64,000 bases of DNA, from NCBI GenBank assembly GCA_018296165.2, contig JACKQL020000021.1, forward strand, positions 859,726 through 923,725. The letters are read 5' to 3'. The notes beneath the pieces are model-generated. The model was not told the DNA's origin. It saw only the letters and a list, made by a program, of their open reading frames with translations, and ran no database searches. This document shows, in pieces, positions 1 through 64,000 of the stretch (the first letter of the stretch is position 1; each line of letters begins with the position of its first letter). Source of the stretch: Termitomyces sp. T153 (taxonomy: Eukaryota > Basidiomycota > Agaricomycetes > Agaricales > Lyophyllaceae). A program made the position numbers and the translations under genes.

Positions 1-779
1 TTCCCAAAGACTCATTGACTTGTTGATTGGCACTCTCCATGCACAGCCTTATGTCAGAATCCCAAGTTAGGCCCAAACTTAGAGCCTTGTCCAAGGCCAT
101 GCACACAATCTGAGACCCACTATCCAATATGGCTTCCACCTTAGCCTGGTCATTCACACTAGGGTACAGAGACCTTAACACTTGCAAGTCTCTAGCCACA
201 TAGACCATTTCTGGCCTATTCCCTGGTGGAAGCTGTTCCAAGAAGGTAGCAACACAGTCTTCATGAACCACTGATCCCTTTGGAATCCCTTCTTCTTCAC
301 CCTTTGAGATATGATAACTTGGTTGAGGCAAGTCATCTATATTGACTTGTGTCATCACAGATTCCTCCTCACTATCCTGCACAAAGACCTTGGCTGCTGA
401 CCATTCGGTAGCACCTTCTTTCTTTCTCCCGGTCTTCTCCAAAGCTTCCTGTATTGCTGGTACCTTCAACAGTTCCCTGGTAGAGACTGTTACTTCACTA
501 TGCAGTATTTTACTAACAATTTCTTCTTCCTTTCTTTGCCATATTCTGGGTTGATACAAGTCTTTCTTCTCATTTTGAAATTTTATCACTCTGTCTCCAT
601 TAACAGCAGGCACCTGCTCAAATGGCAGATTTCCTTTTTCTATCTCTATGACCCCTCTTTGCCTTCTTAGATCACTCTCAGGTGGTAGTGGTGTCCTCAA
701 TTCAGGCTGGACCTTGCCATCTACCACCCTCCTTGAGTTCTCTAAAAACCCTCCTGCTTCTGCTGCTGGGTGCCCTTCT
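1..779 (-). CDS. T1 pol N-terminal part with retropepsin, cut by the window edge
   Basis: Reading the minus strand, one frame stays open from about 779 to the window edge without a stop. It begins with a charged linker typical of the gag-pol junction of agaricomycete Gypsy elements and reaches an aspartic-protease active site (AILDSGSQIVCM, around 85-135), followed by the usual SANQQVNESLG segment at the edge. The protein would be the start of a Ty3/Gypsy polyprotein; reverse transcriptase, RNase H and integrase should lie outside the window. It lies in the -1 frame relative to the gag reading frame upstream, so expression would need a frameshift or the copy carries an indel. The open frame of about 260 codons and the family-typical motif make the call firm; whether the copy is functional cannot be judged. 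Confidence 0.8.
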
Positions 780-786
780 CATAAAC

Positions 787-2286
787 CTAACTCCTAGTGG
801 TTATTAGACTTGACACCAAGTTCTGCAATTCCTCTATCTTCTTCTCCAAGTCTTCTTTCTCTTTGGGCACTGCCTGCACATAAGTAGCTACACTTGGCAT
901 AGTTACTAAGGCTTCTTCTACCCAACCATAGAAGGCTGCAGCTTTTGTATCCATGATTGCATTGACCCTTTCTTTAGGAGGCACATTAGGTGGACTCCTG
1001 GGAATAGGATCCCCAGAAGGTAACCTAGGCCTGCCTTCAAAAAGAATGAGCTTTCCCTCTTGGAGTTGAGTTTTGAGGTATACACAATCATTGGTACAAT
1101 GCCCTAGCTCCCAACAATGATAACAGTTTATCCCAGCAGCTGTATTGCTGTTGCCTTGGAACTGCATGGTCTGCAGAGTCTGTGCAGGTACCCCAATCCT
1201 ATTCTGGAGTCCCCCTTGCACAGGAGTCTGACTTTTTGCCTTCCACTCATTGTTCATGGTCTGCATAAATCCCCTCAAGCTACTCATCTCTTTTCCCAAA
1301 GCCATAACTCCATCCTGAAGGTTGGCTAACCTTCCCTCAGTCTCCAAATCAGCCTCCTGTTTAACCTTGATCATCCCTGGCCCTCTTTCTTTTGTAGTTT
1401 CTTCACTCATGAAGGAAGTTCCAGAGTCTACTAAAATAGCCACTATGTTTATGACTTCTTTCAGATCAAATCTGTCATCTTTGTGTCTCTTCCTGTTAAC
1501 ATCACTATAATGTCCATATTTCTGTAATGCTTGGGCCAAGATGAGCTCCCTGAATGCTGGAGTAAAGCATTTAGTGAATTTCTCCACCAGTGCTCCATTC
1601 CCCAATACTCCTGTCAACTTCTTGGCCTCTGCTCTGAACTTCCTGACAAGTGCATGAATTTCTTCTGTGTCATTCTGACTTAATCTGGCATGCTCTTTGC
1701 AGATCTTGTCAAGCATGGCCACACTTCCTTCTTCAGATATTGCTTCTGGATAAGAACTCTGCACTTCTTTGACAAAGGTCTCCCAGCTTGATCCACCACT
1801 AAAACTGTCCAATCCTCTCCATTCACTGTCTGCTTCTGCATCCACATACTCTGTTACTTTTTCCTTTCTTTCTTCATCATCATTTATTCCTGCAGCCTTG
1901 AAGAGGCTTTCCATCTTCCAGATGAAGCAGTGGACTTCTGATGGCTGAGTATGAGTGAAGCAAGGTGCATCACGGCTTGTAGACAGTGGTAACTTTTGTT
2001 TTGAAACTTCTGCTGGCATGTTGAATGTTTGATTTTGTAATGTCAATGTATTGTTATTTTTAGTGGTCTTCTTTCTGCTTGCTCTTAAAATTTGTTCAGG
2101 GTCCCCAACACTAGTTAGATTGAGTGCTGTAGTCTTGTTGCTGTGGGTTGTGGGCTTGTGAACTTGCTCTGTAGTGTTGACCCTTTGCTTTGGCACTGTT
2201 CTCTCCAGTCTTTCTGGGGTAGACCCTCTGAGTGCAAATGATATTTTGATTTTAGCTTGATGTGTGAACCCTGCTTGCTGGTCCAC
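787..2286 (-). CDS. T1 Gag protein with CCHC zinc knuckle
   Basis: A 499-residue open reading frame on the minus strand. The C-terminal half has one zinc knuckle, CYHCWELGHCTNDC (C-x2-C-x4-H-x4-C), the nucleic-acid-binding motif of retrotransposon Gag. The central part reads like a Gag capsid domain (aromatic, Trp/Leu-rich, with a segment on escaping residues near AFRELILAQAL), and the C-terminus is a Lys/Glu coiled stretch. It would form the particle shell and package element RNA. The first ATG lies about 75 bp downstream of the 5' LTR edge, as expected for a leader. The frame is uninterrupted, unlike most elements here, so T1 is either young or of a lineage less affected by decay. Pol follows immediately in another frame. 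Confidence 0.85.
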   Translation of the reverse strand: MDQQAGFTHQAKIKISFALRGSTPERLERTVPKQRVNTTEQVHKPTTHSNKTTALNLTSVGDPEQILRASRKKTTKNNNTLTLQNQTFNMPAEVSKQKLPLSTSRDAPCFTHTQPSEVHCFIWKMESLFKAAGINDDEERKEKVTEYVDAEADSEWRGLDSFSGGSSWETFVKEVQSSYPEAISEEGSVAMLDKICKEHARLSQNDTEEIHALVRKFRAEAKKLTGVLGNGALVEKFTKCFTPAFRELILAQALQKYGHYSDVNRKRHKDDRFDLKEVINIVAILVDSGTSFMSEETTKERGPGMIKVKQEADLETEGRLANLQDGVMALGKEMSSLRGFMQTMNNEWKAKSQTPVQGGLQNRIGVPAQTLQTMQFQGNSNTAAGINCYHCWELGHCTNDCVYLKTQLQEGKLILFEGRPRLPSGDPIPRSPPNVPPKERVNAIMDTKAAAFYGWVEEALVTMPSVATYVQAVPKEKEDLEKKIEELQNLVSSLITTRS

Positions 2287-2599
2287 AAAGTTTTGAACTT
2301 GATAACAGTGCTTCTTCTTATAAACTTTCTAAGCCAAAGCCCCTCACAGTGGGCTCCAGATGTAGTACTGGGTTAGAGTAATACTGATAGTTCTGGGGCT
2401 TTCTTGAAGACTTAGGCAGTCTACTCCAATTCCACACTGATGTCTTGATAAATGCTTGAAGTTGAAGGGGTTTACTTCCAAAATATTTCTATTCTGAATG
2501 CAGAGGGGTCTCAACAAACTCCAGCCTAAGTGATTCACTCCCTGGGAACCACTGAGCCTTTGCCTATTAATTGCCTCCTATTTGCTACTCTACTTGGGC

Positions 2600-2607
2600 T
2601 ATTTATA
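2600..2607 (-). promoter_or_regulatory. T1 LTR TATA box
   Basis: The minus strand reads GTATAAATAG here, a good TATA box, about 240 bp before the inferred LTR end and 315 bp before the gag ATG. Transcription would run toward gag. Confidence 0.5.
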
Positions 2608-2799
2608 CCTCTTTCTACAGTGCATAGACCACCCCCTACATGTGACTTTTGGTTCCATACTTTCCAGCCCCTTATTCATAACTGTTATGCTAATTCCTCC
2701 TTTTGGCATGCCTGTTTCAGTGCCACAGGCCAGTTCTGGTTCCATCATTCCTCCTTTGCATTCTTAGCTTCCATTTGCCCCATTTATCTCTCCCTCCTT

Positions 2800-3092
2800 T
2801 GTATTTCTTCCATTCATATTCTTCTCCATTCAGTTTCTTCCCTTCTTCTTCCTTTATTTATTTCATATTCTTCCCCATTCAGGTTCTTTCTCATTCAGGT
2901 TCTTCCATTCATCTGTCCCCTCCCATTCATTCCATTCATCTTCCTTTATTCATTTCATATCCTTCCCCTTTCAGGTTCTTTCCCATTCAGGTTCTTCCAT
3001 TCATCTTCATTTCCCTTCCCTTCATTCCATTCATTTCATATTCTTCCATTCATCTTCCTTTCCCTTCTCTTCATTCCATTCTTTCTCATTAA
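2800..3092. repeat. Pyrimidine-rich imperfect tandem repeats inside T1 LTR
   Basis: Plus-strand units such as CATTCAGGTTCTT and CCATTCATCTTCC recur many times in imperfect order, making a strongly strand-biased C/T block. Several long open frames here are by-products of this simple composition and do not look like genes. Confidence 0.6.
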
Positions 3093-3216
3093 TTCCCCCT
3101 TTACCTCCTTTCAGTCAACATTCCAATCTGGTTATTCTTAGATCAGATCTAGATCTTGCCAGAATTGATGCCACTCAGGTGCTTTTGCCAGTCCCATGCT
3201 TCCACTCCCATTACAG

Positions 3217-3394
3217 TGATTGGACTATCATTGAGTGTATAGTCTAGTATAGTCCTTGTCCTATCTTGTTCTGTCTTTTTTCTGGTGTATTTAAAGGGAT
3301 AATGTTGCTGGGACTTGTTTTACCAGGAGGCTTACAGTTTTCAGCCTTAATAAATGTTTGTTTTGACTTCTGGTGTTTATTATGTTCCCAATAG
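3217..3394. other. Short spacer between T1 and T2
   Basis: About 180 bp of AT-richer sequence with a TATTTAAAG motif. I see no gene and no clear membership in either neighbouring element. The start of the T2 LTR is degenerate, so part of this may be altered LTR. Confidence 0.4.
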
Positions 3395-4357
3395 TGTGAC
3401 AACATTGTATCAGCAGCCACCCTGGATAACTCCAATGCTTCTCCAGCAAACCCCAATGGCCCCCTGGCTAACTCCAACACCTTCTCTGCAGCTGTTGTTG
3501 CTTCCCTTAACTCTCCTGAGCTCCTGGAACTCTCTCCCACCATTCCTGACCCCATCATGCATCTCTGGCTCACCACCCTGACTCACCTGACCTCCTCTGG
3601 AGCATCACAACAACTCTGGAGCAACTCGCATCCCCAACTGATCCCATCAGAATATTGCCGTGGCCTGCTCCTTGATTGCAACTGACACCCATCAACTCTG
3701 CATGGCTCTGTCAAGCCCTGCCACTACACCCACTGCCCCTCAGAGCTCTCCAGTAGTCAGTATATAATCTGTAGAGTAGCACCTTGTACTCTGGTCTTGA
3801 TATTACATTAACTGATTACTTGTGTCTTGTGTCTCTTGTGTTTCTATTTTTATTTTAGTCTCAAATCTATCTCTTCTCTCAGTCTCAACTCATCTTGCCT
3901 CCATCTCATCTCAATTGTCTCTATCTCCTTTGTTTCTCTAAGCTCTTTTCATCTCCAATATCAGTACAAACTCTATGCACACACTACAATTTCCAAACAT
4001 TCTTATGACAACTCTGGACTTCATCCATTGCTTGGCCCTGGAACCCATTAAGTCTTGATTGATCCCCCATCAAACTCCAGCTCTGCTCCCATCATCTGCA
4101 AAGCCTCTGCTTGCCCCACAGTCTATTTGCATGCCCGCAGACTTGTTCCTGATGCCTGCCCAAACTTAAATATACTTGGTCTTAGACTTCCCCAGACCAC
4201 TCTGGAATTACTTGGACCGCTTCCCTTGGCTTCCCTTCACAAGTCCCTCTGGTCCGTGCCAACCCTGAAGTGCTAGGTTATCAGCACAGAGCATCACATC
4301 TGCCTAGTAAGGACTTGCCCAGTGTAGCTGAGCCCCCGTAGTCAGTGGAACCTGACA
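3395..4357 (+). repeat. T2 5' LTR, eroded at its start
   Basis: It aligns with the T8 LTR from about 3420 to 4357 and ends AACCTGACA like it. The first bases (TGTGACAAC) are only a poor match to TGTCACGAC, so the left end is approximate; some 5' sequence is deleted relative to the 1000-bp T8 LTR. Confidence 0.7.
3761..3805 (+). promoter_or_regulatory. T2 TATA box and self-primer-like site
   Basis: TATATAA at 3761-3767 is followed exactly 32 nt later (3793-3805) by GGTCTTGATATTA, which pairs with the PBS at 4358-4370 (TAATATCAAGACT) over 12 positions plus a G-U pair. Confidence 0.6.
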
Positions 4358-4370
4358 TAATATCAAGACT
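4358..4370 (+). other. T2 primer-binding site
   Basis: TAATATCAAGACT lies directly after the LTR end. It is identical to the T8 PBS and complementary to the predicted 5' end of the element's own transcript. Confidence 0.6.
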
Positions 4371-4389
4371 CTCCCTTACCCCATTGTCA

Positions 4390-6902
4390 ATGTCTGCATA
4401 TAACCCCACATACAACCCTGCCGGCTACCTAACCAATGTCTATGGTTGGCCAGTCCCTAAAAACCAATATGCCCCATTCTACCCAGGCCCCCCTGCAGAT
4501 CAGTACGTTTCCTGCCATTGGACCCCTGACCCCAACCAGGCATTCTATGCCCCCTTTATCAGCCAGGGAATACCTCCAGGCTGGCACCACCCTCCAGCAT
4601 TCTCCGCCGATGGCAGCTACTCCTGCATGTACCTTAAAAGATACTCTACAGTGCCCCCCAGCCCCGCCTACCTTCCTCCCACCCACTACTATGCATACCC
4701 AGCCCCTGCTGCAGCCCCAGCCCCTCTGGAGCACCCAGATAATTATTGTCCTCCTTGTTTGCCATTTTCTGCTCAAGTTCCTCCTTCCCCCAGACAGCAA
4801 AGGGTTGAAGCCTACATCCAACAGCATGACAAAGTCCTCCACTTCCTCTGTTTCTCCCCTGTGGAGTTTGCAAGGTGTGCTCACACCCTCCTTGTCAACA
4901 ATAGGCTACCCTGACACCCCTGCAACAGTAGAAGTTTAGGCAGATTGGCTCCTTGACTTCCACAAATGCTACCTGCAAGGAAACCTCCCCAAAACTATGC
5001 AAGGCACCCTGGAAATCAATGCTAATTTATGGAACAAGCTCTATGCATTGGTCAAAGAAATCCACACCAGTCTGAACCCCCGCCCATTGGAAGATCCTCT
5101 GAACTCCTCCTGCTCCTTCCATGTGCAATGTGAGGAACCTGTCAAGACACAAAGCAAAGCCCTGCCTTCCATTCCCCACTAGCAGAAAGAACTTAATATG
5201 GCCTCCAGCATCTTGAAGAACCTCAACCCTACAGAGGGATTGTTTGACCAACCTGCCGCCCATACCTTAGCCCTCTCCACTCATCCCCAGGCCAACTCTG
5301 TCCCCAGCGCCTTTCATACATGGAATCAACCTACTGCCCCCAAACTCCATGCACAATGGCCATCCCTGCGTGTTAACAATGACAACTGGACTCTCTCCTA
5401 TATTGACAAGCCTAGTAACCCCACTGATGAGCCCACCCCATGCAATGGCCCTCCCTGAGACAGGCCTCCCCACTTTGATCTCTGCACCCCCTGTGTCAAT
5501 GCCCCTCCACCCTGCTAGAACATCCCAGTCCCTCCAAGACAGCCCATGGGCCCCAGAGCACCCTGACCCCCTTTCCTCATCAACCCCCCCTCATCCCCCA
5601 CCCATTCTGATGCCCAACTCCCCCACCAATACAAATTACTTTGCACTCCCCACCCCCAGAGGACCCCATCCTCCTCAATGGGCTCCAGGGCCTCTCCTGG
5701 GCAATGCAGGCCAACCCCCCAGCAGAGGGCCTCCCAACGGCAGACCATCTGGAGGATGGGGCCTGGCCATGGACAACTTCCCCCCCCCCAGCACAGAAAT
5801 GAAAACAACTACTATCACTACTATAACACTGAATCCCCGCCCCAAACTCAAAATACACAGAACAATACTCATGATGCACTAGCTCAGGAAGGAAAACTTG
5901 ACATTCAAAAGCCTAAACCTTTCACTAGCTGCAACCCCTGGAAGTGGCACATCTTTCTAACACAGTGTCTAATGATGTTCCAAGCTAAGCTCATTACCTT
6001 CCAGCTTGAGAGCTCACAAGTGGCCTTTGCTGTGTCATATTTGCAGGGTATTGCCTTTGACCATTATACTGTGCTACTCTGGTTTGATCCCAACAACTCT
6101 GTACTCTCCAATTGGCTTGCTTTCACCCAGGAATTCTCTAGTAAGTTTGGCATCTTTGACACTATAGTGGAAGCAGAGAAGAACCTCTTCAACCTCCAAA
6201 TGCATGACAACAAACACTTCATGACCTTCATTGTATGATTCAAACAGGAAGCCTACAAAACTGGGTGGAATTACAACACTCTCCAATTTGCCCTGTTGCA
6301 CTCTGCCTCAACAGATCAAGGACATCCTTTGTCTTGCGCCCAAGCAAACCACATATGATAGATACAAGGCACTTGTCACTCAGGTTGACCAGCATTACTG
6401 GAAAGACCAGAGTGAGAACACAGCACCACAGACCTCATGGAACACCTCCAGCAACACCAATTGGCAGACTGGAGCAACCAACAGCAATTGACCCTTGATC
6501 CCCATCAACCCTGCCAACCCCACACCCCATTTTTCCCCAGGCCAAGGGCCTTCCAGCACCAATCAACCTCTGAGACAATGCCCACCTGCCCAACTCAATG
6601 CCACTGACCTCCACAAGGCCCTGGAACCCCTGGACACCAACCTTGACAACCTCAATGACACTCCAGATTTCACTGACAAACATGAAGCCCTATGTGCAAA
6701 CAAGATTTGAAATAGGCCATGGATTGACATACTGGAGGAGACTCAGGAGAAACAATGGAAGGAGGGCACATGCATCCAATGTGGTGAGCAGAGACACTTT
6801 ATCAGTAGCTATCCTAAATGCCAGGTAATGGGATGCACCATGCAGACTATTGACAGAGAAGACTGTGACTACCAGTTTATGGAAAACAAGTCAGCAGTTT
6901 AG
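4390..6902 (+). pseudogene. T2 gag pseudogene
   Basis: The ATG at 4390 matches the T8 gag start (MSAYNPTYNP against MSAFNPAYNP). The product is a Pro/Asn/Tyr-rich N-terminal half followed by a capsid-like region (around 5950-6500) and a degenerate zinc knuckle near 6775-6810 (C-x2-C-x4-H with the last Cys changed to Tyr). Stops and at least two frame changes break it. The gag frame ends at TAG 6900-6902. The pol frame is the -1 frame and opens at 6869, leaving a 34-nt overlap that contains GGAAAAC. This preserves the ancestral gag-pol arrangement, which T8 has since disturbed by a 4-bp duplication. Confidence 0.8.
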
Positions 6903-9900
6903 GTCTTGAAGATGCACTAGACTGCAGACCAGACCCTGACATCTTCCCTGCCCTGGCCACACTTCTTTGCACAATGATATTTGCCCTGGACAACTTCTTA
7001 GCATGCCTCCCCTCCCACTCCTCCACCACCCTCCTCCTCAGCACCACCCTCCCCTTCTCCAACAACTCTGTCCCCACACTAGTCAACAGCAGTGCCACAG
7101 ATAACTTCGTCAACAAATCCCTAGCAGCGCTTGCTCCCCAACACCTCTGATGCCTCCCCACTCCAATCCTCCTCAAGCTCTTCAACAGCAACCCCACCCC
7201 CGCCAGAGATATCACACACTGCCTGGAGATGACCATGACCTTTGCCAATGGACAACAACAAGAACTCTGATTACTTGTCATGAAACTACACCCCTCCACC
7301 CCCATCATCTTAGGCTTCTCATGGCTCCACTCCACCAATCCCTGCATTGACTGGCCCAGCCTCACTCTCTGCCTTTACTGGAACAACCCAACTGACTCCA
7401 GACTAGTGCCCTTCAATGTCTCACCCCCCTTCAAGAAACCCAAGACCACAATTGACCAACCCTGGACTCCCCTGCAGCTCTGCTTGAGGTCTGCACAGTT
7501 GTTCATTATCAGTGTCTGACTCGATGGCTTGCCCAAGGTCCTCCCTGCCCTTGTTGACAGCAGTGCCTCCAGCACCTTTGTCAGCAGCCAACTTGACCTC
7601 CTATGCAATGACCTTGACAAACCCCTTGAGCTTCAACTCTTCAACAGGAGCCCTGCCATGACAGGAATCACTAAATACCACGATAACACCCTCACCTTCA
7701 ACAATGACCTGCAGTTTCAGGCCTGGCTTCTTGTCACCCAACTCTCTCTGTTGACTCCAATTGTGCTTGGACTTCTGTAGCTGCAAGACATCAACCCCAA
7801 CATCAACTGGGAAAACCTCACTGTGTGATTCCTCAGCTTCAAAGCAAGTCTAGCAGCTGCCATCCCCCTCCATCTCCAGTCTGTCTCAGGCTTTGATGTG
7901 CCCAACCCTGGCACCAGCACTTCCGGAGCAACCCAAAGCCCCTCAACTTTCAATGGCAACTGAGAAGGTGAAGGAAATGCAACCCTGCCAGTCGACATCA
8001 AAATCATCAGCGCCATCCCCTTTGCATGCATTTTACAAGATGGCACCCCCACCTTCCAGCTACAAATCATGCTAGCCTTACTGGAGGAGCATTTCTATGC
8101 AGAGACTACCTTGCCGGAGTGCAAAACAGAGGGGCAGATCCTATGCAAAGTGGTTCCGCCAGAGTATCATGAATTTGCTAACATGTTCTCTGAAGGGAGT
8201 GCAAAGGAACTTCTCCTGCACCACTCCTACAATTACAAGATTAACCTTGAAGAAGGTGCCTTGCCCATGTTTGGCAAGATCTACAACATGTCCAAGATCA
8301 AGCTCTGGGCCCTGAAAGAATACCTCAACAACATGCTCAGCAAAGGCTTCATACACCCATCAATCTCCCACCAGCACTCTAGTCTTGTTCATCAAGAAGA
8401 AGGATGAATTACTCAGACTCTGTGTAGATTACTGGGGACTCAACAAAGTCATCAAAAAGAACCAGTATCCTCTCCCCCTGATCAGAGACCTTGTTGACTG
8501 CCTCCACAGTGCCAAGATCTACACAAAGATAGACCTCCATTCTGGCTACAACAACGTCTGGATTGCTCTGGAACATGAATGGAAGACTGCCTTTTGCACC
8601 CACTATAGCTTTTTTGAGTACCTAGTAATGCCCTTTGGAATGACTAACTCCCCTGCCACCTTCCAGTACTTCATGAACAATGTCTTCCACAACATGAATG
8701 ATGTTTTTGTCATTGTATACCTGGACAACATACTGATCTACTCAAATTTGCCTGAGGAGCATCCAGAGCATGTCTGCCACATTTTAGAACAACTCCAGGA
8801 GTACTATCTCCACACCAAACCTGAGAAATGCTCCTTCTCCACAACAGAGGTTGAATACCTCAGAGTCATTGTCACTCCCAATGGTGTATGCATGGATCCC
8901 ACCAAGGTCAAAGCCATACTCCACTGGCCTCTGCCATGGAACATCAAGGAGGTACAGTCATTCCTAGGGTTTGCTAACTTTTATCGCCAATTCATTGACA
9001 ACTACTCTGGAATCACCAAACCCCTCAACTGACTCACATAGAGGAACACTCCTTGGGATTGGGACAGCAAGTGCCAGGGTGTATTCCTCCTCCTCAAGAA
9101 GGCCTTCACCTCTGCTCTGGTCCTCTGCCATTTTGACCCCTCCTTGCCAATTGTGCTCAAATGCGAGGCCTCTGACTATGCCATCGCTGGAATACTCTCC
9201 CAGTCCGACTCCAGGGGCAAGGACCTCCACCCCATCACCTTCTACACCTGCTCAATGATCCCTGCAGAGCTCAACTACAATATCTATGACAAAGAACTCC
9301 TCACAATTGTTGAAGCCTTCCATCAGTGGCGAGCCTATCTTGAGGGATCCCTGCACCACATTCAAGTCTACTCTGACCACAACAATCTGCAATACTTCAT
9401 GACCACGAAGCAACTCAGCTGCTGCCAAGCTCAATGGTCCAAAACCCTCTTGGAGTACAAATTTACCATCCACTACCACCCCAGACAACTCGGCACAAAG
9501 CCCAATGCCCTCACTCAGAGGTCCAAAATATATCCAAAAAAGTCATTTGAAGCCAAGTGGAATGTGTTTAACCATTGAGTGGTAATCCCCCCTGAACATC
9601 TACATGCTGTGCTGATTTTAAATAAAGAAGGAATGCTCCACCAAATCAGAAACCCACCCCCGGACTCCTTCTTCACCCAGCATGACCCCCGCAACAACTC
9701 CGCCAATAAGTTGGACATCAAGGACCCCTTTACACTATCTCTAGACCACTGCCTCCTGCTCTGGAGTGGACAAATCTATGCCCTGGACCACAAGTCCATT
9801 CACCTCAACATACTCTGGCAACACCATGACCACAAGCTCCACAGGCACTCAGAAATTTGTAAGACCCTTCAGCTTATCTTCCAGACTTACTTTTGGCCAG

Positions 9901-11009
9901 GAATGAAGAAGGATGTCACATGATACATCAGGGCCTGCAAGCCTTGTCTCCAAGCCAAGGTACTCCACCACCACCCTCATGGACTCCTAAAGCCCCTCCC
10001 TGTCAGTCAGCGCCCCTGGTCCTTGATCTCAATGGACCACATTGTCAAACTCCCCAACTCCAAAGGTTTTGATGCAATCCTTGTCATCTTCTGCCACCTC
10101 ACCAAACAAGCTCTTTTTGTCCCCTGCCACACCACTGACAATGCTCCAGAGTTTGCCAAATTATTCCTCAAACACATATTCTCCAAGCACAGACTCCCAG
10201 ACAACATCATCTCCAACCATGAACCTCTATTTATCTCCCATTTCTGGCAATTGCTATGCAAGGCACTCAAAATAAAAACCAACCTCTCCACTGCCTACCA
10301 CCTGGAGACTGACAGACAAATGGAACAAGTAAACCAGATGTTGGAACAGTATCTCCACCTCTATGTTAACTATTTTACAGAATGACTGGCACACAGAACT
10401 CCTCCTTGCTGAGTTTACCTACAACAACATGCCCCACTCCACCACCAGAGTTTCCCCTTTTTACGCCAATAAGGGCTACAACCCCCAACTTATGCTATCC
10501 CTCAAGAATATCCCCTCCCACATCACCCATAAAGTTGCTGAAGACCTCCAATCCCTTCACCAGTTCCTCTGGGACAAGATCAACACTGCCAATCAAGCCT
10601 ACTCCAAGCATGCCAACACCCAATGCAACTGACCCCCAACTGGCCCCCCAGCACCTTGGTCTGGCTCAATCAACAAAATCTCAAGACCTGAAGGCCCTCT
10701 GTCAAGCTCAATCACAAATGTCTCAGTCCCTTCAAAGTCCTACAGAAGGTCTCCATGCATGCCTACAAGCTCGACCTACCCTTGAGCCTGAAGGGCCTCC
10801 ACCCCATGTTCCACATACAACTCCTTGAAAAACGTGCTCTGGACCCCTTTCCCAGGCAATGCCCCAATTGACCACCCCCCATCAAAGTCAAGGACAAATA
10901 TCACTACAAGGTTGACCAGATCCTTGACTCCCATGTAGTCCATGGCTGACCCCAGTACTTGGTCTGCTGAAAGGGCTACAGGCCTGAGGACAACACTTGG
11001 GAACTCTAA
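6869..11009 (+). pseudogene. T2 pol pseudogene (PR-PR-RT-RH-IN-chromodomain)
   Basis: Recognisable in order: first retropepsin-like domain (active-site Asp-Ser-Gly now Asn-Ser-Ser, near 7085), TGA at 7517-7519, second protease-like domain (Asp-Ser-Ser, near 7548), RT ([13 protein letters not shown]; catalytic YLDD now YLDN near 8718), RNase H, TGA at 9576-9578, integrase zinc-binding and core regions, and a chromodomain-like end stopping at TAA 11007-11009. Many stops and frame changes make it non-functional. The two TGAs named here and the terminal stop fall at the same alignment positions as stops in T8, which is noteworthy because the copies are otherwise well diverged. Confidence 0.85.
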
Positions 11010-11909
11010 AAAAACCTCAATGGTGCCCCTGACAAACTCTGGGACTTCCATTGATGGCACCCTGCCAAGCCCCAGGACCCCCAGGACTAGCAGACACAGA
11101 AGGCAATAGTGGGCATAATCCCTGCCTCTGGATTTATCAGGGATTCAACTCCCATGAGTAACCCCCTACGTGTTTTCACTTACTTTCTCCTTCACTCAAT
11201 CTGAAACTTCCCATGCTTAGCAAAACTGCAAGAAATCATGGTATGGACAATGCTATGAGTACAAAATATGGAACTGAGAGGAACACAGGGCAGCAAGAAA
11301 TCAAAAGTCCAAGACCCCCTCACTCCCCCCCCTCCTCTGACATCCTCCACACCCTACCCCCACCTCCAACTGCTCTAGGGACTCTTGCAACCTCCAGACC
11401 TCCAACAAACCCTCCACAATTGTGTGCATAGCCTCCCCCAACTCCCACCGCGCTACATCCCAGTCCCTCCTCACCTTGTCACACTCCCACTGAACTATAT
11501 CATGATCCCCCTTGACCCCCCAGATCTCCTCCTCACATGATGCCAGTAGTCAGGACAATGCCTCTGCTTATCACTGCCAGAATGTCTCAGAGACTGCCAG
11601 GGGCAGATGGGAGTCTCCTCTGGAACCCCCCCACCAGAACCCCTGATACAGAGAAGTACACATGCGGCTCCAGAGGACCAGCCATTGACTCCCCCCCTTG
11701 CAGCTGCTTGCTTAGCCCTGCCTCCAGTGAGGGGGACACCCTTCATTTCCCCTTATCCCATGCCGACAAAGCCCCCTCCCTCTGCCTACTCCATGAGGGC
11801 CCCACCTTCACCACAGGCTGCCCCGCACTTGCTCTGCCCTCCACTCCAGAACCCCAACCTGAGACCTTTCCCTTGTGCCCCTCCAGCAACTGTTCCGCCA
11901 CCCATTCCA

Positions 11910-11914
11910 CATCC
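11910..11914. repeat. T3 target-site duplication, left copy (CATCC)
   Basis: CATCC directly precedes the T3 5' LTR, and the same five bases follow the 3' LTR at 18175-18179. This proves insertion by an integrase making 5-bp staggered cuts. Confidence 0.9.
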
Positions 11915-12352
11915 TGTCACGACCCATTCCCTGAAACCCCACACATCGTCCATCAACCCCCCGAACCCCCAAAGGGACCCCCAACGCTCCGCCGAACTTC
12001 CGCCCATGCCCCGCGCCTACTTCGGCTAACTCCGACGCCTCCCCGGCTAACTCCGACGGCCCCCTGGCCAACTTCGGTGCCTGCCCCGCAGCCACTGACA
12101 CTTACCCTGGGCCTCCCGAACCCTGAGAACCACCCCCACTGTTCCCAATCTTCGCCACCCCATCATCAACTGAACACCCTGACCTATTCCGGAGTATCAC
12201 GACAACCTCGGGGCAACCCGCGTTCTCCAATGATCCTGTCAACGTATCAGCGCGGCACAATCCTCGATCACAACCAACACCTGCTCCCTCCGTTGAGCTC
12301 CGCCAAGCCCCACCGCCACAGCCGACGTACGCTGAAGTCCTCCGGTAGTCAG

Positions 12353-12396
12353 TATATAAGTCATCGAGTAGCTCTTCATACCCTAGTCTTGATATT
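12353..12396 (+). promoter_or_regulatory. T3 TATA box and self-primer-like site
   Basis: TATATAA at 12353-12359; AGTCTTGATATT at 12385-12396 starts 32 nt after the TATA start and pairs over 12 nt with the PBS at 13074-13086. Confidence 0.7.
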
Positions 12397-12444
12397 GCTT
12401 AATGTTACCTATGGTCTGATTGTTTTGTGTCTCGTGTCTCGTTT

Positions 12445-12523
12445 TCTTATCTCAGTCTCCCAGTCTTATCTCAGTCTCCCGGTCTTATCTCAGTCTCCCG
12501 GTCTTATCTCAGTCTCCCAGTCT
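12445..12523 (+). repeat. About four 19-20 bp tandem repeats in T3 LTR
   Basis: Units of TCTTATCTCAGTCTCCCRG in tandem, downstream of the predicted transcription start; the same block is in the 3' LTR near 17546-17624. T4 LTRs have only a reduced version. Confidence 0.8.
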
Positions 12524-13073
12524 TGTCTCGTCTCCATTTCGTTATTGTTCTCGTTATTGTTTCGTATCTCTATTCGAATCTGCTCTTGTCCCATATCAAC
12601 ACCATCCCATTTCGTCTGACACTGTCTCGGTGACTCCGTCCAATCATTGTGCCCAAGTCTTCATCAACCTTAATGACCTCACGAACTCCGCGATTACGAT
12701 TACGAACCCCGACACTCCTTTACCAGGTCCGAACCTTGCTCTTCGCTCGGTCCCAGACTCCATCGGCTCCAAATGATCTCCCATCAAAACCCGGCTCCGC
12801 TCCCACTGATCACACAGCTGCCTCATCCTTTGCCTCTGCAAATCCCCCGTACGGCCTTCTGCCTGAACCCCTCCAAGACCGTCTCGTTTCCTCACAATCT
12901 GACTTCTCCGGACCTCCCCGGATCTGTCTGGATCACATCCCCCCAACTACCCACACGAGCCACCATGGCCCGGAACGTCTTCGAGTGTTCGGTTACCAGT
13001 GCAAGGGGATCACGCCCGCCTAGTAAGGACTCGCCCAGTGCAGCTGAGCCCCCGAGGTCAGCGGAACCTGACA

Positions 13074-15480
13074 TAATATCAAGACTCTACCTTACCCCGT
13101 CCGTGATGCCCGCACTATCTCCGCACACACGATCAAATAACTCCGATGTCTATGGTCTACCCGTGCCGGGGAACCCTTATGATTCATACGGCCCTGCCCA
13201 ATTTGCCGAGGCACATTGAGTCGCGGATCCGACACCAAACGTCCCCTCCGCTCCGGTTACTTTCATACAACGGCTCCCCCCACGGACACCCTCCCCAACT
13301 CACACCCAACTCCCAACCCCTCGCGCAAACCGTCAAATCATCTTCCACCCCACTCTTACACTCTCCGCTAACTCCGCTCTCTCGCACAAAGTTGGCCCCG
13401 ACATCACCCAAAGAATAACATCCTAAAGCCGGGCGACCATCCGATCAAACGAGTAACAAGGTCTCCGGCACCGCGCCAGCCCTCCAACCAACAATAACGC
13501 CAACCCGCCGCGGAACAGTCACCCACTGCGCGAGGATCGCCAGCTACAAAGAGACCACTGAGAACGCGCTTCCCCGAAGCCCGCCTGTGGATTCACCGGC
13601 CCACCAGCAACCCCGCAGACCGATAAACGCGACTAATCACCAACAACATCACCGAACCCTATTATCGACCCCCTCCAAGGAACTAAACCCTCCGACAACT
13701 AGCCTCGAGACCACCGAAATCAAGCTCGACCCAACAACCCCAACCACAGGACAAGAACCTCAGACCCAGGCTATGCTCCAACCCCATGACCTGCTTCCGG
13801 ACCTTGATCGATTGGCCATCACCTCCGCCCAACAAATGAAGGGGCCCCGACTCCCCCGACCTGACCCCAACAACCCCGGAACAAGACCAAAACATCCCCG
13901 AGCCTCTAGACGTTAATAAGGAGAACCACGGCACCCCGACAAGGGACAACTCCGGACCACGCCGCTATTTCACCACCCTCCCCCACACAATCCGGAGCCC
14001 CCGACAATGAGGACCCTGGACACCAAAACCCCCCGCATGCCACCCCCGAGCTTAAACCCCACCACCAGACTATGCCACCTCCCACGAAGGAATCCCCAGC
14101 ATAGGAGCCACCCCAAACTAACTATAGGAAAAAGGACCCTATACGAAGTAGTTCCCTAAGTACTCTAAATTCGCTGACATGTTCATATAAGGGAGGGAGA
14201 AGCCCCACCATCATCCAGAAAACGATGATGGGCCGTTTAAGCAACCCGACGACCCAACGGGCACGCACTCCGATATCCTCAAAGGACCTCCCCCACCTGG
14301 CTTGACAACCCAAACAACCCCATGCCAGCCTAAAACTGTCCCACCCAGACCCCTCCAAACCCTTCAACACAGCTCTGGACCCTGGCGACACGACTCTAGG
14401 GCCTCCGCTCCAACCACAACATTTGACCAAGAAGACTCACGGCGCCAGCTTGACAATGATGCCCTGGTAGCCCCAACCCCGCGACAGAAATCACCACCCA
14501 CTCCAAAACCCGCCCCTACATCGGAATATGTCCGCCCAAACAGGGACCACATCACCGGAGCCTCCAGAAAAGCGGGCAGTGCCTCTCCCCACTGCCACCC
14601 CCACACTTGCAACAATCTCCAAGCCGCTCCGGAACACGAATGAAGAGTAGCCTCGACCCTGCCGCATCTTCCGGGGAAGCCCCACTCCAGTGCCTCCCCG
14701 CGGCCGACCTCCCCGCCGCCCCAACAACCATGAACAACCAACAAACCCCCACCAAGTGACCCTTGAGTCGACTCCGGAACCACCCACTTCTTCCCGATGA
14801 AGGAACCACCGACCCCCAAACCTCCGAACTTGAGGAAGTATCAGAAATACGTAAGACCCCCTTTGTCCGCCTCGGGCTTACCTTTGGTCAGGAGAGCAAT
14901 ATCACATAAATGATCCGGAACCCCAAATTTCGGCCCCAGACCCGAAGGAACTGGCTGGGGCTGATCACCCCGCATCCTACCCCCTCGGTCATCGACACTC
15001 TGGAGCACACCAAAGCGCCACCCGAAGCATGCCCGCCCACAGACGCAACACTCCGGAACACGACCCCAACCCAGACCAACTATACCGCAAGGACGAACCT
15101 CGCCTCACCAAACCCCACCAATGAAAAAGGCCCCGCCGCCCTCGCCACCAGTGCCGGCATAAGGGCCAGACCATGGGGAGACCCCCATTACCCCCCGCCA
15201 ACCGCACTGCCAAGACAACTAAAGCCCCGAACCCGTTGGGCACCGTAAAAGATTCGAAGGCCCATCCTCCAATACCAACACGGCGCACGTCCCCTACACC
15301 CCCAGTTGGAACTTCCGAGAATCTAACTCAATGACACCGCCTGAAATGCCGGGAACCCCCACTGAAGAACTCCCACCACCCCCGCCGGACCTTGGGAGCC
15401 CTCCTGCGATGCCCCACCCCGTCCCGACAAACCCCGGGACTAGCCAGTGCAGACGGCACTAGTGGGCATAACCCCCGCCT
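13074..15480 (+). pseudogene. T3 relic of gag-pol, non-coding
   Basis: It starts with the PBS (13074-13086) and a gag-like start region. Short blocks then match T8 pol in order: a segment before RT near 14130-14190 (AAGTAGTTCC...AAATTCGCTGAC), an RT segment near 14625-14650, an integrase zinc-finger segment near 14840-14920 and the post-pol segment near 15405-15520. The blocks are separated by deletions and no frame runs through them. T4 (20297-23650) and T9 carry similar relics, so the loss predates the T3 insertion. Confidence 0.75.
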
Positions 15481-15674
15481 CTGGACTCACTAGGGATTCA
15501 ACTCCCTCTCACACCCCTGCGTGTTTCGCTTACTTCGTCCTCATACAAAACTAAAATCTCACTTCACACGCCCAGGGACCAAGAAAGGACATGTTCGTGT
15601 ACAAAAATTATATATACAATAGGCGGGGAAGGCAGCAAGTCCAAGAGCAACAAGAAACGAGACCCACACCCATC

Positions 15675-16805
15675 TCACTCCCTCCCCGGACCCCCCAGCA
15701 ACCCAACCCCCAGGTCGACCTCCATCTGGGCCCGCACCACCGCTAAGATCTCCGCCAACCCCGGCAATGCCTCCCCCGCGTTGGCCGCCACCTCCCACCA
15801 CGATCCCGGGGCCACCGCATTGCGCCGCCGATGCCCCGCCAGCAACCTCTCCAATCGCGCCATCCCCTGCTGCAACTCCGGAGGCTGGACTGCGGACCCC
15901 TGCATCAACCTGTCCTGAATTGATGCGAACGCTGCGGAGGCACCGTCCAAGAGGACCCGATGCTCCCGCACCCAGCCTAAACCCAGAAAATGAACCGTCA
16001 ATAACGAACGGAGGAATGGGAGACAACTCACGAAGGATCCCTGCGCAACCCGAGGCGGCCTCGTTGGCCAACCAATCCTCCCTCCGCCTCGCCACCTCCA
16101 GCTCCGCCCACAACGCATCCCCCTCCGGAACTCGTCCCTGCCCCTCCGCTTCCCCCGCGGGCTGCCCCTCCACCTGCGCCAGACGCTCCCGCAAACCCCA
16201 CACCTCTAGCGCTCGCTCCGTCACCACGCGCACCAAAGTATTCCTCTCCCGCTCCATCACTTCCTTCTCCGTCCGCGCCGCGTCACGATCCTCCCTTGCC
16301 CATCGGAGCTCACCCTCCCGTACTGCCAACGACGTCGTCAAGGCCTCCACCTGCTTGCGAAGGAAGACCTCCGTGATTGAAGGAATCGGCACGGGGGGAC
16401 TCAACAACCGCTCCGAGGGGACGCCCGGGACAGGAGAAAAGAGGGAGGACTCCGGAGGCCCCGCCGACAACTCATGCCCACGCGGCCTCTTGCTGGGTCC
16501 CGCCCCCGAGGGCAGGGAAGCTCGACGCTTCCCCCAAACCATTGCCGAGGACGCCCCCTTCCCCTTTGGCAACGCGGGACGAAACTTGGTCTGTTTCGGA
16601 ACCCCCGGAAAATCCACTACCACTACCACGGACGACTCTAAGGGAGCCCCGTCAATCATCCCGAAAAGAAAGGTCGACAACACTCACGACTCCGGTCCCT
16701 GATGCTACCCCAGCGCCGACGCTTGAACTCCTCACCCCCACTGTTGTACACCACCACCTCGTCCGAATCGGCGGGAGAGACTACTGGAACGCTGGGGGAA
16801 GACAT
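15675..16805 (-). CDS. T3 opposite-strand accessory protein, three exons, 341 aa
   Basis: Minus-strand exons 16805-16688, 16637-16032 and 15976-15675 total 1026 nt, exactly 342 codons with the stop. Introns of 50 nt (GTGAGT...CCTTAG, branch-like TGATTGAC) and 55 nt (GTGAGT...GGTTTAG) are canonical and phase 1. The start MSSPSVPVVSP corresponds to exon 1 of the T8 gene, and intron positions after exon 1 and before the C-terminal domain match it. It has an NLS-like basic stretch (GKRR...SKRPRGHE), a predicted coiled coil (FLRKQVEALTTSL onward, about 80 residues) and a conserved C-terminal region (LLDGASAAFASIQ...WWEV). The six-cysteine cluster of the T8 protein is missing. A TTAAAAG box lies 36-44 bp upstream of the ATG. 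Function unknown; a regulator of the element or of host genes is a guess. Confidence 0.75.
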
Positions 16806-17015
16806 AACGAAATTTGGGAAACCCCGGGGCACGCCCAAAGCTTTTAATTGATTGAGGAGAATCCTGATGAAACAGCGGCCGCGCTTCGACTTCGTCTCCC
16901 ACGCCACTATCATCACTGCGGATTGATCAATATTGCTCGGCTTCGACTCCCACACCCCGCCAATCCCCGCCCTGCCCTCGCGTCTCGAAGGGTCTCGACA
17001 CTGAAAGGGGGGTGA

Positions 17016-18174
17016 TGTCACGACCCATTCCCCGAAACCCCACACATCGTCCATCAACCCCCCGAACCCCCAAAGGGACCCCCAACGCTCCGCCGAACTT
17101 CCGCCCATGCCCCGCGCCTACTTCGGCTAACTCCGACGCCTCCCCGGCTAACTCCGACGGCCCCCTGGCCAACTTCGGTGCCTGCCCCGCAGCCACTGAC
17201 ACTTACCCTGGGCCTCCCGAACCCTGAGAACCACCCCCACTGTTCCCAATCTTCGCCACCCCATCATCAACTGAACACCCTGACCTATTCCGGAGTATCA
17301 CGACAACCTCGGGGCAACCCGCGTTCTCCAATGATCCTGTCAACGTATCAGCGCGGCACAATCCTCGATCACAACCAACACCTGCTCCCTCCGTTGAGCT
17401 CCGCCAAGCCCCACCGCCACAGCCGACGTACGCTGAAGTCCTCCGGTAGTCAGTATATAAGTCATCGAGTAGCTCTTCATACCCTAGTCTTGATATTGCT
17501 TAATGTTACCTATGGTCTGATTGTTTTGTGTCTCGTGTCTCGTTTTCTTATCTCAGTCTCCCAGTCTTATCTCAGTCTCCCGGTCTTATCTCAGTCTCCC
17601 GGTCTTATCTCAGTCTCCCAGTCTTGTCTCGTCTCCATTTCGTTATTGTTCTCGTTATTGTTTCGTATCTCTATTCGAATCTGCTCTTGTCCCATATCAA
17701 CACCATCCCATTTCGTCTGACACTGTCTCGGTGACTCCGTCCAATCATTGTGCCCAAGTCTTCATCAACCTTAATGACCTCACGAACTCCGCGATTACGA
17801 TTACGAACCCCGACACTCCTTTACCAGGTCCGAACCTTGCTCTTCGCTCGGTCCCAGACTCCATCGGCTCCAAATGATCTCCCATCAAAACCCGGCTCCG
17901 CTCCCACTGATCACACAGCTGCCTCATCCTTTGCCTCTGCAAATCCCCCGTACGGCCTTCTGCCTGAACCCCTCCAAGACCGTCTCGTTTCCTCACAATC
18001 TGACTTCTCCGGACCTCCCCGGATCTGTCTGGATCACATCCCCCCAACTACCCACATGAGCCACCATGGCCCGGAACGTCTTCGAGTGTTCGGTTACCAG
18101 TGCAAGGGGATCATGCCCGCCTAGTAAGGACTTGCCCAGTGCAGCTGAGCCCCCGAGGTCAGCAGAACCTGACA
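17016..18174 (+). repeat. T3 3' LTR
   Basis: 1159 bp, preceded by the polypurine tract AAAGGGGGG and TGA, and followed by the CATCC duplication. The TATA box (17454-17460) and self-primer-like site (17486-17497) repeat those of the 5' LTR. Confidence 0.92.
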
Positions 18175-18179
18175 CATCC
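18175..18179. repeat. T3 target-site duplication, right copy (CATCC)
   Basis: Matches 11910-11914; T2 sequence continues after it. Confidence 0.9.
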
Positions 18180-19149
18180 CACCCCTACTCCTCCACCACA
18201 CAGGCTGCACGCCAGCTTAATGATATGGGGCACTTCTCATGCCTGGCACAGCAAGGAATGCAAACAGAGGTGTCCCAACAGGTCCCCTGCATTGGCTTCT
18301 TGAACTCACAATGTTCCCCATAGTGGGTGCAGAGAGCGCACTAAGACATCAAATCAGCTCAGAACCCCACAGACAACACTACAAGCTCACCAGGGCCTCT
18401 GTCTGGCACCATTATAGGGTCAGGGGACCCCACACTCACCCCACCACCTCTGCAAACCTCTCAGGGGTCACATCTGCCTGGGCCACCCGCAATGCCTCCA
18501 GAACAGCCATGACCTGCCCTGGGCTGAAGTTGGACTGTGAGGAATGCCCTGCTGATGCTGAGGCAGGCGGTGCCACACCTCCAGATGACACCCCAGAGGG
18601 GCCAGCCACTGCAGCAGACAACTCTTTTGAACTCGATCAACTATGACAGGACACAGAGGGACAAACCGGCACTCACGACTATAATACATGCATTTGACGC
18701 GACCATAGTGAGGATTGGATTCCCCCAAGGAGGAGGAAGCGGGAGATGCAGATTGCAATGCAGACAGTACTGATGATGTTGGGGAGTAAGCAGAGGATGA
18801 CATTGTGAAGAGTTGGGGAAGCCAGCAAGCCATAAGTACTTGGCTGCAGTGGGAGTCAAGTTCTGTAGGAAGGAATCACTGTACTGGGTGGCGTTCAAAA
18901 TTTTGGAATGATTTGGAGGTAAAGTTGGTGGCTCCCAATGCTCTGCGCTGGCGTATGGGATGCTGAGGAACTGCTTAATAACTTGGGAAGAACCCCCTGG
19001 CAGATGGCGGCTATGCTTCAACTTTGTTTCCCATGCCACCATTGCTTGCTGCGGCCTGATCAATATTGCTTGACTTTGATTCCCATGCCCTGCCAATCCC
19101 TGAACTGCACCCCATGTCTCAAGGGTCTTGCCGCTGAGGAGAGAGTAAT

Positions 19150-20296
19150 TGTCACAACCTGTTCCCTGGACCCCCGTACATTGCCCGACAAACCCCTGTC
19201 CCCCCAGAACCTCCCCTGACGCTTTGTCAAACTTCCCCAGCACTCCGCGCCTACTCCAGCTAACTCCAACGCATTCTCGGCTAACTCTGACTGCCCCCTG
19301 GCCAACTCCAACATCTTCCCTGCAGCCGCCGGCACTTCCTCTGGACTTTCTGAGCCCCTGGGACCACTCCCCTGCTATGCCTAACCCCATTACATGTCAT
19401 TGACTTGACACCCTGGCTCCCCTGACTTATCCTGGAGTATCACAACAACCTTGGAACGGACTGCATCAACAATTAATCCCATCAACATATCAATGCAGCC
19501 CACCCTCTGGTCGTAACTGACACCCGTCAACTCTGTCGAGCTCTGCCAAGCCCCGCCACCATAGCCAACATTCCCAGAGCTCTTCAGTAGTCAGTATATA
19601 AGATGTAGAGTAGCTCCTCGTACTCTAGTCTTGAGATTACCTATCTACTTCCCCTACCTTGCCTGATGTGTTTCTGATTGTTGCTTCTTGTGTTTCATGT
19701 TCCGTGTCTCATTTTCCTTATTCTCAGTCTTCCGGTCTTATCTCATCTCTATTCTGTTATCATTTCATTATTGTTCCATGTTTCTGCCTGAATCTATTCT
19801 CATTCCCATCTTGTCTCCGCCTCATTTTGTTTGACTCCATCTCATCTCGTTTGATTCTGTCTATTGTGTTCAAGTCCTCTAGACCATAACGTCCTCACAA
19901 ACTCTGTGATTACGATTACAAACCTCTGACACTCTTTCACCAACTCCAGACCCCGCTACACGCTCAGCTCCAAACCCCATCAATACCCATTGATCTCCCA
20001 TCAGGACTCTGGCTCCACTCCTGCCATTCGCATAACCTCCACCTCCTCCACACCCGCAATACTCACACACAGACTTATGCCTGAACCCCACCAAGCCCGT
20101 CCCCCTTCCCCACAACTCATCCTCTACTCCTCCAGACCACCCCAGACTTGCTCAGATCAATTTCCACTAACCATCCTCACAAGTCCCCAGTGTTTGAAAC
20201 ACCTCCAAGTGCCCAGTTGTCAGTGCAGGGAATCACGTCCACCTAGTAAGGACTCACCCAGTGTAGCTGAGCCCCCATGGTCAGCGGAACCTGACA
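19150..20296 (+). repeat. T4 5' LTR, also in the position of the T2 3' LTR
   Basis: 1147 bp, TGTCACAACC...AACCTGACA, close to the copy at 25626. The T2 interior with its purine-rich tail (GAGGAGAGAG) abuts it on the left and the T4 interior on the right, so two elements share one LTR. Confidence 0.8.
19595..19639 (+). promoter_or_regulatory. T4 TATA box and covarying self-primer-like site
   Basis: TATATAA at 19595-19601, then AGTCTTGAGATTA at 19627-19639, again at 32 nt. It differs from the T8 site by one base, and the T4 PBS carries the compensating change. The 3' LTR has the same pair (26070-26076 and 26102-26114). Confidence 0.75.
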
Positions 20297-20309
20297 TAAT
20301 CTCAAGACT
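20297..20309 (+). other. T4 primer-binding site with compensating base
   Basis: TAATCTCAAGACT is the exact reverse complement of the T4 self-primer-like site, while other copies have TAATATCAAGACT. Confidence 0.7.
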
Positions 20310-23300
20310 CTACCTTACCCTGTTTGTGATGTTTGCACATGCCCCGCACACACATTTGCCAAACAATTCTGATGTCTATGGTCGACCCATGCTGGGAAAC
20401 CCTTATACAGCCCTACCCCATTTGCCAAGGCACACTGAGTCGTGGATCTGACACCAAAACATCCCTTCTGCTCTGGTTACACCCATATAATGGCCCTCTC
20501 CACAGACACCCTCCCCAACCCATGCTCAACCCTACACCCCTCCCACAAACCACCCTTCCCATACCTTCTCCACCAGCTCTGCTTCCCCACAAAGCCCAAA
20601 CCCAGCATCCCCAAGGCTTCACTCAGACCCCGGCAACAATTTGGCCCATTGCTCGACAACTTCTCTGACACCGCACAACAGATCATCCAACTTTCACCCA
20701 CAACCCTCCCCAAGAAAAGACTACTCTCTAAGCTAGCCCCACCATCGATTTGAATCAAGCCCAATCCAGCAGCCCCACCCACAATAATGCAAGATGCCAA
20801 GACTGATGCTATGCCCCAAATTATAGAAACCACTTCCAGGATCAGTTAGGACCCCCTGGCTGACTCAGCCATTACTTCCACCCAACAAATGAAAGGAGCC
20901 TGATGCCTCTGACCTGACCCTAACAACCCCAGAATCCCCAAGCCTCTAGGCAATCCAGGAAGGAAGAGATATGTGCCTCCACTCCAACCCTCAAAGCACA
21001 ACCCCAGAATTAACAAGGAGAACCATGGTACCCTGACTCTCAATAAGAAACAGCTCCGGAATCCCACCCACTACTTCGACACCCCCCCCCCATTTGATCC
21101 GGACCCCCCAACATTGAAGATCCTTGATGCCAACCCTCCCCACACACCATCAGACAAGGACCCTGCCATCAGACTATGCCACCTCCCGCAACAAGAACCC
21201 CCAGCATAGGAGTCGCCCCAAACAAACTATAGAAAGGATGGCCCTATACAAAGGAGGGAGAAGCCCCACCATCATCCCAGAGACCATTGATCAACCCACT
21301 CAAACGTTCTGACAACCCAAAGGGCATACGCTCTGACATCCTTGGAAGGCTTCCCCGCCAGGATCAACGACCCAGATAACTCTGCACCAACTCAAAGCTG
21401 CCCTGATCCACCCCTCTGACCCACTCCAGACCCTAGCAACACAACTCCAGGGCCCCCACTTCGACTCCAACATCCAACCAAGGGGACCTACAATGCCAGC
21501 TCAACAATGGGGCCCCTGTAGCTCCTACCCCACAAGCATAAACCACCGACCAACAGCTCCATACAACCCCGCCCCTACACTGGAAGATGTCTATCAAGCA
21601 GGGACCACACCAACGGAGTACCCAGAAACAAACCCTATGCAAAGTAATCTCTTCAGAGTACCCTAAAGTTGCTGATGCCTTCCCCAAGAAGATGTCACAT
21701 GCTGCAATCCTGCCCTCGGAGTCCCAGCCCCGCCACTGTCCCACTCCCCTCCCCCAATGCAAAATGCTCCCCAAGAAGAGAAGAAACTCTAGGACCCTCA
21801 AAGTAGCCCCCCCCCAAAAATTCACAACACCTCTGGTGAATCCAACCCCACCCAACAGAGACAAACCCTGAAGCCAAGAATAATGAAGTGGCCCCACTGA
21901 CTCCGCCCCAACCATCAAGGGACCAATGATGCCCTCCACAGAAGCAACCAACCCCCACTCACATTTGCAACAGCCTCCGGACTGCTCTGGAGCATGAATG
22001 AAGAATTGCCCCAACCCCGCCACGACTCTCAGGGAGTCCAAACCAATGCTCCTCTGTGACCGACTTTCCCGCTGCCCTCCAACAATTGTGAATGACCATC
22101 TCCCCCCAATGCAACAAATATTTTGCACAGAGGAATGATGGCCAGACTCACCCAAAACCTCAGAAGACAGCTAGACCAGCTCCCCCCATCCAAGCTTGGC
22201 TCCAGGAGCCACCGCCACTCCTACACAACAAGTCTGCTGCTCAGTGGTAACATCCATTGAACATCTACTTGTCATGCTGACATGAACCTAGAGGAAAACC
22301 CCCACTCCAGAGCTTCCCCTCTGATTTATGACACAACCCTGCCAACAAGCTAAGACCCAATCCCAACCCCCGCATTGACTCCAGACCCCTGGTACTTGCG
22401 CTTGGAACAGCAGACCGACAAAATGCGCCTTGGACCCCTTCCTCCGCCCCGCACCACCCCCAAAGCCAATACAACCAATGAACCCCCCACCAAGTGACCC
22501 TTGTGTTGACTCTGAGACTGCTAACTTTTTCCCTGATGAAAGAAACACCTACCCCCAGAAGGAACAACCCACGGGACGAGCCCCAAAGCATCTCTGCTGA
22601 GGTGAGCCATTCCCCAACCGACCCCTGTACTGCTCCTGCCAAAGAAGCATCCACCAATACAACCCCAACAGCCCTCCAAACTCTAGGGAGTGTCAGAAAT
22701 ATGTAAGACCCCTCTGCCCGTCTGTGGACTTACCCCTTGGCCAGGAACGCAATGTCATGTGGATGACCTAGAACCCACAGACCTCAACTCCAGACCAAAA
22801 GGAACTTGTAGGGACTGATCACCCCAAATCCCATCCCCTCATCATCAACACTCCGGAGCACACCAAAGCACCACCTGAGCACACCCGCCCATAGACGCAA
22901 TACTCCAGAGCACGACTTTGACCAGAACCAACACTCTGGAGCGCAGCAAAGCCCAATCCTGAGTGCCCTTCACCAAATACAATACTCTGGAGCTTGACAA
23001 AACCCTACCACACACAACCCCACCCAAACGTAAACCTCTGGGCACCCCCAACCAAGGAATCACAACCCTCACCCTAAGGGAGTACCTCTGCCTCCACGCT
23101 GACCAAACCCACAGCATAGATGGCATGGAAAACAGCCCCCTGCCAACTTACTACAGGGACCACCCTACTCCAGGGGCTCCGCCACTAAGCTGCTAGGGAC
23201 TCCCTCCTCTGACCAACTATGCCCCAAGGATGAACCTCACCCTGCCACCCCCACCATCACTAAAAAGGACCTCTGCCACCCCACCACCTGCGTCAGCATA

Positions 23301-23650
23301 AAGGCTAGACTGCCAGAAGACCTCTGCCCCTCCCACCAGCCACACCAACAAAAGACCAAAGCCCTGACCACCCCAAACACACATCAAAGACCCAGAGGTC
23401 CACCCCCTTGAACCAGCACAATGCACATCTCCGCTGCAGACTGAAGAAAACCCCTACACCCTGGGTCTGAGGCCCCAAGAATCAAACCCAGCAATGCTGC
23501 CCAAAAATGCCACATAACTCTGCAGGAAGACTCCCAACACCCCCACCAAGCCTTGGAAACTCTTCCTACGGTGCTCTGCCCCATCCCGGCAACCCTGGGA
23601 CTAGCCAACACAGACCACATTAGTGGGCTTAACCCCCGCCTCTGGATCCA
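20297..23650 (+). pseudogene. T4 relic of gag-pol
   Basis: The first part resembles the T3 gag-like start (DVYGRPMLGNP near 20360). Later blocks match T8 pol, for example a segment near 21630-21690 before the RT, an RT segment near 21990, and an integrase zinc-finger block near 22690-22760. No long reading frame survives. The segment near 23590-23660 is the conserved post-pol sequence seen in all family members. Confidence 0.7.
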
Positions 23651-23833
23651 CTAGGGATTCAACTCCCACCAGCACCCCTGCGTGTTTCACTTACCTCACC
23701 CTCATGCAAATTGAAGTCTCACTTCACACACCCAGGAACAACGAAGAAGCATTGGAAAGTACAAAAAATATGATACAAGGCAGAACGGGGCAGCAAAATC
23801 AAAGACAACAAGAAGCGGGGCCTGACTACCCAC

Positions 23834-25407
23834 TCACCCTTCCCCTAGAACCCCTGCCACTCCCACCCCCAAATCAATCTCCATCTGGGCCCACACCACT
23901 GCCAAGACCTCTGCCAACCCTGGCAAGGCCTCCCCTGCATCCGCCACTACTTTCCACCACAACCCCGGGGCCACTGCATTACGCTGCCGATGCCCCGCCA
24001 GCAACCTCCCCACCCTTGCCATCCCCTGCTGCAACTCCGGAGGCTGACCCCCAGACATCTGCGCCAACCCATCTTGGATCAATGCAAACGCTGCGGAGGC
24101 ACCATCCAAGAGAACCTGGTGCTCCCACACCCAGCCTGACCCCAAAAACAACCCATTTTAGTACCAGATGGAGAATTGGGAAAGACACTTATGAAGGATC
24201 CCCGCATGCCCCAAAGCAGCCTCATTGGCCAGCCAATCCTCCCTCCACCTCACTGCCTCCAACTCTGCCCACAGTGAACCACCCTCCAGCACCATTCCCC
24301 GCTCCTCCACCTCCTCCATGGACCGCACCTCCTGCTGCATCAGATGCTCCTGCAAGCCCCGTACCTCTGGCACTCGCTCCATTGCCACTCGCACCAAGGT
24401 GTTCCATGCCCGCTCCAATGCCTCCTTCTCTGCCCATGCTGCATCTCGATCCTCCCTCACCCAGCAAAGCTCCCCCTCCCATGCCATCAACACTGCCATT
24501 AGAACCTAGGAAGACCTCCATGATCAAAGGCGGGGGCTCCAGAGAACTTGATGCCCATCCCAAGGGCATGCCTGGGGTGGGAGAGTAAACGTGAAACCCT
24601 GGAGAACCCACCATCGGCTCGTGCCCCCACGGCCTCTTGCTGGGCCCCGCTCCCAACAGCGGGAAAGCTCTCCGCTTCCCACAGTCTGCCACTGAGGATG
24701 CCCCCTCCCTCCACCCAGTCCACAGAGGCCCCACCTGCCCTGCAGACCACTCCATGCTCCCCTCCCCCAACACCCAGGTCTTCCGCGCCTTGCCCAGCTA
24801 ACTCTGCACCCAGTCCTCATCCCACCCCTGCTCTGCAGCAACGCACACCACTCACCACTCCAATAAGATCAAGCACTTCTTGTGGCTCACATGACACAGA
24901 AGGCAAATGGAAGTGTCATGCTGTGAGCCCATGGAGGGCACATTGAAGATGCAGGCCTTGTCCTGCCATGCACAGAGAACACACTAAGAACAACAGATCA
25001 GCACATGCAACAAAGGAGAACTCAAAGACTCACCAGGGCCTCATTTTGGCACTATTCCAGTGTTGGGGGGCCCCAAGCCTGCACCAACGCCCTTGCAAAC
25101 TCCTCCACCGTCACCTCCGCCTAGGGGTGGGACCCCTTCCGCATCCCCCGCCGTCAATCAGGGCACTGTGGGACGAAATTTGGCCTGCCTAAGACCTCCC
25201 AGAGAACCCACCACCACCACAGACAACTCTGCAAAACTCTGTCAGCCACCCCAAAAAAACAAGTCAATGCTGCTCACGACTCTGGTATATCGCACCAGCT
25301 CAGTGCCAATGCTCAAACTCCTCCCCCTTGCTGTTGTACACGATCACCACGTCCGCATCTGAAATCAACGGGGCGGGGGAAGCGGCTGAGTAACTGGGAG
25401 AGGACAT
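23834..25407 (-). pseudogene. T4 opposite-strand accessory pseudogene
   Basis: Minus-strand exon 1 starts at ATG 25407 (MSSPSYSAASP). The cysteine cluster near 24870-24990 reads CVLCAWQDKAC and then CLLCHVSHKKC, with the family spacing C-x2-C-x6-C-x15-C-x2-C-x6-C; it is followed by the EQGWD segment, the NLS-like and coiled-coil parts, and the C-terminal region ending at the stop at 23834. Donor sites GTGAG(T/C) mark the introns as in T8. Stops (after LLEW and after WVQS, for example) make it a pseudogene. Unlike T3, T4 keeps the cysteine cluster, so T3 lost it secondarily. Confidence 0.7.
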
Positions 25408-25625
25408 GACAAAGGATTTGAGAAGCCCCGGGGTATGTCCAAGGCTTTTTAATTGATTAGGAAGAACCCCCTGACAAAGCAGCAGCCATGCTTCAACTTT
25501 GTTCCCCATGCCACCATTGCTTGCTGCGGCCTGATCAATATTACTGGGCTTTGACTCCCATGCCCCTGCTGATCCCCAACCCACTCCCTGCATCTCAAGG
25601 GTCTTGATGCTGAAGGGGGGGTGAT

Positions 25626-26698
25626 GTCACAACCTGTTCCCTGGACCCCCGTACATTGCCCGACAAACCCCCATCCCTCCAGAACCTCCCCCAATGCTTT
25701 GTCAAACTTCCCCAGCACTCCGCGCCTACTCCAGCTAACTCCAACGCATTCTCGGCTAACTCTGACTGCCCCCTGGCCAACTCCAACATCTTCCCTGCAG
25801 CCGCCGGCACTTCCTCTGGACTTTCTGAGCCCCTGGGACCACTCCCCTGCTATGCCTAACCCCATTACATGTCATTGACTTGACACCCTGGCTCCCCTGA
25901 CTTATCCTGGAGTATCACAACAACCTTGGAACGGACTGCATCAACAATTAATCCCATCAACATATCAATGCAGCCCACCCTCTGGTCGTAACTGACACCC
26001 GTCAACTCTGTCGAGCTCTGCCAAGCCCCGCCACCATAGCCAACATTCCCAGAGCTCTTCAGTAGTCAGTATATAAGATGTAGAGTAGCTCCTCGTACTC
26101 TAGTCTTGAGATTACCTATCTACTTCCCCTACCTTGCCTGATGTGTTTCTGATTGTTGCTTCTTGTGTTTCATGTTCCGTGTCTCATTTTCCTTATTCTT
26201 AGTCTTCCGGTCTTATCTCATCTCTATTCTGTTATCATTTCATTATTGTTCTATGTTTTCACCTGAATCTATTCTCATTCCCATCTTGTCTCCGCCTCAT
26301 TTTGTTTGACTCCATCTCATCTCATTTGATTCTGTCTATTGTGTTCAAGTCCTCTAGACCATAACGTCCTCACAAACTCTGCGATTACAATTACAAACCT
26401 CTGACACTCTTTCACCAACTCCAGACCCCGCTACATGCTTGGCTCCAAACCCCATCAATACCCATTGATCTCCCATCAGGACTCTGGCTCTGCTCCCACC
26501 ATTTGCGTAGCCTCCACCTCCTCTGCACCCACAATACTCATACACAGACTTATGCCTGAACCCTGCCAAGCCTGTCCCCCTTCCCCGCAACTCATCCTCT
26601 ACTCCTCCGGACCACCCTGGACTTGCTCAGATCAATTTCCACTAACCATCCTCACAAGTCCCCAGTGTTTGGAACACCTCCAAGTGCCCAGTTGTCAG
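25626..26698 (+). repeat. T4 3' LTR, truncated
   Basis: Starts TGTCACAACCTG right after the tract GAAGGGGGGG and TGA. It follows the 5' LTR closely until the shared GTTGTCAG motif at 26691-26698, where it switches to a T8-type LTR. Confidence 0.8.
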
Positions 26699-27157
26699 CT
26701 CACCTCGTCTTGACTGTTTATATTTCCTTTGTTTCTCTAAGTTCTTTCCATCTCTAACATCAGTATGAACTCCACACACATGCTATGAACCCTAAACATT
26801 CTATGACAACTCTGGACCTCACTCTTTGCTCAGCCGCAGAACCCATCAAGTCTTAGTTGATTCCCCATCAAACTCTGGCCTGCCCCCATCACTAGCAAAG
26901 CTTCCATTTACCCTGCAGTCTATTCATGCACCTACAAACTTGTTCCTGACACCTGCCCAAGCTGGATGTTAATATACTTGGTCTTAGACTTCCCTGGACT
27001 GCTCTGGACTTGCTTGGACCGCTCCCCCTAGCTTCTCCTTGCAAGTCTCTCCACTCCATGCCAACTCCAGAATGCTAGGTTATAAGTACAGGACATTGCA
27101 TCCACCTAGTAAGGATTTGCCAGTGTAGCTGAGCCCCCATAGTCAGTGGAACCTGAC
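26699..27157 (+). repeat. T5 LTR, 3' part only
   Basis: Aligns with T8 LTR positions from about 34590 to the LTR end (TTTCCTTTGTT...GGAACCTGACA). Confidence 0.75.
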
Positions 27158-27857
27158 AACACTAAGTTGGAGTTGAAGTTGGTGAGACTTATTGCTAAGT
27201 CATTGTCAATGAAGAGTGAGGGAATAGAGCAAACAATAGAGGCAAAATTGAAATCTCAAGGTAGTAGGCTTAGAGATGGATGGGTTTGATTTGAGGGGAG
27301 TAAGTCCAATGGAATTCAATGATGTAGTGTCCATTTACAGGCAGTATTTATACTGTTCAAAAGTATAGTATGGGAAAGTAAGCAAATAATTCCCACTAGC
27401 AATGGCATCTGCCAAGGTGTTTATAATTCATACAAGGCATCAATCTGTAACTAAGTGAAAACTATAAGCAAAGTCTCTGAAGTGTAGATGCCATTCAAGT
27501 ATGTTGGTAAGCTCAACAAGAGAAATGGTAAGTAAAAAGGTACATGTCTGGCAATATGTCCATATATGAGGGGAAGCAAGCCATTTTGTCACCAAGGAGT
27601 TGCTAGGGTCACTAATAATTGTTGCTAAGAAAGGTCTCAGCCTTACTGTTCTAGACCCAAAGTCCAGACTCCATATAATACTCCTCATGATTGGTAAGTC
27701 TCATGGTCACTAAAGTCCCATGCAACAGCTACATTGGTCCATACCCCAGGCTAGGCCTCACTTGCTGAGTGTCATGACTTGTGCCAAATTAAAGTCATCA
27801 GCTGCTGCTAAGTCCAAAATGCTAAAAATGGTGCTCAGCAACAACTGGGTCTTATCA
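27158..27857 (-). repeat. S1: solo-LTR-like repeat, minus orientation
   Basis: The reverse complement of this 700-bp AT-rich stretch matches 46139 onward at many blocks: the start TGATAAGAC and TTGTTGCTGAGCACC, and later GTATAAATACTGCCTGT. A TATA box (TATAAATA on the minus strand, about 27346-27354) and the absence of coding sequence suggest an LTR of a different family. Exact ends are unresolved because I found no target duplication. Confidence 0.55.
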
Positions 27858-28279
27858 CTGCACTGCCCCCACCCTCTGCCCCCTTACCCTTCCCTGACAC
27901 CTTACCCTGCCACCCCTCCTCCATCTGTGCCACGACCCATGCCCAATCCCAGCCCTGCTCCACAGCAATGCATGCAGCACACCAACTTGATATAACAGAG
28001 CACCTCTTGTGCTGCGAACAACATGGAAGACACACTGACATGTCCCGCTGTAACCCCAGCATGGGCTCTTTGAAGTTGCATTGCTCTCCCCACCAAACAC
28101 AAGATGAACACTGCAGGAATAGGTCAACTGGGGGAAAAGGTAGCCACACTTTGACTTTGTTCCCCACGCCACTGCCGCTCACTGCAGTCTGATCAATATT
28201 ACTCGACTTTGATTCCCATGCCCACCAATCCCCAAACTGTGCCCCATGTCTCAAGAGTCTCAATGCTGAGGGAGGGTAA
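27858..28279 (-). pseudogene. T5 fragment of opposite-strand accessory gene with cysteine cluster
   Basis: Minus strand near 28110-27990 encodes CSSCVWWGEQC, 15 residues, then CLPCCSQHKRC, followed by the SSW...EQGWDWAW segment. It is cut off by S1 after about 90 residues. The part from about 28130 to 28279 is the promoter-side and polypurine region leading to the LTR. It is a broken copy, useful as independent evidence that the cysteine spacing is conserved. Confidence 0.7.
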
Positions 28280-28889
28280 TGTCACAACCTGCTCCCTGAA
28301 CCCCTGACATTGTTCTCAGCCTGCTTGCTTCCCCAGAGTCCCTCTCCCAATGCCTCATCAAAACCCCCAACTATTGAGCACCCTCCATGGCCACTCCAGG
28401 TAACTCTGACGCTTCTCTGGCAAACCCCAATGGCCCCCTAGCTAACTCTGATGCCTTCTCTGCAGCTGTCATCGCTTTCCTTGACTCTTCTGAGCCCCTG
28501 GAACCCTCCCCCACTATTCCTGACTCCATCGTACATCTCCAGCTCACTACCCTGACTCACCCGACCTACTCTGAAGCATCATGATGACCCCAGAGCAACC
28601 CATGCCCCCAACTGATCCCATCAGAATATTGCTACAGCCCACTCCTTGATTGCAACCAACACCTGTTGACTCTGCACAGCTCCATCAAGCCCCACTGCCA
28701 CACCTACTGCTCCCAGGAGCTCTCCAGTGGTCAGTATATAATCTGTAAAGTAGCACCTTGTACTCTAGTCTTGATATTACATTAACTAATTACTTGTGTC
28801 TCATGTTTCTTTCTGTCTCTGTTTTTAATTTTAGTCTTGAATCTATCTCCTTTCTCAATCTTATCTCATCTGATCTCAATTGTCTGACA
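28280..28889 (+). repeat. T5 3' LTR, 5' part only
   Basis: Starts TGTCACAACCTGCTCC. TATATAA at 28735-28741 and AGTCTTGATATTA at 28767-28779 are again 32 nt apart. It breaks off at about 28889, where inverted T6 LTR sequence begins. Confidence 0.75.
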
Positions 28890-28949
28890 AACTCTAGGGA
28901 GCAAGGTGGCTGGGAACAAGGTCCAGGGTTCTGGGAATGGGTCATGACA
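28890..28949 (-). repeat. T6 LTR start, truncated
   Basis: Minus strand reads TGTCATGACCCATTCC and resembles the T9 LTR start. Confidence 0.6.
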
Positions 28950-29167
28950 TCACTCCCCCTTCAGCATCAATACCCTCGAGAAGCAGGGCATGAGTCAGGG
29001 ATGGGCAGGAGGCATGGAAACTAAAGTCCAAGCAATATTGATCAAATTACAGCAAGCAGCAGTCGCATGGGGAACAAAGTCAAAGCATGATAGTTGTTCA
29101 TCAAGAAGCTCTTCCTAGGAAATTAAAGGAAGGCAGGACATACTCTGGTGTTCCTCATTTCTTCCCA

Positions 29168-30683
29168 TGTCTTCTGCAGCACCTTCTTCATTGTCTCCCT
29201 CACCAATCCCACTCCCTTCAGACAACAACTGCATGACTGTGTGGGCCAAGTACAAGCATTGTCAATAGGAGTTTGACCAGCAGCAGGACCATAGAAAGGT
29301 GGATTCAATGCACCGCCATTGTGAGTGTGGTGTTTGTCTTGCTCCAGAGTCACTGATTGAGTTTCAATGAAGTTGTCCTCAGCAGTGGTGGGCTCCTCCT
29401 AGAGTTCCTCTTATATAAGGAGGTCAGGGCCTGCTGGCCATTTAGTTTCTGCTGCCCTGGAGCATTCTACAAGGCCCAGTCTGGGGGCAGGAATTGTTCA
29501 TGTTGTTCTGAAGGTGAAGAGAATTCCATAGGCACAGGTGATGCCAGAGGTATTTGTGGGGGCACTAAGGTGGGCATGGGGTCCTCCAATCCTGGAGTGG
29601 TGCCAGAACAAGGCTCCAGTGAGTCCCTAGCTTGTTATGCAGTGTTTGCTGATTAATCATCCCATTGCACCCTCTCTGCCCAGCATGGGGAGCTGTATGA
29701 GTTTGATGAGCCATCTGCAGGGTCCTGTCATGATACCTCTATTTGCCTCCCATGCCATGCAAGGCACAAAAAATGTTTGGTTTTACTGGAGTGGCATGCT
29801 ACCTATATTGCTGCAGAGCAGGAGTGAAAGGAGAGCTGAGTGAGGGGGCAGTTGGGTGAGAGTTGGAAGGCCAGAGTGTCAGGCCAGGGCTCAGGTTTGA
29901 AGGGTGAGTAGAATGTGGGGCAGCTGGCAGGGAAGGTGGGGCCTCTGTGGAATGGGTGGAGGGAGGAGGCTCCAATGTCACATGACAAGGGGAAGCAGAG
30001 GGCCTCCCTGCTGCCAGAGGCAGGGCCTAGCAAGTGGTTGCATGGCCAGGAATTGATGGTGGGCCCCCCTGGGCTTCACATGTACTCTCTCAGCTCAAGC
30101 GCACTGCTGAGATGTCTGTCAAGTTCCCCTGAGCCCACACCCTCAATCACTGAGACATTCCTTTGTTGTCAGGTGGAGGGACTGTCAAGGATGCTGACAG
30201 CATGAGAGGGGGAGCTCCAGAGGGTAGAGGAGGACCAAGACACAGTGTGGAAGGAGAGAGACATGCTGCAGTGGGATTATGACATGGCAGTGCAGATGGC
30301 CATAGCAAAGGCATTGGAGGTGCAGGGTCTACAGGAGTGCCTGATGCAGTTGGAGGCACAATCCATAGAGGAGGCAGAGGAATGGCAGACTTTGGAGGAG
30401 GGGAGCTTATTTTGGGCAGAGGCAGAGGCTGCAAGGTAACAGGAAGAGTGGTTGGTGAACAAGGCTGCCTCAGGGCATGCAGGCATGTTATGTGAGTGTT
30501 TAACCCTTTGTCCTTGACTTCTTCTGACATAGTCTTGGTAGGCTGGATCCAGAAACACCAGGTCCTCCTGAATGGGGCTTCAGCAGCATTTGCTTCAATT
30601 CAGGATGGGATAGCACAGATGCCTGAGGATCACCCTCCAGAGTTGGGGCAGGGGGTGTTGTGGCTGGTTCACCTGGCTGCATG
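29168..30683 (+). pseudogene. T6 accessory pseudogene (plus strand)
   Basis: It starts at ATG 29168 (MSSAAPSSLSPSP), matching exon 1 of the T8 gene. A GTGAGT donor near 29320 and a second near 29618 (after EWCQNKAP) match introns 1 and 2. The cysteine cluster near 29660-29770 is damaged (two cysteines replaced by Ser and Tyr) but the 15-residue loop and CLPCHARHKKC are kept. The NLS-like, coiled-coil and C-terminal regions (VLLNGASAAFASIQDG near 30565) follow until the break at 30683. Several stops make it non-functional. Confidence 0.7.
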
Positions 30684-33600
30684 AATACAACCCCAAGATT
30701 GACTGGACTAAGAGTGAGGTGAAGATGAGTCATTGCCCCTGTCACTGCATCACCTGTGCAAAAGAAGCTTGTAAGGAGCAAAAAGCCAAAGTGCCTGTCA
30801 CACTGGGCATCTCCCTTATATTGACATCAACCTCCTGAGTCCCCCCTCTCTGGCCTTTCCATATAGAGAGGCCCTCTACAAGGATGTCTAAGGTGTTGGG
30901 TGTGAATCTCCTAAGGAAGAGGGAGGTGAAGGAGAATGGACCTGTACTCCAGATGCAGAGTCCCCAGATGAAACCATAGAGGTGGACAATCAGATCTGTG
31001 CTACAACCCTCTGCTCCCCTCCTACAGTGGCAGAGATTCAAGCTAGTCAGACTACTTCTCAATGTCTGGCAAGAAGCATTTGCGGCAAACTCACAGTCCA
31101 AACCTTTCTGTAGCACCATTCCCAATCACCTCCATGACTTTGAGGATGCCTTCTCTAAGGCCTCCTTCAATTTGCTTCCAGAGTGCAAGCAGTGATATCA
31201 TGCAATTGAGCTGATACCAAATGCTGAGCCCTTCAACTGCAAGGTCTATCCACTTGCACCCCATGACCAGGATGAACTGAATGCCTTCCTGCAGAAAAAT
31301 CTCAGCTCAGAACAAATACAACCCTCCAAGTCTCCAATGGCCTTCTCAGTCTTCTTTATTAAGAAGAAGGATGGGTCTCTTCATCTGGTTCAGGATTATC
31401 ATGTCCTGAATGCAATGACAGTGAAGAACCACTATCCTTTGCCACTCATCTCAGAACTTGTCAACAGCCTTTGAGGTGCACACTACTTTACAAAGTTGGA
31501 TGTCTGCTGGGGCTACAACAATGTACACATCAAAGAAGGGGATGAGTGGAAGGCAGCATTCCAAACTAATTGCAGACTCTTCAAACCTTTGGTAATGTTC
31601 TTTGGTCTTACCAATAGTCCAGCCACCTTCCAGACTATGATGAATGACATTTTTTGTGATCTGATTATGGAAGGTGTTGTCTGTGTATAGCTGGACAATA
31701 TCCTCATCTACACTAAAACTCTGGAGAAGCATCACTGGACCACATGCATTGTCTTGGAATGCCTCTGCCAACACCAGCTCTATTTAAGACCTGAGAAGTG
31801 TTAATTTGAGCAGACTAAGGTGGAGTACCTGGGTTTGATCATCTTGCATGGAATGGCTGAGATGGACTCCATTAAAGTGGCAGGTGTAGCAGAGTAGCCA
31901 GAGCTAAGGAACAAAAAGGAAGTGCAGGCCTTTCTTGGCTTTGTTAATTTCTACTAGAGGTTTATACAGGATTTCTCCCACCATCCATGCCCCCTCTTTG
32001 ACTTCACAGTTAAGGATGCAGTATGGTGGTGGGAGTCCCCACAGCAGGCTGCCTTTGATGCCCTCAGACAAGCTGTAACCTCAAGGCCAGTCCTCCTGTT
32101 TCCCAATGATGACCCTCCATTTCATGTGGAAGTGGATAGCTCAGACTTTGCTATGGGAGCAGTCCTCTCCTAGCAGTCAAAGGAGGATGGCAAATGGCAT
32201 CCAATAGCCTTTTACTCCAAGAGCCTTAATGCAGTGGAATGGAACTATGAGATCCATGACAAGGAGATGCTGGCAATTATTCAGTCCTTTAAAGGATGGT
32301 GGCACTTCCTGGAGAGTGCATGGCATAAGTTTGAAGTCTAGACAGACCACAAGAACCTTGAGTCCTTCCATTCTGCTAAGAAACTCAATTGATGCCAGGC
32401 TCAATGGTCCCTGTATCTGGCCAACTTTGACTTCTCACTGCATCACAAACCTGGACAGAGCATGGGCAAACTGGATGCATTGTCCAGGTGGGCTGATCAT
32501 GGCACAGGAGCAGGAGATAATGACAACATTGTCCTCCTCAAGCCTGAGCTCTTTGCCATCCACATGCTAGAAGGAATTGTGGTTCAAGGGGACAAGGCAA
32601 ACATCCTTAGAGACATCCAAAGAGGGAACCAAGAGGGTGCACAGGAGGATGCAGTTGCCCAGGCTGCACAGGCCCTATGAGCTCAATGGGCAAGCAGAGT
32701 TAAGTCAGTGCATGCAGATGAGTGGGGTCTTCAGGAGGGGCTTCTAACCTTCAGAGGACACATTTATGTGCCTAACATTCCAGAACTTTGCTAGTGCATT
32801 GTAGAACAACATCATAACTCTTGGGTAGCTGGACATCCCAGAAGATGGAAGACACTGGAGCTGGTATCCCAGAACTATTGGTGGCTACAGATCTCCTTAT
32901 ATGTAGGCACCTACACTAGCACCTGTGATCTCTGTCTCCATACCAAGCCTTGCCATCAGCCACCCATGGACCAGCTCCACCTGCTCCCTATTCCAGCTGC
33001 CTGCTGGAGTATTGCATTGGTGGATTTTATTGTGGAACTCCCAGATGCTCATGGATATGATGCAGTGATGGTAGTGGTGGACCTCTATGGTAAACGAGCC
33101 CACTTCATCCCTACCCACACAATATGCTCTCCCTTGGGAGTGGCTAATCTGTATTGCAAGAATGTCTGGAAGCTCCATGGTCTGTCTGATGAGTATGTCT
33201 CTGACTGATGCCCCCTGTTTGTGGCAGAGTTTACTTGGGAACTGTACCATCTGCTCAGAGTGAAGCTCCATACCACCACTGCCTATCACCCTCAGTCAGA
33301 TGGACAGATGGAGCATGTTAATCAGGAACTGGAACAGTATCTCTGTCTTTTTTGCAATGAGAGGCAGGATGACTGGGATGAGCTCCTGCCAAATGCTGAG
33401 TTCCAGTACAACAACCATATTCACTCTTCCACACAGATGACTCCATTTTTTCTGGACACTGGCAGGCACCCCTGCATGGGATTTGAACCTCATGCATGCC
33501 CTTCTGAAAATGACTCCATAAATGAGGTTGTAGACAGGATGAAGAGGGCACATGAGGAGGCAAAGGCCACATTGGTAAAGGCCAAGGATGACATGGCATG

Positions 33601-34050
33601 CTACTATGACCATTGCCAGACACCAGCCCCAGTTTACAAGCCAGGGGACTGTGTGTATTTAGATAGCTCAGATATTAAGACAATGAGGCTGTCTCAAAAA
33701 CTATCACATTGTCATCTTGGCCCCTTCATGGTCAAGAAGAAGGTGGGGCCTTTAGCATACTGACTTAAGCTCCCAGCAGGCCTATACCAATTGCACCCAG
33801 TCTTCAATGTTGTCAAACTTTTCCCAGCACCAGAAGATCCAATCTCTGGCCACTGCCCTAAGGCACCCCCACCACCAGTCCTTGTCTAGCAGAATATTCC
33901 AAGGGAAGCTGCAGTTCAAGGTGAAGTGGAAGGGATATGGCATTGAGGACATCTCTTAGGAACCACAGGCTAATGTGCATGCACCTGCCCTGGTCTAAGA
34001 CTTCTACCACAGACATCCCAATGCCTCAAGAGCCATCCAAGGCATCTACC
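30684..34050 (+). pseudogene. T7 pol pseudogene (RT, RNase H, integrase, chromodomain)
   Basis: Order: post-protease linker (IDW...EVKM near 30700), RT from about 31230 ([26 protein letters not shown]), with the catalytic YLDD now stop-LDN near 31687; RNase H (VDSSDFAMGAVLS near 32130); integrase with an HHCC-type finger near 32810-32945 and an acidic core including YHPQSDGQMEHVNQELEQY near 33280; and a chromodomain relic (VKWKGYGIED near 33920). Many TAG and TGA codons replace Arg, Gln or Trp codons, as expected from C-to-T or G-to-A change. The last codons of pol lie beyond T8 at 44894-44950. Confidence 0.85.
34046..34050. repeat. T8 target-site duplication, left copy (CTACC)
   Basis: CTACC before the T8 5' LTR equals 44894-44898 after the 3' LTR. 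It interrupts a Gly-Ile-Tyr codon run of T7 pol. Confidence 0.93.
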
Positions 34051-35050
34051 TGTCACGACCCGCTCCCTAGCTCCCTAGACACTGCTCCCAACCCCTCCCG
34101 ATTTCCCGCCTAACTCCCCGGGACCCCGCCCACACTTTCGACGCCCACACTGGACAACTCCGACACTTCTCCGGCAAACCCTGACGGCAACTCCCTCTCC
34201 GTAGCCATCAACACCCCCTTGAAACCTTCCCCCACCATTCCTGGCCACATCATACGTCCCCGACCCCCTACCCTAGTTTACCCGACCCGTCCTGGAGTGT
34301 CACGATGTCCCCGGAGCGGCCGCGCCCCCAACTGATCCCATCAGAATACAGCCGCGGCCCGACCTCGGATTGTACCCGACACCCGTCGACTCAGCACAGC
34401 TCCGTCGACCCCCGCCATCATATCCACCGCCCTCAGAGGCACCCAGTAGTCAGTATATAAGTCATAGAATAACTCCTCGAACTTTAGTCTTGATATTACA
34501 TTTTACCGGTTTCCTATGTTTCGTCTCTCGTCTCGTCTCTATTTCTGTTTCTAGGTTTCAAATCTATCTTTTCTCAGTCTTGTCTCGTCTCCGTCTCGTC
34601 TCGACTGTACATATTTCCTTTGTTCCTCTGAAGTTCCCTTGCTCCCTACGTCAGTACAAACTCTGCACATGCGCCACGACCTGAACATTCTTAACGACAA
34701 CTCCGGACCTCGCTACCCGCTCGGCCCCGGAACCCACCAAGCCCCGGTAATCCCCTGTCCAACTCCGACCCCGCCCCCCATCAACCGAGAAGCCTCCGCC
34801 TACCCCGCAATCTACTTGTGCACCCACTAACTAGCCCTGACACCCGCCCTGGGTCGACGATCAGTACCTCCAGTCTTAGACCCCTCCGAATCACTCAGGA
34901 CTTACTTGGGCCGCTCTCCCTAGGGGCCCCTCGCAAGCTTTCCCCACCTCCGCTCCAACTCCGGATGCCTGGTTATAAGCGCAGGACATCGCGTCCGCCT
35001 AGTAAGGACTCGCCAGTGTACTGAGCCCCCGTTGTCAGCGGAACCTGACA
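34051..35050 (+). repeat. T8 5' LTR
   Basis: 1000 bp, TGTCACGACCC...GCGGAACCTGACA, matching 43894-44893 with about three differences. Confidence 0.95.
34454..34498 (+). promoter_or_regulatory. T8 TATA box and self-primer-like site
   Basis: TATATAA at 34454-34460. AGTCTTGATATTA at 34486-34498 starts 32 nt after the TATA start, where transcription should begin, and is the perfect 13-nt reverse complement of the PBS at 35051-35063. The 3' LTR repeats this at 44297-44303 and 44329-44341. Confidence 0.75.
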
Positions 35051-35063
35051 TAATATCAAGACT
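35051..35063 (+). other. T8 primer-binding site
   Basis: TAATATCAAGACT begins at the base after the LTR. Adjacent placement is normal for a PBS; complementarity to the element's own predicted mRNA 5' end suggests self-priming rather than a tRNA primer. Confidence 0.7.
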
Positions 35064-35082
35064 CCCCCTTACCCCGTTCTCG

Positions 35083-37518
35083 ATGTCTGCATTTAACCCC
35101 GCGTACAACCCAGTCGGTTACCCAACCAACGCCTATGGCTGGCCCATACTGGAAAATTCCTACGCCCCATTCTACCCGGGTCCCTTTGCGGACCAATACG
35201 TGCCCCGTCACTGGACCCCTGACCCCAACCAGGTGTTCTACGCCCCCTCCATCAGCCGGGGAATACCCCCGGGCTGGCGCCGCCCTCCCGCATTCCACGC
35301 CAATGGCAACAACCCCCGTATCAACCCCGGAGGATACTCCGCAGCACCCCCCAACCCCGCCTACCTTCCCCCCGCCCATTACTATGTGTACCCAATCCCC
35401 GCTGCAGCCCCAGTCCCTCCGGAAGCCACGGATAACTATTCCCCACCCCGCCCACCATTCGCCGTTCAAACCCCTCCTTCTCCTAGGCAGCAAAGGATCG
35501 AAGCCTACGCCCAGCAACGCAACGAAGTCCTCTGCTTCCTCCGCCTGTCCCCTGCGGAATTCGCAAGGCGTACCCGCACCCTCCTTACCAACCTAGGCTA
35601 CCCCGACGCCTCCGCAACCCCAGAGGTCTGGGCGGATCGACGCCTCGACTTCCACAAACGCTACCTACAAGGGAACCTCCCGGAGAATACGCAAGGCACC
35701 CTGGGCCTCGATGACAACTTACGGAACGAGCTCTGTGCCTTGGTCAAAGAAATCCACACTAGCCTGAACCCCCGCCCCTTCGAAGATCCCCTGGATCCCG
35801 CCCGCTCCTTCCACGTGCAACGCAAGGAACCCGTTGGGACACGAAACGAAGCCCCATCTTCCGTTCCCCGCCAGCAGGAAGAACTCAATGCGGCCTCCAG
35901 CATCTTGAGGAATCTCAACCCCGCGGGGGGGTTGTTTGACCAACCCGCCGCCCACACCCTGGCCCTCTCTGCCCGGCCCCGGGCCAGCTCGGTGCCCAGC
36001 GCCTTCCGAACCTGGGACCAACCCGCCGTCCCCGAAATCCGCTCCCAACGACCGCCCCTACGCATCGACGACAACAACCGGACCCTCTCCTATATTGACG
36101 AGCCGGGCAACCCCGCCGACGAACACCCCCCGCGCAACGGGCCCCAACGAGACCGACCCCCCCACTTCGACCTCCACGCCCCTCGTAGCAATGCCCCTCC
36201 GCCCCGTCCCAATGCCCCAGTTCCCCCGCAACAGCCCCTGGGCCCCGGGGCGCCCCGACCTCCTCTTTCCGTCAACCCCTCTCGTCCCCCACCCGCTCCG
36301 ATGCCTAACCCCCCCAATGATGTCAACTATTTCGGACCCCCGAATCCCGGAGGACCCCCTCCCCCTCGATGGGCCCCAGGACCCGCCCCGGGTAGTGTAG
36401 GTCAAAACCCCGGTGGGGGACCACCCAATGGCGGACCCCCGGGAGGATGGGGCCCGGTGATGGACAGCTTTCCCCCCCAGCGCGGAAACGGAAATAACTA
36501 CTACTACTACTACTACTACAACGCCGGACCCCCACCTTGAACTCAAAATTCGCAGGACGATACCCGCGACGCACTGGCCTGGGAAGGAAAGCTCAACATC
36601 CAGAAGCCCGAACCCTTCACCGGCCGCGACCCCCGGAAGTGGCGAATCTTCCTGACCCAGTGTTTAACTATGTTTCAAGCTAAGCCCATCACTTTTCAGC
36701 TTGAGAGCTCACGAGTAGCCTTCGCCGCATCATACTTACAGGGCATCGCCTTCGACCACTACACCGCGCTACTCCGGTTCGACCCAAACAATCCCGTACT
36801 CTCCCATTGGCTCGCTTTCACTCAAGAGTTCTTGAGTAAGTTTGGCGTCTTTGACACCATAGCAGAGGCGGAGGAAAATCTCTTCAACCTCCGAATGCAC
36901 GACAACGAACGCTTCACGACCTTCATTGTACGATTCAAACAAGAGGCCTACGAGACCGGCTGGAATTACAACGCCCTCCGGTTCGCCCTCCGTCATGCCC
37001 TGCCCCAACGGATCAAGGACGTCCTTCGCCTCGCGCCCAAACAAACCACCTACGACGGGTACAAGGCACTCGTTACCCAGGTTGACCAACGTTATTGGGA
37101 AGATCGCAGCGAAAACATGGCGCCCCAGACCTCGTGGAATACCTCCAGTAACACCAACTGGCAGGCCGGAGCAACCAATGGCATCCGATCCTCCATCCCC
37201 ACTAACCCTGCTAACCCCGCACCCCGCTTCCCCCCAGGCCGAGGAGTCCCCAACACTAACCGGCCCCCGGGGCAGCGACCACCTGCCCAGCTCAACGCCG
37301 CCGACCTCCACGACACCCCAGTACCCCTGGATACCAACCCTGATGATTGCGACGACATCCTGGACCCCGCCGACGATCAGGAGGCCCTATGCGCAAACAG
37401 GATCCAGGACAGTCAGTGGATCAACGTGCCGGAAGAAACGCAGGAGAAACGATGGAAGGAGGGCGCGTGCATCCTATGTGGTGAGCAGGGACATTTTATT
37501 CGCAGTTGCCCTAAATAA
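35083..37518 (+). CDS. T8 Gag, interrupted by one TGA
   Basis: The ATG at 35083 (MSAFNPAYNP) is the first after the PBS. The first ~480 residues are Pro/Asn/Tyr-rich, ending in a run of seven tyrosines near 36498-36520. In-frame TGA at 36538-36540 is followed by the capsid-like part (FLTQCLTMFQAKPITFQLES) and a zinc knuckle CILCGEQGHFIRSC near 37470-37511. T2 has a Gln codon where T8 has TGA, so the stop is a recent change or is read through. The frame then meets TAA at 37516-37518, created by a 4-bp TAAA duplication absent from T2. Without it gag would run to about 37600 and overlap pol in the -1 frame, as in T2. Gag forms the particle and binds RNA. Confidence 0.82.
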
Positions 37519-40500
37519 ACGACAGGTGATGGGACGCGCCGTGTGGACAATCGACGGAGAAGACTGCAACTACCAGTTCATGGAAAACAAGTTGGCAGTT
37601 TAGGTCTGGAAGATGCACTAGACCGCGGACCACATCCCGACGTCTTCTCCACCCCAGCCACACTCCTCCGCGCAATGATGCTTGCCCTGGACAACCCCCC
37701 AGCACACCTCCCCTCTCAATCCTCCACAAACCTCCTCCTCCGCACCACTCTTCCCTTCACCGACAAACCCGTCCCCACACTAGTCGACAGCGGCGCCACC
37801 GATAACTTTATTGATGAATCCCTGGCAGCGCTCGCCCCACAACCCCTCCACCATCTTCCCGCCCCGATCCCCCTCAAACTCTTTGACGGAGACTCTACCC
37901 CAGCGGGAGACATCACTCATTGCCTAGAAACGACCCTGACCTTTGCCAACGGACAACAGCAAGAACTCCGACTACTCGTCACAAAATTACACCCCTCTGC
38001 CCCCGTCGTCTTAGGGTTCTCATGGCTCCGCTCCACCAATCCCCGCGTCAATTGGCCCAGTCTCACCCTACGCCTCGACTGGGACAACCCCACCAACTCC
38101 GGACTGGTACCCTTCCATGTCTCACCCCCCTCCGAGAGCTCCGAGACCATGATCAACCCACCCCGGACCCCGCCGCAACTTCGCTCTAGGTCTGCGCGAT
38201 CGTTTGTCATCTATGTCTGACTTGGCGGCTTGCTCAAGGTACTTCCCACCCTCATAGACAGCGGCGCCTCCAGTGTCTTCATCAGCAACCAACTTGACCT
38301 CCGACGCAATGACCTCGACAAACCCCTCGAGCTCCAACTCTTTGATGGGAGCCCCGCCACGACAAGAATCACGCAGTACCACGACAACATCCTCACCCTC
38401 GATAACGACCTGCAGTTCCAGGCCCGACTCCTTGTTACCCAACTACCCCCGTCGACCCTGATCGTGCTCGGACTCCTGTGGCTGCAAGACGTCAACCCCG
38501 ACATCAACTGGAAGAACCTTACCATGCAATTCCCCGGCCCCGAAGCGAGCTTAGCAGCCGCCATCCACCTCTGCTTCCAGCCTATCCCAGACCCCGACGC
38601 CACCCCGGATCCAACTGCTACACCTACGGGACCCAGCCCTGTCGACTCCGGAAACCTCGACATTAAAATCATCGGTGCCATCCCCTTTGCGTGCCTCCTA
38701 CGAGAAGGCACCCCCGCCTTCCAGTTGCAAGTCACTCCGGCCCTACTGGAGGAATACCTCCGTGCAGGGACTACCACGCCAGAAAAGAAGACAGAGGAAC
38801 AGATCCTATCCAAAGTAGTTCCCCCGGAGTATCATAAGTTCGCTGACGTGTTCTCCGAAGGAAGTGCCAAGGAACTCCCTCCGCACCGCTCCTACGACCA
38901 CCAGATCGACCTCGAAGAAGGCACCTCACCCCCGTTTGGCAAGATCTACAACATGTCCAAAATCAAGCTCCGGGCCCTGAAGGAATACCTCGACGACATG
39001 CTCGGCAAAGGTTTCATACGTCCCTCGATCTCCGCGGCTGGTGCTCCGGTTTTGTTTGCCAAGAAAAAAGACGGATCCCTCCGACTCTGTGTGGATTATC
39101 AGGGACTCAACAAAGTCACCAAGAAGAACTGGTACCCCCTCCCCTTAATCGGAGACCTTGTTGATCGCCTTCACAGCGCCAAGATTTATACGAAAATTGA
39201 CCTTCGTTCCGGCTACAACAACGTCCGGATCGCCCCGGGGCATGAGTGGAAGACCACCTTTCGCACCCGCTACGGCCTCTTTGAGTATCTCGTAATGCCC
39301 TTCAGAATGACTAACTCCCCCACCACCTTCCAGTACTTCATGAACGACATCTTTCACGACATGAACGACGTCTTTGTCATCGTATATTTGGACGATATCC
39401 TGATCTACTCGAATTCGCCGGCGGAGCATTTGGAGCACGTCCGCCATGTCTTGGAACGACTCCGAGAGTATCACCTTCATGCTAAACCCGAAAAGTGCTC
39501 ATTCCACACAGCGGAAGTCGAATATCTCGGGGTCATCGTCACCCCCAACAGTGTGCGCATGGACCCCGCCAAGGTTGACGCAATACTCAACTGGCCCTCC
39601 CCGCGGAACGTCAAGGATGTACAGTCATTCTTGGGGTTTGCTAACTTCTATCGCCGCTTCATCGACAACTACTCCGGAATCACCAAACCCCTCAACCGGC
39701 TCACAAGGAAGGACACCCCTTGGGATTGGGACAGCAAGTGCCAGGGCGTATTCCTCCTCCTGAAGAAGGCTTTCACCTCCGCTCCGGTCCTCCGCCATTT
39801 TGACCCCTCCCTACTGATCGTGCTCGAATGTGACACCTCCGACTACGCTATCGCCAGGATACTCTCCCAGTCGAACTTGGAGGGCAAGGATCTCCACCCC
39901 GTCGCCTTCTACACCCGATCAATGATCCCAGCGGAACTCAACTACGACATTTACGACAAGGAACTCCTCACGATCGTCAAAGCCTTTTGTCAGTGGCGGG
40001 CCTACCTTGAAGGGTCCCCGCACCGCATCCAAGTCTACTCCAATCACAACAACCTGCAATACTTCACGACCACGAAACAGCTCAGCCGCCGCCAGGCTCA
40101 ATGGTCCAAAACCCTTTCGGAGTACGATTTTACCATTCACTACCGCCCCGGGCGACTCGGCGCAAAGCCCGACGCCCTCACTCGGAGACCCGACGTGTAT
40201 CCAAAGAAATCGTTTGAAACCGAACGAAATGCATTCAACCATTGAGTGGTAATCCCACCCGAACATCTACATGCCGTGCTGATTTTAAACGAAGAAGGAA
40301 TCCTCCAGCAAATCAGGAATTCACCCCCGGACCCCTTCTTCAACCAGCACGACCCCCGCAACAACCCCGACGAGTCAAGCGTAGACAACCCCTTTTCGCT
40401 ATCCCCGGACCACCGCCTGCTGCTCTGAAGTGGACGAATCTACGCCCCGGACCACAAGTCCATTTGCCTCGACATACTCCGGCAGCACCACGATCACAAA

Positions 40501-41673
40501 CTCCAGGGGCACCCGGGAATTCGTAAGACCCTTCAACTCATCTCCCGGACTTATTTTTGGCCAGGAATGAAGAAGGACGTCACGCAATACGTGAGGGCCT
40601 GCGAACCCTGCCTACGGGCCAAAGTCCCCCGCCATCGCCCCCACGGATTACTGAAACCCCTCCCTGTCGGTCGCCGCCCCTGGTCTTCAATATCGATGGA
40701 TCATATCGTCAAACTCCCCGACTCCGAAGGTTTTGACGCAATTCTCGTCGTCATCTGCCGCCTTACCAAGCAAGCCCTCTTTATTCCCTGCCACACCACT
40801 AACACCGCCCCGGATTTTGCCAAACTATTTCTAGAACACATATTCTCCAAACACGGACTTCCCGACGACATCGTCTCCGACCGTGGACCCCTATTTGTAT
40901 CTCATTTCTGGCAATCGCTGTGCAAGGCACTTGAGATCAAAACCAGCCTCTCTACCGCCTACCACCCAGAAACCGACGGGCAAACCGAGCACGTAAACCA
41001 GACGTTAGAACAGTATCTTCGCCTCTACGTTAACTATTTACAGAACGACTGGCGTGCGGAGCTCCCCCTCGCCGAATTCACCTACAACAACACGCCTCAC
41101 TCCGCCACCGGAGTTTCCCCCTTTTACGCCAACAAGGGCTACAATCCCCGACTCACGCTGTCCCTCAAGGACATCCCCTCCCACGTGGCCCATGAAGTCG
41201 CCGAGGACCTCCGATCCCTCCACCAATTCCTCCGGGACGAGATCGACACCACCAACCAAGCCTACTCCAAGCATGCCAACGCCCATCGCCAGCCGACCCC
41301 TGACTGGCCCCCCGGCACCTTAGTCTGGCTCGACCGACAAAATCTTAAGACCCGGAGGCCTTCTATCAAACTCGACCACAAATGCCTCGGCCCATTCAAG
41401 ATCCTCCGGAAGGTCTCCACCCACGCTTACAAGCTCGACCTGCCTCCGGGTCTGAAGGGCCTCCACCCTGTGTTTCACGTTCGACTCCTTGAAAGGCACG
41501 CTCCAGACCCCTTCCCCGGCCAACACCCCAGCAGACCGCCCCCCGTCGAAGTTGAGGACGAATATCACTACGAGGTCAACGAGATCCTTGACTCCCAGGT
41601 AGTTCGCGGCCGACTCCAGTACTTGGTCCGCTGGAAGGGCTACGGACCTGAGGACGATACATGGGAACCCTGA
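37519..41673 (+). CDS. T8 Pol: two retropepsin-like domains, RT, RNase H, integrase, chromodomain
   Basis: One reading frame, broken only by TGA at 38218, 40243 and 40426 and ending at TGA 41671-41673. First protease-like domain: [10 protein letters not shown], Asp codon at 37786. Second: [10 protein letters not shown], Asp codon at 38257; both continue into a similar LVT-[KQ]-L-x5-VLG-[FL]-x-WL core. RT has VDYQGLNKV and YLDD at 39385-39396, but the usual MPFG motif reads MPFR. RNase [15 protein letters not shown] near 39830. Integrase: HHCC finger near 40490-40610, acidic core ([27 protein letters not shown]) and a GPF motif. The chromodomain ([19 protein letters not shown] near 41617-41671) is cut before its C-terminal helix by the final TGA. 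It copies and integrates the element; the chromodomain class targets chromatin. Confidence 0.88.
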
Positions 41674-41984
41674 AAGAACCTCGACAGGGCCCCCGACGAA
41701 CTCCGGGACTTCCACCGACGGAATCCCGCCAAGCCCCGGAACCCCCGGGACTGACCCAACACAGATGGCAATAGTGGGCGTAACCCCCGCCTCTGGGTTC
41801 ACCAGGGATTCAACTCCCACCAATACTCTCCTACGTGTTTCCACTTACTCCTCTCCTCGCTCTATCTGAAACTCCCCACACTCAGCAGAAGGTCCGAAGA
41901 CTGTATAGGAGCAAGCAGTGTACAGGTATATACTCAAACAAGAAATGGGCAGGGAACAGGTCAGCGATGGGGTCCGAATTCCCC

Positions 41985-43680
41985 TCACTCTCCCTCCTCC
42001 TCCGACCCCAACCCCGCTACCCTTCCCACCATGAACACCTCCAACTGTGCCACTACCGCCGCCAGAACCTCGGGTTGCCCGGGGAGCGGTTCCCCCATGT
42101 CCGTCACTATCTCCCACCACGCCCTGGGGTCTGCCGTCGCCCTCCGCTGATGCCCTGCCAACAGGCGCCCCATCTGCGTAACCCCTTGACCCAACTCCGG
42201 CGGGAGGTCCCCGGGCATCCTCGCCAACCCATCATGGATGGACCCCAGCGCTGCCGACGCTCTGTCAAGAAGGATGCGATGCTCCCGGGCCCAGTCTGTG
42301 GAACCCGAATCAGCGCTTAGGAGAAGAAAGCGGGAAGACCACTCACGAAGCACTCCTCGCCGGCCCGAGGCCACCTTGTTAGCGAGCCACTCCTCCTGCC
42401 GCCGCGCCCTCTCCGCCGCCGCCCGGACTTCCCCAGCGCTGGAACCCTGCTGAGTCTCCCGCACCCCTGAGCCTCCTGCCTGCTGTGTCGCCACCTCCGC
42501 TGCCTCCACCCGCGCCTGCAAATGCACCGTCCGCACCTCCAACTCCTGCAGACGAGATAATCGCTCCGCGGCAGTCCTGACGGCGACGTCCTTGTCTTTC
42601 CGTGCCAGGTCCCGTTCCCTCCAAACCCCGTCCAACTCCCGTCGAGCCCCGTCCCTCTCCTCCCATACCCCCTGAATCTCCTCCTCGCATATGACCAACA
42701 ACCGTTCCAAGCCCTCTACCCGACGCCGCAGATAGGCCTCCACAACCGACCATGACCTGTCCGCGGACTGCTCAACGGGGGCTCCGGACGTAGGGGAATA
42801 CACCGCGGAACCAGGGGGGCCCTCCATCACCTGCTCGCCCCGTGCCCGCTTACTGGGACCCGCCTCGGGTGAAGGGGACGCCCTCCGTTTCCCTTTCTCC
42901 TGCCTGGAAGGGGCCTCCTCCTTCTGTCCACCCCGCGGAGGGCCCACCTTCATGACAGGCGCGCCAACCTGTTCCCCTTCCCCAGCCCTGGAGCCCCTCC
43001 CCAACACCCTGCCCTTCTGCCCTTCCTCCAGCTGTGCTGCGACCCAACCTTGATCCCACCCTTGCTCCGCCACGACGCAAACGGCCCGCCAACTCAGGGT
43101 GACGGAGCACTTCTCGTGCCGCGAACGGCACGGAAGGCACACCGACGTGTCCCGCCGTACCCCCGGTGCCGGTTCCTCAAACTCACACTGCTCCCCTCGT
43201 CGGGTACAAGACGCACACTGCAGGGGCATGTTAGTCCGGGAGACATGAAGCTAAGTGGCCACTCACCGGAGCCGCCGCCTGACACCACTCAAGGGTGGGG
43301 GGACCCCTCGCCTGACCCACCGCCTCGGCAAACTGCTCCGGCATCACCTCCGCCTGGACCACCCTCGAACCCTCTGGGACAAGCCGGACCACCCCCAGGC
43401 GAATGCCAGACTTGGAACGCGTAGAAGTGACCACGCCCGCCGGGGGCTGCGTCGCATCCGCACCAGACGGTGGCCCTGAGGGACCAGCCACAGCCGCGGA
43501 CAACTCTGCGAAGGGACAATCAGTGTCCTGGGGTACATGGAACGGGCGGCACTCACGACTACGGTACATCGCCTCGACCCGACGGCGATCTTGGTGACCC
43601 TCCAAATCTTCGGAGGACAACGGCTGGGAAGGCGGGGATGGTGACCTAGATGCTGTGGGAGAATAAGCTGAAGAAGACAT
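41985..43680 (-). CDS. T8 opposite-strand gene: Zn2Cys6-like, coiled-coil protein, four exons, 514 aa
   Basis: Minus-strand exons 43680-43557, 43505-43267, 43217-42347 and 42295-41985 sum to 1545 nt, exactly 515 codons with the stop. Introns of 51, 49 and 51 nt all read GTGAGT...(C)AG with CTGAT- or CTAAC-like branch sites. Residues 122-158 hold C-x2-C-x6-C-x15-C-x2-C-x6-C (CASCTRRGEQC...CLPCRSRHEKC), the layout of a fungal Zn(II)2Cys6 DNA-binding cluster but with a longer central loop than the usual 5-12. It is followed by SW...EQGWDQGW, a basic NLS-like stretch near 229-247, a charged coiled coil near 279-367 and a conserved C-terminal region after intron 3. The gene sits between pol and the 3' LTR, does not oppose pol domains, and recurs in T2-T6. 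A role as a regulator is inferred from the domain layout only. Confidence 0.8.
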
Positions 43681-43715
43681 TGCAACAAGCTGGCGGACTC
43701 CTGGGTGTGTCCACC

Positions 43716-43726
43716 CCTTTTAATAA
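43716..43726 (-). promoter_or_regulatory. TATA-like box of the T8 opposite-strand gene
   Basis: Minus strand TTATTAAAAGG, 36-46 bp upstream of the ATG at 43680. T3 (16841-16849) and T4 (about 25445-25454) have AATTAAAAG-type boxes at almost the same distance, although surrounding sequence differs. Confidence 0.45.
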
Positions 43727-43879
43727 GTTAAGAAGGGGCCCCTGACGAATGGCGGCCGCACCTCGACTTCCTTCCCCACACCGCCGCCGCTTGCTGTGGT
43801 TTGATCAATATTGATCAACTTTGATTCCCACGCCCTACCGGTCCCCGACTCGCTCCCCGCGTCTCGAGGGTCTTGATGC

Positions 43880-43893
43880 TGAAGAGGGGGTGA
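43880..43893 (+). other. T8 polypurine tract
   Basis: TGAAGAGGGGGTGA directly before the 3' LTR; the plus-strand DNA primer is expected to come from such a tract. Confidence 0.75.
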
Positions 43894-44893
43894 TGTCACG
43901 ACCCGCTCCCTAGCTCCCTAGACACTGCTCCCAACCCCTCCCAATTTCCCGCCTAACTCCCCGGGACCCCGCCCACACTTTCGACGCCCACACTGGACAA
44001 CTCCGACACTTCTCCGGCAAACCCTGACGGCAACTCCCTCTCCGTAGCCATCAACACCCCCTTGAAACCTTCCCCCACCATTCCTGGCCACATCATACGT
44101 CCCCGACCCCCTACCCTAGTTTACCCGACCCGTCCTGGAGTGTCACGATGTCCTCGGAGCGGCCGCGCCCCCAACTGATCCCATCAGAATACAGCCGCGG
44201 CCCGACCTCGGATTGTACCCGACACCCGTCGACTCAGCACAGCTCCGTCGACCCCCGCCATCATATCCACCGCCCTCAGAGGCACCCAGTAGTCAGTATA
44301 TAAGTCATAGAATAACTCCTCGAACTTTAGTCTTGATATTACATTTTACCGGTTTCCTATGTTTCGTCTCTCGTCTCGTCTCTATTTCTGTTTCTAGGTT
44401 TCAAATCTATCTTTTCTCAGTCTTGTCTCGTCTCCGTCTCGTCTCGACTGTACATATTTCCTTTGTTCCTCTGAAGTTCCCTTGCTCCCTACGTCAGTAC
44501 AAACTCTGCACATGCGCCACGACCTGAACATTCTTAACGACAACTCCGGACCTCGCTACCCGCTCGGCCCCGGAACCCACCAAGCCCCGGTAATCCCCTG
44601 TCCAACTCCGACCCCGCCCCCCATCAACCGAGAAGCCTCCGCCTACCCCGCAATCTACTTGTGCACCCACTAACTAGCCCTGACACCCGCCCTGGGTCGA
44701 CGATCAGTACCTCCAGTCTTAGACCCCTCCGAATCACTCAGGACTTACTTGGGCCGCTCTCCCTAGGGGCCCCTCGCAAGCTTTCCCCACCTCCGCTCCA
44801 ACTCCGGATGCCTGGTTATAAGCGCAGGACATCGCGTCCGCCTAGTAAGGACTCGCCAGTGTACTGAGCCCCCGTCGTCAGCGGAACCTGACA
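43894..44893 (+). repeat. T8 3' LTR
   Basis: 1000 bp copy of 34051-35050, followed by CTACC at 44894-44898. Confidence 0.95.
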
Positions 44894-44977
44894 CTACCCC
44901 CTTTCTGCAGTGGACCAGGCAATTCATAACTTCTTCTACCCAGTGTGTTAAGATGCCACATGCTAGAGGGGGGGTGA
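44894..44977 (+). pseudogene. T7 pol end after the T8 insertion, with polypurine tract
   Basis: It starts with the right CTACC duplication, continues T7 pol in frame (LSAVDQAIHNFFYPVC) to TAA near 44948-44950, then TGCTAGAGGGGGGGTGA before the LTR. Confidence 0.75.
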
Positions 44978-45342
44978 TGTCAGGAAACCACCAATGCATG
45001 GATTTGGTCATGTGATTGGTCACATGATCAGTTGCCATGTGCATTCTGTACAAAACCCACATAGCAAGGTATGCACATGTTTGGTCAGTCACATGATCAG
45101 TTGCCATGTGCATTCTGTGCAGAATTCACATGGCAAGATATGCACAGGTTTGGTGAAATGTCACATGACTGGAGTAGATTTTCCAAACCCTAGCATTGGA
45201 GATTCTCAGACTTGTTCTCTTTGGATCTCCCTCTGCCAGGTGTGTAGCCCTACTTGTAGAAATTGTACTGTGCTGAATAGACTTCAGATCTCCCTCTGGC
45301 AGTTGTATGATTGAGCCACAGCCTCCAGAGGTTGCCCTTACA
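44978..45342 (+). repeat. T7 3' LTR, right end uncertain
   Basis: It starts TGTCAGGAAACC after a polypurine tract. The proposed end CTTACA at 45342 is a guess from LTR-like termini; the 5' LTR is missing, so it cannot be confirmed. Confidence 0.5.
45018..45154 (+). repeat. Two ~68-bp direct repeats in T7 LTR
   Basis: The unit contains TCACATGATCAGTTGCCATG and TGCATTCTG and ends TATGCACA-GTTTGGT; the two copies differ at several, mostly transition, positions. Confidence 0.75.
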
Positions 45343-46138
45343 GAATCTCTGGGTCTTGGGGTAATGTCAGTTGGGTCAGGCAGAGTTGCCAGAGGTCCAG
45401 CTGGAAGGTGAGCATGCTTCAAATATGCTTGGCAGTGGCATCAATTTTGTCCTGGAGGAGTTGGAAAAGGGGACAGAGATTCCTTGACAACTGTAGGAGC
45501 AATGGGGTGGAGGTTGTCCTTGGGAGGCAGATTTGGCTGGAGATGGGAGTCCATAGCAGCATAGCAAGGGAGGGCTCTGTGGTTGAGGTTGTTGTTGTAG
45601 TGGGCTCAGCAGGGAACCATTCTATGTGCCAGCTATGCTATTGGTTAGTTAGCATAGAAGTGGAGATACTTTCTTGAAGTTTGGTTTGCTCATTTTTGCA
45701 GTCTATTGACCTCCAAGTGTGAGGGGGTTGGTGGATTGAATTCAAGGGTGGAGGGGGTCTGGAGGTCTGCATTTTGGCAGAGGCATGATTGGGTAGGGGT
45801 TTGGTGAGCTCCAGAGTATTGCATAAGTTGAGAGGTGAGTAGGGAAGGCTTACATATTTCTGACATCCTTGAGGCTTGTGATGTTGCCAAGGTTTGTCAG
45901 AACGAGCATGTTTGTAGTCCAGAGCATGGATTTATCCCTCTTGAAGTAGGGGTTGGTAGTCCAGAAACAGCATAGAGGTTGATTAATGGATGATTTTTGG
46001 CAGAGTTGCTTCTGGTGAGGTGCAGGGTGGGGAGGAGTTTGGAGTTGCTGTTTCTGGGTCATCCTTCCTGAGATAGGTGCCAGGAGTTTGGGGTTGACAC
46101 AAGTGCTGGTTGGTTGGCAGACTCTTGTGGCACAATGA

Positions 46139-47220
46139 TAAGACTTATTTGTTGCTGAGCACCATTTTTAGCATTTTGGACTGTGCAGCAGCTGACTATT
46201 TTGATGGGGCACAAGTCATAACACTCAGTACATGAGGCCTAGCCCCAAGGTCTGGAATGACATAGCCTTTGCATGAGATTTTAGCGACCATGAGACTTGC
46301 TGATCACAAGGAACATCATGAGGAGTCTGGACTTTGAGTCTAGAACAACAAGGCCAAGCCCTTTCATAGCAACAATTGCTAGCAACTTCTTGCTGACAAC
46401 CTAGCTTTCTCCCACCAAGTATGGACATATTGTAAAGCATGTGACTTCTGACTTATCATTTCTCTTGTCAAGCTTACAAACATACTTGAACAGTGTCTAC
46501 ACTTCAGGTATTGACATTGGACTCACCCTTTTTGAGCTTTATTGCAATTAGGCAACACATAAACTTCGCTTATAATTTTCATTTAGTTACAGATTGACAC
46601 CTTGTATGTACCATAAACACCTTGGCAGACACTGTTGCTAGTGGCAACTATTTGCTTACTTTCCCATACTATACCTTTGAACAGTATAAATACTGCCTGT
46701 ACATAGACACTTAATAATCGAATCAAGTCCTACCACTGAACCTCACCCTTATCAAATCATGCTACTCTCCCTATCTCTAAGCTTACCAGCTTGAGATTAC
46801 ATTTTGTCTCTATTGCTTACTGTCTCCCTCTCTATCCCTCAACAATGACTTAGCAACAAGTTTTGCCGACCTCATCAACTTTGTGTGGCACCAATTACAG
46901 GTGTCCCTAGCATTATTTTTGAATTAGCAAAGCTAGCAGCTGCAGTTAGCAATTGGTTTGCATTTGTTCTCCTTTCAGTCTTTCATTGTCACCACTCCCC
47001 ATTCCCTACCAAACACCTCTTTCACTGCTTAAGTTTGCTTGGTCTTAGCAACACTTTTGCCTTCGTTGGTTTACCTATTTGCTCAGTGACTTCTCATTAC
47101 CACCTAGCAATTTTAGGCTAGCAATAGCAACTCCTTCCACTTCACACCCAAACCCACATTAGCTTTTGTTCTCTAGGATGGTTACTGACTCGCCCTCAAT
47201 TATTTACTTCCTACTGCCAG
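46139..47220 (+). repeat. S2: solo-LTR-like repeat, plus orientation
   Basis: Matches S1 in reverse complement from TGATAAGAC (46137) to about 46890, with TATAAATACTGCCTGT (TATA box at 46685). The remaining AT-rich part to about 47220 is absent from S1, so either S1 is shortened or S2 includes extra sequence. No coding capacity. Confidence 0.55.
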
Positions 47221-48067
47221 CTACTCTATCTAGTGACTAGTGTTAGGTTTTCTTTTGAGGTTCCTGCACAGCACTAGGTGGCATAGGAGCACATCAATGA
47301 GCATTGGCTGGTTGGTGGATTCTTGGCAGAGTTGTTCTGGCTGCTGTATTGAGCAAGGGAGGAGTTTGGGGTTGCTGTTAGGAATCCAGTAGTCTGGAGG
47401 TAGCACAAGAAGCAGGTTGGCTGCTGGCTCATTGGCAGAGTTGCATCAAGGATTGTATTGAGGAGGGTCCAGCAGTGGCAGTGGATTCATCCCTTTCCAG
47501 GGTGGAGCCAGCAATCAGGAGGCAGTGCAGGGTTTGGTGGGGCACTAGCTTGGCAGAGTTACTTTTAGGGGTTATAGTGCATGTGGAGTTGGTCTGGAGG
47601 TAAGCTCCATAGTGTATGTCTTCCTTCAGAGTTAGGGGCCAATGGTCTGGGATTAGCATGAGGAGCTGGTCAGTTGTTGGCTCATCAATGGAGTTGCCTT
47701 CAGAGGTGGTGCTGAGCTGGGAAAGAGGCTTGGAAGCATGTTTTGTGGGTCTGGAGATAGTGTAGAGGGTAGTCAGGGGGTTGGCTTGTTGGCAGGGTTG
47801 TGTCAGAGGTCATGCTGGGCAAGGAGGGGGGGTCCAGAGTTGGTGGATGTTCCTTCCTCATTCAAATTAGCACAGCATGTAAACATTTAATAGAGATTAC
47901 CACTGGGTGGTGAAATTTGTTCTGCTCAGCCCCACCAGGTTTCCTTAGATACCCATCGATTGTCTGGCAGGGATGTTGAGATTCTGGGAGTCAAGGCTGT
48001 ATTTGGGAGAGGTTATTGGGCTAGTGAGCAAGTGAGTGGTGGAGTTATTGGATAGGAGCAGGGGTTT

Positions 48068-48352
48068 TCAGAGTTGTCCTGAGATGCAGTGGGTGTATTT
48101 TAGTTGATCACCTAAGAAGTAGCATGGGTCAGGCTGTTGTCCTACTATACAAAATTCTTGTTCATATTGAGGAGGAAGTTGCCTGCAAATATTGGAGGGT
48201 GGCAGGGGAGTTGGTTGTCTGAGGGCATCACTTGATGCTTGCAGGGGCCATGGCAGGTGTGGAGGGGCAGTCTTCCATTCATGTTCTGAAGCAGCCCAGA
48301 AGTTGCCACAGCTGGAGTGGAAACCTGTCTTGGCACTGTGGAGGGTGGTCAA
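48068..48352 (-). pseudogene. T9 reverse-transcriptase remnant
   Basis: The minus strand near 48300 reads SEHEWKTA, and downstream nucleotide blocks follow T8 RT (AGTGATGCCCTCAGA..., CCACCCTCCAATATTTG...) with indels. Not functional. Confidence 0.65.
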
Positions 48353-50367
48353 TGAGATTTCTGATCAGGAAAAGTGGGTACTACTTTGGTTGGAGGGCTT
48401 TGTTGATTCCTTGATAGTTGGGGCAGGGTCAGAGGAGCCATTTGCCTTTCTTAGCAGCTGGGATGAAGCTCCAGCAAATGGGATTGAGTCACATGACATG
48501 TTGCCAAGCTTGTGGAGGACTGTTTGGAGTGTCCAGAGCTTGTTCTTCACTAAGTAATTAATTTTGTTGAAGGGGTGAGGGATGACAGGTAGCTGGGTTA
48601 TAACTCTGGTAGAAAGATTGAGGCACATGATGTCTTGCTTGTTGAGGGGTGGGGGTGGTGTTCTTCAAGTCCAACTTGACACTGGGTGTGGGGGAGATTG
48701 CTACTCTTTCCTTGGAAGATGCATCAGCAAACTTATGGTACTCTGAAGAAACTACTTTATATGGGGTTTGATCTTCTGTTGCTCTGGCAGTGTGGTCCCT
48801 GCATGTAGACTTCTTTTCTGGTGAGCATGGAGGGGTTCAGGTTAGTAGTTGAGGATTTTGGGCTTGCAGAGTGCATGCTATGGGGACAGTGCTGATGAAT
48901 TGGTGTCAGAGGCTCCTCAGATGGGTGTCAGAGTCAAGATGGTGGAGTCCAGAGCTGTGTTGCCAGGGTCTAGAGTTGTGTAGGGGGGTCTGGGGTTGCT
49001 TGGAGTTGTGAGTAAAGGTGCCTCAGGCCTTTATACTGATTCCTTGAGGCATTAAGGAGGGCTTCAGAAGGCATACAAGGGGCAGAGGTGTCTTATGGAC
49101 CTTTGAGTCAATGAGGAAGGGTGGTAAATTCAGAGTTGCAATAGCTGGGTCTGGAGCTACCTGAAGTCATCAGTTATTTTCTAAGTTGATTCAGCAGGGA
49201 AAGCCTTCAAGGTGTGTTTGGAAGTTCATTCTCCATTGTTGAGGCATCAGGATTCAGGCTGGTTGGAGGTTGAGATTGTGACAATAGGGTTCAGAGGAGT
49301 GATGGTGGGGTTCTTTGCTTCCTTCAGAGAACATGCCAGTGAGTTCATGGTACTCCAGAGAAACTACTTTATATAGGATTCTCTTTTCCTATAATCTGTT
49401 CTGGCAGGGTAGCTTCTGTGCTTGAGCATTCTTCTAGTAAGGATGGCATGATTGGTAGTCAAGGGCAGAAGTCCCATCTTGCAAAATGCATGTGAGGGGA
49501 TGGTGTTGAGTATTTGGATGCCAGGAGTTCTGGATCAATTAGGAGGGGGTGTTGAAGAAATGGCAGAAAAGTCTGAAGTTGTCTAGCATTGTGAGTTGGG
49601 GTAATCATGGCCCTCACATTGACTTCTGGAGTTTGTTGGGGGCGTCTTTGAGTGCATTTCAAGGAGGCTGGGCAGAGGTGCATTTTCCTTCCTTTCTTGG
49701 CTGTCTTAAGGTTTAGAAATTCTTTTGGCTTGCTCCAGAGTTGCTGGAGTTGGGCTGGAGGCATCAGAGCCCTAGGGGACTGGAGGGAGAGGTAGAGGAG
49801 GTGTATCCATGCTTGGAGACTTCAGTGTGGATTTGTCTAGTCATACACTGAGTGGAGTTGGTGGCCAGGTAACTAGAGTGGTTCCAGCTGATTTCAGAGG
49901 TTGGGTTTGGAATTGAGGGTGGAGCACTGGTCTTGGAATCTTGACTTATTCTTGGAGGGAGGGTTGTTGGATAGGGGTTGATTCCAATGATGGCAGGGTT
50001 TGCTTTGGAGGGTTGACATCCTCAGAGTTGGATGGGAATGTTGCATGGAGGTCAAATTGTTTTTGTGGGAAGCATCAGAGGCTGGTGCTGTTGATTTGGG
50101 TGGAGGCAGCACTGTTGGAGAGTTGTGTGCTCAGATATTAGTGGTGTGCAGGCCTTGACAGAGCTGTGGAAGTGCCCAGGAATGTTGGTGTTGCTCTTTG
50201 GGGAAGGTGTGGCATCAGGGGAAATTGGTCCAGAGTTGTGCAGTTATTCCAGTTAGAGTGGGGTAGGCCCAGGTAGGTTCAGAGGTGTTGAACTAGGAGG
50301 TTGGTGGTTGGAGGTCTCATCATTGTTTGTTGGTAGGGAGAGTAACTTGTTCTTATGCAGTAAGTGA

Positions 50368-50784
50368 TCATCTCCAGCAGGGGTTTGCATTACTGTTGGG
50401 GAGATGGTGTTGGTGAGGCACTGGAGAAGTCATTGAGCAATAGATTGATTTGTCACCAGAGTTGATTAGAAATGTCATTGGAAATGTCATGGTCAGCCTG
50501 AGTAGGAGGCAGGACTGGCAGAGGAGGTGAGTGAGGTGTAGGAGAGGCAGGAGAGGGTGGTGTACAGATGATATGATTGGAGTTGAGCAGAAAGGATGCC
50601 TGTGGAGAGAGCCATTGTGTGGAGGTGTGACCAGAGCAAAGGGGACATTTGGCATTGGATCCACAATTCAATGTGTCTTGGCAAACTGGGCAAGGCAAAA
50701 CAAATCATAGTGGGTCTCAGGCATAGGCTGACCATAAACATTGAGAGTTCTGGTGGGAGTGTATGCATAGTTAATTGCAGACAT
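50368..50784 (-). pseudogene. T9 gag-like start remnant
   Basis: Minus strand ATG 50784 (MSAINYAYTP), then NVYGQPMPETHYD, which matches DVYGLPVPGNPYD in T3. The frame shifts and decays after about 40 residues; this N-terminal region is the part of Gag retained by the T3/T4/T9 subfamily. Confidence 0.6.
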
Positions 50785-50803
50785 TGTGAATGGAGTAAGG
50801 GGG

Positions 50804-50816
50804 AGTCTTGATATTA
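50804..50816 (-). other. T9 primer-binding site
   Basis: Minus strand TAATATCAAGACT directly after the LTR end at 50817. Confidence 0.65.
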
Positions 50817-51973
50817 TGTCAGGTTCTACTGACCATGGGGGCTCAGCTACACTGGGCAAGTCCTTACTAGGCAGATGCAATGTCCTACACTGGTAACCTG
50901 GCATTTGGGGAAGGTCCAGGACTTCAGATACTTGTGAGGATAAGCAAGGGAAAGCAGTCCAAACAAGTCCAGGGTAGCCCAGAGAAGTCAAAGACAAGGT
51001 ACAGAGAAGGTTTGGACTTGAAAGAGTGTCAGGCACAAGTCTGGAAGTGAGTATTAGGAATGCAGGGCAAACAGAGGCTACACAAGTAATGGGAGCAGGG
51101 CTGGAGTTTGATGGGAGATCAATGGATGTTGATAGGTCTCAGGCCTGAGCAATTAGTGAGGTCTGGAGTTGGCTTATGAATGTTTGAGGTTTGTAATTGT
51201 AAGTGTGGGGTTTGTAATCATTAAGGTTTAAGGAACTTGAACACAACAAAGGAAACAGAGTTGAACAAGATGAGATGGAGTCGAGACAAGATTGAGATGA
51301 GAACAAAAATAGATCCAAGCAGAGATACAAAATGATGATGAGACAATAATGGAGATAGAGACAAGACAAGACCAGGAGACTGAGATAAGAGAAGACATAA
51401 CACAGAACACAAAACACAAGAGAGAAACAATCAGAAACACATCAGATAAGGCAATATCAAGACTATAGTATGGGATGCTACTCTATGACTTATATACTGA
51501 CTACTGGGACAGCTCCAGAAGTAGTGGGTCTAGTGGCAGGGCTCATTGAGGTCATGCAGAGCCAACAGGTGTCAGTTGTGATCAAGGGGTGGGCTGCAGT
51601 GATATACTGATGGGATCATAATGGGATCATGATGGGATCAGTTGGGGATGTGGGCTGTCCTAGGGTCATTGTGATGCTCTGGAGCTGGTTGAGTAAGTCA
51701 GGATGACAAACTGGTGGTGCACACCAGCATCAGGAACAGTGGAGGAGGGTTCCAAGGGCTCAGGAGAGGCAGGGGAAGCATCAAAGGCTGTGGGGAAGGT
51801 GTTGGAGTTAGCCAGAAAGCCATCAGGGTTTGCTGAAGAAGCATCAGAGTTACTTGGAGTGGGTGCCATGGGTGAACAAAGGTTGAGGAAGTTAAAGGAG
51901 GAGTTGGGGGTGAACTCCAGGGGAGCAAGGTGGCTAGGAATGAAGTCTGGGGTTCTGGAAATGAATCATGACA
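50817..51973 (-). repeat. T9 5' LTR
   Basis: 1157 bp on the minus strand, TGTCATGATTC...AACCTGACA, almost the same length as the T3 LTR. Confidence 0.8.
51452..51496 (-). promoter_or_regulatory. T9 TATA box and self-primer-like site
   Basis: Minus strand TATATAA at 51496-51490 and AGTCTTGATATT at 51464-51453, again exactly 32 nt apart, pairing over 12 nt with the T9 PBS. Confidence 0.65.
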
Positions 51974-52588
51974 CTAGTTCTCACTATGCATATATCCAGG
52001 GCCTCAGCACATACTCAAACCACTTTGGCTTCCTCTCCCATCCCAAAAAACACATGATACTCATCTACAAGCTCTGTATCAAGACACCATTCAAGATTTT
52101 TAGTAGTCACAATGACAATACAAAGTCTCCATAGGTAGTGTTTATTAAATGCAGCACAAGTGAGGTATTGTGTTTGGGAAGATACCCTGTTAAGACTGCA
52201 TAGGTGTTTACAAAGTCCAAGCCAGAGTGGTTGGGCTTTTTGGCCCATTGAAAGAGTTCTCTTTCTTTTTACAGGCCCAGCCAAATACTTTGAATTCACT
52301 TCCTTGTGTTACAAGCAGTAGGGGTTTTGTCCACTGAGCCACTAACATGATCAAATTGATGAGTAGCTATATCATACAAACACAAGGTAGAATTCCTACC
52401 ACTGGTGAGATGTCTGTGCACCTGATGCCAGCAGGATGATATAATGTCCCTTGTCATTACAGGATAAGCCTGATATACCCACAGCTGTAATTACAGGGCT
52501 GATTGTTATATCAATCACTTGTGATAATGTCAACAGCATCAAATATTGAAGCAGACAAAAAGATTTCAACTAAAGGGAGTTGAACCAA
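51974..52588. other. Non-coding spacer left of the Helitrons
   Basis: I see no gene. It contains a 23-base segment (52273-52295) nearly identical to part of the host-like gene near 63560, and the inverted word CTGTAATTACAG near 52480, which resembles CTGTAGTTACAG near 62764 on the far side of the Helitrons. Confidence 0.4.
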
Positions 52589-52793
52589 TCTATAATATAT
52601 GCAACGACTCCTGGGAAAGTGGCTGTGCACTCAATATATGCGACGACTTTGGATTGTGCTGACTAAAATTTGTCAGCTGCTGACCAAGAACCTTCCTTTT
52701 TGGGCAGCTTGGCTATTTTTTGCACTTGGAACAGATTTTTTCCAAAAAAAATTATAGTATACAACTTTACTGAATATACACTATCTTTTGACC

Positions 52794-54640
52794 ATGTGTA
52801 AAACATGCCAAATAGCCTGCACATGTGAAACAGGCCAAACGCAATTTAGTGGACACTGTTTTTCACGCCTCGCGCGTTTTTTGACACAACATGACCAAAC
52901 AATGGGCATTTCCGAAGTTGTGGAAAGGAGGCCACACGACAAAGTATGTTTCGTCACATCTATTGATTGATTGATGTTGACTAACAAGCTTATTAGTAAC
53001 TCCTTAACCACATTGAGCTATTGATACATCAAATATCTCATCATGCAAGTCAATTTTAATGGTTTTTGACTGTTAAATTGCTTAACAATGGATATTTCAG
53101 GCAACCACCTACTACTCCTGAAAGCCAAAGGCAACAAGCTAGGAATCAAAGGAGACTTGAACAGTTACAAATGACAGATCCTGATGATCGTCGTGCAAAT
53201 AGAAACAATAGATCTTTAGAACAGATCAATACTGTGGTTGTCCCACTACTTCAATTGGGGCCTGGGGGTATGGGAATTGGGGGTAACAATCAATCTATGG
53301 GATCTAGGGGTATGGGAACTGGGGGTAACAATCAATCTATGGGATCTGGGGATATAGGATCTGGGGGATTGAGGCTTAATCACCAATCTATAGCCACCAC
53401 TTCTGGCTCTTCAGGAAGACCTATTAGGCAGTTAGCACCTGCTGATGATCCATTCTCTATGGTCATTCCTGAAACTGTTTTACCTGAAGGATGGAATGCC
53501 CCTTTACAGAATCCCTTACCTAGATTGGTGCCTCCTCTGCCTGCTCCTATACAGAAAAGAGTCAATAGACTCAATCAGCCTATTGCAACTATGGGTATTC
53601 CTGAAACTCATCTGCCTGAAGGATGGAATGCCCCTTTACAGAATGCCTTGCCTAGAATGGTGCCACCTCTGCCTGTATATGAAAGAGTCAATAGGCTGGG
53701 ACCAGTCAATCAGCCTGCTGTTGCTCAAGCTACTGTGGATATTCCTGAAACCCATCTGCCTGAAGGATGGGATGCCCCTTTACAGAATCCCTTACCTAGA
53801 TTGGTGCCCCATCTGCCTGCTCCTATACATGGAAGAGTTATAAAAGCTCCTGTACCAGAACCTATGCCCATAATGGTACCACCTCCCCCTCACACACTAG
53901 CTCTATTTCAAGAGCAACAAAGGCAGAAACAGAGGCAACAGGAGCAAGCACTAGCAGCCTTGCAAGAGCAACAAAGGCTGAGACATATTGCTATGGTTGA
54001 AGAGCAGGAGAGGCAACAACAAGCTTTGGCCATCTTGCATCAGGCAAGGCTGAGGGAGGAGGAAAGATTGAGGCAACAGGAACAAGAAGTCAGTCAAACA
54101 CTTCTTTGAAATGCTACTTTAACTAACAAAGTTCAATAGCATATTGATCTAGATCCTGAACATAGGCCTTTGAATGCAGCTATGGCTCAAAGAATCTTTC
54201 AAGGCTGGCAACAGCAACATGAAGCTGATCTGGAAGAGGATTTCAATGATTTAGGTCCTCAGAATGATATACCTTCTGAGGATGACTTGGAATATGTTGA
54301 TCCTACCAGACATCAACCAGCAGAGCAAATGGATCCTCCCCTTGATGTGCCATTGGGTCCTCAGGATGACATCCCTTCTGATGATGACTTGGAATATGTT
54401 GATTCTGTTCAACAGAGACCTGCAGAAGACTTGGACCCTGCTCCACCCAACCATCCAGCAGGACTGCAGAATCCTGCTGAGCAGCCTCCCCTTGAGCTTC
54501 CTATTCCACCACAGCTTGGTCCTATTCAGCCTGTTCCAAGAGGAAGGCAACCTTACTTGATTGAATACCCTCCACACTATCTTGGTCCTATGACTGTCAT
54601 ATGTCCACACTGCCAAGCTTTACATTATAGATATTCTTAA
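52794..54640 (+). pseudogene. Hel1 truncated Rep/helicase gene, N-terminal part
   Basis: A Cys-rich first segment at 52794-52943 (MCKTCQIACTC, then CETGQTQFSGHC) is followed by an intron-like stretch and a Pro/Gln-rich frame at about 53102-54109. This frame has three ~45-residue repeats (IPET-x-LPEGWNAPLQNPLPR) and a Gln/Arg/Glu helical tail, then TGA. Next comes an acidic repeat region at 54170-54640 (DDIPSDDDLEYVD twice) ending at CPHCQALH, where the deletion junction adds YRYS and a stop. The Rep and helicase domains are gone, so Hel1 depends on another copy. Confidence 0.75.
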
Positions 54641-54841
54641 TGGTTTACAAATGTAAGTGTGACAGTTTAAATAATTGGTTGGTTAGTACTAACTTTTATA
54701 ATTTAATTTTCAGCATCTCTAATATATACCAGTGGACATTGTAGTATTTTGTTAATAATGTAATATAGATACATGATTGGTTTATAGATGAAATCTCAGT
54801 GTATTGAATTGTAAGAGAAAAGTAACACTTGGTCAACAAAA

Positions 54842-55368
54842 TACAAAGACCTAACCGAACAAAGTGAGGTTGGGTCTGGGAATTAGCATTAAGTTTGAAA
54901 TACAAAGACCTAACCGAACAAAGTAAGGTTGGGTCTGGAAATTAGCATTGAGTTTGAAATACAAAGACCTAACCGAACAAAGTGAGGTTGGGTCTGGGAT
55001 GAAGCATTAAGTTTGAAATACAAGGACCTAACTGAACAAAGTGAGGTTGGGTCTGGGAATGAGCATTAAGTTTGAAATACAAAGACCTAACCGAACGAAG
55101 TGAGGTTGGGTCTGGGATGAAGCATTAAGTTTGAAATACAAGGACCTAACCGAACGAAGTGAGGTTGGGTCTGGGATGAAGCATTAAGTTTGAAATACAA
55201 GGACCTAACCGAACAAAGTGAGGTTGGGTCTGGGATGAAGCATTGAGTAGAATATCGAGGACCTAACCGAACAAAGTGAGGTTGGGTCTGGGATGAAGCA
55301 TTGAGTAGAATATCGAGGACCTAACCGAACAAAGTGAGGTTGGGTCTGGGATGAAGCAAGAGCTACAG
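54842..55368 (+). repeat. Hel1 3' tandem repeats, nine ~59-bp units
   Basis: Each unit holds GACCTAACC, about ten bases, then GGTTGGGTC, which can pair as a hairpin with one G-T wobble, followed by GCATTAAGTTTGAAATACAA-like filler. Confidence 0.85.
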
Positions 55369-55369
55369 G

Positions 55370-55388
55370 CCCGTGCCAAAGGCACGGG
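55370..55388 (+). other. Hel1 3' terminal hairpin
   Basis: CCCGTGCC-AAA-GGCACGGG, an 8-bp perfect stem with 3-base loop, ten bases from the element end. Confidence 0.8.
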
Positions 55389-55470
55389 GCGTAGCTCGTC
55401 TATAATATATGGGACGACTCCTGGGAAAGTGGCTGTGCACCCATTATATGCGACGACTTTGGACTGTGCT

Positions 55471-55560
55471 GACTAAAATTTGTCAGCACTGACAAATGCT
55501 GACTAAAATTTGTCAGCACTGACAGATGCTGACTAAAATTTGTCAGCACTGACAGATGCT
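55471..55560 (+). repeat. Hel2 5' subterminal array, three 30-bp palindromic units
   Basis: The unit GACTAAAATTTGTCAGCACTGACARATGCT occurs three times; each holds GCTGAC...GTCAGC, a potential hairpin. Hel1 has one copy near 52659. Confidence 0.85.
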
Positions 55561-58439
55561 GACAAATTTCAACCCTTTTATGGTAATAGAATCTCACTTG
55601 GCTGTTTTTATGCTCTTCAGATACATTTTTGACCAAAATAAATACAATAGACAACTTGAATAAATGTATACTATCATTTGACTATGTGTGAAAGGTGCCA
55701 GATAGCCTGCAGGGACAAAAAAGGCCAAATGCAATTTAGTGGACACTGTTTTCAATGCCTCACATGTTTTTTGACACAACATGACCAAATAATGGACATT
55801 TCCAAGGTTGTGAAAAGGAGGCCACATGACAAAGTATGTTTGGTCACATCTATTGATTGATTGATGTTGACTAACAAGCTTATTAGTAACTCCTTAATCA
55901 CATTGAGCTGTTGATACATCAAATATCTCATCATGCAAGTCAATTTTAATGGTTTTTGACTGTTAAAATGCTTAACAATGGATGTTTTAGGCAACCACCT
56001 ACTACTCCTGAAAGCCAAAGGCAACAAAATAGGATTCAAAGGAAACTTGAACAGTTACAAATGACAGATCCTGATGATTGTCATGCAAATAGAAACAATA
56101 AATCTTTGGAACAGATCAATACTGTGGTTGTCCCACCACTTCAAATGGGAACTGGGGGTATCAATCAATCTATGGGAACTGGGGGTTTGAGACCTATAGC
56201 CACTGCTTCTGGCTCTTTGGAAAGACCTATTAGACAGGCAGCAGTTGCTGATGATCCATTGTTTATGGTCATTCCAGAAACTGTTTTGCCTGAAGGGTGG
56301 GATGCTCCTTTGCAGAATCCCATTCCTAGAGTGGTGCCACCTCTACCTGCTCCCATACAGAGAAGAGGCAATAGAGTCAATCAGTCTGCTCTTGCTCAAG
56401 CTGCTATGGTCATTCCAGAAACAGTTTTGCCAGAAGGTTGGGATGCTCCTTTGCAGAATCCCTTACCTAGAATGGTGCCACCTTTGCCTGCTCCTGTACA
56501 TAGAAGGGTCAGAAATGGTCCCTTACCAGAGCTTATAATAGTACCAGCTCCACTTGCTCCCCAAGCACTGTTAGAAGAGCAACAAAGGCTGAGACAGAGG
56601 CAACAAGAGCAGGCACTGGCAATCTTGCAAGAACAACAAAGGCTAAGGCATATTGCTATGGCTACAGAGCAGGAGAGGCAACAACAAGAGGTACTAGCAG
56701 TGTTGCAAGAGCAACAAAGGCTGAGACAAGATCAGGAGAGGCAACAGACATTGGCTATTCTGAGCCAAGAAAGGTTGAGGGAGGAAGAAGAGGCCAGTCA
56801 AAGACAACTTAAAAATGCCACTGGGACTAATAAAGTCTGACAGCATATTGATCTAAATCCTGAACATAGGCCTTTGAATGCAGTTATGGCTCAAAGTATT
56901 TTTCAAGGCTGAAAGCAGCAACATGAAGCTGATCTGGAAGAGGATTTCAATTATTTAGGTCCTCAGAATAATATACCTTCTGAGGATGACTTGGAATATG
57001 TTGATCCTGTTCAACAGAGACCTGCAGAGCAAATGGATCCTCCCCTTGATGTGCCATTGGGTCCTCAGGATGACATACCTTCTGATGATGACTTGGAATA
57101 TGTTGATTCTGTTCAACAGAGACCTGCAGAGCAATTGGATCCTCCCTTTGATGTGCCATTGGGTCCTCAGTATGACATACCTTCTAATGGATGACTTGGA
57201 ATATGTTGATTCTGTTCAACAGAGACCTGCAGAAGACTTGGACCCTGCTCCACCCAACCATCCAGCAGGACTGCAGAATCCTGCTGAGCAGCCTCCCCTT
57301 GGACTTCCTATGCCACCACAGCTTGGCCCTGTTCAGCCTATTCCAAAAGGAAGGCAACCTTACTTGATTGAATACCCTCCACACTATCTTGGTCCTATGA
57401 CTGTCATATGTCCACACTGCCAAGCTTTACATTTTGATGCTGAAAAGCTCACCAAGTCTACTAGAAACAATCCAAAGTTTGGCATGTGCTGCTTATAAGG
57501 CCAAGTGAATTTGCCCAGGCTTTGAGATGCTCCAGCAGGTTTATTGAACCTGCTCCATGGGCATCATTCTCTCTCTGACACCTTTGAAACATCTATCTGT
57601 CAATACAATGCAGCCTTTGCATTCACATCTCTGGGAGTCAAAATTGATCATGCCATCACCAATGCACCTGGACCATACAGCTTTAGGATCAATGGAGAAC
57701 TCCATCATTTTACAGGTGCCTTGCTTCCAAGGCAATCTTCCTGTATATGCACAGCTCTACTTTTATGACCAGAATCAGCAATTGGCTTTTTGTCAAGAGA
57801 ACAATTCCAGGCTGGACCCTCAGATAATGGCCTCTTTGCAGGATATGCTTGCTAGAGTCAATCCCTTCATTGACCTATACAAGCAGGCCAGGCAGATTAT
57901 GGGAGAAGTTCCAGAAGGCCAACCACAAAGGCTTTCTGTCAAGCTTACAGCTGAGTTTGGAGATCCTCAATGCTATAATCACCCCAATGAACAGGAGGGG
58001 GTTGCAGCTGTAATACCTGGAGATGGCAGGAGCAATCAAATCATTGTGATATAGTCTTGCACTTGCATGGAGGGGAATTGAAGCAGATCAGACATCTGCA
58101 TCCATATCACACTCCATTGCACTACACAATCATCTTACCCACTGGAGAGCCTGGATACCACATCAACATTCTTGCCAGACATGGCCCACAAGGGCAACAA
58201 AGGACAAATAAGGTCTCTGAAACCTCATACTATGCATATAGGCTTCAACAAAGAACTCTGGAAATTAATGCTGCTCTACTCTGGAGTGGGAGGCTATTTC
58301 AGCAATATGTTGTTGATGCATGGGCTGCAACTGAGCAAACAAAGTTGAATTGGGTTTGGCACAATCAGAAGAGGATCAGAGCTGAAGTCTATCAGGGAGT
58401 AGTGGATGCTGCTGCTGGAGATGAAGAGGTCACCCCACA

Positions 58440-59270
58440 AAGCTGTTGTGTCATCCTTTCTTCCTCTCATACTGGAAGTGAAGACAAATGCAGCAATTAT
58501 TTCAGGACTCTATGGCTATTTGCAGGCATTTTGGAAAACCTGATCTCTTCTTGACTATGACTGCCAATCCAAAGTGGTCAGAAATTGAAGAAGCTCTCTT
58601 GAAGGAACCTGCAGTCAATGGGAAGAAGCAAGCAGCTACTGATCAACCTGATATTGTTGCCAGAATATTTGAATTCAAGAAAAATGCTGTGAAGGAGATC
58701 AAGGAGGGTCTCTTTGGCAGCTGTGTGGCTTATGTTCATACCATTGAATTCCAAAAGAGAGGACTTCCACACATGCATATCTTGATCCTTTTCCACCATC
58801 ATCACAGGATCAAGGATGCACCTGATGTGGATTCCATTTTTTCTGCCCAAATTCCAGATCCAGTTGCTCAGCCTCAATTATATCAGGTATTGGCTTTGTT
58901 TAAATTCTGGATTCAGTAACTTATCTTTGTTGTCAGGTTGTTACTACCAACATGGTCCATGGCTCATGTGGAGCTGCCAAACTCAATGCTAAGTGCAGGG
59001 TTGATGGCAAATGTTCCAAGAAATACCCAAAGGAATTCCAAGAGGCTACCCAGTATGGAGATAATGGCTATCCTCAATATGCCAGACCTGACAATGAGCA
59101 CTTCTTAAAGAATGGTCATTGTTATGACAATTGTGATGTTGTCCCTTACAACCCTTGTCTCTCAGCCAAGTACAAATGTCACATCAATGTGGAGGTCTGT
59201 GTTTCAGTGCAAGCCATCAAGTACATTCATTCACAAGTACATCTACAAAGTCCATGATAGGACAACCTTA
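58440..59270 (+). other. Hel2 Rep (HUH) nuclease domain
   Basis: The HUH motif appears as GLPHMHILIL near 58760 and the tyrosine motif as IKYIH...KYIYK near 59216-59250, split by a duplicated ATTC that shifts the frame. Two tyrosines four residues apart are the catalytic pair of Helitron Rep. The DGKCSKKYPKEF and KYKCHINVEVC segments between them are family-typical. Confidence 0.8.
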
Positions 59271-60152
59271 GAGATTGCTGGAGAGCAGAGGGATGAAATC
59301 AAGGAACACTTGGATGCCAGATACATTTCTGCAGCTGAATCATGCTGGCACATCTTTGAATTCAACATGCATGGAGAGCATCCCCCTGTATATCAATTAC
59401 CTGTGCATTTGGAGGGCCCACATGAAGTCTACTTTCAGGATAATGAGCCTTTGGAGATGGTAGCTGCCAGGCCTAATGCAAACAAGACTGCATTCACTGC
59501 TTGGTTTGAAGCCAATGCCAAATTCCCTGATAACAGCACCACTTATCAGAACTTTCCAACCAAGTTTGTCTATGAAGCTTCCAAAAGGACTTGAAAGGAG
59601 AGGCAAAGAGGAACAGCTATTGGGAGGATGTACTTTGCTTCACCTCAACAGGGAGAAAGGTTCTACCTTAGGATGCTCCTGACAGTTGTGACCAATGCAA
59701 CATCATGGGCTGATCTCAAGACAGTCAATGGCCATACCTATCCTACTTACAAGAAGGCATGCAAGGCCCTTGGTCTTCTAGAAAACAATGCAGAATGGAG
59801 GCAGTGTCTTGCTGAAGCTGCTCCAATCCAATCAGGATCAGCTCTCAGACAGCTCTTTTGCACTATCCTATTCCACTGTGCTCCTACCACTCCAGAGACT
59901 CTATGGGACAAATTCAAGCACTCCATTTGTGATGATCTTTGACACAGATTGGAGAATATCAGGCAATACAGGGACAGAGTCTTTACTGATGAAGATGTCT
60001 ATGACTATGGCCTTTATCTGATCAATGACAACCTGAAGAATTTTAGCAAGACTCTTGGAGGCTTTCCAAACATGCCAGAACCCCAACAAGTTTGGAATGT
60101 GATTCCAGGCAAGTTGGACATTGTATAAAGAGTTGACATTGATACTGATCAA

Positions 60153-61696
60153 ATGATTTCAGGAAATAGGCTTTTGCAAGAAGAAACAAATTATGATGTT
60201 AAGGAGTTGAAGAGAAGAGTGGAAGAAAACAAGGCTAGGTTTAATGGTGAACAACTGGGGGCCTTCAATGAAGTTATGAACTCTGTGGACAACAACTTGG
60301 GCAAGATGATATTCATTCACAGTGCAGGTGGATGTGGCAAAACATTTGTCTGCAACACTTTGGCTTCTGCTGTTCGGTCCAATGGAGATGTAGCATTATG
60401 TGTAGCATCATCTGGGATTGCTGCCTTATTGCTGGAGGGTGGTAGAACTGCACATTCAAGGTTCAAAATCCCCATTCCTGCTCTGGATACATCCATTGCC
60501 AATATCAAAAGAGGAACTCAGTTATCTCAACTCCTACTCCAGACCAAAGTTGTCATCTGGGATGAAGTTCCAATGCAACACAAAAACACCATTGACTCTG
60601 TAGATTGAGGGTTCAGAGACACCCTGGAGAAGGATGTTCCTTTTGGTGGAGTGACTGTGGTGTTTGGAGGAGATTTTAGGCAAACTCTCCCAGTTATCCA
60701 ATGAGGACTCAGGCAGCAGATGATTGCTGTTTCACTCAAAAGAGGAAGACTTTGGGATCAGATGCAAGTCCACTACTTGGTTCAAAACATGAGATTGGAT
60801 CAGACTCCTGATAACATTGCTCATGCAGCTTGGTTATTGGATGTTGGTGCTGGAAAAAACCTTGGGCCTGGAGAAACAGTACAACTTCCAGAAACCATGA
60901 TCTGTGATGACAATTCTGTCACTGGATTGATCTCTTCCACTTATCCTCATATTGATCACCATAAAAATGATCAGTATTATCTGGACCATACCATCCTTTC
61001 TGGAAAGAACTCTGATGTAGAGGATATCAACTCTGAAGTTCTGCAGAAATGTCCAGGAGAAGAGAAAATCTTGCAGAGTGCAGACTCTATTGTATCTGAT
61101 GATGGGAATCCTAATGGCCTTGGATTGTATCCAATGGAATACCTCAACTCTCTCAGAGCCAGCAGTTTGCCTTTGGCTAAATTGGCTTTAAAGATTGGTG
61201 TTCCTGTCATGCTGCTCAGGAATCTGGATACAACCAAAGGACTTTGCAATGGGACAGGAATGATTGTCACCCACATCAGCACCAGAGTTCTCAGATGTAG
61301 GATCATCAGTGGAGATGCCAAGTTTGCAGGATCAATTGTTTTGATTCCAAGAATTAATATGGATGTCTCTGAAGAAGATTTGCCAATTCCATTGTGCAGG
61401 AAACAATTTCCAGTTTGATTGGCCTTTGCTATGACAATCAATAAGTATCATGGTCAATCAGTCAAGCATGTTGGATTGGACCTTCAATCAGGAGTTTTTG
61501 CACATGGCCAACTTTATGTTGCACTCTCTCAGTGCACATCAGGAGATTGTATCAAAGTCATCTCAGACCAAGAAAACACATCAAGAAAGACTGCAAATAT
61601 TGTCTATCAAGAAATACTGAATGGCTTACAAATGTAAGTATAACTTTGATGGATACAAGCAACATATTGCTAACTTCTATGAACTTCAGCACCTAA
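60153..61696 (+). other. Hel2 Pif1-type helicase domain
   Basis: Walker A AGGCGKT near 60325, Walker B VVIWDEVPM near 60550, motif [14 protein letters not shown] near 60665 and the C-terminal [13 protein letters not shown] near 61505. It unwinds DNA during rolling-circle transposition. Stops replace Arg in three places (before GFRD, before GLRQ and before LAFAMTINK). Confidence 0.85.
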
Positions 61697-61845
61697 TATA
61701 TATAGCTGGACCATGTAGTATAGATATTCATAATGGTTTACAAATGTAAGTGTGACAGTTTAAATAATTGCATGATTAGTACTGACTTTTATAATTTTCA
61801 GCATCTCTAATATATACCAGTGGACATTGTAGTATTTTGTTGATA
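61612..61845 (+). repeat. Tandem duplication of the helicase 3' exon/intron end
   Basis: The block with AATGGCTTACAAATGTAAGT, an intron and TTCAGCACCTAATATATA is followed by a second version (AATGGTTTACAAATGTAAGT ... TTTCAGCATCTCTAATATATA). Hel1 retains only the second. Confidence 0.75.
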
Positions 61846-61929
61846 ATGTAATATAGATACATGATTGGTTTATACATTAAATCTCAGTGTATTGAATTGT
61901 AAGAGAAAAGCAACACTTGGTCAACAAAA

Positions 61930-62330
61930 TACAAAGACCTAACTGAACAAAGTGAGGTTGTGTCTGAGACTTGGCATTGAATTAACAAATACAAAGACCT
62001 AACCAAACAAAGTGAGGTTGGGTCTGGGACTTAGCATTACAAAGACCTAACCAAACAAAGTGAGGTTGGGTCTGGTACTTAGCATTAAGTTTGAAATACA
62101 AGGACCTAACTGAACAAAGTGAGGTTGGGTCTGGGACTTAGCATTGAGTTAGAAATACAAAGACCTAACTGAATAAGGTGAGGTTGGGTCTGGGACTTAG
62201 CATTGAGTTAGAAATACAAGGACCTAATCAAATGAAGTGAGGTTGGGTCTGGGACTAAGCATTGAGTAGAATATTGAGGACCTAACCAAACAAAGTGAGG
62301 TTGGGTCTGGGATGAAGCAAGAGCTACAGG
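61930..62330 (+). repeat. Hel2 3' tandem repeats, seven units
   Basis: Same GACCTAAC...GGTTGGGTC units as Hel1, less regular in spacing and more decayed. Confidence 0.85.
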
Positions 62331-62331
62331 C

Positions 62332-62348
62332 CCATGCCAAAGGCATGG
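62332..62348 (+). other. Hel2 3' terminal hairpin
   Basis: CCATGCC-AAA-GGCATGG, 7-bp stem; it differs from the Hel1 hairpin by a matched pair of changes that preserves the stem. Confidence 0.8.
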
Positions 62349-62359
62349 ACCATAGCTTG

Positions 62360-63000
62360 TAACCTTCTGAGTGAAGGGCATAATTCTAAGTAAGACTTAA
62401 TAGAACCAGTGAACAAACCAACTGAATGGTAATTCCTGACACACTAAGCCTATGTACCCACAGGGCCTGCCTGTTGAGCATACAGTTAGCCTATTAGGGT
62501 TCAGTTAGAGTTTTGGTTAGGTAGTTAAAGATTTGGTAGATTGGTCAAGGTTCTGTTAAGGTTTTGTTAATATGCTTAGGTATCCAGGGATATTTCAAAG
62601 GGGAGCTTGCTCCCCTTATTGCAATAATTTTACACTATTATCACAACTCTATGGTCCAGCAGTTATCATTGTAATAATGATTGTTTTTGGGATTGCAGTC
62701 ATGATTTCAATTCTCCCAATTGGCAGAATATTTGGCCGAAATTTGTCAGGCACATGATACTGTAGTTACAGTGCTGATTATATCACGACTATGCTGTAAC
62801 TACAGGCTGTTGTTATAATAAATGGACAGTATAGCCTGGTCTGCGCCATTGTATCCGATCTGTGAAAGGCCCAGAAGTTCCAAGCGAAGGCGTGATGTCG
62901 GACTCAAGTTGTTGATACTGGTGAAGCTGGCCACAAACCCTTTGACGCGACGCGTCTCCAGTAATGGTCGAACCCTCTGCTGAAGTTAACAACGTCCTCA
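62360..63000. other. Flank right of the Helitrons, no gene seen
   Basis: Contains repeated GGTTAGG/GTTAAGG-like words (62500-62580), a perfect 20-base hairpin AAGGGGAGCTTGCTCCCCTT at 62598-62617 and the inverted pair CTGTAGTTACAG / CTGTAACTACAG near 62764 and 62799. From about 62840 CG dinucleotides reappear, suggesting normal host sequence. Confidence 0.5.
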
Positions 63001-63006
63001 GTTACA

Positions 63007-63245
63007 TCACTTTTCTTCTGTGCAACTTGAGCATGCACAATGTATAGTATCCCAAAGTTTTCGCAATGACGTATCTATAATGACATTGTAATTGACAGCA
63101 AGAGGCACATGAGTTCCACTTGACAAGTCACTAGTTATAGCCCCAGATAGCAATTTGGGACAATGAAGGGTGAACGACTGAGCCTCATAGAACAAAAGAA
63201 TCCACTCCGTCAGCTCAACAAGGTCAGATCTAGAGTAAAGTACCT
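63007..63245 (-). CDS. Hypothetical protein fragment
   Basis: The minus strand is open for about 78 codons, ending at a stop near 63019-63007 after CACSSCTEEK. The composition (ELTEWILLFYEAQSF, HVPLAVNYNVIIDTSL) looks like real protein and CG content is normal, but there is no recognisable domain. It may be an internal or terminal exon of a gene with unclear splice sites; possibly part of the same locus as the gene upstream at 63285-63708. Confidence 0.35.
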
Positions 63246-63284
63246 TGAAAACCTAAATATCAGATGTCCGAGCTCGATACATGA

Positions 63285-63708
63285 TCAAACCATTGCGGGC
63301 GGCTTGTCCCATCCATGAACGACACCATACGATTCTATAAGCTCTTTGTCCAATGCCCTCTGTCGGTCCAATAAGGACCGGTTCGTCGCAATGATGAGAC
63401 CCATTCTATAAAACTTGTCTCCGTAGGTCTTGTTGTCTCGAATGCGGGTAATTCGTAGATGGGCCTCAGGGACTCTCCACCAGCTCGGAGAGCATTTACA
63501 TAGTCCTCATGATGTCCGTGTTCCGCAGCCCATTTGACAATATTTTTGGCATCATAATCCCAGCCAAATGCTTTGAATTCACCATAATGTTCCCGAAGCG
63601 GTGGGAGTTCATCGACATCAGTTGAGCTACTAAGAAGAGTTAGTTATAACGCCATGATATGGTCAAGTATAAATTTTACCTTAAACCAGAGGGAGTTACC
63701 TGAGCCAT
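63285..63708 (-). CDS. Small host-like gene, two exons, one apparent frameshift
   Basis: Minus strand: ATG at 63708 (MAQVTPSGL), exon 1 63708-63680, a 50-nt intron 63679-63630 (GTAAAA...TAACTAAC...TTCTTAG), exon 2 from 63629. Exon 2 encodes STDVDELPPLREHYGEFKAF and NIVKWAAEHGHHEDYVNAL. Near 63478 the sense moves to another frame that continues with EAHLRITRIRDNKTYGDKFY and ends at TGA 63287-63285 after GWDKPPAMV. The total of 374 coding bases is one short of a multiple of three, so one base is lost (or two gained) or a splice was missed. Product about 124 residues, soluble, no domain I recognise. It is the best candidate for a non-transposon gene here. Confidence 0.55.
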
Positions 63709-64000
63709 TGCCTCAGAACTGCGAAAAAGCTGGAAGCTTGAATTGAGGGGTGAGCAAAGCGGACGACGCCAAATGATTTGAATATGGCCAAACAGGTGAC
63801 CGGCCATCACTGTGCTTGTCAAATTCGACCCTGTGTCATTCTTTGTCTACTTCTCCTTAATTGACATCGGTGAGAAGGTCCATGTCCCATGACGAAAACG
63901 CCTGCATCGTGCCAGGACCGTTTTAAGAGGGAAGAGATCGGCCACAGATGTCCACTTGTATGCGTGGCACTGAGGGATTGCGAGAGGGGAACGCGTGCCT
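63709..64000. other. Upstream region of the host-like gene
   Basis: CG-containing sequence with no clear reading frame or promoter motif that I can support. Confidence 0.4.

What the first reader, a model, noticed from the sequence alone, without database searches (positions are those of the whole stretch)
41985..43680. Intron-bearing gene on the opposite strand of a Ty3/Gypsy retrotransposon
T8 carries, between pol and its 3' LTR, a four-exon minus-strand gene. Three introns of 51, 49 and 51 nt have GTGAGT donors and plausible branch sites, and the exons sum to exactly 515 codons. Introns antisense to the genomic RNA are not removed during retrotransposition, so they can persist through replication cycles; their retention fits a gene expressed from its own promoter. 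The same gene, with matching intron sites, is in T2, T3, T4 and T6. I know of no described element with this gene, but I could not search.
Basis: partly seen in the sequence, partly recalled or inferred. Interest (0 to 1): 0.9.

Follow-up and report, generated by a model that had tools for sequence, protein, structure and literature searches.

The report
Selected antisense gene inside fungal retrotransposon
A jumping element in a fungal genome, probably that of a termite-farmed Termitomyces mushroom, carries on its opposite strand an extra gene with three predicted introns that selection has preserved across its copies, and that likely makes a nuclear protein helping the element to spread.

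Summary
Minus-strand gene 43680-41985 has four exons, predicted introns of 51, 49 and 51 nt, and 514 codons plus stop. It lies between integrase/chromodomain and 3' LTR of a Ty3/Gypsy element (34051-44893; LTRs 99.7% identical; 5-bp target duplication). The genome holds at least 101 matches; 80 of 111 integrase hits have the gene just 3' on the opposite strand. Of 41 best-scoring copies 28 are intact, none has cleanly lost an intron, and introns vary more than third codon positions. CpG-corrected dN/dS is 0.42 on internal branches (integrase 0.32; LTR false frames not different from 1) and 0.87 on terminal ones: selected in the replicating lineage, decaying after insertion. The upstream 213 bp is shared between element families, suggesting a promoter. 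A family without detected pol (T3, 11915-18174) keeps a 341-aa relative with introns at two homologous sites, its internal branches also constrained. Homologues were found only in Termitomyces. Antisense accessory genes are known in plant elements and Botrytis Boty (brtn): a new variant of a known kind. Transcription, splicing and function are untested; a nuclear element-specific regulator is my inference.

The parts
34046..34050 (.). 5-bp target site duplication CTACC, left
34051..35050 (+). 5' LTR of T8 (TGTCACG...CCTGACA)
35032..37518 (+). gag-like ORFs (35032-36540, 36670-37518, the latter ending in a CCHC knuckle CILCGEQGHFIRSC, seen by eye); interrupted by stops in this copy
37543..41673 (+). 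pol: protease-like ORF 37543-38220 (DSGA motif by eye), RT/RNase H (38230-40245), integrase plus chromodomain (40567-41673); interrupted in this copy
43557..43680 (-). exon 1 of the antisense gene (ATG at 43680)
43506..43556 (-). intron 1 (predicted), 51 nt, GTGAGT...CAG, CTGAT branch-like site
43267..43505 (-). exon 2
43218..43266 (-). intron 2 (predicted), 49 nt, frame-breaking if kept, GTGAGT...CAG
42347..43217 (-). exon 3: Cys region, basic NLS-like stretch, coiled coil
43107..43217 (-). Cys motif CX2CX6C-X15-CX2CX6C (residues 122-158), within the most constrained block
42296..42346 (-). intron 3 (predicted), 51 nt, GTGAGT...CAG, CTGAT branch-like site
41985..42295 (-). exon 4: C-terminal helical region, stop at 41985-41987
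43681..43893 (-). candidate antisense promoter: palindrome TTGATCAATATTGATCAA and TATA-like ATTAAAAG; aligned with T3, T2 and T4, seen by eye in T6
43881..43893 (+). purine-rich tract GAAGAGGGGGTGA before the 3' LTR (candidate polypurine tract)
   Evidence: sequence
43894..44893 (+). 3' LTR of T8
44894..44898 (.). target site duplication CTACC, right
11915..18174 (+). T3: LTR element without detected pol (LTRs 11915-13073 and 17016-18174, 99.57% identical; CATCC on both sides)
15675..16805 (-). T3's antisense gene, 341 aa, predicted introns 16687-16638 (50 nt) and 16031-15977 (55 nt)
11322..11946 (-). T2's antisense gene, 3' part (broken)
18176..18803 (-). T2's antisense gene, 5' part (exons 1, 2 and start of 3), cut off by T3
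23840..25120 (-). decayed relative in T4
29370..30681 (+). decayed relative in T6

Best explanation
This is an accessory gene carried by a Ty3/Gypsy retrotransposon family on the strand opposite to gag-pol, kept by purifying selection in the replicating lineage, and its protein likely acts in the nucleus as a regulator of its own element family. Shown here: position, orientation, exon structure as read from sequence, copy number, selection, and conservation of the upstream region. Inferred steps: (1) an antisense promoter in the 213 bp between ATG and 3' LTR would start the mRNA at the TATA-like box; (2) the host spliceosome would remove three introns, which the genomic RNA cannot lose because they are antisense in it, so each new copy keeps them; (3) the protein (Cys region likely binding zinc, NLS-like KRRAS...KRARG, predicted coiled coil) would enter the nucleus; (4) it would bind its own LTR or the palindrome beside it and favour expression against host silencing. 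The T3 family, in which no pol was found, would need its own diverged version because recognition is family-specific or acts close to its source.
For: Gene in at least 101 places; order integrase, antisense gene, 3' LTR in 20 of 20 fetched 9-10-kb copies; 80 of 111 integrase hits have the gene 3', opposite strand, commonest gap 317 bp (38 of 80). 28 of 41 copies intact; donors GT 36, 41 and 38 of 41, acceptors AG 40, 41 and 41 of 41. Diversity in 41 copies: codon positions 0.035, 0.040, 0.076; introns 0.096-0.124. CpG-corrected dN/dS, 39 copies: internal 0.42 (96 N, 120 S, p=2.4e-10), terminal 0.875 (p=0.096); controls in 21 copies: integrase 0.32 and 0.67, LTR false frames 0.78-1.37, none significant. 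Residues 91-185 with the Cys motif: internal 0.14 (6 N, 24 S). Upstream region shared by families, core motifs in 38 and 39 of 41 copies. T3 family: internal 0.29 over 17 copies, against 0.80 (p=0.26) for the sense ORF opposite it; 0.39 (p=0.0025) over the 9 with T3 internal DNA matched. J132 protein P0001, a public model of the same length, 91% identical over 100%.
Against: No transcript or protein evidence. No Pfam family over its cut-off (Zn_clus E 0.01-0.03, below cut-off), no PDB relative, structure model poor (mean pLDDT 49), so nuclear and DNA-binding roles rest on motifs. The T3 version lacks the Cys region, so DNA binding by that region cannot be the shared function. The branch-like site of intron 2 is missing in 27 of 41 copies (CCAAC in the commonest form); donors of introns 1 and 3 are changed to AT in 5 and 3 of 41. 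31 of 111 integrase hits have no detected gene neighbour (both lists are capped). Terminal branches are not distinguishable from neutral. A purely trans-acting activator would not by itself be maintained copy by copy. The 41 copies are the best-scoring of 101, so intactness is biased upwards.
Confidence: 0.55

Rival explanations
1. The protein restrains its own element (copy-number control, as an antagonist of particles or of transcription), so that selection keeps it through host survival.
For: Antisense regulators of retroviruses exist (antisense retroviral genes named in PMC11963269, discussion; HBZ as a repressor is recalled). Same selection data.
Against: Element-level selection favours copies that lose a brake, yet the gene is kept in a family with at least 101 matches and in the T3 family. 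This is an argument, not a test.
Confidence: 0.15
2. The protein serves in the particle or pre-integration complex (RNA or cDNA binding, nuclear entry, packaging), which could give preference for the carrying copy.
For: Basic and Cys-rich regions, predicted coiled coil; constraint in the T3 family is easiest with cis preference; a link between antisense ORFs and nuclear entry is discussed for plants (PMC7264820, section 7).
Against: A separate antisense promoter and an NLS-like stretch fit a nuclear regulator as well; nothing here shows RNA binding.
Confidence: 0.2
3. The antisense transcript, not the protein, matters: it forms duplex RNA with genomic RNA and controls silencing.
For: Antisense transcripts of retrotransposons can feed small RNAs (review PMC7264820, section 8).
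Against: Codon-level constraint, with introns varying more than exons, needs a protein.
Confidence: 0.07
4. A host gene captured by or nested in the element that merely hitch-hikes.
For: Spliceosomal introns are typical of host genes.
Against: Constraint shows between element copies; the gene and its upstream region are shared by diverged families; the 120 listed protein matches are Termitomyces hypothetical proteins, none named as a host gene.
Confidence: 0.05

Closest known systems
Plant Retand/Grande/RIRE2-type antisense ORFs between pol and 3' LTR (aORF-3R), e.g. TRP28 and gene23
   Same: Ty3/Gypsy elements (Retand, Grande); extra gene between pol and 3' LTR, antisense, conserved between copies; own promoter and nuclear product reported for Grande gene23 (review PMC7264820); Retand has non-autonomous members too (PMC11963269).
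   Different: Plants; Retand is not a chromovirus lineage (abstract, PMC11963269); no Transposase_28 match here; the word intron was not found in PMC11963269 or PMC7264820, while here there are three predicted introns, two of them at sites shared by two families.
Botrytis Boty-like element with antisense gene brtn (Zhao et al. 2011; not read, seen as a citation and in passages of PMC8365987 and PMC4227169)
   Same: Fungal LTR element whose gag-pol has RT, integrase and chromodomain (PMC4227169 passage), with an additional antisense gene.
   Different: Ascomycete host; no brtn sequence was held, so homology and introns were not tested.
Zn2Cys6 binuclear cluster regulators (PF00172)
   Same: Two CX2CX6C units, the second (CLPCRSRHEKC) resembling the basic half of Zn_clus.
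   Different: Below the Pfam cut-off; 15-residue spacer; basic half second, not first (usual order recalled).
HTLV-1 HBZ (recalled)
   Same: Spliced antisense gene at the 3' end of a retroelement, nuclear regulator.
   Different: Starts in the 3' LTR and is a bZIP protein (recalled); no sequence relation tested.
Large non-autonomous LTR elements (LARD-type; name recalled)
   Same: T3 has LTRs, target duplication and terminal signals like T8's but no detected pol.
   Different: T3 keeps one gene, antisense, whose internal branches look constrained.

Membership tests
Ty3/Gypsy chromodomain element (T8) | RT, RNase H, integrase, chromodomain in this order between LTRs | tested here: met
   RVT_1 3e-37, RT_RNaseH 8e-29, rve 1.6e-9, Chromo 1.7e-11; LTRs and TSD
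Antisense accessory ORF between pol and 3' LTR (aORF-3R class) | antisense, between pol and 3' LTR, conserved in many copies | tested here: met
   20 of 20 copies, 80 of 111 integrase hits
Antisense accessory ORF between pol and 3' LTR (aORF-3R class) | transcribed from its own promoter (shown for some members) | tested here: inconclusive
   conserved upstream region and TATA-like box; no RNA data
Retand TRP28 proteins | Transposase_28 domain | tested here: not met
   21 proteins of A2 scanned against Pfam at E 0.1: only Zn_clus, Cep57_CLD_2 and Rod_CreS, one member each
Boty brtn | sequence homology to brtn | not testable with these tools
   sequence not held; no Botrytis protein among the 120 listed of 125 matches
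Zn2Cys6 regulator (PF00172) | match over Pfam's gathering score | tested here: not met
   16.3 bits against 21; 1 of 21 members at E 0.028
Non-autonomous LTR element (T3) | LTRs and TSD but no pol | tested here: met
   window copy: no RT or integrase by tblastn with T8's, no long gag or pol ORF seen. Family: 0 of 110 T3-type genes have one of the 150 best RVT_1 hits upstream, against 80 of 101 T8-type; that capped list favours T8-like RT, so for other copies this is support, not proof

The most novel reading that the evidence does not exclude
An LTR retrotransposon family without pol whose only protein gene is an intron-bearing antisense gene kept by selection: the element borrows its whole replication machinery in trans but must bring its own antisense protein, meaning that protein is a family-specific or cis-acting licence for retrotransposition.
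Probability: 0.3. Interest if true: 0.8.

Novelty: new variant of a known kind. Interest (0 to 1): 0.62.

Why it matters
Antisense genes of LTR elements are described, in the papers seen here, mainly from plants, and their function is open. Here one has predicted introns, so antisense splicing could be read directly from RNA-seq; selection is measurable from dozens of copies in one genome; and a relative family that keeps the gene without detected pol could separate what an element must supply itself from what it can borrow. Introns antisense to the genomic RNA are a natural version of the antisense-intron markers used to score retrotransposition (recalled).

Tried and rejected
Introns 1 and 3 as in-frame coding inserts: rejected, because they vary more than third codon positions and their homologues in T3 are 50 and 55 nt. 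A sense ORF opposite the T3 gene (15623-16702) as the selected frame: stops do not separate the two (each without a stop in 11 of 18 copies, sense ORF counted over 15675-16702 only), but dN/dS does: internal branches 0.80 (p=0.26) for the sense ORF, 0.29 for the antisense gene (17 copies). Plain pN/pS without CpG correction was 0.44 pooled over 28 intact copies; corrected values are the ones used. For T3, 7 copies matched to T3 internal DNA or the window give 28 N and 26 S among shared variants, a weaker signal than the 17; 9 copies give 0.39 on internal branches, 0.84 over all branches (p=0.17). Homologues outside Termitomyces: three searches found none; the first two scored only about 8000 candidates each and all three lean on shared words, so absence is not shown. 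PDB profile search: nothing. Structure prediction too poor for a fold search, so none was run. Paper searches for a described equivalent turned up the plant and Boty cases and no Termitomyces one; the library lacks most subscription journals.

Full report
What is there. The minus-strand gene at 43680-41985 has four exons that join to 515 codons including the stop, with predicted introns of 51, 49 and 51 nt, all GTGAGT...CAG. On the plus strand are RT, RNase H, integrase and chromodomain of a Ty3/Gypsy element. Its LTRs (34051-35050, 43894-44893) are 99.7% identical and flanked by CTACC. Gag and pol of this copy are interrupted, while other copies have integrase and RT hits in an open frame of 1394 codons.

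Host. The genome (72.4 Mb, 307 contigs, unnamed) is probably a Termitomyces: the 120 listed of 125 protein matches are all Termitomyces (J132, T112, Mn162, T159_Od127), and so are those listed (120 of 125; 6 of 6). J132 is in Lyophyllaceae, Agaricales. The J132 protein P0001 has 514 residues like the spliced product and is 91% identical; another model, P0025, has extra residues where intron 1 would be, as if it was left in.

Part of the element. The genome holds at least 101 matches and at least 111 integrase matches, both capped lists; 80 of 111 integrase hits have the gene just 3' on the opposite strand, commonest gap 317 bp. This is a lower bound: the gene in L015 is unpaired but has integrase beside it. 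In 20 of 20 fetched 9-10-kb copies the order is integrase, antisense gene, 3' LTR.

Introns. In 41 copies (T8 and ranks 2-41 of 101 by score, so the better ones) 28 are intact; donors are GT in 36, 41 and 38, acceptors AG in 40, 41 and 41. Lengths are constant except one deletion across intron 1 and one 1-nt insertion; no clean loss. Intron interiors vary more (0.096-0.124) than third codon positions (0.076), first (0.035) and second (0.040). Branch-like YTRAY sites at the T8 positions stand in 40, 14 and 41 of 41 copies; intron 2's is CCAAC in the commonest form, a point against efficient splicing there. In T8 introns 1 and 3 are open and in frame; in the T3 family the homologous introns are 50 and 55 nt, so there they must be removed to keep the frame.

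Selection. With a CpG-aware spectrum from introns and upstream DNA, 39 copies (a frameshifted and a deleted one dropped) give dN/dS 0.42 on internal and 0.875 (p=0.096) on terminal branches. Controls in 21 copies: integrase 0.32 and 0.67; the LTR in three false frames 0.78 to 1.37, none significant. By region, internal branches: residues 1-90 0.41, 91-185 0.14, 186-272 0.41, 273-375 0.44, 376-514 0.59. CpG transitions are the commonest noncoding changes (62 and 61 in the two classes), which fits methylation-driven decay after insertion (inference).

Second family. T3 (11915-18174; LTRs 99.57%; CATCC on both sides) has no RT or integrase match to T8's and no long gag or pol ORF that I could see, but an intact 341-aa relative with two introns; the Cys region is absent. 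It shares LTR ends, the sequence after the 5' LTR and the purine tract with T8. T3-type genes number at least 110; 0 of 110 have one of the 150 best RVT_1 hits upstream, against 80 of 101 T8-type genes, though that capped list favours T8-like RT. Of 40 scored full-length hits to T3's internal DNA, 32 lie beside such a gene. Every seventh of the 110 hits (16) was fetched; a truncated copy in L011 was aligned but dropped from the test. With T3, 17 copies give internal dN/dS 0.29; the sense ORF opposite gives 0.80. Only 9 of the 17 are matched to T3 internal DNA (6, 2 by a 561-bp piece, and T3 itself): they give 0.39, p=0.0025, on 7 internal branches, suggestive rather than firm.

Upstream region. 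The 213 bp before the ATG are alike in T8, T3, T2 and T4 (aligned) and in T6 by eye, with AATATTGATCA (within a perfect 18-bp palindrome in T8) and a TATA-like ATTAAA or ATTAAG stretch; in T8 copies the core is kept in 38 and the TATA-like box in 39 of 41. I take it as the antisense promoter and a possible binding site; untested.

Protein. Low-complexity start, conserved block, CX2CX6C-X15-CX2CX6C, NLS-like basic stretch, long predicted coiled coil (helix 273-367; block pLDDT 73-92 over 281-360), helical end; mean pLDDT 49. No Pfam family over cut-off, no PDB relative.

Mechanism. A spliced antisense mRNA from its own promoter would make a protein that I infer to be nuclear, a family-specific regulator helping its element against silencing. 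Shown: gene, place, copies, selection. Inferred: promoter, splicing, localisation, binding, effect. Rivals: particle or pre-integration factor; brake; antisense RNA; hitch-hiking host gene.

Known kinds. Plant elements (Grande, RIRE2, Retand, PvRetro13) carry antisense ORFs between pol and 3' LTR (PMC7264820: passages and sections 7 and 8; PMC11963269: outline with abstract, passages, discussion). The fungal Boty element has antisense brtn (cited in PMC7264820, PMC8365987 and PMC4227169, passages read; the paper itself not read). In PMC3248453 (fungal LTR survey) a term search found no 'antisense' and no 'intron' in the main text; passages of PMC5408684 and PMC12477816 gave no LTR equivalent (the latter has an opposite-strand gene in a Sola1 DNA transposon). 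So the kind is known; an intron-bearing, basidiomycete, Cys-motif version shared with a family lacking detected pol was not found described in the searches listed under Tried and rejected.

Noticed in passing
11322-11946 and 18176-18803 around 11915-18174: T3 is inserted into T2's antisense gene: the two halves of that gene lie on both sides of T3 and its CATCC duplication.
   Followed up: partly
18975-20223 and 25449-26698: The LTR of T4 and the stretch before it are matched at 94% by 18975-20223, as if T2 and T4 share one LTR by recombination.
   Followed up: no
30998-33965: A plus-strand RT and integrase of a diverged Ty3/Gypsy element (about 41% identical to T8 pol) lies directly after T6's gene.
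   Followed up: no
54839-55358, 62031-62312 and ORF 60720-61418: 59-bp tandem arrays, duplicated blocks at 52.7-57.4 kb and a Pif1 2B-domain ORF, perhaps a Helitron-like element.
   Followed up: partly
L014, L018, L023: These contigs begin at or just inside the end of this family's LTR, so the assembly breaks in such elements and copy numbers are lower bounds.
   Followed up: no
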